This document shows positions 1-35,683 of a DNA stretch of 35,683 nucleotides, piece after piece; position 1 is the stretch's first letter; each line of letters opens with the position of its first letter. Made by a program: the position numbers and the translations under genes. Location: NCBI GenBank assembly GCA_024644465.1, contig JAHEKY010000014.1, forward strand, positions 1-35,683, given 5' to 3'. Source of the DNA: Ilumatobacteraceae bacterium. GTDB taxonomy: Bacteria > Actinomycetota > Acidimicrobiia > Acidimicrobiales > Ilumatobacteraceae. Below the pieces are notes generated by a model. The model was not told the origin of the DNA, searched no databases, and saw only the letters and a program-made list of their open reading frames with translations.

Positions 1-1
1 C

Positions 2-793
2 CCCGAAGGACGCGTGACGCACGCGGATCTCGATTCGCTGCTGCGCGCGGCGTCGCCGCCAGGCGGGCCACGGCCGCCCGACGGGGTCGACGAGATCGAC
101 GAGGTGCGGGTCACCGGGCTCCGCCGGAACATCGCGGAGCGGATGCAGGCGTCGAAGCGACGGATCCCCCACTTCACCTACGTCGAGGAGATCGACGTCA
201 CCGACGTCGAACGCCTGCGGCGCGAACTCAACGACGGCCGATCCGCCGACCAGCCGAAGCTGTCCCTGCTGCCGTTCCTGATGCGCGCCGTCGTGCTCGC
301 GGTTCGCGCGCACCCGCAGATGAACGCGCGGTTCGACGACGAGGCAGGCGTCGTCCGCCGGCACCGGTCCGTCCACCTCGGCATCGCCGCCCAGACCGAT
401 CGGGGGTTGATGGTGCCGGTCGTCCACCACGCCGACCGGCTCGACCTGTGGGCGAGCGCGACCGAGGTCGCCCGGCTCGCCGAAGGAGCGCGAACGGCGA
501 AGATCTCGCTCGACGAACTCGGCGGTTCCACGATCACGATCACCAGCCTCGGCGCGCTCGGCGGGGTCGTCACGACGCCGGTGATCAATGCCCCGGAGGT
601 CGCGATCGTCGGTGTCAACAAGATCGTCGACCGGCCCGTCTACGTCGGCGACGCTCTCGTGCGCGTGCAGATGATGAACCTCTCGTCGTCATTCGACCAC
701 CGCGTCGTCGACGGCGCCGACGCCGCCGAGTTCGTGCAGACGATCAAGCGCCTCGTAGAGCATCCGGCACTGCTGTTCATCGACGGTTCCTGA
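2..793 (+). CDS. 2-oxoacid dehydrogenase E2 (dihydrolipoamide acyltransferase), 5' end outside window
   Basis: This is the catalytic acyltransferase domain of an E2 component, which moves an acyl group from lipoyl-lysine to CoA in a pyruvate or branched-chain 2-oxoacid dehydrogenase complex. The reading frame is open to the window edge. The first residues (EGRVTHADLDSLL) look like the end of a peripheral-subunit-binding domain, so the lipoyl and linker regions lie upstream of base 1. The motif IPHFTYVEEIDVT opens the catalytic core and the active-site motif DHRVVDGADAAEF lies near the C-terminus, with the expected His and Asp. The early IPHFTYVEE wording resembles branched-chain E2 proteins, but substrate cannot be fixed from this part. 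A GTG at 14 is available but is probably internal. E1 genes would be expected just upstream. Confidence 0.9.
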   Translation, partial: PEGRVTHADLDSLLRAASPPGGPRPPDGVDEIDEVRVTGLRRNIAERMQASKRRIPHFTYVEEIDVTDVERLRRELNDGRSADQPKLSLLPFLMRAVVLAVRAHPQMNARFDDEAGVVRRHRSVHLGIAAQTDRGLMVPVVHHADRLDLWASATEVARLAEGARTAKISLDELGGSTITITSLGALGGVVTTPVINAPEVAIVGVNKIVDRPVYVGDALVRVQMMNLSSSFDHRVVDGADAAEFVQTIKRLVEHPALLFIDGS

Positions 794-806
794 GCCGACG
801 CCGCCG

Positions 807-835
807 TTGACTTCCCCACGCGAGCGGCGCATCAT
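807..835 (+). promoter_or_regulatory. Candidate promoter for the SARP regulator
   Basis: TTGACT (807-812) is followed after 17 bases by CATCAT (830-835), a reasonable -35/-10 pair just after the E2 stop. An imperfectly separated 7-bp inverted repeat, CACGCGA (817-823) and TCGCGTG (835-841), overlaps it and may act as a weak terminator for the E2 transcript or as an operator. Visual inference only. Confidence 0.35.
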
Positions 836-932
836 CGCGTGATCGGGAGGTTCGCGTCGATCGCCGGAGGTTGAGCGTGTCGCATGTCGATGTCGTCGAG
901 GGCTCGGCCCGGAATCGACGCGGCTCGGTGCG

Positions 933-3900
933 ATGATCCGCTACGAGGTGTTGGGGCCGCTCGGGGCGGTGCGCGGCCAGGATCGGCTCGTCCTCGGCCC
1001 GCTGAAGCAGCGCGCCGTCCTGGCGATGCTCCTGCTCGACGTCGATCACGCGCTGACGAGCGAGCAGATGATCGACGCGCTCTGGGCCGACAGCCCGCCG
1101 CGAGCCGCCGTCGCCTCACTGCAGGCCTACGTCTCGAATCTCCGGCGCGTGCTCGAACCGGACCGCGCGGCACGATCGGCGCCGAGCGTGCTGCAGACGG
1201 TCGCGGGCGGCTACCGGCTCGTGGTCGAACCGGACGACGTCGATGCGGTGCGGTTCGCGAACGCGATCTCGGTTGCGACGGCACTCGTCGAACGCGACCC
1301 ACAGCGGGCCCGGGCACTGCTCGACGACGCCCTCGCGCTGTGGCGGGGCCCCGCGCTCGCGGACTTCCGCTATGACGACTTCGCACAGCGGGAGATCGAG
1401 CGGCTCGACGAGTTGCGAGCCCACGCGCTCGAAGTCCGCATCGCCGCAGACCTCGCGGTCGGAAGATCGGCCGACCTGATCCCGGAGATCGAGGCGCTCG
1501 TGCGCGAGCACCCCCATCGCGAGCGGCTCCGGGCGCACCAGATGCTCGCGCTCTACCGTGCCGGCCGGCAGACCGAAGCGCTCGCCGCGTACCGGGAGTT
1601 CGCCACGATGTTGCGCGACGAACTCGGGCTCGATCCGAACCCCGAACTGCGCGACCTCCAGCACGCGATCCTCGACCACGCACCCCACCTGGATGCGCCA
1701 CAGATGGCAGGGGCCCGTCCGGTTGCCCGCCGCCCGCTCGCCGCGACCGCCCCGCTCGTCGTCGGTCGGGACAACGAGCGTCAGCGGTTCCACGACGCAC
1801 TCGTTCGGGCACAGAACGGCCGGGGATCGGTGCTGCTGATCGAAGGTGAGCCCGGCGTCGGCAAGACGCGCCTGCTCGAGCACTTCCACCACGAAGCGGG
1901 ACACCTGGGTGCGATCACGGCGCTCGCGAGGTGCGTCGAGGTCGGCGGCACGCCGCCGTTCTGGCCGTGGATGCAGCTGATCCGCCAGCTCGACCCCGAC
2001 AACGTCGCCGCCGCGGCCGGGAACTACCGAGGGCACCTCGCCCCGCTGCTCGGCCCGCTGATCGCGCCCGCGGCCGAGCCGGACCGGTCGGTCACGACCG
2101 GGGCACCGCTGTTCCGCGTCGCGGAAGGGTTAGCGGTCGTCCTGCAGACATTCGCGGAGAGCGCGCCGTCGGTCCTGCTGATCGACGACGTCTACAGCTC
2201 GGACCCCGACTCACTCTCGCTGTTGGCGCTGTTGGCGAGCGAACTCGACCGGCTGCCGGTCGTCGTCGTGGCGTCGCACCGTGGCGTCGATGCGTCGAGT
2301 TCGTCCCAGCTCGCGAACGTCGTCGCGCAATTGCGGCGCCTCGACTGGGTGGACGACCTCCGGGTCCGCCGTTTCGACGAGCCGGAGATCGCCGATCTGA
2401 TCGGCAGCCTGACCGGGAACGAGGTCGATCGTGCGCTCGCCGCTGCGGTCCACGAGCGGACCAACGGCAACGCCTTCTTCGCGATCGAGCTCACGAAGCT
2501 GCTCCAGTCCGAGGAGCGGCTCGACGCGACGAACGCGCGGTCCGTCGTGCCCGGCTCGATCCGTGACGTCGTCGGCAAACGGCTCGACCAGCTCTCCGAC
2601 GACACCGTCCGGCTGCTGCGGGTCGGGGCCGTGGTCGGCCGTGAGTTCGAGTTGACGATGCTCGCAGACGTCGTCGGGGTCGACGTCGACACGCTGGTCA
2701 GCTCCGTCGACGAGGCGGTGCGGGCCGGGTTGCTGCGCCCGACCGATGGCGCCGGGACGTACCGGTTTGCGCACGTCATCGTCGTCGACGCCGTCGTGCA
2801 CAGCCTGGGGGCGGTGCGGCGCGCCCAACTCCATCAGCAGGTCGCCGACGGCATCGAAGGGCTCGGCGTCGATTCGCCCGAGGCGTGGGTCGACATCGCG
2901 CATCACCGTACGGAGGCGATTGCGATCGCCGGCGTGCCGAGCGCCGTCGATGCGCTCGCGACGGCCGGTCGACGGGCGATGGCCGCGGATGCACTCGAAC
3001 TCGCCGAGACGCTCTTCGAACGTCGTCGGGCGCTCGTCGACTCGTTGTCGGCGTCATCGACGCGGGACACGCTGGAGGTGGATGCACTGCTCGACCTCGT
3101 GCGGGTGTGGACGTCGAAGGACGGCTATCACTTCGGGCCGCTCGGTGCGGCGACCGCTCGGGTGTGGGAGCTGACCGGCCTGCGGCGGGGCGCTGCCACG
3201 CTCGACACCGATGCGCCGATCACCGCGGCGGACCCGATCCTGTCGGCACTGCAGGCGCGGGTCTCGTTCGACGTCGTGCGGTCCGACGTGGCGAGCGCCC
3301 AGCTCGCCATCGACCGGTACCTCGAGTTGGCCGAGCGCTACGACGACCCGATGGTGGTCTTCGGCGCGAACTTTGCGGCGACCGTGGTCTGGTTGCATGC
3401 AGGCAGGGTCGCGGACGCGGTCACGGCGACCACACGAGCCGCAGCAGCGCTCGACATCCTCGACCCCAGTGCGACGAACAACGTGATGTTGCCCGTCGGC
3501 CAGCACTCGGCGCGCGTCGCGCACCACTCGTTCGCCGGGTGGGCCCACTACCTCGCCGGTGATCGAGAGCGCGCCGAACACGAGCTGCGGACGTCGCGAC
3601 AGTGCTGCGAGCGGACGGGCAATCGCTTCACATTCGGGTTCGCCGCCGCGGTCGAAGGTGCGGTCGCGGCGATGGACGGCTCACCCGCCTGGGCCGCCGA
3701 CACCGTCGCGTGGGGCCGGGCGGATCTCGACGACGGCGTGTTCGGGCTGATGGACGTCTGGCACGACGTGTTGACCGCCTGGGTGGACGGCATGGGTACC
3801 GGTGACCCGGTCGCCGCCGCCAATCGGATCCGCGACGATCTGCAGGCGCTGGAGGCCGACGGTGCGTTCGCGGTCCACACCCTCTACTGGGCGATGGTCG

Positions 3901-4148
3901 CGTCGCTCGAGCAGCGGGCGGGTCGCGCCGAGCAGGTGTTGGCGGCGACGGCACGTGGCATCGCCCACGTCGACCGGTTCGGCGAGCGGTTCTGGTATCC
4001 GGAGCTCGAACGGATCGCGGCCGTCGCGCTGCTCGACCTCGGTCGGGTGGACGAGGGTCATGCGGCGCACCGGCGTGCGGTGGCGGCCGCCCGCGAGCTC
4101 GGCATCAGGCCGCTGATGGACCGGCTCGCAGCGTCCGCGTCCGCCTGA
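933..4148 (+). CDS. SARP/BTAD-family transcriptional regulator with AAA ATPase and TPR-like C-terminus
   Basis: A 1071-residue large SARP-type regulator. Residues 1-100 form an OmpR-like winged-helix DNA-binding domain (LGPLKQRAVLAMLLL, SLQAYVSNLRRVLEP, GGYRLVVEP). Residues 105-250 form the bacterial transcriptional activation domain (LRAHQMLALYRAGRQTEAL, LRDELGLDPNPELRDLQ). From about 275 there is a STAND/AAA-type ATPase with Walker A GEPGVGKT (305-312) and Walker B VLLIDD (around 414-419). The remaining 450 residues are helical and TPR-like, probably a sensor or oligomerisation region. No LuxR-type HTH is seen at the C-terminus, so DNA binding must come from the N-terminus. Family members activate secondary-metabolite or accessory genes through direct heptamer repeats. 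Such repeats lie immediately downstream, before the oxidoreductase gene. No strong Shine-Dalgarno precedes this ATG. Confidence 0.93.
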   Translation: MIRYEVLGPLGAVRGQDRLVLGPLKQRAVLAMLLLDVDHALTSEQMIDALWADSPPRAAVASLQAYVSNLRRVLEPDRAARSAPSVLQTVAGGYRLVVEPDDVDAVRFANAISVATALVERDPQRARALLDDALALWRGPALADFRYDDFAQREIERLDELRAHALEVRIAADLAVGRSADLIPEIEALVREHPHRERLRAHQMLALYRAGRQTEALAAYREFATMLRDELGLDPNPELRDLQHAILDHAPHLDAPQMAGARPVARRPLAATAPLVVGRDNERQRFHDALVRAQNGRGSVLLIEGEPGVGKTRLLEHFHHEAGHLGAITALARCVEVGGTPPFWPWMQLIRQLDPDNVAAAAGNYRGHLAPLLGPLIAPAAEPDRSVTTGAPLFRVAEGLAVVLQTFAESAPSVLLIDDVYSSDPDSLSLLALLASELDRLPVVVVASHRGVDASSSSQLANVVAQLRRLDWVDDLRVRRFDEPEIADLIGSLTGNEVDRALAAAVHERTNGNAFFAIELTKLLQSEERLDATNARSVVPGSIRDVVGKRLDQLSDDTVRLLRVGAVVGREFELTMLADVVGVDVDTLVSSVDEAVRAGLLRPTDGAGTYRFAHVIVVDAVVHSLGAVRRAQLHQQVADGIEGLGVDSPEAWVDIAHHRTEAIAIAGVPSAVDALATAGRRAMAADALELAETLFERRRALVDSLSASSTRDTLEVDALLDLVRVWTSKDGYHFGPLGAATARVWELTGLRRGAATLDTDAPITAADPILSALQARVSFDVVRSDVASAQLAIDRYLELAERYDDPMVVFGANFAATVVWLHAGRVADAVTATTRAAAALDILDPSATNNVMLPVGQHSARVAHHSFAGWAHYLAGDRERAEHELRTSRQCCERTGNRFTFGFAAAVEGAVAAMDGSPAWAADTVAWGRADLDDGVFGLMDVWHDVLTAWVDGMGTGDPVAAANRIRDDLQALEADGAFAVHTLYWAMVASLEQRAGRAEQVLAATARGIAHVDRFGERFWYPELERIAAVALLDLGRVDEGHAAHRRAVAAARELGIRPLMDRLAASASA

Positions 4149-4199
4149 CCCGCCGCAACCGACACCGAGGCCGCCGTCCGGCGGTGTGTTGCGGTCCGG

Positions 4200-4254
4200 T
4201 CCAACCAGGGTCCAAGTGACGGCCGAGACGTCTCCAAGTGGCGCCGCTCATCGT
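4200..4254 (+). promoter_or_regulatory. Phased 11-bp direct repeats (SARP-type operator) and -10 of the oxidoreductase gene
   Basis: TCCAA occurs at 4200, 4211 and 4233, spacings of exactly 11 and 22 bases, with a degenerate GCCGA at the intermediate 4222 position. The 4211 and 4233 copies extend to TCCAAGTG. Direct repeats with an 11-bp period ending about 8 bp upstream of the -10 are the known binding architecture of SARP activators. Here the last TCCAAGTG ends at 4240 and a -10-like CATCGT lies at 4249-4254, exactly 8 bases later. There is no good -35, as expected for an activator-dependent promoter. It lies directly after the SARP gene. Confidence 0.6.
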
Positions 4255-4293
4255 GGTCCTCGACCAACACATCGAGACCACGAAGGAGACAAC

Positions 4294-5709
4294 ATGACCA
4301 TCGAGACCATCCGCACCACGGCGGAGCCGATCGCCAGCGCCGCACCCTGGGTCGCCGACCTCGTCGCCGAGCTGCCGGGCCGGGCGTTCACGCTGAACGA
4401 TCCTGCGTACGACGAACTCCGGCAGGTTTGGAACCGGGCGTACGAACACTCGCCGGCGGTCGTCGTCAGGCCGGCGTCCGCCGAGGACGTCGCTGTCGCC
4501 GTGGGCCACGCCGCCCGAGCGGGGGCGCCGATCGTCGTTCAGGCGACGGGCCACGGCATCGTCGGCATCGCCGAACGTGATGCGATGCTCGTCATCACCT
4601 CGGCGATGGACGACGTCGTCGTCGACGCCGAGACGTGGACGGCGCGGATCGGCGCCGGCGCGAAGTGGGACAAGGTCCTCGGCCCCGCGGTCGCGGCCGG
4701 CCTGGCTCCGCTGCTCGGATCGACGCCGGACGTGAGCGCCGTCGGCTACACGCTCGGCGGCGGCATGGGCTGGCTCGCACGCAAGTACGGCCTGTCGGCG
4801 GACCACGTCCGCTCGATCGAGGTCGTCACCGCCGACGGGCTGATCCGCACGACGACACCGGACGACGATGCCGATCTGTTCTGGGCGCTGCGCGGCGGCG
4901 GTGCCGGCAGCCTCGGCGTCGTCACGGCGATCGAGATCGATCTCGTGCCGGTGACATCGATGTACGCGGGCAACCTGCTGTATCCGGCATCGATGGCGCG
5001 CGACGTCGGGGTCCGCTACCGCGAATGGCTCGACCAGGTTCCGGAGGAACTCACGTCGTCGGTGTCGTTCATGAACTTCCCGCCGTTCGAGGAGGTGCCC
5101 GAGCCGATCCGTGGCCGGTCGTTCGCGATCGTGCGGGGCGCGTTTCTCGGTTCCGACGCGGACGGTGAGCGGCTCCTCGACCACTGGCGGTCCTGGCGGA
5201 CACCGGTGCTCGACATGTGGGGGCCGATGCCGTTCGCCGATGTCGCGACGATCAGCAACGACCCGCTCGACCCGATGCCCGGCATGTCCAGCACCGAGTG
5301 GCTCGACGCGATCACCGACGAGATCATCGACACGCTGGCCACCGCGTTGTTCGAACAGGACGGGCCCAGCCCACTCGTCTTCGCAGAGATCCGCCATGCG
5401 GGTGGAGCGATCGCCCGGGAGCCGGAGTACCCGAACGCGTACGGCAACCGTCAGCGCCAGCACGTGCTCCAGGTCGTCGGTGTCGCCGCCGGACCCGAAC
5501 TGGTGCTGCTGGAGGAGTTCGTCCGGCAGTTGCAGGTCGACCTCGCGCCGCACATCGCAGGCGTCGCCTATCTCAACTTCCTCGAAGGCGCCGAGAAGGT
5601 TCGCCGGACGAGTGAGGGGTTCGATCGCGACGCATTCGACCGGCTCCGGCTGATCAAGGCCGAGTTCGACCCGCACAACGTGTTCAGCCACGGCCTCGCC
5701 CTCGTCTAG
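4294..5709 (+). CDS. FAD-linked oxidoreductase, BBE/berberine-bridge-like
   Basis: A 471-residue PCMH-type flavoprotein. The FAD-binding half has VVVRPASAEDVAVAV, the ATGHG segment whose His is the usual covalent FAD attachment site in this family, and TLGGGMGWLARKYGL followed by VVTADG and LFWALRGGGAGSLGVVT. The C-terminal BBE domain ends in YLNFLEG and FDPHNVF. The Cys of bicovalent members (in a GxCP segment) is replaced by GSTPDVS, so only a single covalent link is predicted. No signal peptide is seen, so a cytosolic enzyme is likely. The start is set by GAAGGAGA (4282-4289) five bases before the ATG; the frame is open further upstream but that stretch is operator DNA. Substrate is unknown. 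It is probably the target gene of the adjacent SARP regulator and is followed by a small peptide gene in the same direction. Confidence 0.9.
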   Translation: MTIETIRTTAEPIASAAPWVADLVAELPGRAFTLNDPAYDELRQVWNRAYEHSPAVVVRPASAEDVAVAVGHAARAGAPIVVQATGHGIVGIAERDAMLVITSAMDDVVVDAETWTARIGAGAKWDKVLGPAVAAGLAPLLGSTPDVSAVGYTLGGGMGWLARKYGLSADHVRSIEVVTADGLIRTTTPDDDADLFWALRGGGAGSLGVVTAIEIDLVPVTSMYAGNLLYPASMARDVGVRYREWLDQVPEELTSSVSFMNFPPFEEVPEPIRGRSFAIVRGAFLGSDADGERLLDHWRSWRTPVLDMWGPMPFADVATISNDPLDPMPGMSSTEWLDAITDEIIDTLATALFEQDGPSPLVFAEIRHAGGAIAREPEYPNAYGNRQRQHVLQVVGVAAGPELVLLEEFVRQLQVDLAPHIAGVAYLNFLEGAEKVRRTSEGFDRDAFDRLRLIKAEFDPHNVFSHGLALV

Positions 5710-5748
5710 CCGGCGGAGGCAACCCCAGATCAACGAAAGGAGACCACC

Positions 5749-5886
5749 GTGAACGAGCATCCGATCACGAACCTGATGATCGCCCACACGATCATGCAGC
5801 AACGTCAGGCCAGTGCCGCTCGCCGCAGGGTCGAGCAGCATGCCCGCCGTCGGCGGACGCGTCGCCGCCCGGCGACGACGGGCTGA
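5749..5886 (+). CDS. Small Arg-rich peptide (45 aa), unknown function
   Basis: A 45-residue ORF starting at GTG 5749, preceded by a strong Shine-Dalgarno, AAAGGAGA (5737-5744). It begins 39 bases after the oxidoreductase stop and is followed by a hairpin terminator. This is good evidence that it is a real cistron despite its size. The N-terminal 20 residues (MNEHPITNLMIAHTIMQQRQ) are mixed hydrophobic and polar. The C-terminal half is extremely basic, with 13 Arg in residues 25-40 (RRRVEQHARRRRTRRR). It could bind nucleic acid or the partner flavoprotein, or be a membrane-surface peptide. I do not recognise the family. Co-transcription with the oxidoreductase under SARP control is inferred. 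Confidence 0.6.
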   Translation: MNEHPITNLMIAHTIMQQRQASAARRRVEQHARRRRTRRRPATTG

Positions 5887-5901
5887 AGGAGCGGCGGCCG
5901 G

Positions 5902-5931
5902 GGCACCCGCGCGATAGCACGAGCGGGTGCC
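5902..5931 (+). terminator. Hairpin terminator after the oxidoreductase/peptide operon
   Basis: Arms GGCACCCGC (5902-5910) and GCGGGTGCC (5923-5931) pair perfectly over 9 bp with a 12-base loop, 15 bases after the peptide stop. There is no U-tract, as usual in high-GC actinobacteria. Confidence 0.65.
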
Positions 5932-6026
5932 TCGGTGGTCGCGCCAGCCGCTTGTCACAACCGGGTTTGGGCAGGCGACGGCCGGGTACGAACATCGGCA
6001 TGACCCCCACCAGGAACCGCACCAAC

Positions 6027-6224
6027 ATGACCCGCAAGATCATCGCCGCGTCGGCTGTCGCCGTGCTCTCACTCGGCGCCGCCGCATGCAGCGACGACGA
6101 CGGCAACGAGGACGACATCGACAACCCGGTCGACGGTGTCGACGATCAAGTCGACGACGAACTCGACGAGCTCGACGAGGAGATCGACGGCGAGACCAAC
6201 CCGGACGAGACCATCGCCGACTGA
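6027..6224 (+). CDS. Small acidic lipoprotein
   Basis: A 65-residue predicted lipoprotein. MTRKIIAASAVAVLSLGAAAC is a typical lipoprotein signal: a basic N-terminus, a hydrophobic core and a lipobox-like AAAC with the modified Cys at 21. The mature part is about half Asp/Glu (23 of 45 residues), with repeats such as DDELDELDEEIDGE. It is probably unstructured, and divalent-cation binding at the cell surface is possible but unproven. An earlier in-frame ATG at 6000 adds nine residues. I prefer 6027 because AGGAA (6012-6016) is suitably placed and the signal peptide begins cleanly. It has its own strong terminator downstream. Confidence 0.65.
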   Translation: MTRKIIAASAVAVLSLGAAACSDDDGNEDDIDNPVDGVDDQVDDELDELDEEIDGETNPDETIAD

Positions 6225-6262
6225 ACCGCCGTGGCGGAGCGCCACGCATTCCACCCCCCACC

Positions 6263-6298
6263 GGAGCCCCGACAGGTCACGCGACCTGTCGGGGCTCC
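6263..6298. terminator. Bidirectional hairpin terminator
   Basis: A perfect 16-bp stem with arms GGAGCCCCGACAGGTC (6263-6278) and GACCTGTCGGGGCTCC (6283-6298) and a 4-base ACGC loop. It lies between the convergent lipoprotein and crotonase genes, so it can serve both strands. The 140 bases from here to the crotonase stop hold nothing else that I recognise. Confidence 0.85.
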
Positions 6299-6438
6299 CG
6301 CGTTCGCGGCGTCGTGCGTCAGTTGCCGTGCGTCGGGTCGAACCGGGCGTCGACCGATCACGCCTGCCGGGCGGGCAGCGTCACTTCGTCCGTTCGGCAC
6401 GGCCCGCGGTCAGCCGCGTGTCCTCCGCCACCCGTTGC

Positions 6439-7245
6439 TCACGGCTCGTCGCCGAGGGTGCCGAAATCGCCCCCGCGACCGGCGCCCCCGGCGAAGCGCC
6501 GTGCCCCGCTGATGCCCTCCGCGGCGACGATCGCGCTGCTCGTCTCGAACTCCTGGCGGAGCGCGTCGCGCAGCGGGAGGCCGTACGAGGCCCGCGCGGA
6601 GCGGCGATCCGCGCGGACACAGAGCTGGGGAAACCGGGCGATCTCCTGGGCGAGCTGCTCGGCTCGCGCCCGCGCCTCGCCGTCCGCGACGACGTACTCG
6701 CACAGCCCGATCCGCTCACACTCGTCGGCCATCACCTGGCGGCCGGTGAGGATCAGATCGAGCGCCCGGCCCTGGCCGACGAGCCGGGGCAAGCGGACGG
6801 TCCCGCCGTCGATCAGCGGGATCCCCCAACGACGGCAGTAGACGCCCATGTACGCGGTCTCCTCCATCACCCGGATGTCGGCCCACAGTGCCAGTTCCAT
6901 CCCGCCGGCGACGGCAGGGCCGGCGACCGCGGCGATCACCGGCTTCGACAGCTCCAGCCGACTCGGCCCCATCGGCGCTCGCGAGTGGCCGCCGCCCTCG
7001 AACGCCAAGGTGCGGACCCCGTCGTCGCCGTCGGGGAGGGCGGCCGCGTTCTTCAGGTCCCAGCCGGCACAGAACGCACCGCCCTCGCCCCAGAACACCG
7101 CGACCGACGCGTCGGGGTCGTCGTCGAACTCGACGAACGCATCGAACAGGGCGCGGGCGCTGGCCGGGTCCATCGCGTTGCGTGCCTCGAAGCGGGAGTG
7201 GATCACCGTCCACACGGCGCCGTCCTTCTCGATCCGTACGGTCAT
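6439..7245 (-). CDS. Crotonase/enoyl-CoA hydratase family protein
   Basis: A 268-residue crotonase-fold protein, cytosolic, acting on an acyl-CoA thioester. The oxyanion-hole region GGAFCAGWDLK (residues 55-65) and the core motif AGPAVAGGMELAL (108-120) are clear. Glu117 matches the first catalytic Glu of rat enoyl-CoA hydratase (Glu144). The position of the second catalytic Glu (Glu164), 20 residues later, is Cys137 in YCRRWGIPLIDGGT. The enzyme may therefore not be a standard hydratase. The CRRWG..LIDGGT wording is a recognisable actinobacterial subfamily annotated only as enoyl-CoA hydratase family. Its ATG overlaps the stop of the upstream SDR gene by ATGA (7242-7245), so the two are translationally coupled and likely work on the same catabolic substrate. 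Confidence 0.88.
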   Translation of the reverse strand: MTVRIEKDGAVWTVIHSRFEARNAMDPASARALFDAFVEFDDDPDASVAVFWGEGGAFCAGWDLKNAAALPDGDDGVRTLAFEGGGHSRAPMGPSRLELSKPVIAAVAGPAVAGGMELALWADIRVMEETAYMGVYCRRWGIPLIDGGTVRLPRLVGQGRALDLILTGRQVMADECERIGLCEYVVADGEARARAEQLAQEIARFPQLCVRADRRSARASYGLPLRDALRQEFETSSAIVAAEGISGARRFAGGAGRGGDFGTLGDEP

Positions 7246-8102
7246 GGCGCGTCGTGCAGACCGAGCGGGGCGGGGTTGACGCCGTTCACGATCTGTTCGG
7301 CGCGCGCCAGGATGCCCGGCTTGGTCTCTTCGTGGGTCAGGATCCAGAACCGGTTCTCGACGATGGCGTCGTGCACGGCGTCGGCGACGACCGCACTCGG
7401 CAGACCGCCGGCGACCAGCGCCTCGATCACCGTCTGCATCCCGTCACCGGGGAACGCAGTCGGGTCCGGCAGTTCGACCCGGAGCTCGGCGGGCAGGTTG
7501 CGGTGGCTCGACGCGATGCCGGTCTGCACGAACGCGGGGCAGAGCACCGAGACGCCGACCGCTGATTCCGCGAGCTGCATCTCCTTCGCCAACGTCTCGG
7601 ACAGGGCGACGACGCCGTACTTCGAGACGTTGTACGGCCCCATCATCGGTGCCGAGGCGAGGCCCGCCATCGACGCGGTGTTGACGACGTGGGCCGGCTC
7701 GCCGTGCTCGAGCATCGCCGGCAGGAACACCTTGCAGCCGTAGATCACGCCCCACAGATTGACGTCGATCGTCCAGCGCCACAGCTCGAGATCGTCCGGG
7801 TCCGCCACCGGCCCGCCGCCGCCGACACCGGCGTTGTTGCAGAGCAGATGGACGTTGCCGAACCGCTCCCGCGCGAGGCCCTCGAACGCCCTGATCTGGT
7901 CGAGGTCGCGGACGTCGAGCTGCTGCGTCGCAACCGGGCGGCCGGCGTCCGCGAGCGCCCGGGCCGCAGCTTCGAGCGGTGCGTGTTCCACGTCGCCGAG
8001 CACCAGGTTCATCCCTGCCGCACCGAGGCGATGGGCGAGCGCGAGGCCGATGCCACTCGCCGCGCCGGTGATGACGGCGGTTCGTCCGTTCAGGTCGTGC
8101 AT
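7242..8102 (-). CDS. Short-chain dehydrogenase/reductase (SDR)
   Basis: A 286-residue classical SDR with a Rossmann cofactor motif TGAASGIG (12-19), NNAG (89-92) and the catalytic set Ser144, Tyr157 and Lys161 (YNVSK). LGDVEH after beta-2 has an Asp at the cofactor-selecting position, which favours NAD(H). Substrate is unknown; pairing with a crotonase suggests a hydroxyacyl or alcohol oxidation in lipid or xenobiotic breakdown. No Shine-Dalgarno is seen. A TAGAAC box lies six bases upstream of the ATG on the minus strand, suggesting a leaderless transcript. It is divergent from the dioxygenase gene, with 68 bases between the two starts. Confidence 0.92.
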   Translation of the reverse strand: MHDLNGRTAVITGAASGIGLALAHRLGAAGMNLVLGDVEHAPLEAAARALADAGRPVATQQLDVRDLDQIRAFEGLARERFGNVHLLCNNAGVGGGGPVADPDDLELWRWTIDVNLWGVIYGCKVFLPAMLEHGEPAHVVNTASMAGLASAPMMGPYNVSKYGVVALSETLAKEMQLAESAVGVSVLCPAFVQTGIASSHRNLPAELRVELPDPTAFPGDGMQTVIEALVAGGLPSAVVADAVHDAIVENRFWILTHEETKPGILARAEQIVNGVNPAPLGLHDAP

Positions 8103-8158
8103 CGCGCGGTTCTACTCGACCGGCGACGGTCAGCGGCAGGCGGCCGGATCGGCACCGC

Positions 8159-8164
8159 TATTCT
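8159..8164 (+). promoter_or_regulatory. -10 box of a leaderless promoter (dioxygenase gene)
   Basis: TATTCT ends six bases before the ATG at 8171, placing transcription start at or next to the start codon. No Shine-Dalgarno is present. The same TANNNT-N6-start arrangement occurs at three other genes in the window. Confidence 0.5.
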
Positions 8165-8170
8165 CTCGGA

Positions 8171-9010
8171 ATGGCACCGCCGGAGTCACGGGCCGATCGA
8201 CGGATCGACGGCGACGAGTACCGGGTGAGCGACGACGAGCGGGAACGCTTCCACCGTGACGGCTACGTCCACCTCGCTGGATTGCTGACGCCCGCCGAGG
8301 TCGCCGAGCTCGAAGCGGTCTACGACCGGTTCCTGCGGCGTGAGATCGAGGTGCCCGGCAAGGACTATTGCGACATGGCGGGCGACTACGGGCGCGACCC
8401 GGAGGACTTCTCGATCATCAACGTGATGCTCCCTCGGCGGTACCACCCGGCCTGGCAGGGCAACGTCTACGAGCGACGGGCCGCCTCGGTCGCCCGTCAA
8501 CTGCAGGGCGACGGGATGGTGATCGACTACGACCAACTCCTCGCCAAGCAGCCCGGCAAGGCCGACGCCGTGTTCGCGTGGCACCAGGACATGGCGTACT
8601 GGCCGGACACGCCGGACACGAACACCGCGACGCTCTGGTTGGCGATCGATGAATCGACGACCGAGAACGGCTGTATGCGGTTCGTCCCCGCCACGAACCG
8701 CGAGCCTGCGCTGCGCCCGCACTCGCCGGTGTTGGGTGGGCGCGGCGAGAGCCACGCGCTCGGGACGATGTTGCGCACCGACGATGTCGTCGTCGATGCG
8801 CCGATCCGGCGCGGCGACGTGACCGTCCACAACGAGCGGGTGATGCACGGGTCGGGCGGCAACCACACCGACGGATTTCGCCGTGCCTACGTGATCGCGT
8901 TCCGGCGGGACGAGACCGTGCGGATCGAGCGGCAACTCGGCTTCACCCACAGCCACAACGACGACGCGGCGGTCCTCGACAGCGTCGGTGTCGAGGGTCA
9001 GTCGCGCTGA
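8171..9010 (+). CDS. Phytanoyl-CoA dioxygenase (PhyH) family Fe(II)/2-oxoglutarate oxygenase
   Basis: A 279-residue PhyH-type oxygenase, predicted to hydroxylate a substrate using O2 and 2-oxoglutarate. The facial triad is His138 and Asp140 (WHQDMAYWP) and His226 (RVMHGSGGN). The 2-oxoglutarate-binding Arg is probably in RRAYVIAFR (around 237-245). ERFHRDGYVHLAGLLTPAEV (residues 25-44) is the typical N-terminal start of the family. The protein is cytosolic, and its substrate cannot be read from the sequence. It is divergently transcribed from the SDR/crotonase pair, with which it may share a catabolic route, and is convergent with the PLP enzyme gene. The 66 bases downstream hold only GGTC-rich degenerate repeats and no clear terminator. 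Confidence 0.92.
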   Translation: MAPPESRADRRIDGDEYRVSDDERERFHRDGYVHLAGLLTPAEVAELEAVYDRFLRREIEVPGKDYCDMAGDYGRDPEDFSIINVMLPRRYHPAWQGNVYERRAASVARQLQGDGMVIDYDQLLAKQPGKADAVFAWHQDMAYWPDTPDTNTATLWLAIDESTTENGCMRFVPATNREPALRPHSPVLGGRGESHALGTMLRTDDVVVDAPIRRGDVTVHNERVMHGSGGNHTDGFRRAYVIAFRRDETVRIERQLGFTHSHNDDAAVLDSVGVEGQSR

Positions 9011-9076
9011 GGCGGTCGCGCGGTCACCGTCGCGGGGTCACGATCGCACGGTCATTCGAGGTACGCGGTGTCCCCC

Positions 9077-10180
9077 TCACGACGGCCGGAGTGCCTGGTC
9101 GAGATCGGCCCAGAGATCCTCGACGTCTTCGCAGCCGACGCTGAGGCGGATCAGCGTCGGGGGGATCCGCTCCTGCCCGGCGATCACCGCCCGCCGCTCC
9201 ATCGTCGACTCGACGCCGCCGAGGCTCGTCGCGTGGTTGATCAATTCGGCTCGCGCGCACACCTCGGACGCCCGCTCGCCGGTACCGGTCGTCTCGAACG
9301 ACAGCATCGCCCCGAACCCGGTCATGAACGCGCGGGCGACGTCATGCGTGCCGTGGCTCGGCAGGCCCGGGTAGAGCACGCGGGCGATCCCGGGGTGGGC
9401 GTCGAGCCGCTGCGCCAGTTCGAGCGCGTTCTGCTGCGCCCGTTCGAGGCGAAGCGCGAGCGTGCGGGCGCCGCGGATCGTGAGAAACGCCTCCATCGCA
9501 CCGATCGTCGCGCCGTACAGCAGCCGCCGCCGGTGGAACTCGTCGTACAACTCGTCGTCGCGGGTGATCAGCACGCCGCCGAGCAGATCGGAGTGGCCAC
9601 CGATGAACTTCGTCGCCGAGTGCATCACGATGTCTGCGCCGTAGTCGAGCGGTTGCTGGTTCAGCGGCGTCGCGAACGTGCTGTCGACGGCGACGAGGGT
9701 GCCGTCGCGACGCGGCGCCCCGCAGATGGTCGGCAGGTCGGCGACGGTCATCATCGGGTTCTCGGGTGACTCGAGCCAGACGAGGTCGCACGTCCGGAGC
9801 GCGTCGAGCCACGCGGGCGTGTCGGCCTGGTCGAGCCGGTCGACCGTCCAGCGGCCGTGCGCCTCGCCCTCGTCGACGATGCCGGCGACGCCGTGGTACG
9901 GGTCGGTGGGCACGGCGATCCGGGAGCCGACCGGCAGTCGCCCGAACACGACGGCGACGGCAGCCATGCCCGAGGCGAACGCGAGGGCGCGGCCGTGTTC
10001 GAGCCCGCCGAGCAGTTCCTCGAGCGCATCGCTGGTCGGCGTGCCGTCGGTGCGGCTGTACAGCCGGTCGGCCGGGAGATAGAAGTTCGACGCGAACACC
10101 GGTGCCACGTTCAGTGGGTCTCCGGCGACGCGGCTGCGGCCCGCGGCGATCAACCACGTTGCTGGGGTCCAGTCGGGCAT
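9077..10180 (-). CDS. Cys/Met-metabolism PLP-dependent enzyme (cystathionine gamma-synthase/lyase-like)
   Basis: A 367-residue fold-type I PLP enzyme of the trans-sulfuration family. YSR (41-43) supplies the neighbouring-subunit phosphate contacts. ASGMAAV (69-75) and VDSTFATP with Asp166 bind the cofactor, and the Schiff-base Lys is Lys191 in SATKFIGGHSDLLGG. HATSLGGVESTMERR near the C-terminus is the substrate carboxylate-binding segment. Synthase, gamma-lyase and methionine gamma-lyase activities cannot be separated by eye. It is short for the family and starts late at the N-terminus. A second member of the superfamily (metY-like) lies at 28.2-29.5 kb. A TAGCGT box six bases upstream of the ATG suggests a leaderless mRNA. 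Confidence 0.88.
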   Translation of the reverse strand: MPDWTPATWLIAAGRSRVAGDPLNVAPVFASNFYLPADRLYSRTDGTPTSDALEELLGGLEHGRALAFASGMAAVAVVFGRLPVGSRIAVPTDPYHGVAGIVDEGEAHGRWTVDRLDQADTPAWLDALRTCDLVWLESPENPMMTVADLPTICGAPRRDGTLVAVDSTFATPLNQQPLDYGADIVMHSATKFIGGHSDLLGGVLITRDDELYDEFHRRRLLYGATIGAMEAFLTIRGARTLALRLERAQQNALELAQRLDAHPGIARVLYPGLPSHGTHDVARAFMTGFGAMLSFETTGTGERASEVCARAELINHATSLGGVESTMERRAVIAGQERIPPTLIRLSVGCEDVEDLWADLDQALRPS

Positions 10181-10186
10181 CCGGTC

Positions 10187-10192
10187 ACGCTA
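10187..10192 (-). promoter_or_regulatory. -10 box of a leaderless promoter (PLP enzyme gene)
   Basis: On the minus strand TAGCGT is followed by six bases and the ATG at 10180. There is no Shine-Dalgarno. Confidence 0.45.
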
Positions 10193-10268
10193 CTGGGCAG
10201 GGTCGCCGCGCCGTTCCGAGGTGTCGGTCCGTTCGCAGCCGCGACCGCGGATCGGCGATCATCATGTG

Positions 10269-11333
10269 GTGGGCAGGCATCGTGAGGCGGGGAGGCCGGG
10301 CAGATACCGGGTCGACGAGCGGATCGACCCGTCGGAGACCGAGTTCCTCCGGATCCACCTGGACGCCGCGGGCTGGACCCCCACGACGGGCGACGACTGG
10401 GATCTTTTCTGGTCGAACGCAATGCATGACCTCGCGGTGTTCGCCGGCCTCGACGACGGCCGTACGGTGAATCACTTCCCCGGCATCGCGCCCCTGCACT
10501 ACAAGGACGAGCTCGCGCACTTCGTCGCTCGCGCCGGCCACGCGTTCCATCCGCGCACGTTCTCGATGCCGTGGCAGTACGACGATCTCGTCGCCGAGAT
10601 GGCCGCCGCACCAGCAGCGCTGTGGCTGCGCAAGCAGAAGCGCTGGATGGCCGGCGAGGGGATGGCGATCCTCACCGACGACGTCCCGATACCGCTCGAC
10701 GAGCGATGGCTCGTGCAGCGCTACGTTGCCAACCCGCTCCTGCTGCCCGGCCACCCGTACAAGCACGTGCTCCGGCGCTACGTCGTGGTCACCTCGCTCG
10801 ACCCGCTGGTCGCCCATGTCCACGGGAACGGCCCGGTGAAGTTCACGTCGCGTCCGTTCAGCCTCACCCCCGAGGCGCTCCGCGACCCCGTCGTGCATCT
10901 GACCAACCCGCCGGTCCAACGTCGGAACACCGATGTCGACGATCCGGTCCGCGGCCTCGATCAGCACGACTACCGGTCGCGCCTCGCCGAGGTCGGCATC
11001 GACGCCGAGCACCTCTTCGGCCGGATCGACAGCATGCTCGCCGACACGCTCCGGGCCGTTCACGAACCGGTGCTCGCGCTCAGTCGCGAATGGTCGCCGC
11101 GGCTCGACCGCTGCTTCGAACTGCTCGGTTTCGACCTGATGGTCGACGACGCGCTCGACCCGTGGCTGCTCGAGTGCAACATCAGCCCGGCGCTCGGCGT
11201 GCGCGGCCGACCCGGATCACCGCATCATGACGCGCAACGGCGCGCCAAGGAGCCGATGGTGCGCGACATGCTGCGACTCGTCGGGCTGCTCGACGGCCCG
11301 CACGCGTTTCAGCCGCTCGTCACGGCCGGCTGA
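10269..11333 (+). CDS. Tubulin-tyrosine-ligase-like (TTL family) ATP-grasp protein
   Basis: About 354 residues with the hallmarks of the TTL/TTLL branch of ATP-grasp ligases, which form amide bonds between an amino acid and a protein or peptide carboxylate. VQRYVANPLLLPGHPYKHVL followed by RRYVVVTSLDPL and a VKFTSRPFS segment match the TTLL core. CFELLGFDLMVDDALDPWLL followed by ECNISP carries the Mg-ATP ligands Glu302 and Asn304. Bacteria lack the usual tubulin target, so the substrate here is unknown. It ends 42 bases from the convergent peptide gene at 11376-11678, so a role in modifying that peptide is possible but only a proximity argument. The start is uncertain: GTG 10221, 10266 and 10269 are in frame. 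I chose 10269 because a GATCAT box lies six bases before it. Confidence 0.78.
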   Translation: MGRHREAGRPGRYRVDERIDPSETEFLRIHLDAAGWTPTTGDDWDLFWSNAMHDLAVFAGLDDGRTVNHFPGIAPLHYKDELAHFVARAGHAFHPRTFSMPWQYDDLVAEMAAAPAALWLRKQKRWMAGEGMAILTDDVPIPLDERWLVQRYVANPLLLPGHPYKHVLRRYVVVTSLDPLVAHVHGNGPVKFTSRPFSLTPEALRDPVVHLTNPPVQRRNTDVDDPVRGLDQHDYRSRLAEVGIDAEHLFGRIDSMLADTLRAVHEPVLALSREWSPRLDRCFELLGFDLMVDDALDPWLLECNISPALGVRGRPGSPHHDAQRRAKEPMVRDMLRLVGLLDGPHAFQPLVTAG

Positions 11334-11375
11334 TCGCGCCGGTATTCCCGGATCAACTCCCTGGCTGCGGCACGA

Positions 11376-11678
11376 TCACGGCGGCGGGGGGCGGAAGTCG
11401 TCGCCACCGGGCAACGTGGAGCCGTAGCCGAGGTTCGGCCGGGTGACGAAGCCGAGACCACCGCCCAGCTTCAGGCTCGTCCCCGACAGGTCGGCACCCG
11501 ACTGCATGCCGCTGTAGCTGAGTGAGGTCGCGTCGAACCCGAAGCCCTCCACCTCCGGCTCGTACGACGCCGCCCGTTCGAGGATGCCGTCGAGCACCTG
11601 TCGCTCCGCATCGTCGAGGTCGAGCGCGTCGAGCTTCGCCCCGAGGCCGTTCAGCACGTCTGCGTTGATTTCGGTCAT
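11376..11678 (-). CDS. Putative peptide precursor P1 (100 aa), paralogue of P2
   Basis: A 100-residue protein with two halves. Residues 1-48 are a helical, acidic, leader-like segment (LGAKLDALDLDDAERQVLDG, then EPEVEGFGF). Residues 49-100 are low-complexity, rich in Gly, Ser, Thr and Leu, with a Pro tail (SLKLGGGLGF, LGYGSTLPGGDD, RPPPP). The first half is clearly related to the protein at 16289-16567, whereas the second halves are unrelated. That is the pattern of leader plus core in ribosomal peptide precursors. No signal peptide and no Cys. The start is fixed by GGAGG (11686-11690, minus strand) seven bases before ATG 11678; an ATG six bases upstream is too close to the SD. It is divergent from the ABC exporter operon and shares its short promoter region. 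The function is a hypothesis. Confidence 0.7.
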   Translation of the reverse strand: MTEINADVLNGLGAKLDALDLDDAERQVLDGILERAASYEPEVEGFGFDATSLSYSGMQSGADLSGTSLKLGGGLGFVTRPNLGYGSTLPGGDDFRPPPP

Positions 11679-11749
11679 CGGCATCCTCCGTCGTCGTCGA
11701 TGGTCGTTGTCCGCCATGGTGCCTCTTCGGCCCACACCGGCCCGAGATC

Positions 11750-11755
11750 TAGTAT
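11750..11755. promoter_or_regulatory. AT-rich divergent promoter core between P1 and the ABC exporter gene
   Basis: CTAGTATTG is the only AT-rich pocket in the intergenic region. TAGTAT (11750-11755) can serve as the plus-strand -10 of the exporter operon, with a weak TTCGGC 18 bases upstream. Its complement ATACTA can serve as the minus-strand -10 for P1. A shared core would co-express peptide and exporter. Confidence 0.4.
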
Positions 11756-11775
11756 TGCAGGATGGCGGGACGGGG

Positions 11776-11829
11776 GTCGACGGCACCAGGGTCGACGGCA
11801 CCCTGGTCGACGGCACCCTGGTCGACGGC
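11776..11829 (+). repeat. 15-bp tandem repeat, 3.6 copies
   Basis: Units begin at 11776, 11791, 11806 and 11821 (GTCGACGGCACCCTG, first unit ending CCAGG). In the exporter frame they would read VDGTR-VDGTL-VDGTL-VDG. With the preferred GTG start at 11848 they lie in the 5' leader; with an upstream start they would form an N-terminal repeat. Copy number may vary between strains. Confidence 0.85.
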
Positions 11830-11847
11830 GAAGAGTCGGGTCGTCCG

Positions 11848-14718
11848 GTGACGACGGACTTCGAGACGATCGAGAAGGGCGGCATCCGTGTGCGATACCG
11901 GCCGGGCACCGCCGGCGAACGGGCGGCCCGGCCGATGGCGTCGGCTGCTGCGAAGGCCCGGCGGCTGCTCGCCGGGCTCGGCTCGGAGCCCGACATCGAC
12001 GTGCCGTGCATCTACCTCGACGACGCGTTCAACGACCCGGGCGACCCGGACACGGTCGTCACGGAGGGCAGTGTCGTCGACGCGCAGTCCGGTGAGGTGT
12101 GGATGGTCGTCGGCCCGGAGGCTCCGCCGGAACCGCCTCATCGCCCGCTGGCCCTGCTGTTCGGGGCGGGTCTCCCGTGCCTCGACGAGGTCGAGCTGCT
12201 CGTCGAGGGGTACGGGCTGCACCTCGCCGACATCGGTCCGACCCGTTCGCAGCTCCCGCCGGTGCTGCCCCCGCTCGACGCTGCCGGTGGCGAGCTGCGC
12301 GCTGCGATGGCGGTCGACTTCGTGCGCTTTCTGCTCGACCGGGAGAACGAGAACGCCCTGAGAGCGTTGCTCGCGGCGCCGCACGGCGCCCTCGACACGC
12401 GGTTCCGGGAGCTGTACGGCGCGCCTGCCGCCGCGCTGGAACAGGCATGGCGCAACGAGGTGCTGGCCGGCGAGCCCGATGTGAAGCCGATGGAGTTCCT
12501 GCGGCTCTCGGCGCGCTATCTGCGCCCGTACTGGGCGCGCCAGCTCGAGGTGTTCGGCTACATGCTGCTCAGCCTCGCCTTCACCGCAGCGTTCCCGTAC
12601 GTGTCGAGGTCCCTGTTCGACACGGCGATCCCGAGCGGCGACTTCGGGGAGGTGCTCCAGTTGCTCGTCGTGCTCGGTGTCGCGTTCGTCGTGTCGCTCC
12701 TCGCCGGCCTCCGCCAGGCGTACCAGAGCGCGTGGGTCAGTGGCGCGGTCGTCCGCGACATCCGCCAGACGATGTTCGACAAGCTGCAGGTGCTGCCCTC
12801 GTCGTGGTTCCACCGGTATCAGCAGGGCGACGTGCTCGCCCGGCTGTTCTCCGACGTCGGTGCCGTGCAGTCCGGTCTGTCCGACACGATCGGCCGGGGG
12901 ATCTTCCAGCTGCTCACGCTCGTCGTGACCGCGGTGATCATGCTGACGATCAACGTGCCGATGGGTCTCGTCGTGCTCGCCGGCGCGCCGCTCGTCGGGC
13001 TCGTGTACAAGACGATGGCGAAGGGCGCCCAGGAGCGCAGCATCGATCTGCGCGAGGACAACAGCGCACTGCTCAGCGTCGCCGCGGAGAACTACACCGC
13101 GATCCCGGTCGTGAAGATGTTCGGCCTCGGCGGCCGTGAGAGTCTCCGGTTCGGGCGGGCATCCGATCGGCTCTTCCGGTCGCAACGCCGGCTCAGCCTG
13201 TTCGGCGGGTTGTTCGGCCTGTCGGTCAACATGATCACGACGATGCTGCGCCTGGGCGTGCTCGGCTTCGGAGCCTGGCTGATCCTCGAGGGGCGGTTCA
13301 CCGTCGGCGGGCTCGTCGCGTTCCTCGCGATCATGGGCGAGGTGATCAACCCGGTCACCGTTCTGACCACCATCGGTCAGGACATCCAGGCCGCGACCGG
13401 CGCCCTCGTGAGGATCAACGAGGTGCTCGATGCCGAACCGGAGCCGCGCGCCGCAGACGCCGTGGAGCTGCCGCGACTCACGACCGAGCTGCGGTTGTCC
13501 GACGTGTCGTTCTCGTACTCGCCGGAACGGCGCGCGCTCGACGGCGTCGATGCGGTGATCCCCGCCGGCAGCAACGTCGCGTTCGTCGGCCCGTCCGGTT
13601 CCGGCAAGTCGACCGTGCTGCGGATGATCATGAGGATGTACGAGCCGGAGGAGGGCACGATCTCGCTCGACGGGATCGATGTCGGCACGGCCACCGTCGA
13701 GTCCCTGCGGGGCCAGATCGGGGTGGTCTTCCAGGACCCGTTCCTGTTCAACACGACGATCCGTGAGAACATCGAACTGGGCAAGCCGGGCGCCACCGAC
13801 GACGAGGTGCTCGCCGCGGGTGCCGCCGCCGAGATCGACACGTTCATCGGCTCGCTCCCGAACGGGTACGACACGCTCGTCGGCGAGCGCGGCACCAACC
13901 TGTCGGGCGGCCAGCGTCAGCGCGTGTCGATCGCGCGGGCGTTGATCCGCGACCCCCGAATCCTGCTGCTCGACGAGGCCACCTCGGCGCTCGACCCCGG
14001 CACCGAACGCCAGATCACCGCGACGCTGCGCCGCGTCGGCGCCGACCGCACCGTCATCGCGATCACCCACCGGCTGACCTCGATCACCGACTACGACTCG
14101 ATCTTCGTGATCGACGCCGGCCGTCTCGTCGAATACGGACGACACGACGAACTGGTCGCGCTCGGCGGGACCTATGCCCACCTCTGGGCGGAGCAGACCG
14201 GGACCGAGCGCCGTGAACTCGCGCCGTTCGACAGCGCCGCCGCGCTCGCGTCGACGCCGCTCTTCCGGGACACCGACGACGAGACGCGCCGCGACGTGGC
14301 GGCGCGCCTGCGGGCCTTCGTCCTGCAGCCCGGTGAGACGATCGGCGACGAGTCGGGCGGCCTCGTGATCGTTCGGGAGGGTCGCGGTGCGGTGCTCGCA
14401 CCATCGGATCTCGGTGGCACCGCCGTCACGACCGAACTCCGTTCCGGCGACGTGTTCGGTGTCAAGGCGTTGATCGGCGGGAGCACCGGAACTCGTTTGC
14501 GCGCGATCGACTCGCTCGTCCTGCTCGAACTCGACAACGCAGTGCTCGACGGCATCGCCGCCCGGTTGCCGTCGGTTGCGGCTGCGCTCGCCGGCTCACG
14601 TTCATCGGGGCCGACCCACGGCCGCCGCCTCGCGAGCGCCGCGTTTGCGGCAGCAGCGCCCGGCCCGGCCGGGGCGACGGCACGCAACTCGAACGCATCC
14701 ACAGGGAGCACCGCATGA
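11848..14718 (+). CDS. ABC exporter (TMD-NBD) with novel N-terminal domain and C-terminal cNMP-binding-like domain
   Basis: About 956 residues. Residues 1-210 are an unusual soluble domain (GIRVRYRPG, CIYLDDAF, LLVEGYGLHLADIG, VDFVRFLLDRENENALRALL). Its layout recalls peptidase-MA-like gluzincins, but HExxH is absent. Residues 217-510 form the six-helix ABC exporter membrane domain. The NBD follows, with Walker A GPSGSGKST (581-589), signature LSGGQ (685-689) and Walker B ILLLDEAT (705-712). Residues about 798-920 resemble a cyclic-nucleotide-binding fold (STPLFRDTDDETRRDVAARL, VLQPGETIGDESGG, SGDVFGVKALIGG). ABC proteins carrying cNMP-like domains are known in NHLP/NHLM bacteriocin export systems. 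There is no C39 peptidase domain. The gene is coupled by ATGA to the next one. The start is uncertain: GTG 11848 is preferred, while ATG 11716 precedes the likely promoter. Confidence 0.88.
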   Translation: MTTDFETIEKGGIRVRYRPGTAGERAARPMASAAAKARRLLAGLGSEPDIDVPCIYLDDAFNDPGDPDTVVTEGSVVDAQSGEVWMVVGPEAPPEPPHRPLALLFGAGLPCLDEVELLVEGYGLHLADIGPTRSQLPPVLPPLDAAGGELRAAMAVDFVRFLLDRENENALRALLAAPHGALDTRFRELYGAPAAALEQAWRNEVLAGEPDVKPMEFLRLSARYLRPYWARQLEVFGYMLLSLAFTAAFPYVSRSLFDTAIPSGDFGEVLQLLVVLGVAFVVSLLAGLRQAYQSAWVSGAVVRDIRQTMFDKLQVLPSSWFHRYQQGDVLARLFSDVGAVQSGLSDTIGRGIFQLLTLVVTAVIMLTINVPMGLVVLAGAPLVGLVYKTMAKGAQERSIDLREDNSALLSVAAENYTAIPVVKMFGLGGRESLRFGRASDRLFRSQRRLSLFGGLFGLSVNMITTMLRLGVLGFGAWLILEGRFTVGGLVAFLAIMGEVINPVTVLTTIGQDIQAATGALVRINEVLDAEPEPRAADAVELPRLTTELRLSDVSFSYSPERRALDGVDAVIPAGSNVAFVGPSGSGKSTVLRMIMRMYEPEEGTISLDGIDVGTATVESLRGQIGVVFQDPFLFNTTIRENIELGKPGATDDEVLAAGAAAEIDTFIGSLPNGYDTLVGERGTNLSGGQRQRVSIARALIRDPRILLLDEATSALDPGTERQITATLRRVGADRTVIAITHRLTSITDYDSIFVIDAGRLVEYGRHDELVALGGTYAHLWAEQTGTERRELAPFDSAAALASTPLFRDTDDETRRDVAARLRAFVLQPGETIGDESGGLVIVREGRGAVLAPSDLGGTAVTTELRSGDVFGVKALIGGSTGTRLRAIDSLVLLELDNAVLDGIAARLPSVAAALAGSRSSGPTHGRRLASAAFAAAAPGPAGATARNSNASTGSTA

Positions 14719-15269
14719 CCTCCGTCGCCCGCCCCGTGCTCGACGCGATCGTCGCCGCGGCCGTCGACGTGACCGCCGCGTCGGTCGGCTGGCTGCTGAT
14801 GATCGACGACGAGGACCTCGTCGTCGTTGCGGCAGCCGGCGGCTCCGACCCGCAGGCGCGCCTCGGCGAGCGCGTCGCAGTCAGCGGCGTGGCCGGGCTG
14901 GTGATCTCCTCGGAACAGGCCGCGGCGATCGACACACCGCCGTCGGACACGTCCAACGTCGGCGCCGGTGGACTCGACGGCAACCCTGCAGGCGTTCTGG
15001 CAGCACCGTGCGGCGACGACGATGTGCTCGGCGTGCTCGAGTTGGCACGGCCGCAGGGGAGCGGGCCGTTCACGGTCGACGACATCGAGGAGGCGACGCT
15101 GCTCGCCCGGGTCGCCGGTGCGGCCCTCGCCGAACTCGACGACGCGCTGGCGACCGTGCCGTCACCGGGCGAGCTCGCCGCCGGCCTCGAACGGTTGGCT
15201 GTCGCCGCGCCGGCCCGCTACGCCGTCGTGGCCCGTCTGCTCGCCTCGTTGTTCGAGGCCGACCGATGA
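14715..15269 (+). CDS. GAF-domain-like protein of the exporter operon
   Basis: A 184-residue protein. Residues 1-145 look like a GAF sensor fold: AAVDVTAASVGWLLMIDDED, GERVAVSGVAGLVISSEQAA, VLGVLELARPQG, FTVDDIEEATLLARVAGAAL. The C-terminal 40 residues are helical and Ala-rich. No output domain (kinase, cyclase, HTH) is attached, so it probably acts as a small ligand-binding or partner protein. Its ATG overlaps the exporter stop and its stop overlaps the protease start, both as ATGA, so it is made in step with the two and likely belongs to the same complex. It could modulate transport together with the cNMP-like domain of the exporter; this is inference. Confidence 0.75.
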   Translation: MTSVARPVLDAIVAAAVDVTAASVGWLLMIDDEDLVVVAAAGGSDPQARLGERVAVSGVAGLVISSEQAAAIDTPPSDTSNVGAGGLDGNPAGVLAAPCGDDDVLGVLELARPQGSGPFTVDDIEEATLLARVAGAALAELDDALATVPSPGELAAGLERLAVAAPARYAVVARLLASLFEADR

Positions 15270-16129
15270 GTGACCCACCACGCCCGGCATGGACACAGGC
15301 CGGTGAGGGCCTCGACGTCGGCGACGCGCCCCGCCTCGACGAGTTGACGCCCGAGTGGGCCTGGGGCGGTGCCGACGGCGCCGGCGTTCGCATCGCGGTG
15401 ATCGACAGTGGGATCGACGCGGCCCACCCCCGGCTCGACGACTGCGTCGACCGTGACGCCGCCGTGTCGTTCGCTGTTCGCAACGGTGAGGTCGTGCGGA
15501 GCGATGGGCCACACGACGACTCGTTCGGTCACGGCACGGCATGCGCGGGCATCGTCCACTCGATCGCCCCGGCCGCTCGCGTCACGAGCATCAAGGTGCT
15601 CGGCAACGGTCTGCAGGGCAAGGCTGCTGCATTCCACGCCGGGCTGACACATGCGATCGATGCGGGTTTCGACGTGGTCAACCTGTCGCTCGGCACCCGC
15701 AAGCGTGACTGGGCGCTCGCGTTCCACGATGTGTGTGACCGGGCGTACTTCGGGAACTCGTTCATCGTCACCGCAGCGAACAACGTGCAGCGGCGCAGTT
15801 TCCCCTCCCTGTACGCGTCCGTTGCCAGCGTGGCGTGCAACCTCGACGACGACCCACTGCGATTCCACGTCAACCCCGAGCCCCCGACCGAATTCCTCGC
15901 CCGCGGGATCGACGTCGAGGTGGCCTGGCTGGACGGCCAGACGATTCGGACCACCGGCAACTCGTACGCCGCCCCGCACATCGCCGGCATCGCAGCGCTG
16001 ATCCGCTCGAAGCATCCGGGCCTCCGCCCGTTCCAGCTGAAGACCGTGCTGTGGGCGACCGCGGCGAACGTGCGCGAACGGTCGTCGGTGCCGGTCGCCG
16101 GGAAGCTGACCCGGGCGATGAACCGGTAG
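15266..16129 (+). CDS. Cytosolic subtilisin-like (S8) serine protease of the exporter operon
   Basis: A 287-residue S8 peptidase with an intact catalytic triad: Asp47 in AVIDSGID, His89 in FGHGTACAGI and Ser233 in TGNSYAAPHIAG. The oxyanion Asn is 172 or 173 in TAANN. It has neither signal peptide nor propeptide, unlike secreted subtilisins, so it should act inside the cell. The wording FGHGTACAGIVHSIAPAA, VTSIKVLGNGLQGKAAAF, VVNLSLGTRKRDW and SFPSLYASV resembles the protease domains associated with cyanobactin-type peptide processing more than degradative subtilisins. Coupled by ATGA to the GAF gene and followed by the small peptide genes. A role in cleaving the leader of P1/P2 before export is the most economical guess. 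Confidence 0.9.
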   Translation: MSDPPRPAWTQAGEGLDVGDAPRLDELTPEWAWGGADGAGVRIAVIDSGIDAAHPRLDDCVDRDAAVSFAVRNGEVVRSDGPHDDSFGHGTACAGIVHSIAPAARVTSIKVLGNGLQGKAAAFHAGLTHAIDAGFDVVNLSLGTRKRDWALAFHDVCDRAYFGNSFIVTAANNVQRRSFPSLYASVASVACNLDDDPLRFHVNPEPPTEFLARGIDVEVAWLDGQTIRTTGNSYAAPHIAGIAALIRSKHPGLRPFQLKTVLWATAANVRERSSVPVAGKLTRAMNR

Positions 16130-16152
16130 CGGGCGGCCGGGCTGCCAGGGGG

Positions 16153-16173
16153 TCGTGGCACGTTGTGCCACGA
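16153..16173 (+). terminator. Hairpin between protease gene and peptide genes
   Basis: Arms TCGTGGCAC (16153-16161) and GTGCCACGA (16165-16173) pair perfectly with a GTT loop, 23 bases after the protease stop and 42 before the next start. It may be a partial terminator, mRNA-end stabiliser or processing site that sets different expression of the downstream peptides. Confidence 0.6.
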
Positions 16174-16214
16174 TGGGTTCGACCCGTTGCCGGCCGCACG
16201 AGAGGGAGCATCCG

Positions 16215-16292
16215 ATGAGCGACACGATCACCCCCAAGATGGTGGCCACGCCGAGGGCACAGCTCGCCGAGTCGGCGGGCGTGCGGTCATGA
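16215..16292 (+). CDS. 25-residue peptide translationally coupled to P2
   Basis: A 25-codon ORF, MSDTITPKMVATPRAQLAES then AGVRS. AGAGGGAG (16201-16208) lies six bases before its ATG, and its TGA overlaps the ATG of P2 (ATGA at 16289-16292). The good ribosome binding site and exact coupling argue that it is translated. It could be a regulatory leader peptide for P2, an independent small peptide product, or merely a device for translational entry to P2. No signal sequence, no Cys and no resemblance to P1/P2 that I can see. Confidence 0.5.
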   Translation: MSDTITPKMVATPRAQLAESAGVRS

Positions 16293-16567
16293 GCGGCGAC
16301 GCGCTCGGCTCGCTCGGCGGCAAGCTGCGGTCGCTCGACCTCGACCCGCCGGAGGCGAGGGCGCTGGCAATGATCCTGTTGCGGGCCCGCGACGCGGAGC
16401 CCGAGGTCGAGGGGTTCGCGTTCGACGTCGGCTCGCTCGGGTTCGACATCGGCGCCACCAGTCGTCAGAGTCTCACCGACGGCGACGGCACCCTCCGTGG
16501 CGACCGCGGGTTCAAGGGGACCGACGAGGAACTCCAGGCGATCGTCGACGACCTGACCCGTCGCTGA
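16289..16567 (+). CDS. Putative peptide precursor P2 (92 aa), paralogue of P1
   Basis: A 92-residue protein whose N-terminal half (LGSLGGKLRSLDLDPPEARA, then EPEVEGFAFDVGSLGF) aligns with P1. The shared frame is LGxKLxxLDLD followed about 17 residues later by EPEVEGFxFDxxSL. The C-terminal half (GATSRQSLTDGDGTLRGDRG then FKGTDEELQAIVDDLTRR) differs completely from P1, ending in a charged helix rather than a Pro tail. No Cys and no signal peptide. The ATG overlaps the preceding 25-codon ORF, which supplies the ribosome entry site. It is the last gene of the exporter-GAF-protease operon. Whether it is a substrate, a chaperone-like carrier or an immunity factor cannot be decided here. Confidence 0.72.
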   Translation: MSGDALGSLGGKLRSLDLDPPEARALAMILLRARDAEPEVEGFAFDVGSLGFDIGATSRQSLTDGDGTLRGDRGFKGTDEELQAIVDDLTRR

Positions 16568-16600
16568 CGGCCGACGTCCGCGTCGCCGGCGTGAGAGTGG

Positions 16601-17542
16601 TCACCGTCCGGTCGAGCGCAGCTCGCCCCACCAGCGGGATGCGACCGGACACGCTGCTCTGATCCGGGCGAGGTCGGCGGCGGGTACGGCGCCGGCCCGG
16701 GTCGGTGCAGCAACGACCTGGTGGGCTTGGTCGACCGCCCACCGTCGGTCGGCTTCGGTCGGTACGCGATCGAGCACGAACGCGACGAGTTCGACCAGCG
16801 TGTCGACCGGTTCGGTGGTCAACCGCTCGTACGTGAGGTGGTACACCTGCCGGTCGGGGACCGTGGCCAACGCCCGTTCGGCGTTCGTCGTCCATCGGTC
16901 CACCATCGCCGCGAGCGCTACCGGGTCGGCGAACCGGGGGGCGCGCCAGCGCGGCGCATCACCCTGCTCGATCGCGAGGTAGAGCCGGAAGAACGATCCC
17001 GCGCGCATCGACAGCGCCGTTTCGACCGGATCGCGCAGGAGCGTGACGTACCTGGCGTCGGGGAAGCCCGCCGTGATCGCCCGCGCATGGGGCAGGCTGC
17101 CGCCGGTGCGCTCGACCCAGGTCGAGCCCCCGAACATGTCGCGGAGGAGGTCCAGCGTGAACCGGAAGTGGTCGGGCGCCGGCCGTACCGGTCGGGAGCG
17201 CACTGCCTGTTCCAGCTCCCGGCGCACGCGCCACGGGTCGTCGTCCAGGAACGGAAGGGTGTACGCCATCAGCAACGACACGTCGCGATCGGCCGCAGGA
17301 AGGTACAGCAGCTCGTCGGTCGGTTCGCGCCGCCAGAACTCGATCCGCTCGGGCAAGGACGGCCGGGTCAGCACCTCCCAGAACGCGGCGCCGTCGAGCT
17401 GCACCTGCGGGTCGAAGTAGATCTCCTCGAGCGCCGGTTCGAGCAGATCGGACACGACGACGACGTCCGGATGGGCAGTGAGGCGGCGGGCGAGAAACGT
17501 CGAACCCGAGCGGCCGGAGGTGAGGACGAACGAACCGGTCAC
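16601..17542 (-). CDS. PAPS-dependent sulfotransferase family protein
   Basis: A 313-residue sulfotransferase-fold protein starting at GTG 17542. The 5'-phosphosulfate-binding loop SGRSGSTFL is at residues 9-17, and the 3'-phosphate-binding region is YVTLLRDPVETALSM with the expected Arg and Ser. It should transfer sulfate from PAPS to a hydroxyl or amine; the acceptor is unknown. It lies on the minus strand 75 bases downstream of hutI and could be read through from the hut transcript. It is convergent with the P2 gene. Its place between a candidate peptide system and a histidine pathway leaves its partner open; tyrosine sulfation of peptide P1 (which has Tyr39, Tyr55 and Tyr85) is speculation. 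Confidence 0.85.
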   Translation of the reverse strand: MTGSFVLTSGRSGSTFLARRLTAHPDVVVVSDLLEPALEEIYFDPQVQLDGAAFWEVLTRPSLPERIEFWRREPTDELLYLPAADRDVSLLMAYTLPFLDDDPWRVRRELEQAVRSRPVRPAPDHFRFTLDLLRDMFGGSTWVERTGGSLPHARAITAGFPDARYVTLLRDPVETALSMRAGSFFRLYLAIEQGDAPRWRAPRFADPVALAAMVDRWTTNAERALATVPDRQVYHLTYERLTTEPVDTLVELVAFVLDRVPTEADRRWAVDQAHQVVAAPTRAGAVPAADLARIRAACPVASRWWGELRSTGR

Positions 17543-17617
17543 GTCGAAACGACCGGTGGCGGATCGATCACGGGGTCATGATGTCAGACGGGCACCTCGA
17601 CGCGCTCGCTCCGCCGG

Positions 17618-18778
17618 TCAGTCGGTTGCGAGTGGCCCGATCGTGCGCCGGACGAGGGGAACGCCCGGGCGGTACGCGAGGTGGTGGTGGGTCGGCGCGT
17701 CGAGGACGACCGCGTGGCCCGCCGACCCGGGGCTGAGCCGGCCCACGTCGTCGCGGCGGAGTGCGGCCGCGCCGCCGATCGTGACCGCCTGCACCGCCTC
17801 GTCGATCGTCATGTGCATTTCGCGTACGGCGAGCGCGATGCAGAACGACAACGACGTCGTGTAACTCGACCCGGGATTGCAGTTCGACGCGATCGCGACC
17901 GTGGCTCCCGCGTCGATGACCCGGCGCGCGTCCGGGTACGGCTGCCGCGTCGAGAAGTCGGTGGCCGGGAGGAACGTCGCGACCGTGTCGCTCCCGGCGA
18001 GCGCGGCGATGTCGTCGTCGGTGAGGTACGTGCAGTGGTCGACCGACGCGCAGCCGCACTCCACGGCGAGCTGCACGCCCGGGCCGTGGCCCAGTTGGTT
18101 GCCGTGCAGCCGCAGCCCGAGCCCCGCGTCACGGCCCGCGTGCAGCACCGCGCGGCACTGGTCGGCGTCGAACGCACCGGTCTCGCAGAACGCGTCGATC
18201 CAGCGGGCGTGCGGCGCGGCGCCGCGCAGCATCTCACCGCACACCAGGTCGATGTAGTCGTCTGGGCGGCCCTCGAACTCCGCCGGGAGGAGGTGCGCGC
18301 CGAGGAACGTCGACTCGGTCGTGTACGTCTCGGCGATCGTGAGCGAGCGGACCTCGTCGTCGACGTTCAACCCGTATCCGGACTTGATCTCGATCGTCGT
18401 CGTTCCGGCTCGGTGCGCCTCGGCGAGACGCAGACCGACGAGCGCGTGCAGGTCGTCGGTCGACGCGGCACGCGTGGCGTCCGTCGTCGTGCGGATGCCA
18501 CCGCCGTCGTAGGCGTCGCCGGCCATCCGGGCGACGAACTCTGCGGAGCGGTCCCCTGCGAACACCAGATGGGTGTGGGAGTCGACGAACCCGGGCAGCA
18601 CACACGCGCCGTCGGCGTCGACGCGCCGGTCGCCGATCGCGCCCGCCGGCCCGACCCACTCGACGATGTCGTCGGTGATGACGATCGACGCGTCCTCGAC
18701 GATCCCGAGCGGACCGCGTCCGAGCGCTTCGTCGTTCGTGACGAGCGACCCGATGTTGTCGACCACCAACGATGCCAT
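17618..18778 (-). CDS. hutI: Imidazolonepropionase
   Basis: A 386-residue amidohydrolase that hydrolyses imidazolone-5-propionate to N-formimino-L-glutamate, the third step of histidine breakdown. The metal motif HTH is at residues 68-70 in [27 protein letters not shown] and LHGNQLG are characteristic HutI segments, and ASNCNPGSS carries the late substrate-binding region. Length is slightly short of the usual ~400. It follows hutF by four bases on the minus strand, in the order hutU, deformylase homologue, hutF, hutI. Cytosolic. Confidence 0.97.
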
Positions 18779-18782
18779 CGCG

Positions 18783-20129
18783 TCAGCGTTCCATGATCTG
18801 CGCGATCGTGGCGCGCAATTCGTTTGGGGCGTCGATCCGGAGGTGCCGCCCGTCCTCCACGACCGGCACCCCGTCGACGACGACGTGGGTGACGTCGGCG
18901 GCGGTCGCGGCGAACACGACCGCAGGGAGTTCGGCCCCGGCCGCAGCTCCCGCCGTCCGGACGGAGTCGAGCGTGACGGTGACGAGGTCGGCGCGTCGGC
19001 CGACGGCGATCGTGCCGGCGTCGTCCCACCCGAGAGACTCGTGACCGTCGACCGTCATCATCGCCAGCAGGGCCGACGTCGCGTGCCGGCCGCGGCGTTC
19101 GGCGCGCAGCCGATCATGGAGCTCGACCGCTCGGGCCTCTTCGAACATGTCGACGACGGCGTGCGAGTCGGTCCCGAGCGTCAGCGCGACCCCCGCCCCG
19201 ACGAGCTCGGTGCTCGGGCCGATGCCGTCACCGAGGTCGCGTTCGGTCGTCGGACAGAAGCACACGCCCGCGTCCGCGGCGGCGAGGCGGGTGATGTCGC
19301 CGCTGCCGAGATGGGTGCCGTGGACCGCGGTGAACCGCGTGTCGAGCACGCCCGCGCTGGCGAGCAAACCGGTCGGCGTGCGGCCGTGGTGGGCGATGCA
19401 CTGCTCGTTCTCCACCCGCTGCTCGGACACATGGGCGTGCACGGGGGCACCGCTCGCCGTCGCCCAGTTGCGCACGGTCTCCATCGAGACGGGATCGACG
19501 GCACGCACCGAATGGATCGCAGCGCCGATCAGCGCGTGCGGCCCGGGTCGCAGCTCGTCGACGCGCGCCGCCCACACGTCTGCAGAGCCGTCGGTGAACC
19601 GGCGCTGCACCCCGTCGATCGTCGCGTAGCCGTCGGGGCCGAGCCCGCCGTGCAGGTACAGGGTGTCGAGCAGCGTGATCCGGATGCCGGCGTCCGCGGC
19701 CGCCTCCAGCAACGCGGCACCGAACTCGTTCGCATCGACGTACGGGCGGCCGTCGGGCTGATGGTGGAGATAGTGGAACTCGCCGACGGTCGTGATGCCG
19801 GCCATCGCCATCTCCGCGAAGACCGCTCGGGCGAGGCGGTGATACGTGTCGGGTTCGAGCCGGGACGCGACGGTGTACATCACGTCGCGCCAAGTCCAGA
19901 ACGAGCCGTCACCCGCCTGGGTGTGGGATCGCAACGCGCGGTGGAACGCGTGGCTGTGGGCGTTGGCGAAACCCGGCAGGGTCAGGCCGTGCAGGACGGT
20001 CGCGCCGGCCGGCGCCGGGATGCCGACCCCGATGTCGCTGAACCGGCCGTCGGCGATCGCGACGGCCACGCCGTCGACGGCGGCGCCGTCGACCAGCGCC
20101 TGCTCGCACCAATAGCTGGCGGTGCTCAT
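18783..20129 (-). CDS. hutF: Formimidoylglutamate deiminase
   Basis: A 448-residue amidohydrolase that converts N-formimino-L-glutamate to N-formyl-L-glutamate and ammonia. The metal motif HSH is at residues 58-60 in [15 protein letters not shown], a typical HutF signature. HAHVSEQ, VHGTHL and TLGTDSHA hold the remaining metal and catalytic residues. Its presence commits the pathway to the two-step route, which needs an N-formylglutamate deformylase (usually HutG). No hutG is in the window. The gene sits 21 bases downstream of a peptide-deformylase homologue and 4 bases upstream of hutI, clearly one operon. Confidence 0.95.
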
Positions 20130-20150
20130 CGGCGGCCGCTCACGGTGTCG

Positions 20151-20723
20151 TCACGACCCGACCCGTTCGACGAACGCGGTGATCCGCTCGATGAACGCGT
20201 CGCGATGGTGCTGTTCGAACTCCTCCCACGTCGACAGCGTCGTGCGGTCCTCGACGCGGTCGATGAACAGCACGCCGTCGAGATGATCGCATTCGTGTTG
20301 CCAGGTGCCGGCGGTCAGCCCGCGCATCGTCTCGTCGTGCGGTGTGCCGTCGCGGTCGCGGTAGCGGACCCGGATGTTGACGTGCCGCAGCACGTTGCCG
20401 CGCAGCGGGACCGACAGGCAGCCCTCGTTCACCTCGACGAGTTCGTCGTCGAGGACGTCGATCACCGGGTTGATCGCCACGGTCAGCGGGATCCGTGGCT
20501 TGTAGGGGTAGCGCGGGTTGTCGTCGACTTCCATCACGGCGATCCGCAATCGCTCGCCGATCTGGGTCGCTGCGAGACCGGCGCCGTTCGCGGCCCGCAT
20601 CGTGTCGATCAGGTCGTCGATCACGCCCTGCACCCGATCGCTCGCGATGTCTGCGGGCGCGACGTCCGACGCCCGCACCCGAAGTTCCGGGTCGCCGATC
20701 GTGAGGATCGGCCGCACGCTCAC
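20151..20723 (-). CDS. def: Peptide deformylase homologue within the hut operon
   Basis: A 190-residue polypeptide deformylase-family metalloenzyme. All three motifs are present: GAGLAATQ (47-54; usual form GVGLAAPQ), EGCLSVP (100-106, metal ligand Cys102) and WQHECDHLDG with ligands His143 and His147 and catalytic Glu144. A helical tail of about 30 residues (TWEEFEQHHRDAF, FIERITAFVERVG) follows. Family members remove N-formyl from nascent proteins. In this setting, between hutU and hutF with no hutG, it may instead or also deformylate N-formylglutamate. The start is set at GTG 20723, giving the typical SVRPILTIGDPELR opening. A GTG at 20738 overlaps the palindrome and is less likely. A dedicated housekeeping def elsewhere in the genome would strengthen the specialised role. 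Confidence 0.9.
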   Translation of the reverse strand: MSVRPILTIGDPELRVRASDVAPADIASDRVQGVIDDLIDTMRAANGAGLAATQIGERLRIAVMEVDDNPRYPYKPRIPLTVAINPVIDVLDDELVEVNEGCLSVPLRGNVLRHVNIRVRYRDRDGTPHDETMRGLTAGTWQHECDHLDGVLFIDRVEDRTTLSTWEEFEQHHRDAFIERITAFVERVGS

Positions 20724-20737
20724 GCCGCCACCGGACA

Positions 20738-20768
20738 CGTCAAAGTTGTGTCAGACACAACTTTGACG
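20738..20768. terminator. AT-rich palindrome after hutU (copy 1)
   Basis: Arms CGTCAAAGTTGTGTC (20738-20752) and its complement GACACAACTTTGACG (20754-20768) around a single A. It lies 22 bases beyond the hutU stop and just before the deformylase start. The core matches the palindrome after hutH at 24757-24789. As RNA it forms a long hairpin with a small loop; a terminator or attenuator inside the operon, or a dispersed repeat, are the options. Confidence 0.8.
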
Positions 20769-20790
20769 GGCGCGCTGTCGAGTTCGGGCA

Positions 20791-22476
20791 TCACGCACCA
20801 TCTTCGCGGGCCGGCATCGGGACGCGGACGCCGCGCTCGGAGGCGACGTCCCTGGCGTGCTCGTACCCGGCGTCGACGTGGCGGATCACGCCGGTCGCCG
20901 GATCGTTCGTCAGCACCCGCTCCAGCTTCTGCGCGGCCAGCGCCGTGCCGTCGGCGACGCTCACCTGGCCGGCGTGGATCGAGCGGCCGATGCCGACGCC
21001 GCCGCCGTGATGCACGCTGACCCACGTCGCGCCGGAGCAGGTGTTGACGAGGCCGTTGAGCAGCGGCCAGTCGGCGATCGCATCGGATCCGTCGAGCATC
21101 GCCTCGGTCTCGCGATACGGCGACGCGACCGAGCCCGAGTCGAGATGATCGCGCCCGATCACGACCGGGGCGCTCAGCTCCCCGCTGCGAACCATCTCGT
21201 TGAAGCGCAGGCCGAGCCGATGCCGTTCGCCGTAGCCGAGCCAGCAGATCCGGGCGGGCAGGCCCTGGAACGCGACGCGTTCGCCGGCGAGGCGGATCCA
21301 CCGCGCGAGCGACTCGTTCTCCGGGAACTCCTCCAGCACGGCCCGGTCGGTTGCGGCGATGTCGGCAGGATCGCCCGACAGTGCCACCCACCGGAACGGC
21401 CCGACGCCCTCGCAGAACAGCGGCCGGATGTACGCCGGGAGGAACCCCGGGTAGTCGAAGGCGCGGTCGAACCCGCCGAGCTGCGCTTCCGCACGGAGGC
21501 TGTTGCCGTAGTCGAACACCTCGGCGCCGGCGTCCATGAACCCGACCATCGCCTGGCAGTGCGTGGCCATCGCAGCCTGCGCCCGCCGGGTGAACTCACC
21601 GGGGTCGGTCCGTCGCAGCTCGTCGGCCGCCTCCGGCGAGAGGTCGTTCGGCAGATAGCTGAGCGGATCGTGCGCGCTCGTCTGATCGGTGACGATGTCC
21701 GCCTCCACGCCGTCGGCCAGCAACCGCGGGATCACGTCGGCGGCGTTGCCGAGCAGCCCGACCGACAGGGGGGTGCGGCTCGCCTTCGCCTCGCGCACCC
21801 GGCTCACCGCGCTCGCGTAGTCCGGCGCGATCTCGTCGAGGTACCGGTGGTCGACGCGGCGCTGCAGCATGTCCGGGTTGACGTCGACGATCAGCACGAC
21901 GCCGTCGTTCATCGTGACGGCCAGCGGTTGCGCCCCGCCCATCCCGCCGGCGCCGGCGGTGATCGTGAGCGTGCCGGCGAGCGACCCACCGAAGCGTTTG
22001 CGGGCGATCGCCGCGAAGCACTCGTAGGTGCCCTGGAGGATGCCCTGCGTCCCGATGTAGATCCACGACCCGGCCGTCATCTGCCCGTACATCGTCAGCC
22101 CGGCATTCTCGAGGCGGCGGAACTCGTCCCAGTTCGCCCAGTCCGGGACGAGGTTCGAGTTGGCGATCAGCACCCGCGGCGCCCACTCGTGGGTGCGCAA
22201 CACGCCGACCGGCTTGCCGGACTGGACGAGCATCGTCTCGTCCTCGCGCAGCGTCGTCAGCGTGTCGAGCATCGCCCGGTACGCGCCCCACGACCGCGCG
22301 GCGCGGCCCGTTCCGCCGTACACGACGAGCGCGTCGGGGTTCTCGGCGACCTCGGGATCGAGGTTGTTCTGGAGCATGCGGAACGCCGCCTCCTGTTGCC
22401 ACCCGAGACAGGACAGTTCGGTGCCGCGAGGTGCGCTGATGTTGCGCACGGGAGTGCCGATGTCGAAGCTGCTCAT
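20791..22476 (-). CDS. hutU: Urocanate hydratase
   Basis: A 561-residue urocanase, which converts urocanate to imidazolone-5-propionate using tightly bound NAD+ as an electrophile. The N-terminus has the family wording [31 protein letters not shown] and [19 protein letters not shown]. The NAD-binding glycine loop is GAGGMGG (175-181) and the conserved active-site Cys is Cys355 in [16 protein letters not shown]-type segments and [20 protein letters not shown] complete the domain. Length is normal. It is the first gene of the minus-strand hut operon, divergent from the IclR regulator with 71 bases between starts. No clear Shine-Dalgarno; a CACACT box lies seven bases upstream of the ATG. Confidence 0.98.
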
Positions 22477-22507
22477 GGCTTGCAGTGTGCGCGGAATGTT
22501 CCTACGA

Positions 22508-22543
22508 TGTCAACCGACGACAACTCTTGTCATGGAGTGACAA
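22508..22543. promoter_or_regulatory. Two TGTC-N7-GACA inverted repeats, candidate IclR-type operators
   Basis: Site 1 is TGTC (22508-22511), seven bases, GACA (22519-22522). Site 2 is TGTC (22528-22531), seven bases, GACA (22539-22542), and extends to the perfect TTGTCA-N5-TGACAA. The sites are 20 bases apart start to start, about two helical turns. They lie in the hutU/regulator divergent region, and site 2 covers the regulator's GGAG ribosome binding site. This is suitable for autoregulation and urocanate-responsive control. Confidence 0.6.
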
Positions 22544-22547
22544 ATCG

Positions 22548-23228
22548 ATGGATGCGAACGCAAGTGGCGAACAGGTGCCCCGAGCCGTCGGCCGGGTCCT
22601 CGACCTGCTCGAGATCGTGCTCGCTGCAGGGTCCTGCAACCTGTCGGCGGCGGCCGCGGCCGCCGATCTGACACCGACGACGGCGCTGCGCCATCTCCGT
22701 GCGCTCGAGGCCCGCGGGTACGTCCGCCGCGACGGCGACGGCAACTTCTCCGCGGGGTCGACGATCGTGCGGATCGCAGCCGCACTGAACGACGCGGGCC
22801 CGCTGGCGCGGCTCGCAGCGATCGCGCAGCCCTACCTCGACGAGCTCGCCGCGACGACCGGAGAGTCGACGTACCTCGCGGTGAGCGACGGGGTGCAGGC
22901 GACCTACGTCGCGGCGGCCGTCAGCACGCACGCGATCCGCCACGTCGGTTGGGTCGGCCAGAACGTGCCCCTCGGCGGAACCGCGGTCGGCGAGGCGCTC
23001 GGCGACCCGACGCGGGCGGCGGTCCGCACCGGAGCGGTCGAGCCCGACATCACGGCGGTCTCCCAGGCGTTGCCGACCGACGGCGGGCCGGGCGTTGCGA
23101 TCTCGGTGATCGGGCCGGTGCACCGGCTCGGCGCCGAGCGGCGGCGGGCGGTCGTCGGGGCGTTGGGCGCCGTGGTCGAGCGCCTCTCCGCCGACCTCGG
23201 GCTCGGGACGATGGAGGTGTCGGCATGA
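22548..23228 (+). CDS. IclR-family transcriptional regulator of the hut genes
   Basis: A 226-residue IclR-type regulator. Residues about 12-70 form the winged HTH (VGRVLDLLEIVLAAGSCNLS, AAADLTPTTALRHLRALEAR, GYVRRDGDGNFSAG). The rest is the effector-binding domain (YLDELAATTGESTYLAVSDG, PLGGTAVGEALGD, GVAISVIGP). The start at ATG 22548 has GGAG ten bases upstream; the frame is open upstream but lacks a better site. Its stop overlaps the hutH start as ATGA (23225-23228). It is divergent from hutU. The likely effector is urocanate or another pathway intermediate, by analogy with other hut regulators, but IclR proteins may repress or activate. Confidence 0.88.
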   Translation: MDANASGEQVPRAVGRVLDLLEIVLAAGSCNLSAAAAAADLTPTTALRHLRALEARGYVRRDGDGNFSAGSTIVRIAAALNDAGPLARLAAIAQPYLDELAATTGESTYLAVSDGVQATYVAAAVSTHAIRHVGWVGQNVPLGGTAVGEALGDPTRAAVRTGAVEPDITAVSQALPTDGGPGVAISVIGPVHRLGAERRRAVVGALGAVVERLSADLGLGTMEVSA

Positions 23229-24754
23229 CGGTCCACCTGGACGGGCCCGGCGTCACGGTCGGCGATGTCGTCGCCGTCGCCCGCGACGGGGCGGTGGTCG
23301 AGCTGACCGACGCCGCCGTCGATCGGATGCGGCGGGCGAGGGCGGTCGTCGAGGAACTCGCGGAGGGCGAACCGAAGTACGGCATCTCGACCGGGTTCGG
23401 TGCGCTGGCCACCGTGTCGATCCCGCCGGAACGCCGCCAGGCACTCCAGCACTCCCTGATCCGTTCCCACGCCGCCGGGATGGGGGACCCGGTCGAGGAC
23501 GAGGTCGTGCGCGCGATGATGCTGCTGCGCGTCCGCACGCTGGCGCTGGGCGCGAGCGGCGCCCGTCCACTCGTCGCCGACGCGATCGTCGCGATGCTCA
23601 ACGCGCAGATCACACCGGTCGTGTACGAGTACGGCTCGCTCGGCGCCAGCGGCGACCTCGCCCCCCTCGCGCACTGCGCGCTCGCGCTGATCGGTGAAGG
23701 CGACGTACACCACGCCGGCGAGCGCGCGCCGGCTGCCGAGGCGCTCCGCGCCGCCGGGCTCGCGCCGATCGAGCTCGCCGAGAAGGAGGGGCTCTCGCTG
23801 ACGAACGGCACCGACGGGATCCTCGGCATGCTCTGTCTCGCGATCCACGACGCCGGGCAGATCGTCGACGAGGCGGACATGATCGCCGCGATGACCGTCG
23901 AGGGGCTGCTCGCGACCGACCGCGCGTTCGCGTCCGACCTGCAGGACCTCCGGCCGCATCCCGGCCAGGCGGCGTCCGCGGCGAACCTACGCACGATGCT
24001 CGCCGGGTCGCCGATCGTCGCCAGCCACGCGACCGACGACCCACGCGTGCAGGACGCGTACTCGATCCGGTGCACGCCGTCGGTCCACGGTGCGGTGCGC
24101 GACACGCTCGAACACGTGCGCCGCGTCGTCGGTCACGAACTCGCGGCGGCGATCGACAACCCGATGGTGCTGCCGGACGGCCGCGTCGAGTCGTGCGGCA
24201 ACTTCCACGGCGCGCCGGTCGGCCTCGCCGCCGACTTCCTCGCCATCGCAGTGGCGGAGATCGGCTCGATCGCAGAGCGGAGGATGGACCGGATGCTCGA
24301 CCGGACCCGATCGCACGGGCTGCCGCCATTTCTCGCAGACGAGGCCGGCGTCGACAGCGGGCTGATGATCGGGCACTACACCGCGGCGTCGATGGTCGCC
24401 GACAACAAGCGCCTCGCGGTGCCGGCATCGGTCGACTCGTACCCGACGTCGGGGATGCAGGAGGACCACGTGTCGATGGCGTGGAACGCGGCCCGCAAGC
24501 TGCGAACGGTGATCGCCAACGTCCGCCGCGTGCTCGCCGTCGAGTACGTGATCGCGGCGCGGGCGATCGATCTGCGGGCCCCGCTCCAGCCGGCGGAGGC
24601 GACCGGAGCACTCGTGGAATTGCTGCGCGCGGTCGTCGACGGGCCCGGGCCCGATCGGTTCCTGGCGCCGGAACTGCACCGCGCGGAGCGGCTCCTCGTC
24701 GAGGGTCGCCTCCACGCCCAGCTCGCCCGCCACGACATCCACCTCGCGCCGTAG
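23225..24754 (+). CDS. hutH: Histidine ammonia-lyase
   Basis: A 509-residue lyase that removes ammonia from L-histidine to give urocanate, the first step of the pathway. The Ala-Ser-Gly triad that cyclises to the MIO cofactor is residues 141-143 in YGSLGASGDLAPLAH. Other family segments are YGISTGFGAL, GVNGDGILG-like TNGTDGILGML, QDAYSIRC and EDHVSMAWNAARKLR. Normal length. The start is coupled to the regulator stop by ATGA. The gene ends three bases before a 33-base perfect palindrome. Confidence 0.98.
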   Translation: MTVHLDGPGVTVGDVVAVARDGAVVELTDAAVDRMRRARAVVEELAEGEPKYGISTGFGALATVSIPPERRQALQHSLIRSHAAGMGDPVEDEVVRAMMLLRVRTLALGASGARPLVADAIVAMLNAQITPVVYEYGSLGASGDLAPLAHCALALIGEGDVHHAGERAPAAEALRAAGLAPIELAEKEGLSLTNGTDGILGMLCLAIHDAGQIVDEADMIAAMTVEGLLATDRAFASDLQDLRPHPGQAASAANLRTMLAGSPIVASHATDDPRVQDAYSIRCTPSVHGAVRDTLEHVRRVVGHELAAAIDNPMVLPDGRVESCGNFHGAPVGLAADFLAIAVAEIGSIAERRMDRMLDRTRSHGLPPFLADEAGVDSGLMIGHYTAASMVADNKRLAVPASVDSYPTSGMQEDHVSMAWNAARKLRTVIANVRRVLAVEYVIAARAIDLRAPLQPAEATGALVELLRAVVDGPGPDRFLAPELHRAERLLVEGRLHAQLARHDIHLAP

Positions 24755-24756
24755 CA

Positions 24757-24789
24757 ACGACAAAGTTGTGTCTGACACAACTTTGTCGT
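24757..24789. terminator. AT-rich palindrome after hutH (copy 2)
   Basis: Arms ACGACAAAGTTGTGTC (24757-24772) and GACACAACTTTGTCGT (24774-24789) around a single T, beginning three bases after the hutH stop. The core GTTGTGTC/GACACAAC is shared with 20738-20768. The outer bases differ on both arms in a compensated way. This position indicates a terminator. Two tandem TTTGTCG heptamers follow at 24810-24823. Confidence 0.85.
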
Positions 24790-24849
24790 CGTCCTCGACG
24801 GGGCTTTGGTTTGTCGTTTGTCGCAGGCGGGAGCGGGAACTCTCGAGCA

Positions 24850-25824
24850 ATGTCGGACGTCGAACGAACCATGACACGCACGATTGCCTCCATCGCGCCG
24901 GTGCGCCGGCGCCATTCAGCGCTCGTCGCCCTCGTCGCCGTCGCCGGGCTGGCCGTTGCCGCGTGTGGCGACGACACCGCCGAACCGGGCCCGGGCACGC
25001 TCCCACCCGGCTCGGACGGGCCGACGACCGATGTGCCGACCACCGATGCGCCGGGCAGCTACGACCACCCGGTCGGTGCCGACGACGTGGTGTTCGAGTA
25101 CTCCGAGGTCGGTGGGTTCACGACCCGGGAGTTCGCGTTCCAGCGCATCCCGGCGATCCTGGTGTCCGGTGACGGCCGGGTGTTCACGCCGGGCGCGCAG
25201 ATCGCGATCTACCCGGGGCCGATGCTGCCGGCGATCCAGGTCCAGTCGATCACGCCGGCCGGCATCCAGCGTCTGCTCGACGCCGCCCACGATGCCGGCC
25301 TGTTCGCCGAGATCGACTACAGCGCCGAGACGAACGTCGCCGACGCGACGACGGCGCAGGTCGTGATCAACGCCGACGGGTCGAGGTGGGTCCACGCCGC
25401 GTACGCGCTCGGCTTCGCGCCGCTCGGAGCGGACGAGCCGACCCCGGAGCGGCAGGCACTGGCCGACTTCCTCGCACTGCTGGGCGATCTCCCCGCACTC
25501 GTCGGTGCGGCGGAACTCGGTGAACAGGAGATCCATCAGCCGGAGCGATTCGTCGTCGAGGCGCTCGTCGCCGACGACCTGTCGGCCTACAGCGCGGACG
25601 TCGAACCGAACGTCGTCGAGTGGCCGACTGACGCCAGCGTGCGCCTCGCGGATCTCGCGACGACGGCCGGGAGCGGGGAGTGCACGATCGTGTCGGCCGA
25701 CGAGTTCGGCGACCTGTTCTCCTCGGCGAACCAGCTGACGTTCTTCGCCGAGGGCGACCGGACGTATCAGGTGCTCGTCCGTCCCGCACTCCCCGGCGAC
25801 GAGTGCCTCGGACCGAGCAGTTGA
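24850..25824 (+). CDS. Predicted lipoprotein, unknown function
   Basis: A 324-residue predicted lipoprotein. After a basic N-terminus (APVRRRH) comes a hydrophobic stretch, ALVALVAVAGLAVAAC, ending in a lipobox with Cys at about 39. A Thr/Pro/Gly-rich linker (TLPPGSDGPTTDVPTTDAPG) precedes a mature domain of about 250 residues. That domain contains VVFEYSEVGGFTTREFAFQR, IPAILVSGDGRVFTPG and IYPGPMLPAIQVQSI. The ADTGLFAEIDY-like AHDAGLFAEIDYSAE and TTAQVVINADG segments recall a widespread actinobacterial lipoprotein family without assigned function. A second ATG at 24871 is possible; 24850 keeps a longer basic N-region. Bounded by the hutH palindrome upstream and its own hairpin downstream, so probably monocistronic. 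Confidence 0.8.
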   Translation: MSDVERTMTRTIASIAPVRRRHSALVALVAVAGLAVAACGDDTAEPGPGTLPPGSDGPTTDVPTTDAPGSYDHPVGADDVVFEYSEVGGFTTREFAFQRIPAILVSGDGRVFTPGAQIAIYPGPMLPAIQVQSITPAGIQRLLDAAHDAGLFAEIDYSAETNVADATTAQVVINADGSRWVHAAYALGFAPLGADEPTPERQALADFLALLGDLPALVGAAELGEQEIHQPERFVVEALVADDLSAYSADVEPNVVEWPTDASVRLADLATTAGSGECTIVSADEFGDLFSSANQLTFFAEGDRTYQVLVRPALPGDECLGPSS

Positions 25825-25828
25825 TCCA

Positions 25829-25870
25829 GCGGTGAGCCTCCGGTGGGGACGCCCGGCGGAGGCTCACCGC
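25829..25870 (+). terminator. Hairpin terminator after the lipoprotein gene
   Basis: A 14-bp perfect stem with arms GCGGTGAGCCTCCG (25829-25842) and CGGAGGCTCACCGC (25857-25870) and a 14-base loop that can pair further (GGG with CCC), four bases after the stop. The remaining 126 bases to the next start hold no gene that I can support. Confidence 0.85.
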
Positions 25871-25996
25871 GCCAAGACGCCCACGCCGTCCGTCGAAATC
25901 CTCGCTCCCGTGTTCCGTCGCGCCGGTCGGGCGGGCAGACTCGCCGGGCGGATGCCGATCGCCGGCACCGCTGACACCACCGCCGTGGAGGGTGAC

Positions 25997-27292
25997 ATGT
26001 CCCGACAGATCGAATCGGTCGCCGTGCTCGGATGCGGCACGATGGGCTCCGGCATCGCCGCCGCCAGTGTCGCGGCAGGGTGCCGTGTCCTGATGCTCGA
26101 CGTCGACCCGGATGCCGTCGAGCGTGGCCTGCAGGCCGTCGACGAGGAGCATCGTCATCTCGTCGAGACCGGCACGTTCGACGACGATCTCGCCAAGGTC
26201 GCCGGCTACGACTGGATCTGCGAGGCGATCGTCGAAGACGTCGCGATCAAGCAGGAGCTCTTCGCGAAGGTCGAGCCGTTGCGCAAGGACGGGTCGGTGA
26301 TCAGCTCGAACACGTCCGGGATCCCGTTGCGCGACATCTCCGCAGGCATGCCCGGGCGGTTCCAGCGTGACGTCGCGATCACCCACTTCTTCAACCCGGT
26401 GCGGGTGATGAAGCTCTTCGAACTGGTACCGGGTGCGCAGACGAGCCCCGACGTGATCGACGCCTTCGCGGCGTTCGGCGCCGACAAGCTCGGCAAGGGC
26501 GTCGTCCACGCGAAGGACACGGTCAACTTCATCGGCAACCGCATCGGGTGTTACTTCATGCTCAGCGGCCTGCACCTCGCGAAGCCGTTCCTCGCGGACG
26601 GCATGACGCAGGAGACGGTCGACGCCGTGCTCGGCAAGCCGGTCGGCCTCCCGCCGACGGGGCTGTACGGGTTGATCGACCTGATCGGCCTCGACGTGAT
26701 GGACCTCGTCGGCAAGAACCTCGCGGTCAACCTGCCGGCGGGTGATGCCGGGCACGCGTTCACGTCGTTTCCCGAGGCCGAGCAGCGGATGCTGGAACGT
26801 GGTCAGCTCGGGCGCAAGTCGCGCGAGCTCGGAGGCTTCGGGCGTATCCAGAAGCTCGGCGACGGCACGAAGAAGAAGGAGACGTTCGACCTCGTCGCGG
26901 AGGAGTGGCGTGACGCGCGGGAGCCGGACCTCTCCGGTGTCCCGGACGGGCTCGGCGACGTGCTCTTCGAGGACACGCCGCACGGTGATCTGGCCTGGCA
27001 GATCTTCGGTGGCACGTTGCGGTACGCCGCCGGCCTCGTCCCCGAGATCGCCGGCGACATCGTCAACATCGACAATGCGATCCGGTGGGGGTTCAACTGG
27101 GCGCAGGGCCCGTTCGAGCTGCTCGACACGATCGGCACCGAGCGGGTGATCGAGCGGATCCGCGCCGAAGGCGCAGAGCTGCCCGCGATGCTGCAGGTGC
27201 TCGCCGACTCGGGCACCACGACGTTCTACGGTGGCGCCGACGACGCCCGCGAGTACCTCGGCCGCGACGGCGACCGGCACCCCGTCGTCTGA
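25997..27292 (+). CDS. 3-hydroxyacyl-CoA dehydrogenase
   Basis: A 431-residue stand-alone 3-hydroxyacyl-CoA dehydrogenase of beta-oxidation, oxidising L-3-hydroxyacyl-CoA with NAD+. The Rossmann motif is GCGTMGSG (12-19) with Asp35 at the end of beta-2 (MLDVDPD). The catalytic His130 is in THFFNPVRVMKLFELVPG with partner Glu142. Two C-terminal HCDH domains follow, the first from DTVNFIGNRIGCYFMLSGLH and the second from AWQIFGGTLRYAAGLVPEIA. No hydratase domain is fused. The start is set by GGAGGGTG (25986-25993) shortly before ATG 25997; the frame is open upstream but that segment overlaps the terminator region. Confidence 0.93.
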   Translation: MSRQIESVAVLGCGTMGSGIAAASVAAGCRVLMLDVDPDAVERGLQAVDEEHRHLVETGTFDDDLAKVAGYDWICEAIVEDVAIKQELFAKVEPLRKDGSVISSNTSGIPLRDISAGMPGRFQRDVAITHFFNPVRVMKLFELVPGAQTSPDVIDAFAAFGADKLGKGVVHAKDTVNFIGNRIGCYFMLSGLHLAKPFLADGMTQETVDAVLGKPVGLPPTGLYGLIDLIGLDVMDLVGKNLAVNLPAGDAGHAFTSFPEAEQRMLERGQLGRKSRELGGFGRIQKLGDGTKKKETFDLVAEEWRDAREPDLSGVPDGLGDVLFEDTPHGDLAWQIFGGTLRYAAGLVPEIAGDIVNIDNAIRWGFNWAQGPFELLDTIGTERVIERIRAEGAELPAMLQVLADSGTTTFYGGADDAREYLGRDGDRHPVV

Positions 27293-27293
27293 C

Positions 27294-27315
27294 CGTCCCC
27301 ACCGTTCTGGGGACG
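27294..27315. terminator. Hairpin terminator between convergent genes
   Basis: Arms CGTCCCCA (27294-27301) and TGGGGACG (27308-27315) with a 6-base loop, directly after the dehydrogenase stop and facing the convergent hydrolase gene. Confidence 0.7.
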
Positions 27316-27371
27316 TTGTGATGCGGCTTCCGCAACGATCTGTCCACAGAACCCTGGCGGGTGCAGTGGCG

Positions 27372-28175
27372 TCAGGGCGAGGCGGACGTGACGGCGTCGA
27401 GGATCGCCCGCTTCACCGCCCGCGGATTCTCGATCATCATCGTGTGGCCGGTGTCGGCGAGTTCGACGACGCGCGGTTGATCGAGTGCGGCGGCGAGCGC
27501 ACGGCCACCCTTCGGCGGCGTCATCTTGTCGCCGAGACCGATCACGACCGTCGCCGGGCAGGTCGCAGCCGCGGCCGCGGCCTCGGCGCCCGTGTAGGAC
27601 AGGCACGCCCGGAAGTCGGCGGCGAGCACCCCGGGCCGACCGTTCTCGACGAGCGCACGCGCGCCGCCGAGCATCCACAGGCCGGGCGTCGGGTTGAGGC
27701 CGACGTGGGCGGGTTTGGCGTGGCCCCACGCCGCCATCAGGGCAGCTGCCTGCGGGAGGTCGTGCTCGGCGGCGTCGAGCAGTTCGGGATGCACGGGCAT
27801 GCCGGTCGCTGTGCCGCACAGCGTGATCGAGGACGTGAGTGCGGGGTATCGGCTGGCGAGTTCGAGCGCGACGAACGTGCCCATCGAGTGGCCGACGACG
27901 TGCACGGCGCCGTAGTCGGCCGCCTTCACGAACCGTGCGACCCAGTCGGCCATCTCCTCGATCGTCGTCAGCGCGTCGCCGCCGCTGCGGCCGTGCCCGG
28001 GCAGATCGACCGCGACCGCCCGGAACCCCCGGTGTGCGAGGTAGCGCGTCTGCAATTGCCAGACCGTCGAGTCCATGCCGGCGCCGTGGACGAGGAGGAC
28101 GACGGGGTCGTCGCGGTCGAACTCGACGCCACCGGTCGACGCGTGCGCGTCGTGGCCGTCGACGCTGACGATCAT
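27372..28175 (-). CDS. Alpha/beta hydrolase
   Basis: A 267-residue alpha/beta hydrolase. The oxyanion strand LLVHGAGMDSTVWQ (27-40), the PGHGRSGG loop, and the nucleophile elbow GHSMG with Ser97 are clear. Asp in GLGDKMTPP and His in DTGHTMMIENP complete the triad. Substrate is unknown. Its ATG overlaps the stop of the upstream metY-like gene as ATGA (28172-28175), so the two are translationally coupled. It is much shorter than, and unlike, homoserine O-acetyltransferase MetX, so it does not obviously supply MetY's substrate. It might remove a side product or hydrolyse a thioester or lactone. Confidence 0.9.
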   Translation of the reverse strand: MIVSVDGHDAHASTGGVEFDRDDPVVLLVHGAGMDSTVWQLQTRYLAHRGFRAVAVDLPGHGRSGGDALTTIEEMADWVARFVKAADYGAVHVVGHSMGTFVALELASRYPALTSSITLCGTATGMPVHPELLDAAEHDLPQAAALMAAWGHAKPAHVGLNPTPGLWMLGGARALVENGRPGVLAADFRACLSYTGAEAAAAAATCPATVVIGLGDKMTPPKGGRALAAALDQPRVVELADTGHTMMIENPRAVKRAILDAVTSASP

Positions 28176-29464
28176 CGCTGACTGGCCTTCAGCGCGCGCT
28201 CGAGGTCCTCGATGATGTCGTCCGGGTCTTCGAGGCCGACCGAGAGGCGCACGAGGTCCTCGCTGATCCCGGCGACGTCGAGTTGCTCGGGCGTCATCTG
28301 GCCGTGTGTCGTCGAACCCGGATGGATCACCAACGTCTTCGCGTCGCCGACGTTCGCGAGATGCGACGCGAGCTGCACCGCCTCGATGAACTTCCGACCG
28401 GCCTCGCGGCCGCCCTTGACGCCGAAGCTGAGGATCGCGCCGGCACCCTTCGGGTACAGGCGTTGCGCCAACTCGTGGTCGGGGTGCGATGGCACGCGGG
28501 GGTGCTTGACCCAACTGACGGCGTCGTTGCGTTGCAGCATCTCGACGACCCGGTCGGTGTTCTCCACATGGCGCGCCATCCGCAGCGGGAGCGTTTCGAT
28601 GCCCTGGAGGAGTGCGAACGCGTTGTGCGGGCTCATGCACGCCCCGAAGTCGCGCAGCCCCTCTGCGCGGGCGCGCATCCCGAGCGCGGACGGGCCGAAC
28701 TCCTCGGCGAACACGATGCCGTGGTAGCCGGCGTACGGCTCGGTCAGGGTCGGGAACTTGCCGGACGCCGCCCAGTCGAACCGGCCGCCGTCGACGAGCA
28801 CGCCGCCGAGTGCCGTGCCGTGCCCGCCGAGGAACTTGGTGACCGAGTGCATCACGATGTCCGCGCCGTGCTCGATCGGGCGGAACAGGTACGGCGTCGA
28901 GAACGTGGAGTCGACCATCAGCGGCAGCCCGTGGGCGTGGGCGACGTCGGCGACCGCCGCGATGTCCATCACTTCGATGCCCGGATTGCCGAGCGTCTCG
29001 CCGTAGCACAGCTTCGTGTTCGGCTGGATCGCTGCGGCGAACGCCGCCGGGTCACGGGGGTCGACGAACGTCGTCGTGATCCCGAACCGGGGCAGCGTCA
29101 GGTTCATCATGTTGTACGACCCGCCGTACAGGTTCTTCGACGCGACGATGTGGTCGCCGGCGCTGAGCAACGAGGCGACCGCGAGGTGCAGCGCGGCGGT
29201 GCCACTGGCGGTGCAGATCGCGCCGACGCCGCCCTCCAGCGCGGCGATCCGCTCTTCGAGGACCGCCACGGTCGGGTTCGAGATCCGGCTGTAGATGTGG
29301 CCGGGCGCCTCGAGGTTGAACAGCGCGGCGGCCTCGTCGGTGTCCGGGAACGAGTACGACGTCGTGAAGTAGATCGGTACCGCCCGCGAGCCGGTCGTCG
29401 GATCGGGACGCTGACCCGCGTGCAGGCTGAGCGTGTCGAAGCGGTAGAAGTCGGGTGCAACCAT
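28172..29464 (-). CDS. metY: O-acetylhomoserine sulfhydrylase-like PLP enzyme
   Basis: A 430-residue enzyme of the Cys/Met PLP family, of normal MetY length. It makes homocysteine from O-acetyl-L-homoserine and sulfide in methionine synthesis. FDTLSLHAGQRPDPTTGSRA and VPIYFTTSYSFPDTDEAAAL at the N-terminus are typical of O-acetylhomoserine sulfhydrylases. HIYSRISNPT provides the phosphate contacts. Asp185 in VDSTFSTP and the Schiff-base Lys210 in HSVTKFLGGHGTALGG bind the cofactor. The insertion around WAASGKFPTLTEPYAGYHG is also a MetY feature. It starts without a Shine-Dalgarno, with TAGTGT six bases upstream of ATG. A structured palindromic element lies 90 bases upstream. No metX is in the window. 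Confidence 0.92.
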   Translation of the reverse strand: MVAPDFYRFDTLSLHAGQRPDPTTGSRAVPIYFTTSYSFPDTDEAAALFNLEAPGHIYSRISNPTVAVLEERIAALEGGVGAICTASGTAALHLAVASLLSAGDHIVASKNLYGGSYNMMNLTLPRFGITTTFVDPRDPAAFAAAIQPNTKLCYGETLGNPGIEVMDIAAVADVAHAHGLPLMVDSTFSTPYLFRPIEHGADIVMHSVTKFLGGHGTALGGVLVDGGRFDWAASGKFPTLTEPYAGYHGIVFAEEFGPSALGMRARAEGLRDFGACMSPHNAFALLQGIETLPLRMARHVENTDRVVEMLQRNDAVSWVKHPRVPSHPDHELAQRLYPKGAGAILSFGVKGGREAGRKFIEAVQLASHLANVGDAKTLVIHPGSTTHGQMTPEQLDVAGISEDLVRLSVGLEDPDDIIEDLERALKASQR

Positions 29465-29470
29465 GCTGCG

Positions 29471-29476
29471 ACACTA
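29471..29476 (-). promoter_or_regulatory. -10 box of a leaderless promoter (metY)
   Basis: On the minus strand TAGTGT is followed by six bases and then ATG 29464. If correct, the transcript begins at the start codon and excludes the palindromic element at 29555-29661 from the mRNA. Confidence 0.45.
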
Positions 29477-29554
29477 CCGATCGGCCCGGCGCCGCCTCCG
29501 CCCGACCGCCCCACCATCCCCACCCCCCACCACCCCCCACGCCTTCCCGTGCCT

Positions 29555-29661
29555 TCCGGTGAGAGGTGAGAGCACCCCTGCCTCCTCACTCTCACCGCAA
29601 CGCCGTGAACCGGGGCTGCGGTGAGATCTGGGAGGACCTGTCCCTCTCACCTCTCACCGGA
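29555..29661. repeat. 107-bp nested palindromic element with 18-bp terminal inverted repeats
   Basis: Outer arms TCCGGTGAGAGGTGAGAG (29555-29572) and CTCTCACCTCTCACCGGA (29644-29661) are perfect complements. Inside, TCTCACCGCA (29590-29599) and TGCGGTGAGA (29617-29626) form a second perfect inverted repeat, and CCTCC (29581-29585) can pair with GGAGG (29631-29635). The octamer GGTGAGAG or its complement recurs. It occupies the divergent metY/thioesterase intergenic region. It is not coding. A non-autonomous mobile repeat (MITE-like) or a structured regulatory element are both possible; no flanking target duplication is obvious. Confidence 0.85.
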
Positions 29662-29691
29662 GGGTTGGATGGGCGTGGTAGGAACGCGACG

Positions 29692-30504
29692 ATGAGCTGG
29701 TTCGAAGCGGAGACGGCGGTCGAGCGGATCACCGACGTCCGCTGGTCGGCGCACGTGTCGGGCCACTGGAACATCGGGACCAATCCGAACGGCGGCTACC
29801 TGGCGGCGATCGCGCTGCGGGCGCTGCGCCGACTCGGCCCCCACCCCGACCCGATCTCGGTCACGACGCACTTCCTGCGGCCGGGCACCGCCGGCGCGGC
29901 GGCCGAGGTGATCACCGAGTTGATCCGCGAGGGCAGGACGATCACCACCGCCAGGGCGACGCTGACCCAGGACGGCACGCCCCGCCTCGAGATGATCGCG
30001 TCGCTCGCCGATCTCACCGCGCCGGCCGACGTCGACCACGCCCTGACGATCGCGCCCCCCTCGATCCCCCCGCCAAGCGAGTGCGTCCTGCGCTCGGGCG
30101 TCGAGCAGGGGATCGAGCTGCCGATCCTCGACCGGCTCGACATCATGATCGATGCCGACCAGGCCGCCGCGGGCCGAGCCGGAACCGCAGCGGTGTCCGG
30201 CTGGATCCGCCTCGGCGACGGCGCCGAGCCCGATGTGCTCGCCCTGCTGCTGTTCGCCGATGCCTTCCCGCCGAGCTTGTTCGGGCTGCTCGGCGTCGTC
30301 GGCTGGGTGCCGTCGATCGAGCTGACCGTGCACGTCCGTCGTCGACCCGCGAGCGGCTGGATCCTCGGGCAGTTCTCGACCTCCGACCTGCACCGCGGCC
30401 GGATGATCGAGAATGGCGCGCTGTGGGACGAGTCCGGGGCACTCGTCGCACAGTCGCGCCAGATCGGGTTGTTGCTGCCGCGCCCGGCGCCGACGGAACG
30501 CTGA
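29692..30504 (+). CDS. Thioesterase-family (double hotdog, TesB-like) protein
   Basis: A 270-residue protein resembling acyl-CoA thioesterases with two hotdog folds. The first (residues 15-110) contains GHWNIGTNPNGGYLAAIALR then ALRRLG, and THFLRPGTAGAAAEVITELI then REGRTITTARATLTQDG, the usual TesB-like pattern. The second (about 140-265) contains ADAFPPSLFGLLGVVGWVPS, IELTVHVRRRPASGWILGQF and GRMIENGALWDESGALVAQS. It is expected to hydrolyse acyl-CoA esters in the cytosol. TAGGAA (29679-29684) is a plausible ribosome binding site for ATG 29692. It is divergent from metY, across the palindromic element. Confidence 0.87.
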   Translation: MSWFEAETAVERITDVRWSAHVSGHWNIGTNPNGGYLAAIALRALRRLGPHPDPISVTTHFLRPGTAGAAAEVITELIREGRTITTARATLTQDGTPRLEMIASLADLTAPADVDHALTIAPPSIPPPSECVLRSGVEQGIELPILDRLDIMIDADQAAAGRAGTAAVSGWIRLGDGAEPDVLALLLFADAFPPSLFGLLGVVGWVPSIELTVHVRRRPASGWILGQFSTSDLHRGRMIENGALWDESGALVAQSRQIGLLLPRPAPTER

Positions 30505-30545
30505 GCGCTAGGAGGCCCGCACGGTTCGTCGATGCCGGACCGATC

Positions 30546-30959
30546 TCACGTGCCCGGTGTGAACTTCGCGAGGACCTTGCCCGAACCGGACAGGTTCTCC
30601 GAGCCGTTGCCGGTGTCGATGTCGAACATGTATGTACACCACACCCCCTTCTGCTTGCCGCTGCCTTTCGTGATCGGCGGGTCGGAGAACGGTCCGTGCA
30701 CCGCGCCGCCGGGGTCTGTGTACGTGAATTTCGCGTCCTCGAACGCGAGCGGGACGAGGGTCTGGTTCGACCCGATGACCTGCGCGGCCGCGAACGGACC
30801 GTTGCCGTGGCCGATGACCTCGTAGGTGCCCGCCGACCCGCAGTCGACGTGGATCGGCGCGAACGACTGTCCGTTGGCCTGCCCGGCTCCGACCGAGCCC
30901 GCCGCGACGGTGCTGAGCGCGAAGGCGGCGATGACGCCCGCGACGAACCGATGTGACAT
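30546..30959 (-). CDS. Small secreted protein, unknown function
   Basis: A 137-residue protein with a Sec signal peptide (MSHRFVAGVIAAFALSTVAA then GSVGAGQANG), probably cut after an Ala around residue 25. The mature domain of about 110 residues is beta-rich by inspection (TYEVIGHGNGPFAAAQVIGS, LVPLAFEDAKFTYTD, WCTYMFDIDTGNGS, GSGKVLAKFTPGT). It has two Cys (in DCGSAG and WCTYMF) that could form a disulfide. The start is fixed by AAGGAGG about nine bases before ATG 30959; an earlier in-frame ATG has no such site. I do not recognise a family. Divergent from the small HTH gene. Confidence 0.8.
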   Translation of the reverse strand: MSHRFVAGVIAAFALSTVAAGSVGAGQANGQSFAPIHVDCGSAGTYEVIGHGNGPFAAAQVIGSNQTLVPLAFEDAKFTYTDPGGAVHGPFSDPPITKGSGKQKGVWCTYMFDIDTGNGSENLSGSGKVLAKFTPGT

Positions 30960-31042
30960 TTCGATTTCCCTCCTTGCAGTCACGGCGGGCGACTGCGCCG
31001 CCGCAGTCGACCGTACGCTCGGCCATCGGGACTGTCAATAGC

Positions 31043-31055
31043 CATTGCGGCAATG
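31043..31055. promoter_or_regulatory. Palindrome over the start codon of the small HTH gene
   Basis: CATTGC (31043-31048), G, GCAATG (31050-31055) is a perfect 13-bp palindrome whose right arm includes the ATG at 31053. This is a likely autoregulatory operator for the HTH protein it starts, or part of the divergent promoter shared with the secreted-protein gene. Confidence 0.4.
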
Positions 31056-31454
31056 ACTGTTGCGAGGCGCGCCGAACGTGCCACGCTCGACCAGATGGCA
31101 CCCGACGTCCGCCGCACCACCGACCACCTCATCGTCGTGCTGAAGCAACTCGACGAGATGGCGGAGGCGAACATCGGCCGGTCGCGACGGATCAAAGAGC
31201 GCATCGACCACCTCCTCGAACGTCTCGAGGCCGGCGAGGAACTCGCGGCGATCGTCGAGGGCGAATCGCAGCCGTTGATCCCGACACTGATCACCGAGAA
31301 CATCGAGGCGTTGCAGGACGTCGGCTCGGCGCTCCGCAGGGCCGAGGCTGCCGCCCTGCGTGCGCACGGCTACACGATGGGCGAGATCGCGTCCCTGTTC
31401 GGCGTCACCCGGCAGCGGATCTCGGCATTGCTCGACGAGTCGCGGGGAGGTTGA
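31053..31454 (+). CDS. Small HTH DNA-binding protein
   Basis: A 133-residue protein. Residues 10-75 are charged and helical with a heptad feel (DHLIVVLKQLDEMAEANIGR, KERIDHLLERLEAGEELAAI), possibly a dimerising coiled coil. The C-terminal 30 residues form a sigma-region-4/MerR-style HTH: LRAHGYTMGEIASLFGVTRQ then RISALLDESRGG. No effector domain is attached. There is no Shine-Dalgarno, and a palindrome overlaps the start codon, which suggests autoregulation and possibly a leaderless mRNA. It is divergent from the secreted-protein gene and convergent, one base apart, with the VOC gene. Target genes are unknown. Confidence 0.82.
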   Translation: MTVARRAERATLDQMAPDVRRTTDHLIVVLKQLDEMAEANIGRSRRIKERIDHLLERLEAGEELAAIVEGESQPLIPTLITENIEALQDVGSALRRAEAAALRAHGYTMGEIASLFGVTRQRISALLDESRGG

Positions 31455-31455
31455 G

Positions 31456-31842
31456 TCAGAGGTCGTAGGCGACCGGGTGCTGCGGCTGGTACAGCATGAT
31501 CGGATCGGCACCGGGGACGTCGAGCATCGTGGTCAGCCCGAAGCCGAAGTCCTCGATCTCCGAGCTGAACGTCGCGCCCTTCGAGATCAGCTCCTGACGC
31601 GTCGTCTCGATGTCGTCGCACATCAGCGACACCTGGTGGCGGCGCGGTTCGGTGTACTCCTTGCCCTCCCACACACCCCCGGTCGGGTGGACGCCGACCT
31701 CGCTCGGGCCGCTGCCGAAGATCAGCCACCCCGGCTCGGAGCCCGCGTCCTCCACGTACGGCCAACCGAGCACGTCACGGAGAAACGCCCGCGTCGCCGG
31801 CGCGTCGTCGGAGTAGATCAATGCGTGGATCGAGGTGATCAT
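31456..31842 (-). CDS. VOC (glyoxalase/bleomycin-resistance) family protein
   Basis: A 128-residue single-module-pair VOC protein. ITSIHALIYSDDAPATRAFL then RDVLGWPYVE is the classic first beta-alpha-beta-beta-beta half. HQVSLMCDDIETTRQELISK then GATFSSEIEDFGFGL, and PGADPIMLYQPQHP form the second. His69 of the RRHQVS segment and Glu in the first half may be metal ligands. Function could be an isomerase, dioxygenase or resistance binding protein; no substrate can be read. It starts at ATG 31842 with TACGAT six bases upstream and no Shine-Dalgarno. Divergent from the flavoprotein disulfide reductase gene. Confidence 0.88.
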   Translation of the reverse strand: MITSIHALIYSDDAPATRAFLRDVLGWPYVEDAGSEPGWLIFGSGPSEVGVHPTGGVWEGKEYTEPRRHQVSLMCDDIETTRQELISKGATFSSEIEDFGFGLTTMLDVPGADPIMLYQPQHPVAYDL

Positions 31843-31848
31843 CGGCCG

Positions 31849-31854
31849 ATCGTA
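31849..31854 (-). promoter_or_regulatory. -10 box of a leaderless promoter (VOC gene)
   Basis: On the minus strand TACGAT is followed by six bases and then ATG 31842, another TANNNT-N6-start arrangement without a ribosome binding site. Confidence 0.5.
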
Positions 31855-31872
31855 GGTCGGCGGTGAACCCCG

Positions 31873-31909
31873 TCGCCACGGAACATCGCCCCGGAACATC
31901 GCCACGGAC
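31873..31909. repeat. 13-bp tandem repeat, 2.8 copies, in a divergent promoter
   Basis: TCGCCACGGAACA (31873-31885), TCGCCCCGGAACA (31886-31898) and TCGCCACGGAC (31899-31909) follow one another directly. They lie between the VOC and disulfide reductase genes, upstream of the VOC -10 box. A related GAAC-N6-GTTC palindrome lies at 31941-31954. They could be iterated operator sites. Confidence 0.8.
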
Positions 31910-32002
31910 GTCTCGGTGTCACCGATCCTGAACGCTCTCGGAACACGGCGGTTCTGTCCTCGCGGCGGTTGGCGCGTCCCGCTCGATCGGAGAAGATGGG
32001 AC

Positions 32003-33367
32003 ATGACGACAACGCAGACCAACGTCGACGTGGTGGTGATCGGGCTCGGGCCCGCCGGGGAGGTGATCGGGGGCGACCTCGCCGAGGCCGGCCTGCGCGT
32101 CGTCGGCATCGAGCGCGACCTCGTCGGTGGCGAGTGCCCGTACTGGGGGTGCGTCCCCAGCAAGATGATGATCCGCGCTGCCAACCTCCTCGCCGAGAGC
32201 CGCCGCGTCGGTGACCTGGCCGGTTCGTCGACGACGACGGCGGACTGGGCGCCGGTCGCGCGCCGCATCCGCGAACAGGCCACCGACAACTGGGACGACA
32301 CCGTCGCCGTCGATCGCTTCGTCGGCAAGGGCGGCATCTTCGTCAGAGGCGAGGGCCGCATCACCGCACCGGGCACCGTCGTCGTCGACGACACGACGTA
32401 CGTCGCATCGAAGGGGATCGTCGTCGCCACCGGAACGCTCGCCGCCGTGCCCCCGATCCCCGGTCTCGCCGACACGCCGTACTGGACGAACCACCACATC
32501 GTCGAGACCGAGGAGCTGCCGAGCAGCCTGATCGTGCTCGGCGGCGGCGCCGTCGGCGCCGAGCTGGCGCAGGTGATGGCCCGGTTCGGCGTCGACGTCA
32601 CGGTGATCGAGGGCCTCGACCGGATGCTGCCGCGCAACGAGCCTGAAGTCGGCGACCTCCTCGCGGAGGTGTTCGCCGCCGAGGGAATCGCCGTGCAGAC
32701 CGGCCAGTTCGCCGACTCGATCGGCTACGAGAACGGCGCGTTCTCCGTCCAGATGCCGGACGGCGCCACGCACACGGCCGACAAGCTGTTGGTCGCGACT
32801 GGCCGGCGAACGTTCCTCGAGGAACTCGGTGTCGCGAACATGGGCGTCGACGACAGCACGCAGTTCTTCGACGTCGACGGACGCCAGCGGGTGACCGAGG
32901 GGTTGTGGGCGGTCGGCGACATCGCGGGTGAAGGCCTGTTCACCCACCTCGCGACGCGCCAGGCCGCCGTCGCCGCGGCGGACATCCTCGGCAGGGACGT
33001 CGAGCCATTGAACATGCGCGCGCTGCCTGCCGTGACGTTCACCGATCCGGAGGTCGGCAACGTGGGGTTGACCGAGGCCGAGGCGCGGGACCGAGGGCTC
33101 GACGTCGCAGTCGCGTCCAAGCAGGTCGGCCACACCGCACGCGGCTGGTTGCACGGGGTCGGCAACGAGGGCTTCATCAAGCTCGTCGTCGACCGCAAGG
33201 CGGACGTGCTCGTCGGTGCGACGTCGGTCGGCCCGGTCGGTGGAGAGGTGCTCGGCCTGCTGACACTCGCCGTCCACGGACGGGTCCAGATCGCCACGCT
33301 GCGCTCGATGATCTACGCCTACCCGACCTTCCACAAGGGCGTCGAGGACGCGCTGAACGAGCTCTGA
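32003..33367 (+). CDS. FAD/NAD(P) disulfide oxidoreductase (dihydrolipoamide dehydrogenase/mercuric reductase-like)
   Basis: A 454-residue class I flavoprotein disulfide reductase. FAD-binding GLGPAGE is at residues 14-20. The redox-active pair is Cys45 and Cys50 in GGECPYWGCVPSK. The NAD(P) motif is GGGAVGAELAQ, and AVGDIAGEGLFTHLA is the second FAD motif. The C-terminal interface carries YPTFHKGVEDAL, whose His/Glu pair matches the catalytic base of the family. The N-terminal CPYWGC wording fits actinobacterial oxidoreductases related to mercuric reductase and soluble transhydrogenase rather than a true complex E3. No mercury-binding CC tail. The start at ATG 32003 has GGAGAAG (31989-31995) upstream. 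Its substrate may be a disulfide or quinone. Confidence 0.9.
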   Translation: MTTTQTNVDVVVIGLGPAGEVIGGDLAEAGLRVVGIERDLVGGECPYWGCVPSKMMIRAANLLAESRRVGDLAGSSTTTADWAPVARRIREQATDNWDDTVAVDRFVGKGGIFVRGEGRITAPGTVVVDDTTYVASKGIVVATGTLAAVPPIPGLADTPYWTNHHIVETEELPSSLIVLGGGAVGAELAQVMARFGVDVTVIEGLDRMLPRNEPEVGDLLAEVFAAEGIAVQTGQFADSIGYENGAFSVQMPDGATHTADKLLVATGRRTFLEELGVANMGVDDSTQFFDVDGRQRVTEGLWAVGDIAGEGLFTHLATRQAAVAAADILGRDVEPLNMRALPAVTFTDPEVGNVGLTEAEARDRGLDVAVASKQVGHTARGWLHGVGNEGFIKLVVDRKADVLVGATSVGPVGGEVLGLLTLAVHGRVQIATLRSMIYAYPTFHKGVEDALNEL

Positions 33368-33386
33368 TCGCGCCAAGCCGGTCGCG

Positions 33387-34280
33387 TCAGCGCAGCAGTG
33401 CGACGACGTCGCCGAGCGCCTCGATGCTCGCCGGCACGATCGGGTCGACCACGAGCTGGATGTGCGCCGCGCCCGCGTCGGCGAACTCGCCCAACCGACC
33501 CGCCAGCTCCGACGGCGATCCCTCGAGCGGCGCCCCGCCCTCGGTCGGGTAGTCGCCCATCTGGCGCCCGGTGCCGCCGGGCAGCTTGACGTACACCGCC
33601 GCCGTGGCGTCGATCACGCCCGTCCGGCCGATCGCCGCGATGCGCTCGTCGACGGTCGCCTTCACGGTCGCGAAGCCCGCGGCGGTGTTGCCGTAGTCGC
33701 TCCACCACACGTTCCATGCGGCCACATGCGGCAATGCGATCGCCTGCATCCGTTCGCCGATCGAACCGACGATCAACGGCGGACCTCCCGCCCTCGGCGA
33801 TGGCGGGTGGAGCACCCCGTCGGTGACGTCGTAGTACTCGCCGTGGAAATCGATCGACCCGACGGCGAGCAACGTCCGGATGATCGTGAACGCCTCCTCG
33901 AACCGGCTCACCCGATGGTCGTACGGGAATCCGAAGGCGTCGTACTCCCGCCGATTCCACCCGGCGCCGAGCCCGAGCAACAGCCGCCCGCCCGAGACGG
34001 CGTCGACCGTCGCAGCCATCTTCGCGAGCATCGCCGGGGCGTGGAAGCTCGTCGACGCGACGAGCGGGCCGAGTTCGACCCGCTCGGTCGACGCGGCCAG
34101 CGCGGCGAGCGTCGTCCACGCCTCCCACGGCCCGCGCGGGCCGACCGCGAGGTCATAGAGCAGGTGGTCACCCAGCCAGAGCGAGTCGAATCCGACTTCT
34201 TCAGCGAGGCGGGCCATCGCGATCAGGTCGGGGAAGGCGATCTCGTACTCGACCTCGGGGAGCTGGACGCCGATCTTCAC
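33387..34280 (-). CDS. Luciferase-like (LLM) F420- or FMN-dependent oxidoreductase
   Basis: A 297-residue TIM-barrel protein of the bacterial luciferase superfamily. MKIGVQLPEVEYEIAFPDLI, AEEVGFDSLWLGDHLL, RVELGPLVASTSFHAPAMLA, SGGRLLLGLGAGWNRREYDA then FGFP, and GGPPLIVGSIGERMQAIA are all characteristic of the F420-dependent actinobacterial group. The position of GxGAGWNRRE fits cofactor phosphate binding. Expected to carry out hydride transfer or monooxygenation on an unknown small substrate. It starts at GTG 34280 without an obvious ribosome binding site. It lies 90 bases downstream of the MFS gene on the same strand, so they may be co-transcribed; the gap holds nothing I recognise. Confidence 0.9.
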   Translation of the reverse strand: MKIGVQLPEVEYEIAFPDLIAMARLAEEVGFDSLWLGDHLLYDLAVGPRGPWEAWTTLAALAASTERVELGPLVASTSFHAPAMLAKMAATVDAVSGGRLLLGLGAGWNRREYDAFGFPYDHRVSRFEEAFTIIRTLLAVGSIDFHGEYYDVTDGVLHPPSPRAGGPPLIVGSIGERMQAIALPHVAAWNVWWSDYGNTAAGFATVKATVDERIAAIGRTGVIDATAAVYVKLPGGTGRQMGDYPTEGGAPLEGSPSELAGRLGEFADAGAAHIQLVVDPIVPASIEALGDVVALLR

Positions 34281-34370
34281 GGCTCGTGGGCCCGGAAACG
34301 TTCGCTCATCGGGAGTGACCGTACTGCCGAGCGCGTACGGCCGAGCAGCGCGTCGCGGTGTCGTGGCGAC

Positions 34371-35609
34371 TCACTCGTCGTGGTTCGCAGCCGCCGCCAT
34401 CGCGTCGATGTCGTGGCGGTGCACCACGATCCACAGCGCAGCTGCCGCGCCGAGCTGGGCGAGTGCGCCGACTGCGATCGCCGTCCGAACCGACGTGGCC
34501 GTCGCGATCGCTCCCGCCAGCAGCGAGCCGACGACCATGCTGCCCCGCGTCACCATCCGCCCCGTCGTGTTCACCCGGCCGAGCAGCCGAGGTGGCGTCA
34601 GGCGTTGCTGCAGGGTCCGTGCCGTCGGCATCCACACTCCGAAGGGCAGACCGATCGCGAACCACAGCCCGAACAGCACGGGCAGGCTCGGTGCTGCCGA
34701 CACGGCGAGCAGCAGCGCGGCCTCGACGACGAACGACCCGACGAGCGTCCGGCCGCGGCCGAGCCGGTGACTGACGCGTGTCGCCGCGAGCGAGCCGAGC
34801 ATCGCGCCGAACGCCCCGACGGCGAGGATCACGCCGAACGTCGCCTCCGCCCCGCCGAGGACCTGCGTGGCGAGCAGGACGAGCATCGCGCCCGCGGCGA
34901 CGGCCCCGAAGTTGAACACTGCGATCACGACGGTCATCGGCCCGAGTACCGGATGGTGACGCAACCATCGGAATCCCTCGCCGATCTCGGCCCGCATCGT
35001 GCTGGCCGACCGAGGCAGCGCGGCCGACTTCGGCAGCCGGGCGAACGCGGCGGTCGACGACGCATAGCTCGCCGCGTCGAATGCGAACGGAAGCCATTGT
35101 GCGAGCGCGAAGCCGGCGCCACCGAGCGGCGACCCGACGAACTCGTTCGTCACGATCTCGGTGCTGACGATCCGGCCGTTTGCCCGGTCGAGCTCGTCGC
35201 GTTCCACCAGCGTCGGGACGAGCGCGATCGTTGCCGGGTCGACGAGGATCTCGCCGAACGTGATCGCGAACGCCACGACGTACAGATGCCAGATCGCGGC
35301 GACGTCGGCGACGACGGCGACCATCAGCGCCAGCATGATTCCCGCTCGCGCGAGCTGGACGACGATGATGATCTGCCGGCGCCGCCACCGGTCGACGAGC
35401 GCGCCACCGATCGGCCCGAACACGAGCCACGGCAGGAACTGCGCGGTCGTGATGCTCGCGACGAGGAACGGCGAGGTGGTCAACGTCACCGCGAGCAGCG
35501 GAAGCGCCGCCATCCGCACGCCGTCGCCCGTGTTCGAGATCGCGGACCCCAACCACAACCCGTTGAACGCTCGCCGACTCACGGGGTTCCCGGTGGAAGC
35601 GTGCGCCAC
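34371..35609 (-). CDS. MFS transporter (EntS/drug exporter-like)
   Basis: A 412-residue major facilitator protein with about 12 predicted membrane helices. FNGLWLGSAISNTGDGVRMA and FLPWLVFGPIGGALVDRWRR then RQIIIVVQ form helix 1 and the loop 2-3 signature GxxxDRWxRR of the MFS_3 subgroup, which includes enterobactin and macrolide exporters. LVPTLVERDELDRANGRI is a further hallmark of that subgroup. Substrate is unknown; export of a small hydrophobic compound is typical. It starts at GTG 35609 with no Shine-Dalgarno and an AACACT box six bases upstream. The 74 bases to the window end show no gene. Confidence 0.92.
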   Translation of the reverse strand: MAHASTGNPVSRRAFNGLWLGSAISNTGDGVRMAALPLLAVTLTTSPFLVASITTAQFLPWLVFGPIGGALVDRWRRRQIIIVVQLARAGIMLALMVAVVADVAAIWHLYVVAFAITFGEILVDPATIALVPTLVERDELDRANGRIVSTEIVTNEFVGSPLGGAGFALAQWLPFAFDAASYASSTAAFARLPKSAALPRSASTMRAEIGEGFRWLRHHPVLGPMTVVIAVFNFGAVAAGAMLVLLATQVLGGAEATFGVILAVGAFGAMLGSLAATRVSHRLGRGRTLVGSFVVEAALLLAVSAAPSLPVLFGLWFAIGLPFGVWMPTARTLQQRLTPPRLLGRVNTTGRMVTRGSMVVGSLLAGAIATATSVRTAIAVGALAQLGAAAALWIVVHRHDIDAMAAAANHDE

Positions 35610-35683
35610 CGCACGAGTGTTCCAGATCGAGCCGACGGGCGGGGTGGTACGCGGCGCTGGTGACCTCGGTTCGGCTGCGGCAC

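Follow-up and report, generated by a model that had tools for sequence, protein, structure and literature searches.

A candidate RiPP-type peptide pathway with a TTL-like ligase, an S8 protease and an ABC exporter in an Ilumatobacteraceae bacterium

The window analysed here is a stretch of 35,683 nucleotides from contig JAHEKY010000014.1 of an Ilumatobacteraceae bacterium. It harbors six genes in the order TTL-P1-ABC-GAF-S8-P2, which probably encode a RiPP-type peptide pathway with leader peptides, modification by a TTL-like ligase, cleavage by an S8 protease and ABC-dependent export (probability about 0.66). P1 and P2 would be made as precursors whose N-terminal, probably helical leader ends in EPEVEGF. 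The TTL-like ligase would add at least one amino acid to a carboxylate of the peptide, a chemistry suggested by its kinship with the TTLL enzymes. Cleavage by the cytosolic S8 protease would fall at the EVEG motif or directly behind it, and the exporter would pump the freed peptide out of the cell. The N-terminal domain of the exporter, which resembles a peptidase whose active site is gone, may hold the substrate instead; a regulatory or adaptor role is probable for the GAF protein and the cNMP-like domain. These steps of cleavage, modification and export, and the function of the product, are what we infer from the genes.

The gene set appears rare among bacteria, and the combination of TTL, peptide, protease and pump was not found described in the literature searched. 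The sequence-only reading had put the cassette forward as a candidate undescribed one. Among the literature matches listed, as far as their text was available, neither the cassette nor "aroma-sacti" nor any TTL-type RiPP was described. The wider S8-GAF group includes loci with peptides that NCBI already models as "aroma-sacti", and "undescribed" is to be read with that qualification. The S8-GAF pair together with the leader end [D/E]xEG[F/Q/H] provides a sequence handle uniting peptide clusters across Actinomycetota. The TTL-family ligase may represent a new type of peptide-modifying enzyme and, if so, would offer a bacterial system for TTLL chemistry.

Gene arrangement and the paired peptides

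Gene anatomy, homology, co-occurrence and selection, as reported here, rest on sequence. P1 (100 aa, 11376..11678, minus strand, start preceded by GGAGG) and P2 (92 aa, 16289..16567, plus strand) are paralogous peptides of about 95 aa that bracket the exporter, GAF and S8 genes on both sides, as had been described. P1 and the exporter gene (11848..14718, plus strand) start divergently, and 3.7 copies of a 15-bp repeat (11774..11829, no strand) lie in the gap between their starts. The longest exporter ORF begins at 11584; a GTG start at 11848, giving 956 aa, is more likely than ATG 11584 or 11716, and the orthologue in genome G447 has 954 aa. The GAF-domain protein (184 aa, 14715..15269) and the S8 protease (287 aa, 15266..16129) follow on the plus strand, and the exact ATGA overlaps previously seen between the three genes were confirmed at 14715-14718 and 15266-15269, with the ORFs in place. 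A third ATGA, at 16289-16292, joins a 25-aa mini-ORF (16215..16292, plus strand) to P2. The mini-ORF is probably a remnant: in the sister species (L013), a full-length peptide gene begins in a similar way. The TTL-like gene (370 aa, 10221..11333, plus strand) is convergent with P1 and lies outside the ATGA operon, and a sulfotransferase family gene (16601..17542, minus strand) adjoins P2. No Rfam match was found in 9-18 kb of the window.

The leader-like half of both peptides ends in EPEVEGF, as YEPEVEGF in P1, where the tail begins FDATSLSYSGMQSGADLSGTS, and as AEPEVEGF in P2. P1 searched against its own assembly (3.37 Mb, 82.86% complete) retrieved P2 as its only match at E<=1, with an E value of 7e-10 and 46% identity. 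Identity between the two is 55% in the leader part and 38% in the alignable tail. The earlier description of a common leader-like half followed by a differing remainder thus holds for the paralogues and less so for orthologues; between sister species the "variable core" is weaker, and P2 shows moderate conservation from end to end. P2 evolves under constraint in both halves: compared with its sister-species copy it has a dN/dS of 0.34, with 0.25 for the leader and 0.43 for the tail. The P1 orthologue in G447 (L069) is truncated and has YSGxxSGADLSxT in common with P1. Cysteine and tryptophan are absent from P1 and P2. Neither peptide matched curated precursor families or leader models, and neither matched NF045560 (domain cut-off 30) at E<=1.

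The TTL-like protein as candidate modifying enzyme

The TTL-like protein, of the tubulin-tyrosine-ligase family with an ATP-grasp fold, passes PF03133 with 138.8 bits (cut-off 20.1); its true start may lie slightly further in. The nearest PDB chain by sequence, and hence the closest solved homologue in that sense, is 6vzq, the tubulin polyglutamylase TTLL6 (E=7e-31), a eukaryotic enzyme of the family that attaches amino acids to tubulin, and PWLLExN, HLTN and the LR-Y-VTS region of TTLL6 are kept. Unlike TTLL6, it is encoded by a bacterial gene beside a peptide gene, and since the match covers residues 57-328 only, the tubulin-binding extensions are probably absent. In having a ligase of ATP-grasp fold next to the gene of a leader peptide, the window also recalls graspetides of the MvdC/MvdD type. 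The window differs from these in the TTL family of its ligase, in the absence of a C39 match and in the lack of any NCBIfam match of the TTL-like protein to the graspetide ligase models TIGR04184/04185/04187, or to an MvdC, MvdD or SAV_5884 model.

Among 394 other Acidimicrobiia genomes, a TTL homologue was found in one, G447 (PF03133, 173.5 bits), which belongs to a different family and is also the sole other genome of that sample seen with a P1-type peptide and cassette. Because of this coincidence, which is expressed as about 1 in 394 and involves a single independent genome, the TTL-like protein is the best candidate for the modifying enzyme, a role the sequence-only reading had already considered for it. 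The genome searches scored the best first-look candidates per genome, and absence means "not found". In G447 the TTL and P1 genes are on different contigs, whose ends fit adjacency without overlapping, and we infer that the two are neighbors there. In G076 neither TTL nor the cassette ABC was found, probably because its contig ends there. No TTL homologue was found in the plasmid collection. A chance value of 1.3e-5 for TTL was set aside, the presence of both genes being the ground on which the window was chosen; so was one of 2e-6 for the peptide matches, since the three include the window's own genome.

It is also conceivable, though unlikely, that the peptides act as secreted signals or bacteriocins without being modified: S8 would trim them, the ABC protein would export them, and the TTL and sulfotransferase genes would be unrelated neighbors. 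No classical RiPP synthetase is present among the 27 larger window proteins scanned, none of which matched a radical SAM, YcaO, lanthipeptide or C39 protein, in agreement with the first assessment of the window. The convergent position of TTL outside the operon fits this alternative as well, as does locus L020, in which tandem peptides (...EVPEVESFGF...) lie upstream of the cassette with no obvious modifier among the genes examined. Two observations speak against it: the one other genome with TTL, from a different family, also has a P1-type cassette, and radical-SAM genes accompany relatives of the cassette.

The sulfotransferase (PF13469, 58.8 bits) is a possible second modifier within the proposed RiPP-type pathway, and it adjoins P2 in the sister species too (65% identity). 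However, the unrelated hutI gene is likewise beside P2 there. In 20 genomes searched, the sulfotransferase was found in the window's own genome and G076 and in none of seven other genomes of the genus; hutI was found, among eight genus genomes searched, in those same two only, and also in G010 of the family. Given this like distribution, the sulfotransferase was not taken as an established part of the cassette, and shared ancestry explains its adjacency to P2. G425 has a weak, unlinked sulfotransferase match.

Protease, GAF protein and exporter

The window S8 protein is a subtilase by PF00082 (100 bits, cut-off 21.8) and by an Asp-His-Ser triad (D47, H89, S233) that is invariant in an 11-row alignment. 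It has no match to S8 pro-peptide models at E<=1 in Pfam and no evident signal sequence, as had been thought. Its dN/dS against the sister-species copy is 0.10, and the protein groups with the S8 proteins of G076 and G447 in a single clade with support of 98/96. Three known identities were rejected on missed cut-offs: T7SS mycosin (TIGR03921, 107.6 bits, cut-off 278.75), the cyanobactin PatA/PatG protease (TIGR03895, 25.5 bits, cut-off 421.05) and the QhpE leader protease (NF049966, 100.2 bits, cut-off 165). The GAF protein matches GAF_2 with 45.5 bits (cut-off 28.6).

In the available text of PMC7876137, QhpE is a cytosolic subtilisin-like protease that takes off the leader before export by the ABC protein QhpF. 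QhpE and CcaF are experimental precedents, as far as the available text of the two papers goes (PMC7876137, PMC10676384), and the quinohemoprotein amine dehydrogenase biogenesis system resembles the window in its leader protease and ABC export. Unlike QhpE/QhpF, the window has an S8 that falls short of the QhpE model, peptides without cysteine or tryptophan, and no radical SAM among the scanned proteins; CTQ biogenesis of the QhpE type was rejected on the first two grounds.

The exporter contains ABC_membrane and ABC_tran domains and no C39 domain at E<=1 in Pfam, which bears out its description as lacking C39. Its C-terminal domain resembles cNMP-binding domains, although at 23.6 bits it stays below the PF00027 cut-off of 27.5, and the cNMP domain previously assigned to it is best called cNMP-like. 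Transporters of other S8 loci pass the model (L078 ABC, 87.5; L082 MFS, 63.1). The N-terminal domain gives weak PF13485 (peptidase MA) matches in seven of 12 members (best E 0.0048) and none in the window protein, and HExxH is absent from all 12. It is perhaps at most a degenerate peptidase-MA relative. A cNMP-like domain also occurs in some NHLP/NHLM bacteriocin exporters. Those are likewise ABC exporters of leader-type peptides, but the window exporter is without C39 and reaches only 348.6 bits on TIGR03796 (cut-off 853.3) and 320.5 on TIGR03797 (709.4).

The motif [D/E]-x-E-[G/S/A]-[F/Q/H] is the predicted S8 cleavage site, since it is the constant element across relatives. A regular expression for EVEG is too short for genome-scale counts, and profiles were used instead. 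The proposal that a cytosolic S8 cleaves the leader in trans and a C39-less ABC protein then exports the product gains support from comparison with related loci (L066, L017).

Cassette relatives and their peptides

The order ABC-GAF-S8 was found in 12 loci, including Acidimicrobiia, Solirubrobacterales and Nitriliruptoraceae MAGs. L013 (contig ends at S8) and L078 (order GAF-S8-ABC) are outside these 12, as are L021 (contig starts near GAF) and L071 (GAF-S8 without ABC), although both bear the label of the ABC group in the tree. L067, L068 and L089 repeat the contigs of L017, L022 and L013, respectively, and were left out of the counts, and L001-L012 and L049-L065, short pieces around matches, were not counted; the S8 genomes G014/L006, G017/L009 and G652/L065 are among these pieces. 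A leader-type small ORF is linked to eight of the 12 ABC loci, whereas none was recognisable in the available flanks of the other four (L015, L016, L018, L022), and the outcome that the sequence-only reading had named as refuting it, exporter operons lacking nearby P-type ORFs, is seen in part. Some contigs of ABC loci without a P-type ORF end near the cassette. L066 has the same cassette, a linked small ORF that passes NF045560 (47.2 bits, cut-off 30) and two radical-SAM genes beside it. L017 has three Cys-rich ORFs downstream, beside a radical-SAM/SPASM protein; these were chosen by eye, and the leader profile reaches one of the three (E=0.04).

A "type B" relative is conserved from end to end in six loci, where an ECF sigma gene is often its neighbor, and is the only linked leader-type ORF in three of the eight loci (L014, L019, L070). 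Conservation at full length, which the sequence-only reading had named, together with occurrence mostly without exporter or protease, as a sign against its proposal, is seen in part. It is compatible, as is the constraint on both halves of P2, with P1/P2-like proteins being small helical regulators of S8 or the exporter (inhibitors, adaptors or leader mimics), the cassette acting on another substrate. This seems improbable, as the leader-type ORFs of L017, L066 and L100 have RiPP-like tails and radical-SAM partners, and the paralogues P1 and P2 differ in the tail.

In a neighboring S8 group from Streptomyces and kin (L024-L048), 18 of 25 loci have NF045560-like peptides by our own profile, mostly with ...VEGQ. 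Profiles of the P family and of the Streptomyces-type leaders align (hhalign 93.7%, E=2e-7). Peptides with repeated DTEGH/Q occur in three of 54 S8 loci, outside the Streptomyces-type group. Over 296 genomes, the P-family profile matched the window's own genome and two others, both cassette genomes with S8; the G447 peptide is part of the profile, yet G447 is absent from these matches, having been either not drawn or missed. In G305 the cassette and the P-type peptides are not linked. L100 is also an unlinked profile match, followed by a radical-SAM/SPASM protein nearest DarW/DarE. That S8-GAF-exporter is a general stress or quality-control protease and efflux system with peptides nearby by coincidence is very improbable: S8 does occur without ABC or recognised peptides among housekeeping genes (L072-L074), and four ABC loci lack recognisable peptides, but all three genomes matched by the P-family profile have S8, and NF045560-like peptides accompany most of the Streptomyces-type relatives.

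A bolder and more tentative extension of the RiPP-type reading, which we would put at somewhat less than even odds, is that a bacterial relative of TTLL polyglutamylases defines a new RiPP class. It would add amino acids, for example glutamate, to a peptide with an EVEGF leader, which S8-GAF would free and a pseudo-peptidase/cNMP-like ABC protein export. S8-GAF-exporter would then be a module that can be exchanged between TTL, radical-SAM and other chemistries, all of which it would serve by way of a single leader and cleavage motif, sometimes in trans.

A further likeness is to the aroma-sacti/StsA-related clusters of Streptomyces and Streptosporangiaceae (NF045560, NF045559), whose S8 proteins are 43-51% identical to that of the window. 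A GAF gene adjoins S8 there where detected, and the leader end is mostly [D/E]V[E/Q]G. P1 and P2 are unlike aroma-sacti peptides in having no NF045560 match and no adjoining radical SAM, and an exporter of the window's ABC type was not found in aroma-sacti loci. L066, an ABC-cassette locus, carries an NF045560 precursor as those clusters do. Locus L034, taken as representative of these clusters, differs from the window in carrying a nucleotide cyclase-AAA protein, a radical SAM, a flavoprotein and an ATP-grasp protein.

Organization and spread of the cassette

The comparisons made here argue that the cassette for peptide maturation and export is real, rare and modular. Its best reading is a RiPP system in which a tubulin-tyrosine-ligase-like (TTL) enzyme is the likely modifying ligase. 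As the sequence-only reading had claimed, the genes for the ABC exporter (11848-14718, plus strand), GAF protein (14715-15269, plus) and S8 protease (15266-16129, plus) overlap consecutively by an exact ATGA, at 14715 and 15266; a third ATGA couples a 25-aa mini-ORF to P2 (16289-16567, plus; 92 aa). The small paralogous proteins reported on both sides of these genes were also recovered. P1 (11376-11678, minus; 100 aa) is divergent from the exporter, P2 lies after the S8 gene, and each is the sole match of the other at E<=1 in the 3.37-Mb assembly. Judged by its dN/dS of 0.34 against the sister-species copy, P2 is under evolutionary constraint. Across an 11-row alignment, the catalytic D47, H89 and S233 of the S8 protease are unchanged.

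Pfam supports the ABC membrane and ATPase domains, GAF, S8 and the neighboring TTL. For the cNMP domain proposed for the exporter, the Pfam match falls below the cut-off in the window protein. No Pfam match was found to C39 in the cassette or to a pro-peptide in the S8 protein, in agreement with the initial description. The claimed absence of a known RiPP synthetase likewise stands, in that a scan of the 27 larger window proteins gave no match to radical SAM, YcaO, lanthipeptide or C39 models. A 15-bp tandem repeat (11774-11829), which may be a promoter element, separates the divergent P1 and exporter starts. Positions 16215-16292 probably retain just the beginning of a peptide gene, which the sister species has in full (L013, 879-1247); peptide copy number seems to change quickly.

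Searching the S8 protein against genome contigs gave 36 loci, which with 18 further loci and the window made 55 studied. The order ABC-GAF-S8 occurs in 12 (the window, L014-L020, L022, L066, L069 and L070). When the best first-look candidates per genome were scored with an S8 profile (E<=1e-50), 7 of 395 Acidimicrobiia genomes matched, six of them strongly, as did 11 of 396 in the phylum sample, own genome counted; by these counts S8 matches are rare and scattered among the sampled genomes. In the S8 tree, the window, L013 and L069 (genome G447) form a supported clade (98/96) nested in an 18-row group (100/99) composed of the 12 ABC loci, L013, L021, L071 and L072-L074. The adjacent group consists of Streptomyces/Streptosporangiaceae proteins, and L078, with the order GAF-S8-ABC, falls outside the 18 rows. 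PknB-like Ser/Thr kinase genes, recognized by eye from the sequences, lie near ABC-GAF-S8 in L016, L017, L020, L022 and L066.

Precursor-like peptides and the putative protease site

P1/P2-type ORFs were recognized with the homologous exporters at some loci but not at others. L066 combines the cassette with a small ORF that has TDDVGGFGL at its leader end and exceeds the cut-off of NF045560, the NCBIfam model of "aroma-sacti" precursors (47.2 bits versus 30). It also has two radical-SAM genes, the second closest to YydG-type peptide epimerases (51.6 bits, cut-off 300). L017 encodes three ORFs, chosen by eye, with PEVEAF, AEVEAF or PEVETF followed by Cys-rich tails; they adjoin a radical-SAM/SPASM protein (TIGR04463, 291 bits, cut-off 525). 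L020 has two tandem EVPEVESFGF peptides upstream of the cassette, together with a third that matches less well (E=0.004). On the other side, no leader-type ORF was recognizable in the DNA examined around 4 of the 12 ABC loci (L015, L016, L018 and L022), and in three (L014, L019 and L070) the sole linked relative is the fully conserved type B protein. L072-L074 keep S8 among housekeeping genes; GAF was found at two of these loci, and ABC or a recognized peptide at none. P1 and P2 match no curated precursor family.

Type B is a protein of about 75 aa with a leader-like part and a conserved tail (LP..L....VRI.GL). It is conserved over its full length in six S8 loci (L070, 11541-11810; L014, 5706-5975; L019, 5675-5914; within L071 2870-3178, L066 1121-1711 and L017 10402-11193), often adjoining an ECF sigma gene.

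Among the 25 S8 loci L024-L048, a home-made profile (E<=0.01) found NF045560-like peptides in 18 and none in the other seven Streptomyces-group loci, of which L042 is short. Two of these peptides scored 67.1 and 81.5 with the NCBIfam model (cut-off 30). Most of their leaders have [D/E]V[E/Q]G[Q/H] as the end. At the representative L034, the neighboring genes encode radical SAM, flavoprotein, ATP-grasp and cyclase-AAA proteins. When profiles are compared, leaders of the P family align with those of the Streptomyces type across 26 columns, the last of them at VEG (hhalign probability 93.7, E=2e-7). Near S8 genes in 3 of 54 loci, peptides carry three to eight DTEGQ- or DTEGH-like repeats (L077, 11322-11768; L082, 13309-13536; L085, 2-676 and 741-1094) and have the look of multi-core precursors cut at repeated sites; the exporter near the L082 peptide is a fusion of an MFS protein with a cNMP-binding domain. 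The element constant across the peptides is [D/E]-x-E-[G/S/A]-[F/Q/H], from which L066 (VGGF) and several others differ by one residue. Because it is the constant element, it is read as a putative protease site.

A P-family profile built without any sequence from genomes G206 or G305 matched, among 296 Acidimicrobiia genomes, only these two and the window's own. Both carry the cassette. The G206 match is the type B protein linked to it in L017. G447 was absent, either not drawn or missed, though its truncated peptide is in the profile. The G305 matches are unlinked to that genome's cassette, which suggests that precursors may be processed in trans. At L100 (G305), a SEVEGFGS peptide is accompanied by another small ORF and by a radical-SAM/SPASM protein closest to DarW/DarE (325 and 272 bits, cut-offs 650); at L099 (G305; 6305-8110 and 9106-9921), a DDEVSGYSF leader-type peptide, also unlinked to the cassette, has a JmjC/cupin protein and a sulfotransferase as neighbors.

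Exporter N-terminal domain and known systems

The N-terminal domain of 7 of the 12 exporters, the window member not among them, has weak similarity to peptidase MA (best E 0.0048). HExxH is missing from all 12, and a solved-structure sequence search with this domain returned nothing at E<=1. In HlyB-type exporters, an inactive peptidase domain holds the substrate and does not cut it. By analogy, we infer a docking role for the exporter domain, with S8 cutting in trans.

In working, the system would resemble two described pathways. The cytosolic QhpE, a subtilisin-like protease, takes off a leader of 28 residues ahead of export via the ABC protein QhpF (PMC7876137), and CcaF acts as an S8 leader protease in the dehydrazole pathway (PMC10676384). 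The window system nevertheless falls outside QhpE by the membership tests of that family. A term search of the main text of a graspetide survey found none of the words tubulin, GAF or subtilisin (PMC8939145).

The TTL-like gene and other neighbors

The TTL gene (10221-11333, plus) lies beside P1. The solved sequence closest to its product is tubulin polyglutamylase TTLL6 (6vzq, E=7e-31), whose PWLLExN and HLTN regions are retained. Besides the window's own genome, a homologue at E<=1e-10 occurs in 1 of 394 Acidimicrobiia genomes, G447 (50% identity); the 326-genome phylum sample yielded no further one. G447 also has a P1-type peptide and the cassette, both established before its TTL match, with an exporter 69% identical to that of the window. 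Its cassette contig terminates within P1; its TTL contig stops 48 bases past the TTL stop, and a minus-strand frame, a P1 candidate, ends within a few bases downstream of it. This is as expected for a window-like TTL-P1 layout, although there is no overlap between the two contig ends. Neither TTL nor the cassette exporter was found in the sister species G076, which is uninformative on both because its contig ends at S8. The one independent co-occurrence, in G447, makes the TTL-cassette link suggestive, not conclusive. If the TTL step were shown, the cassette would be a new RiPP class.

The sulfotransferase gene beside P2 (16601-17542, minus) was considered as an established part and set aside, since its presence is not separable from lineage. 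Directly downstream of the cassette lie histidine-utilization genes (17618-24754), encoding hutI/hutF-like amidohydrolases, urocanase and an aromatic amino acid lyase.
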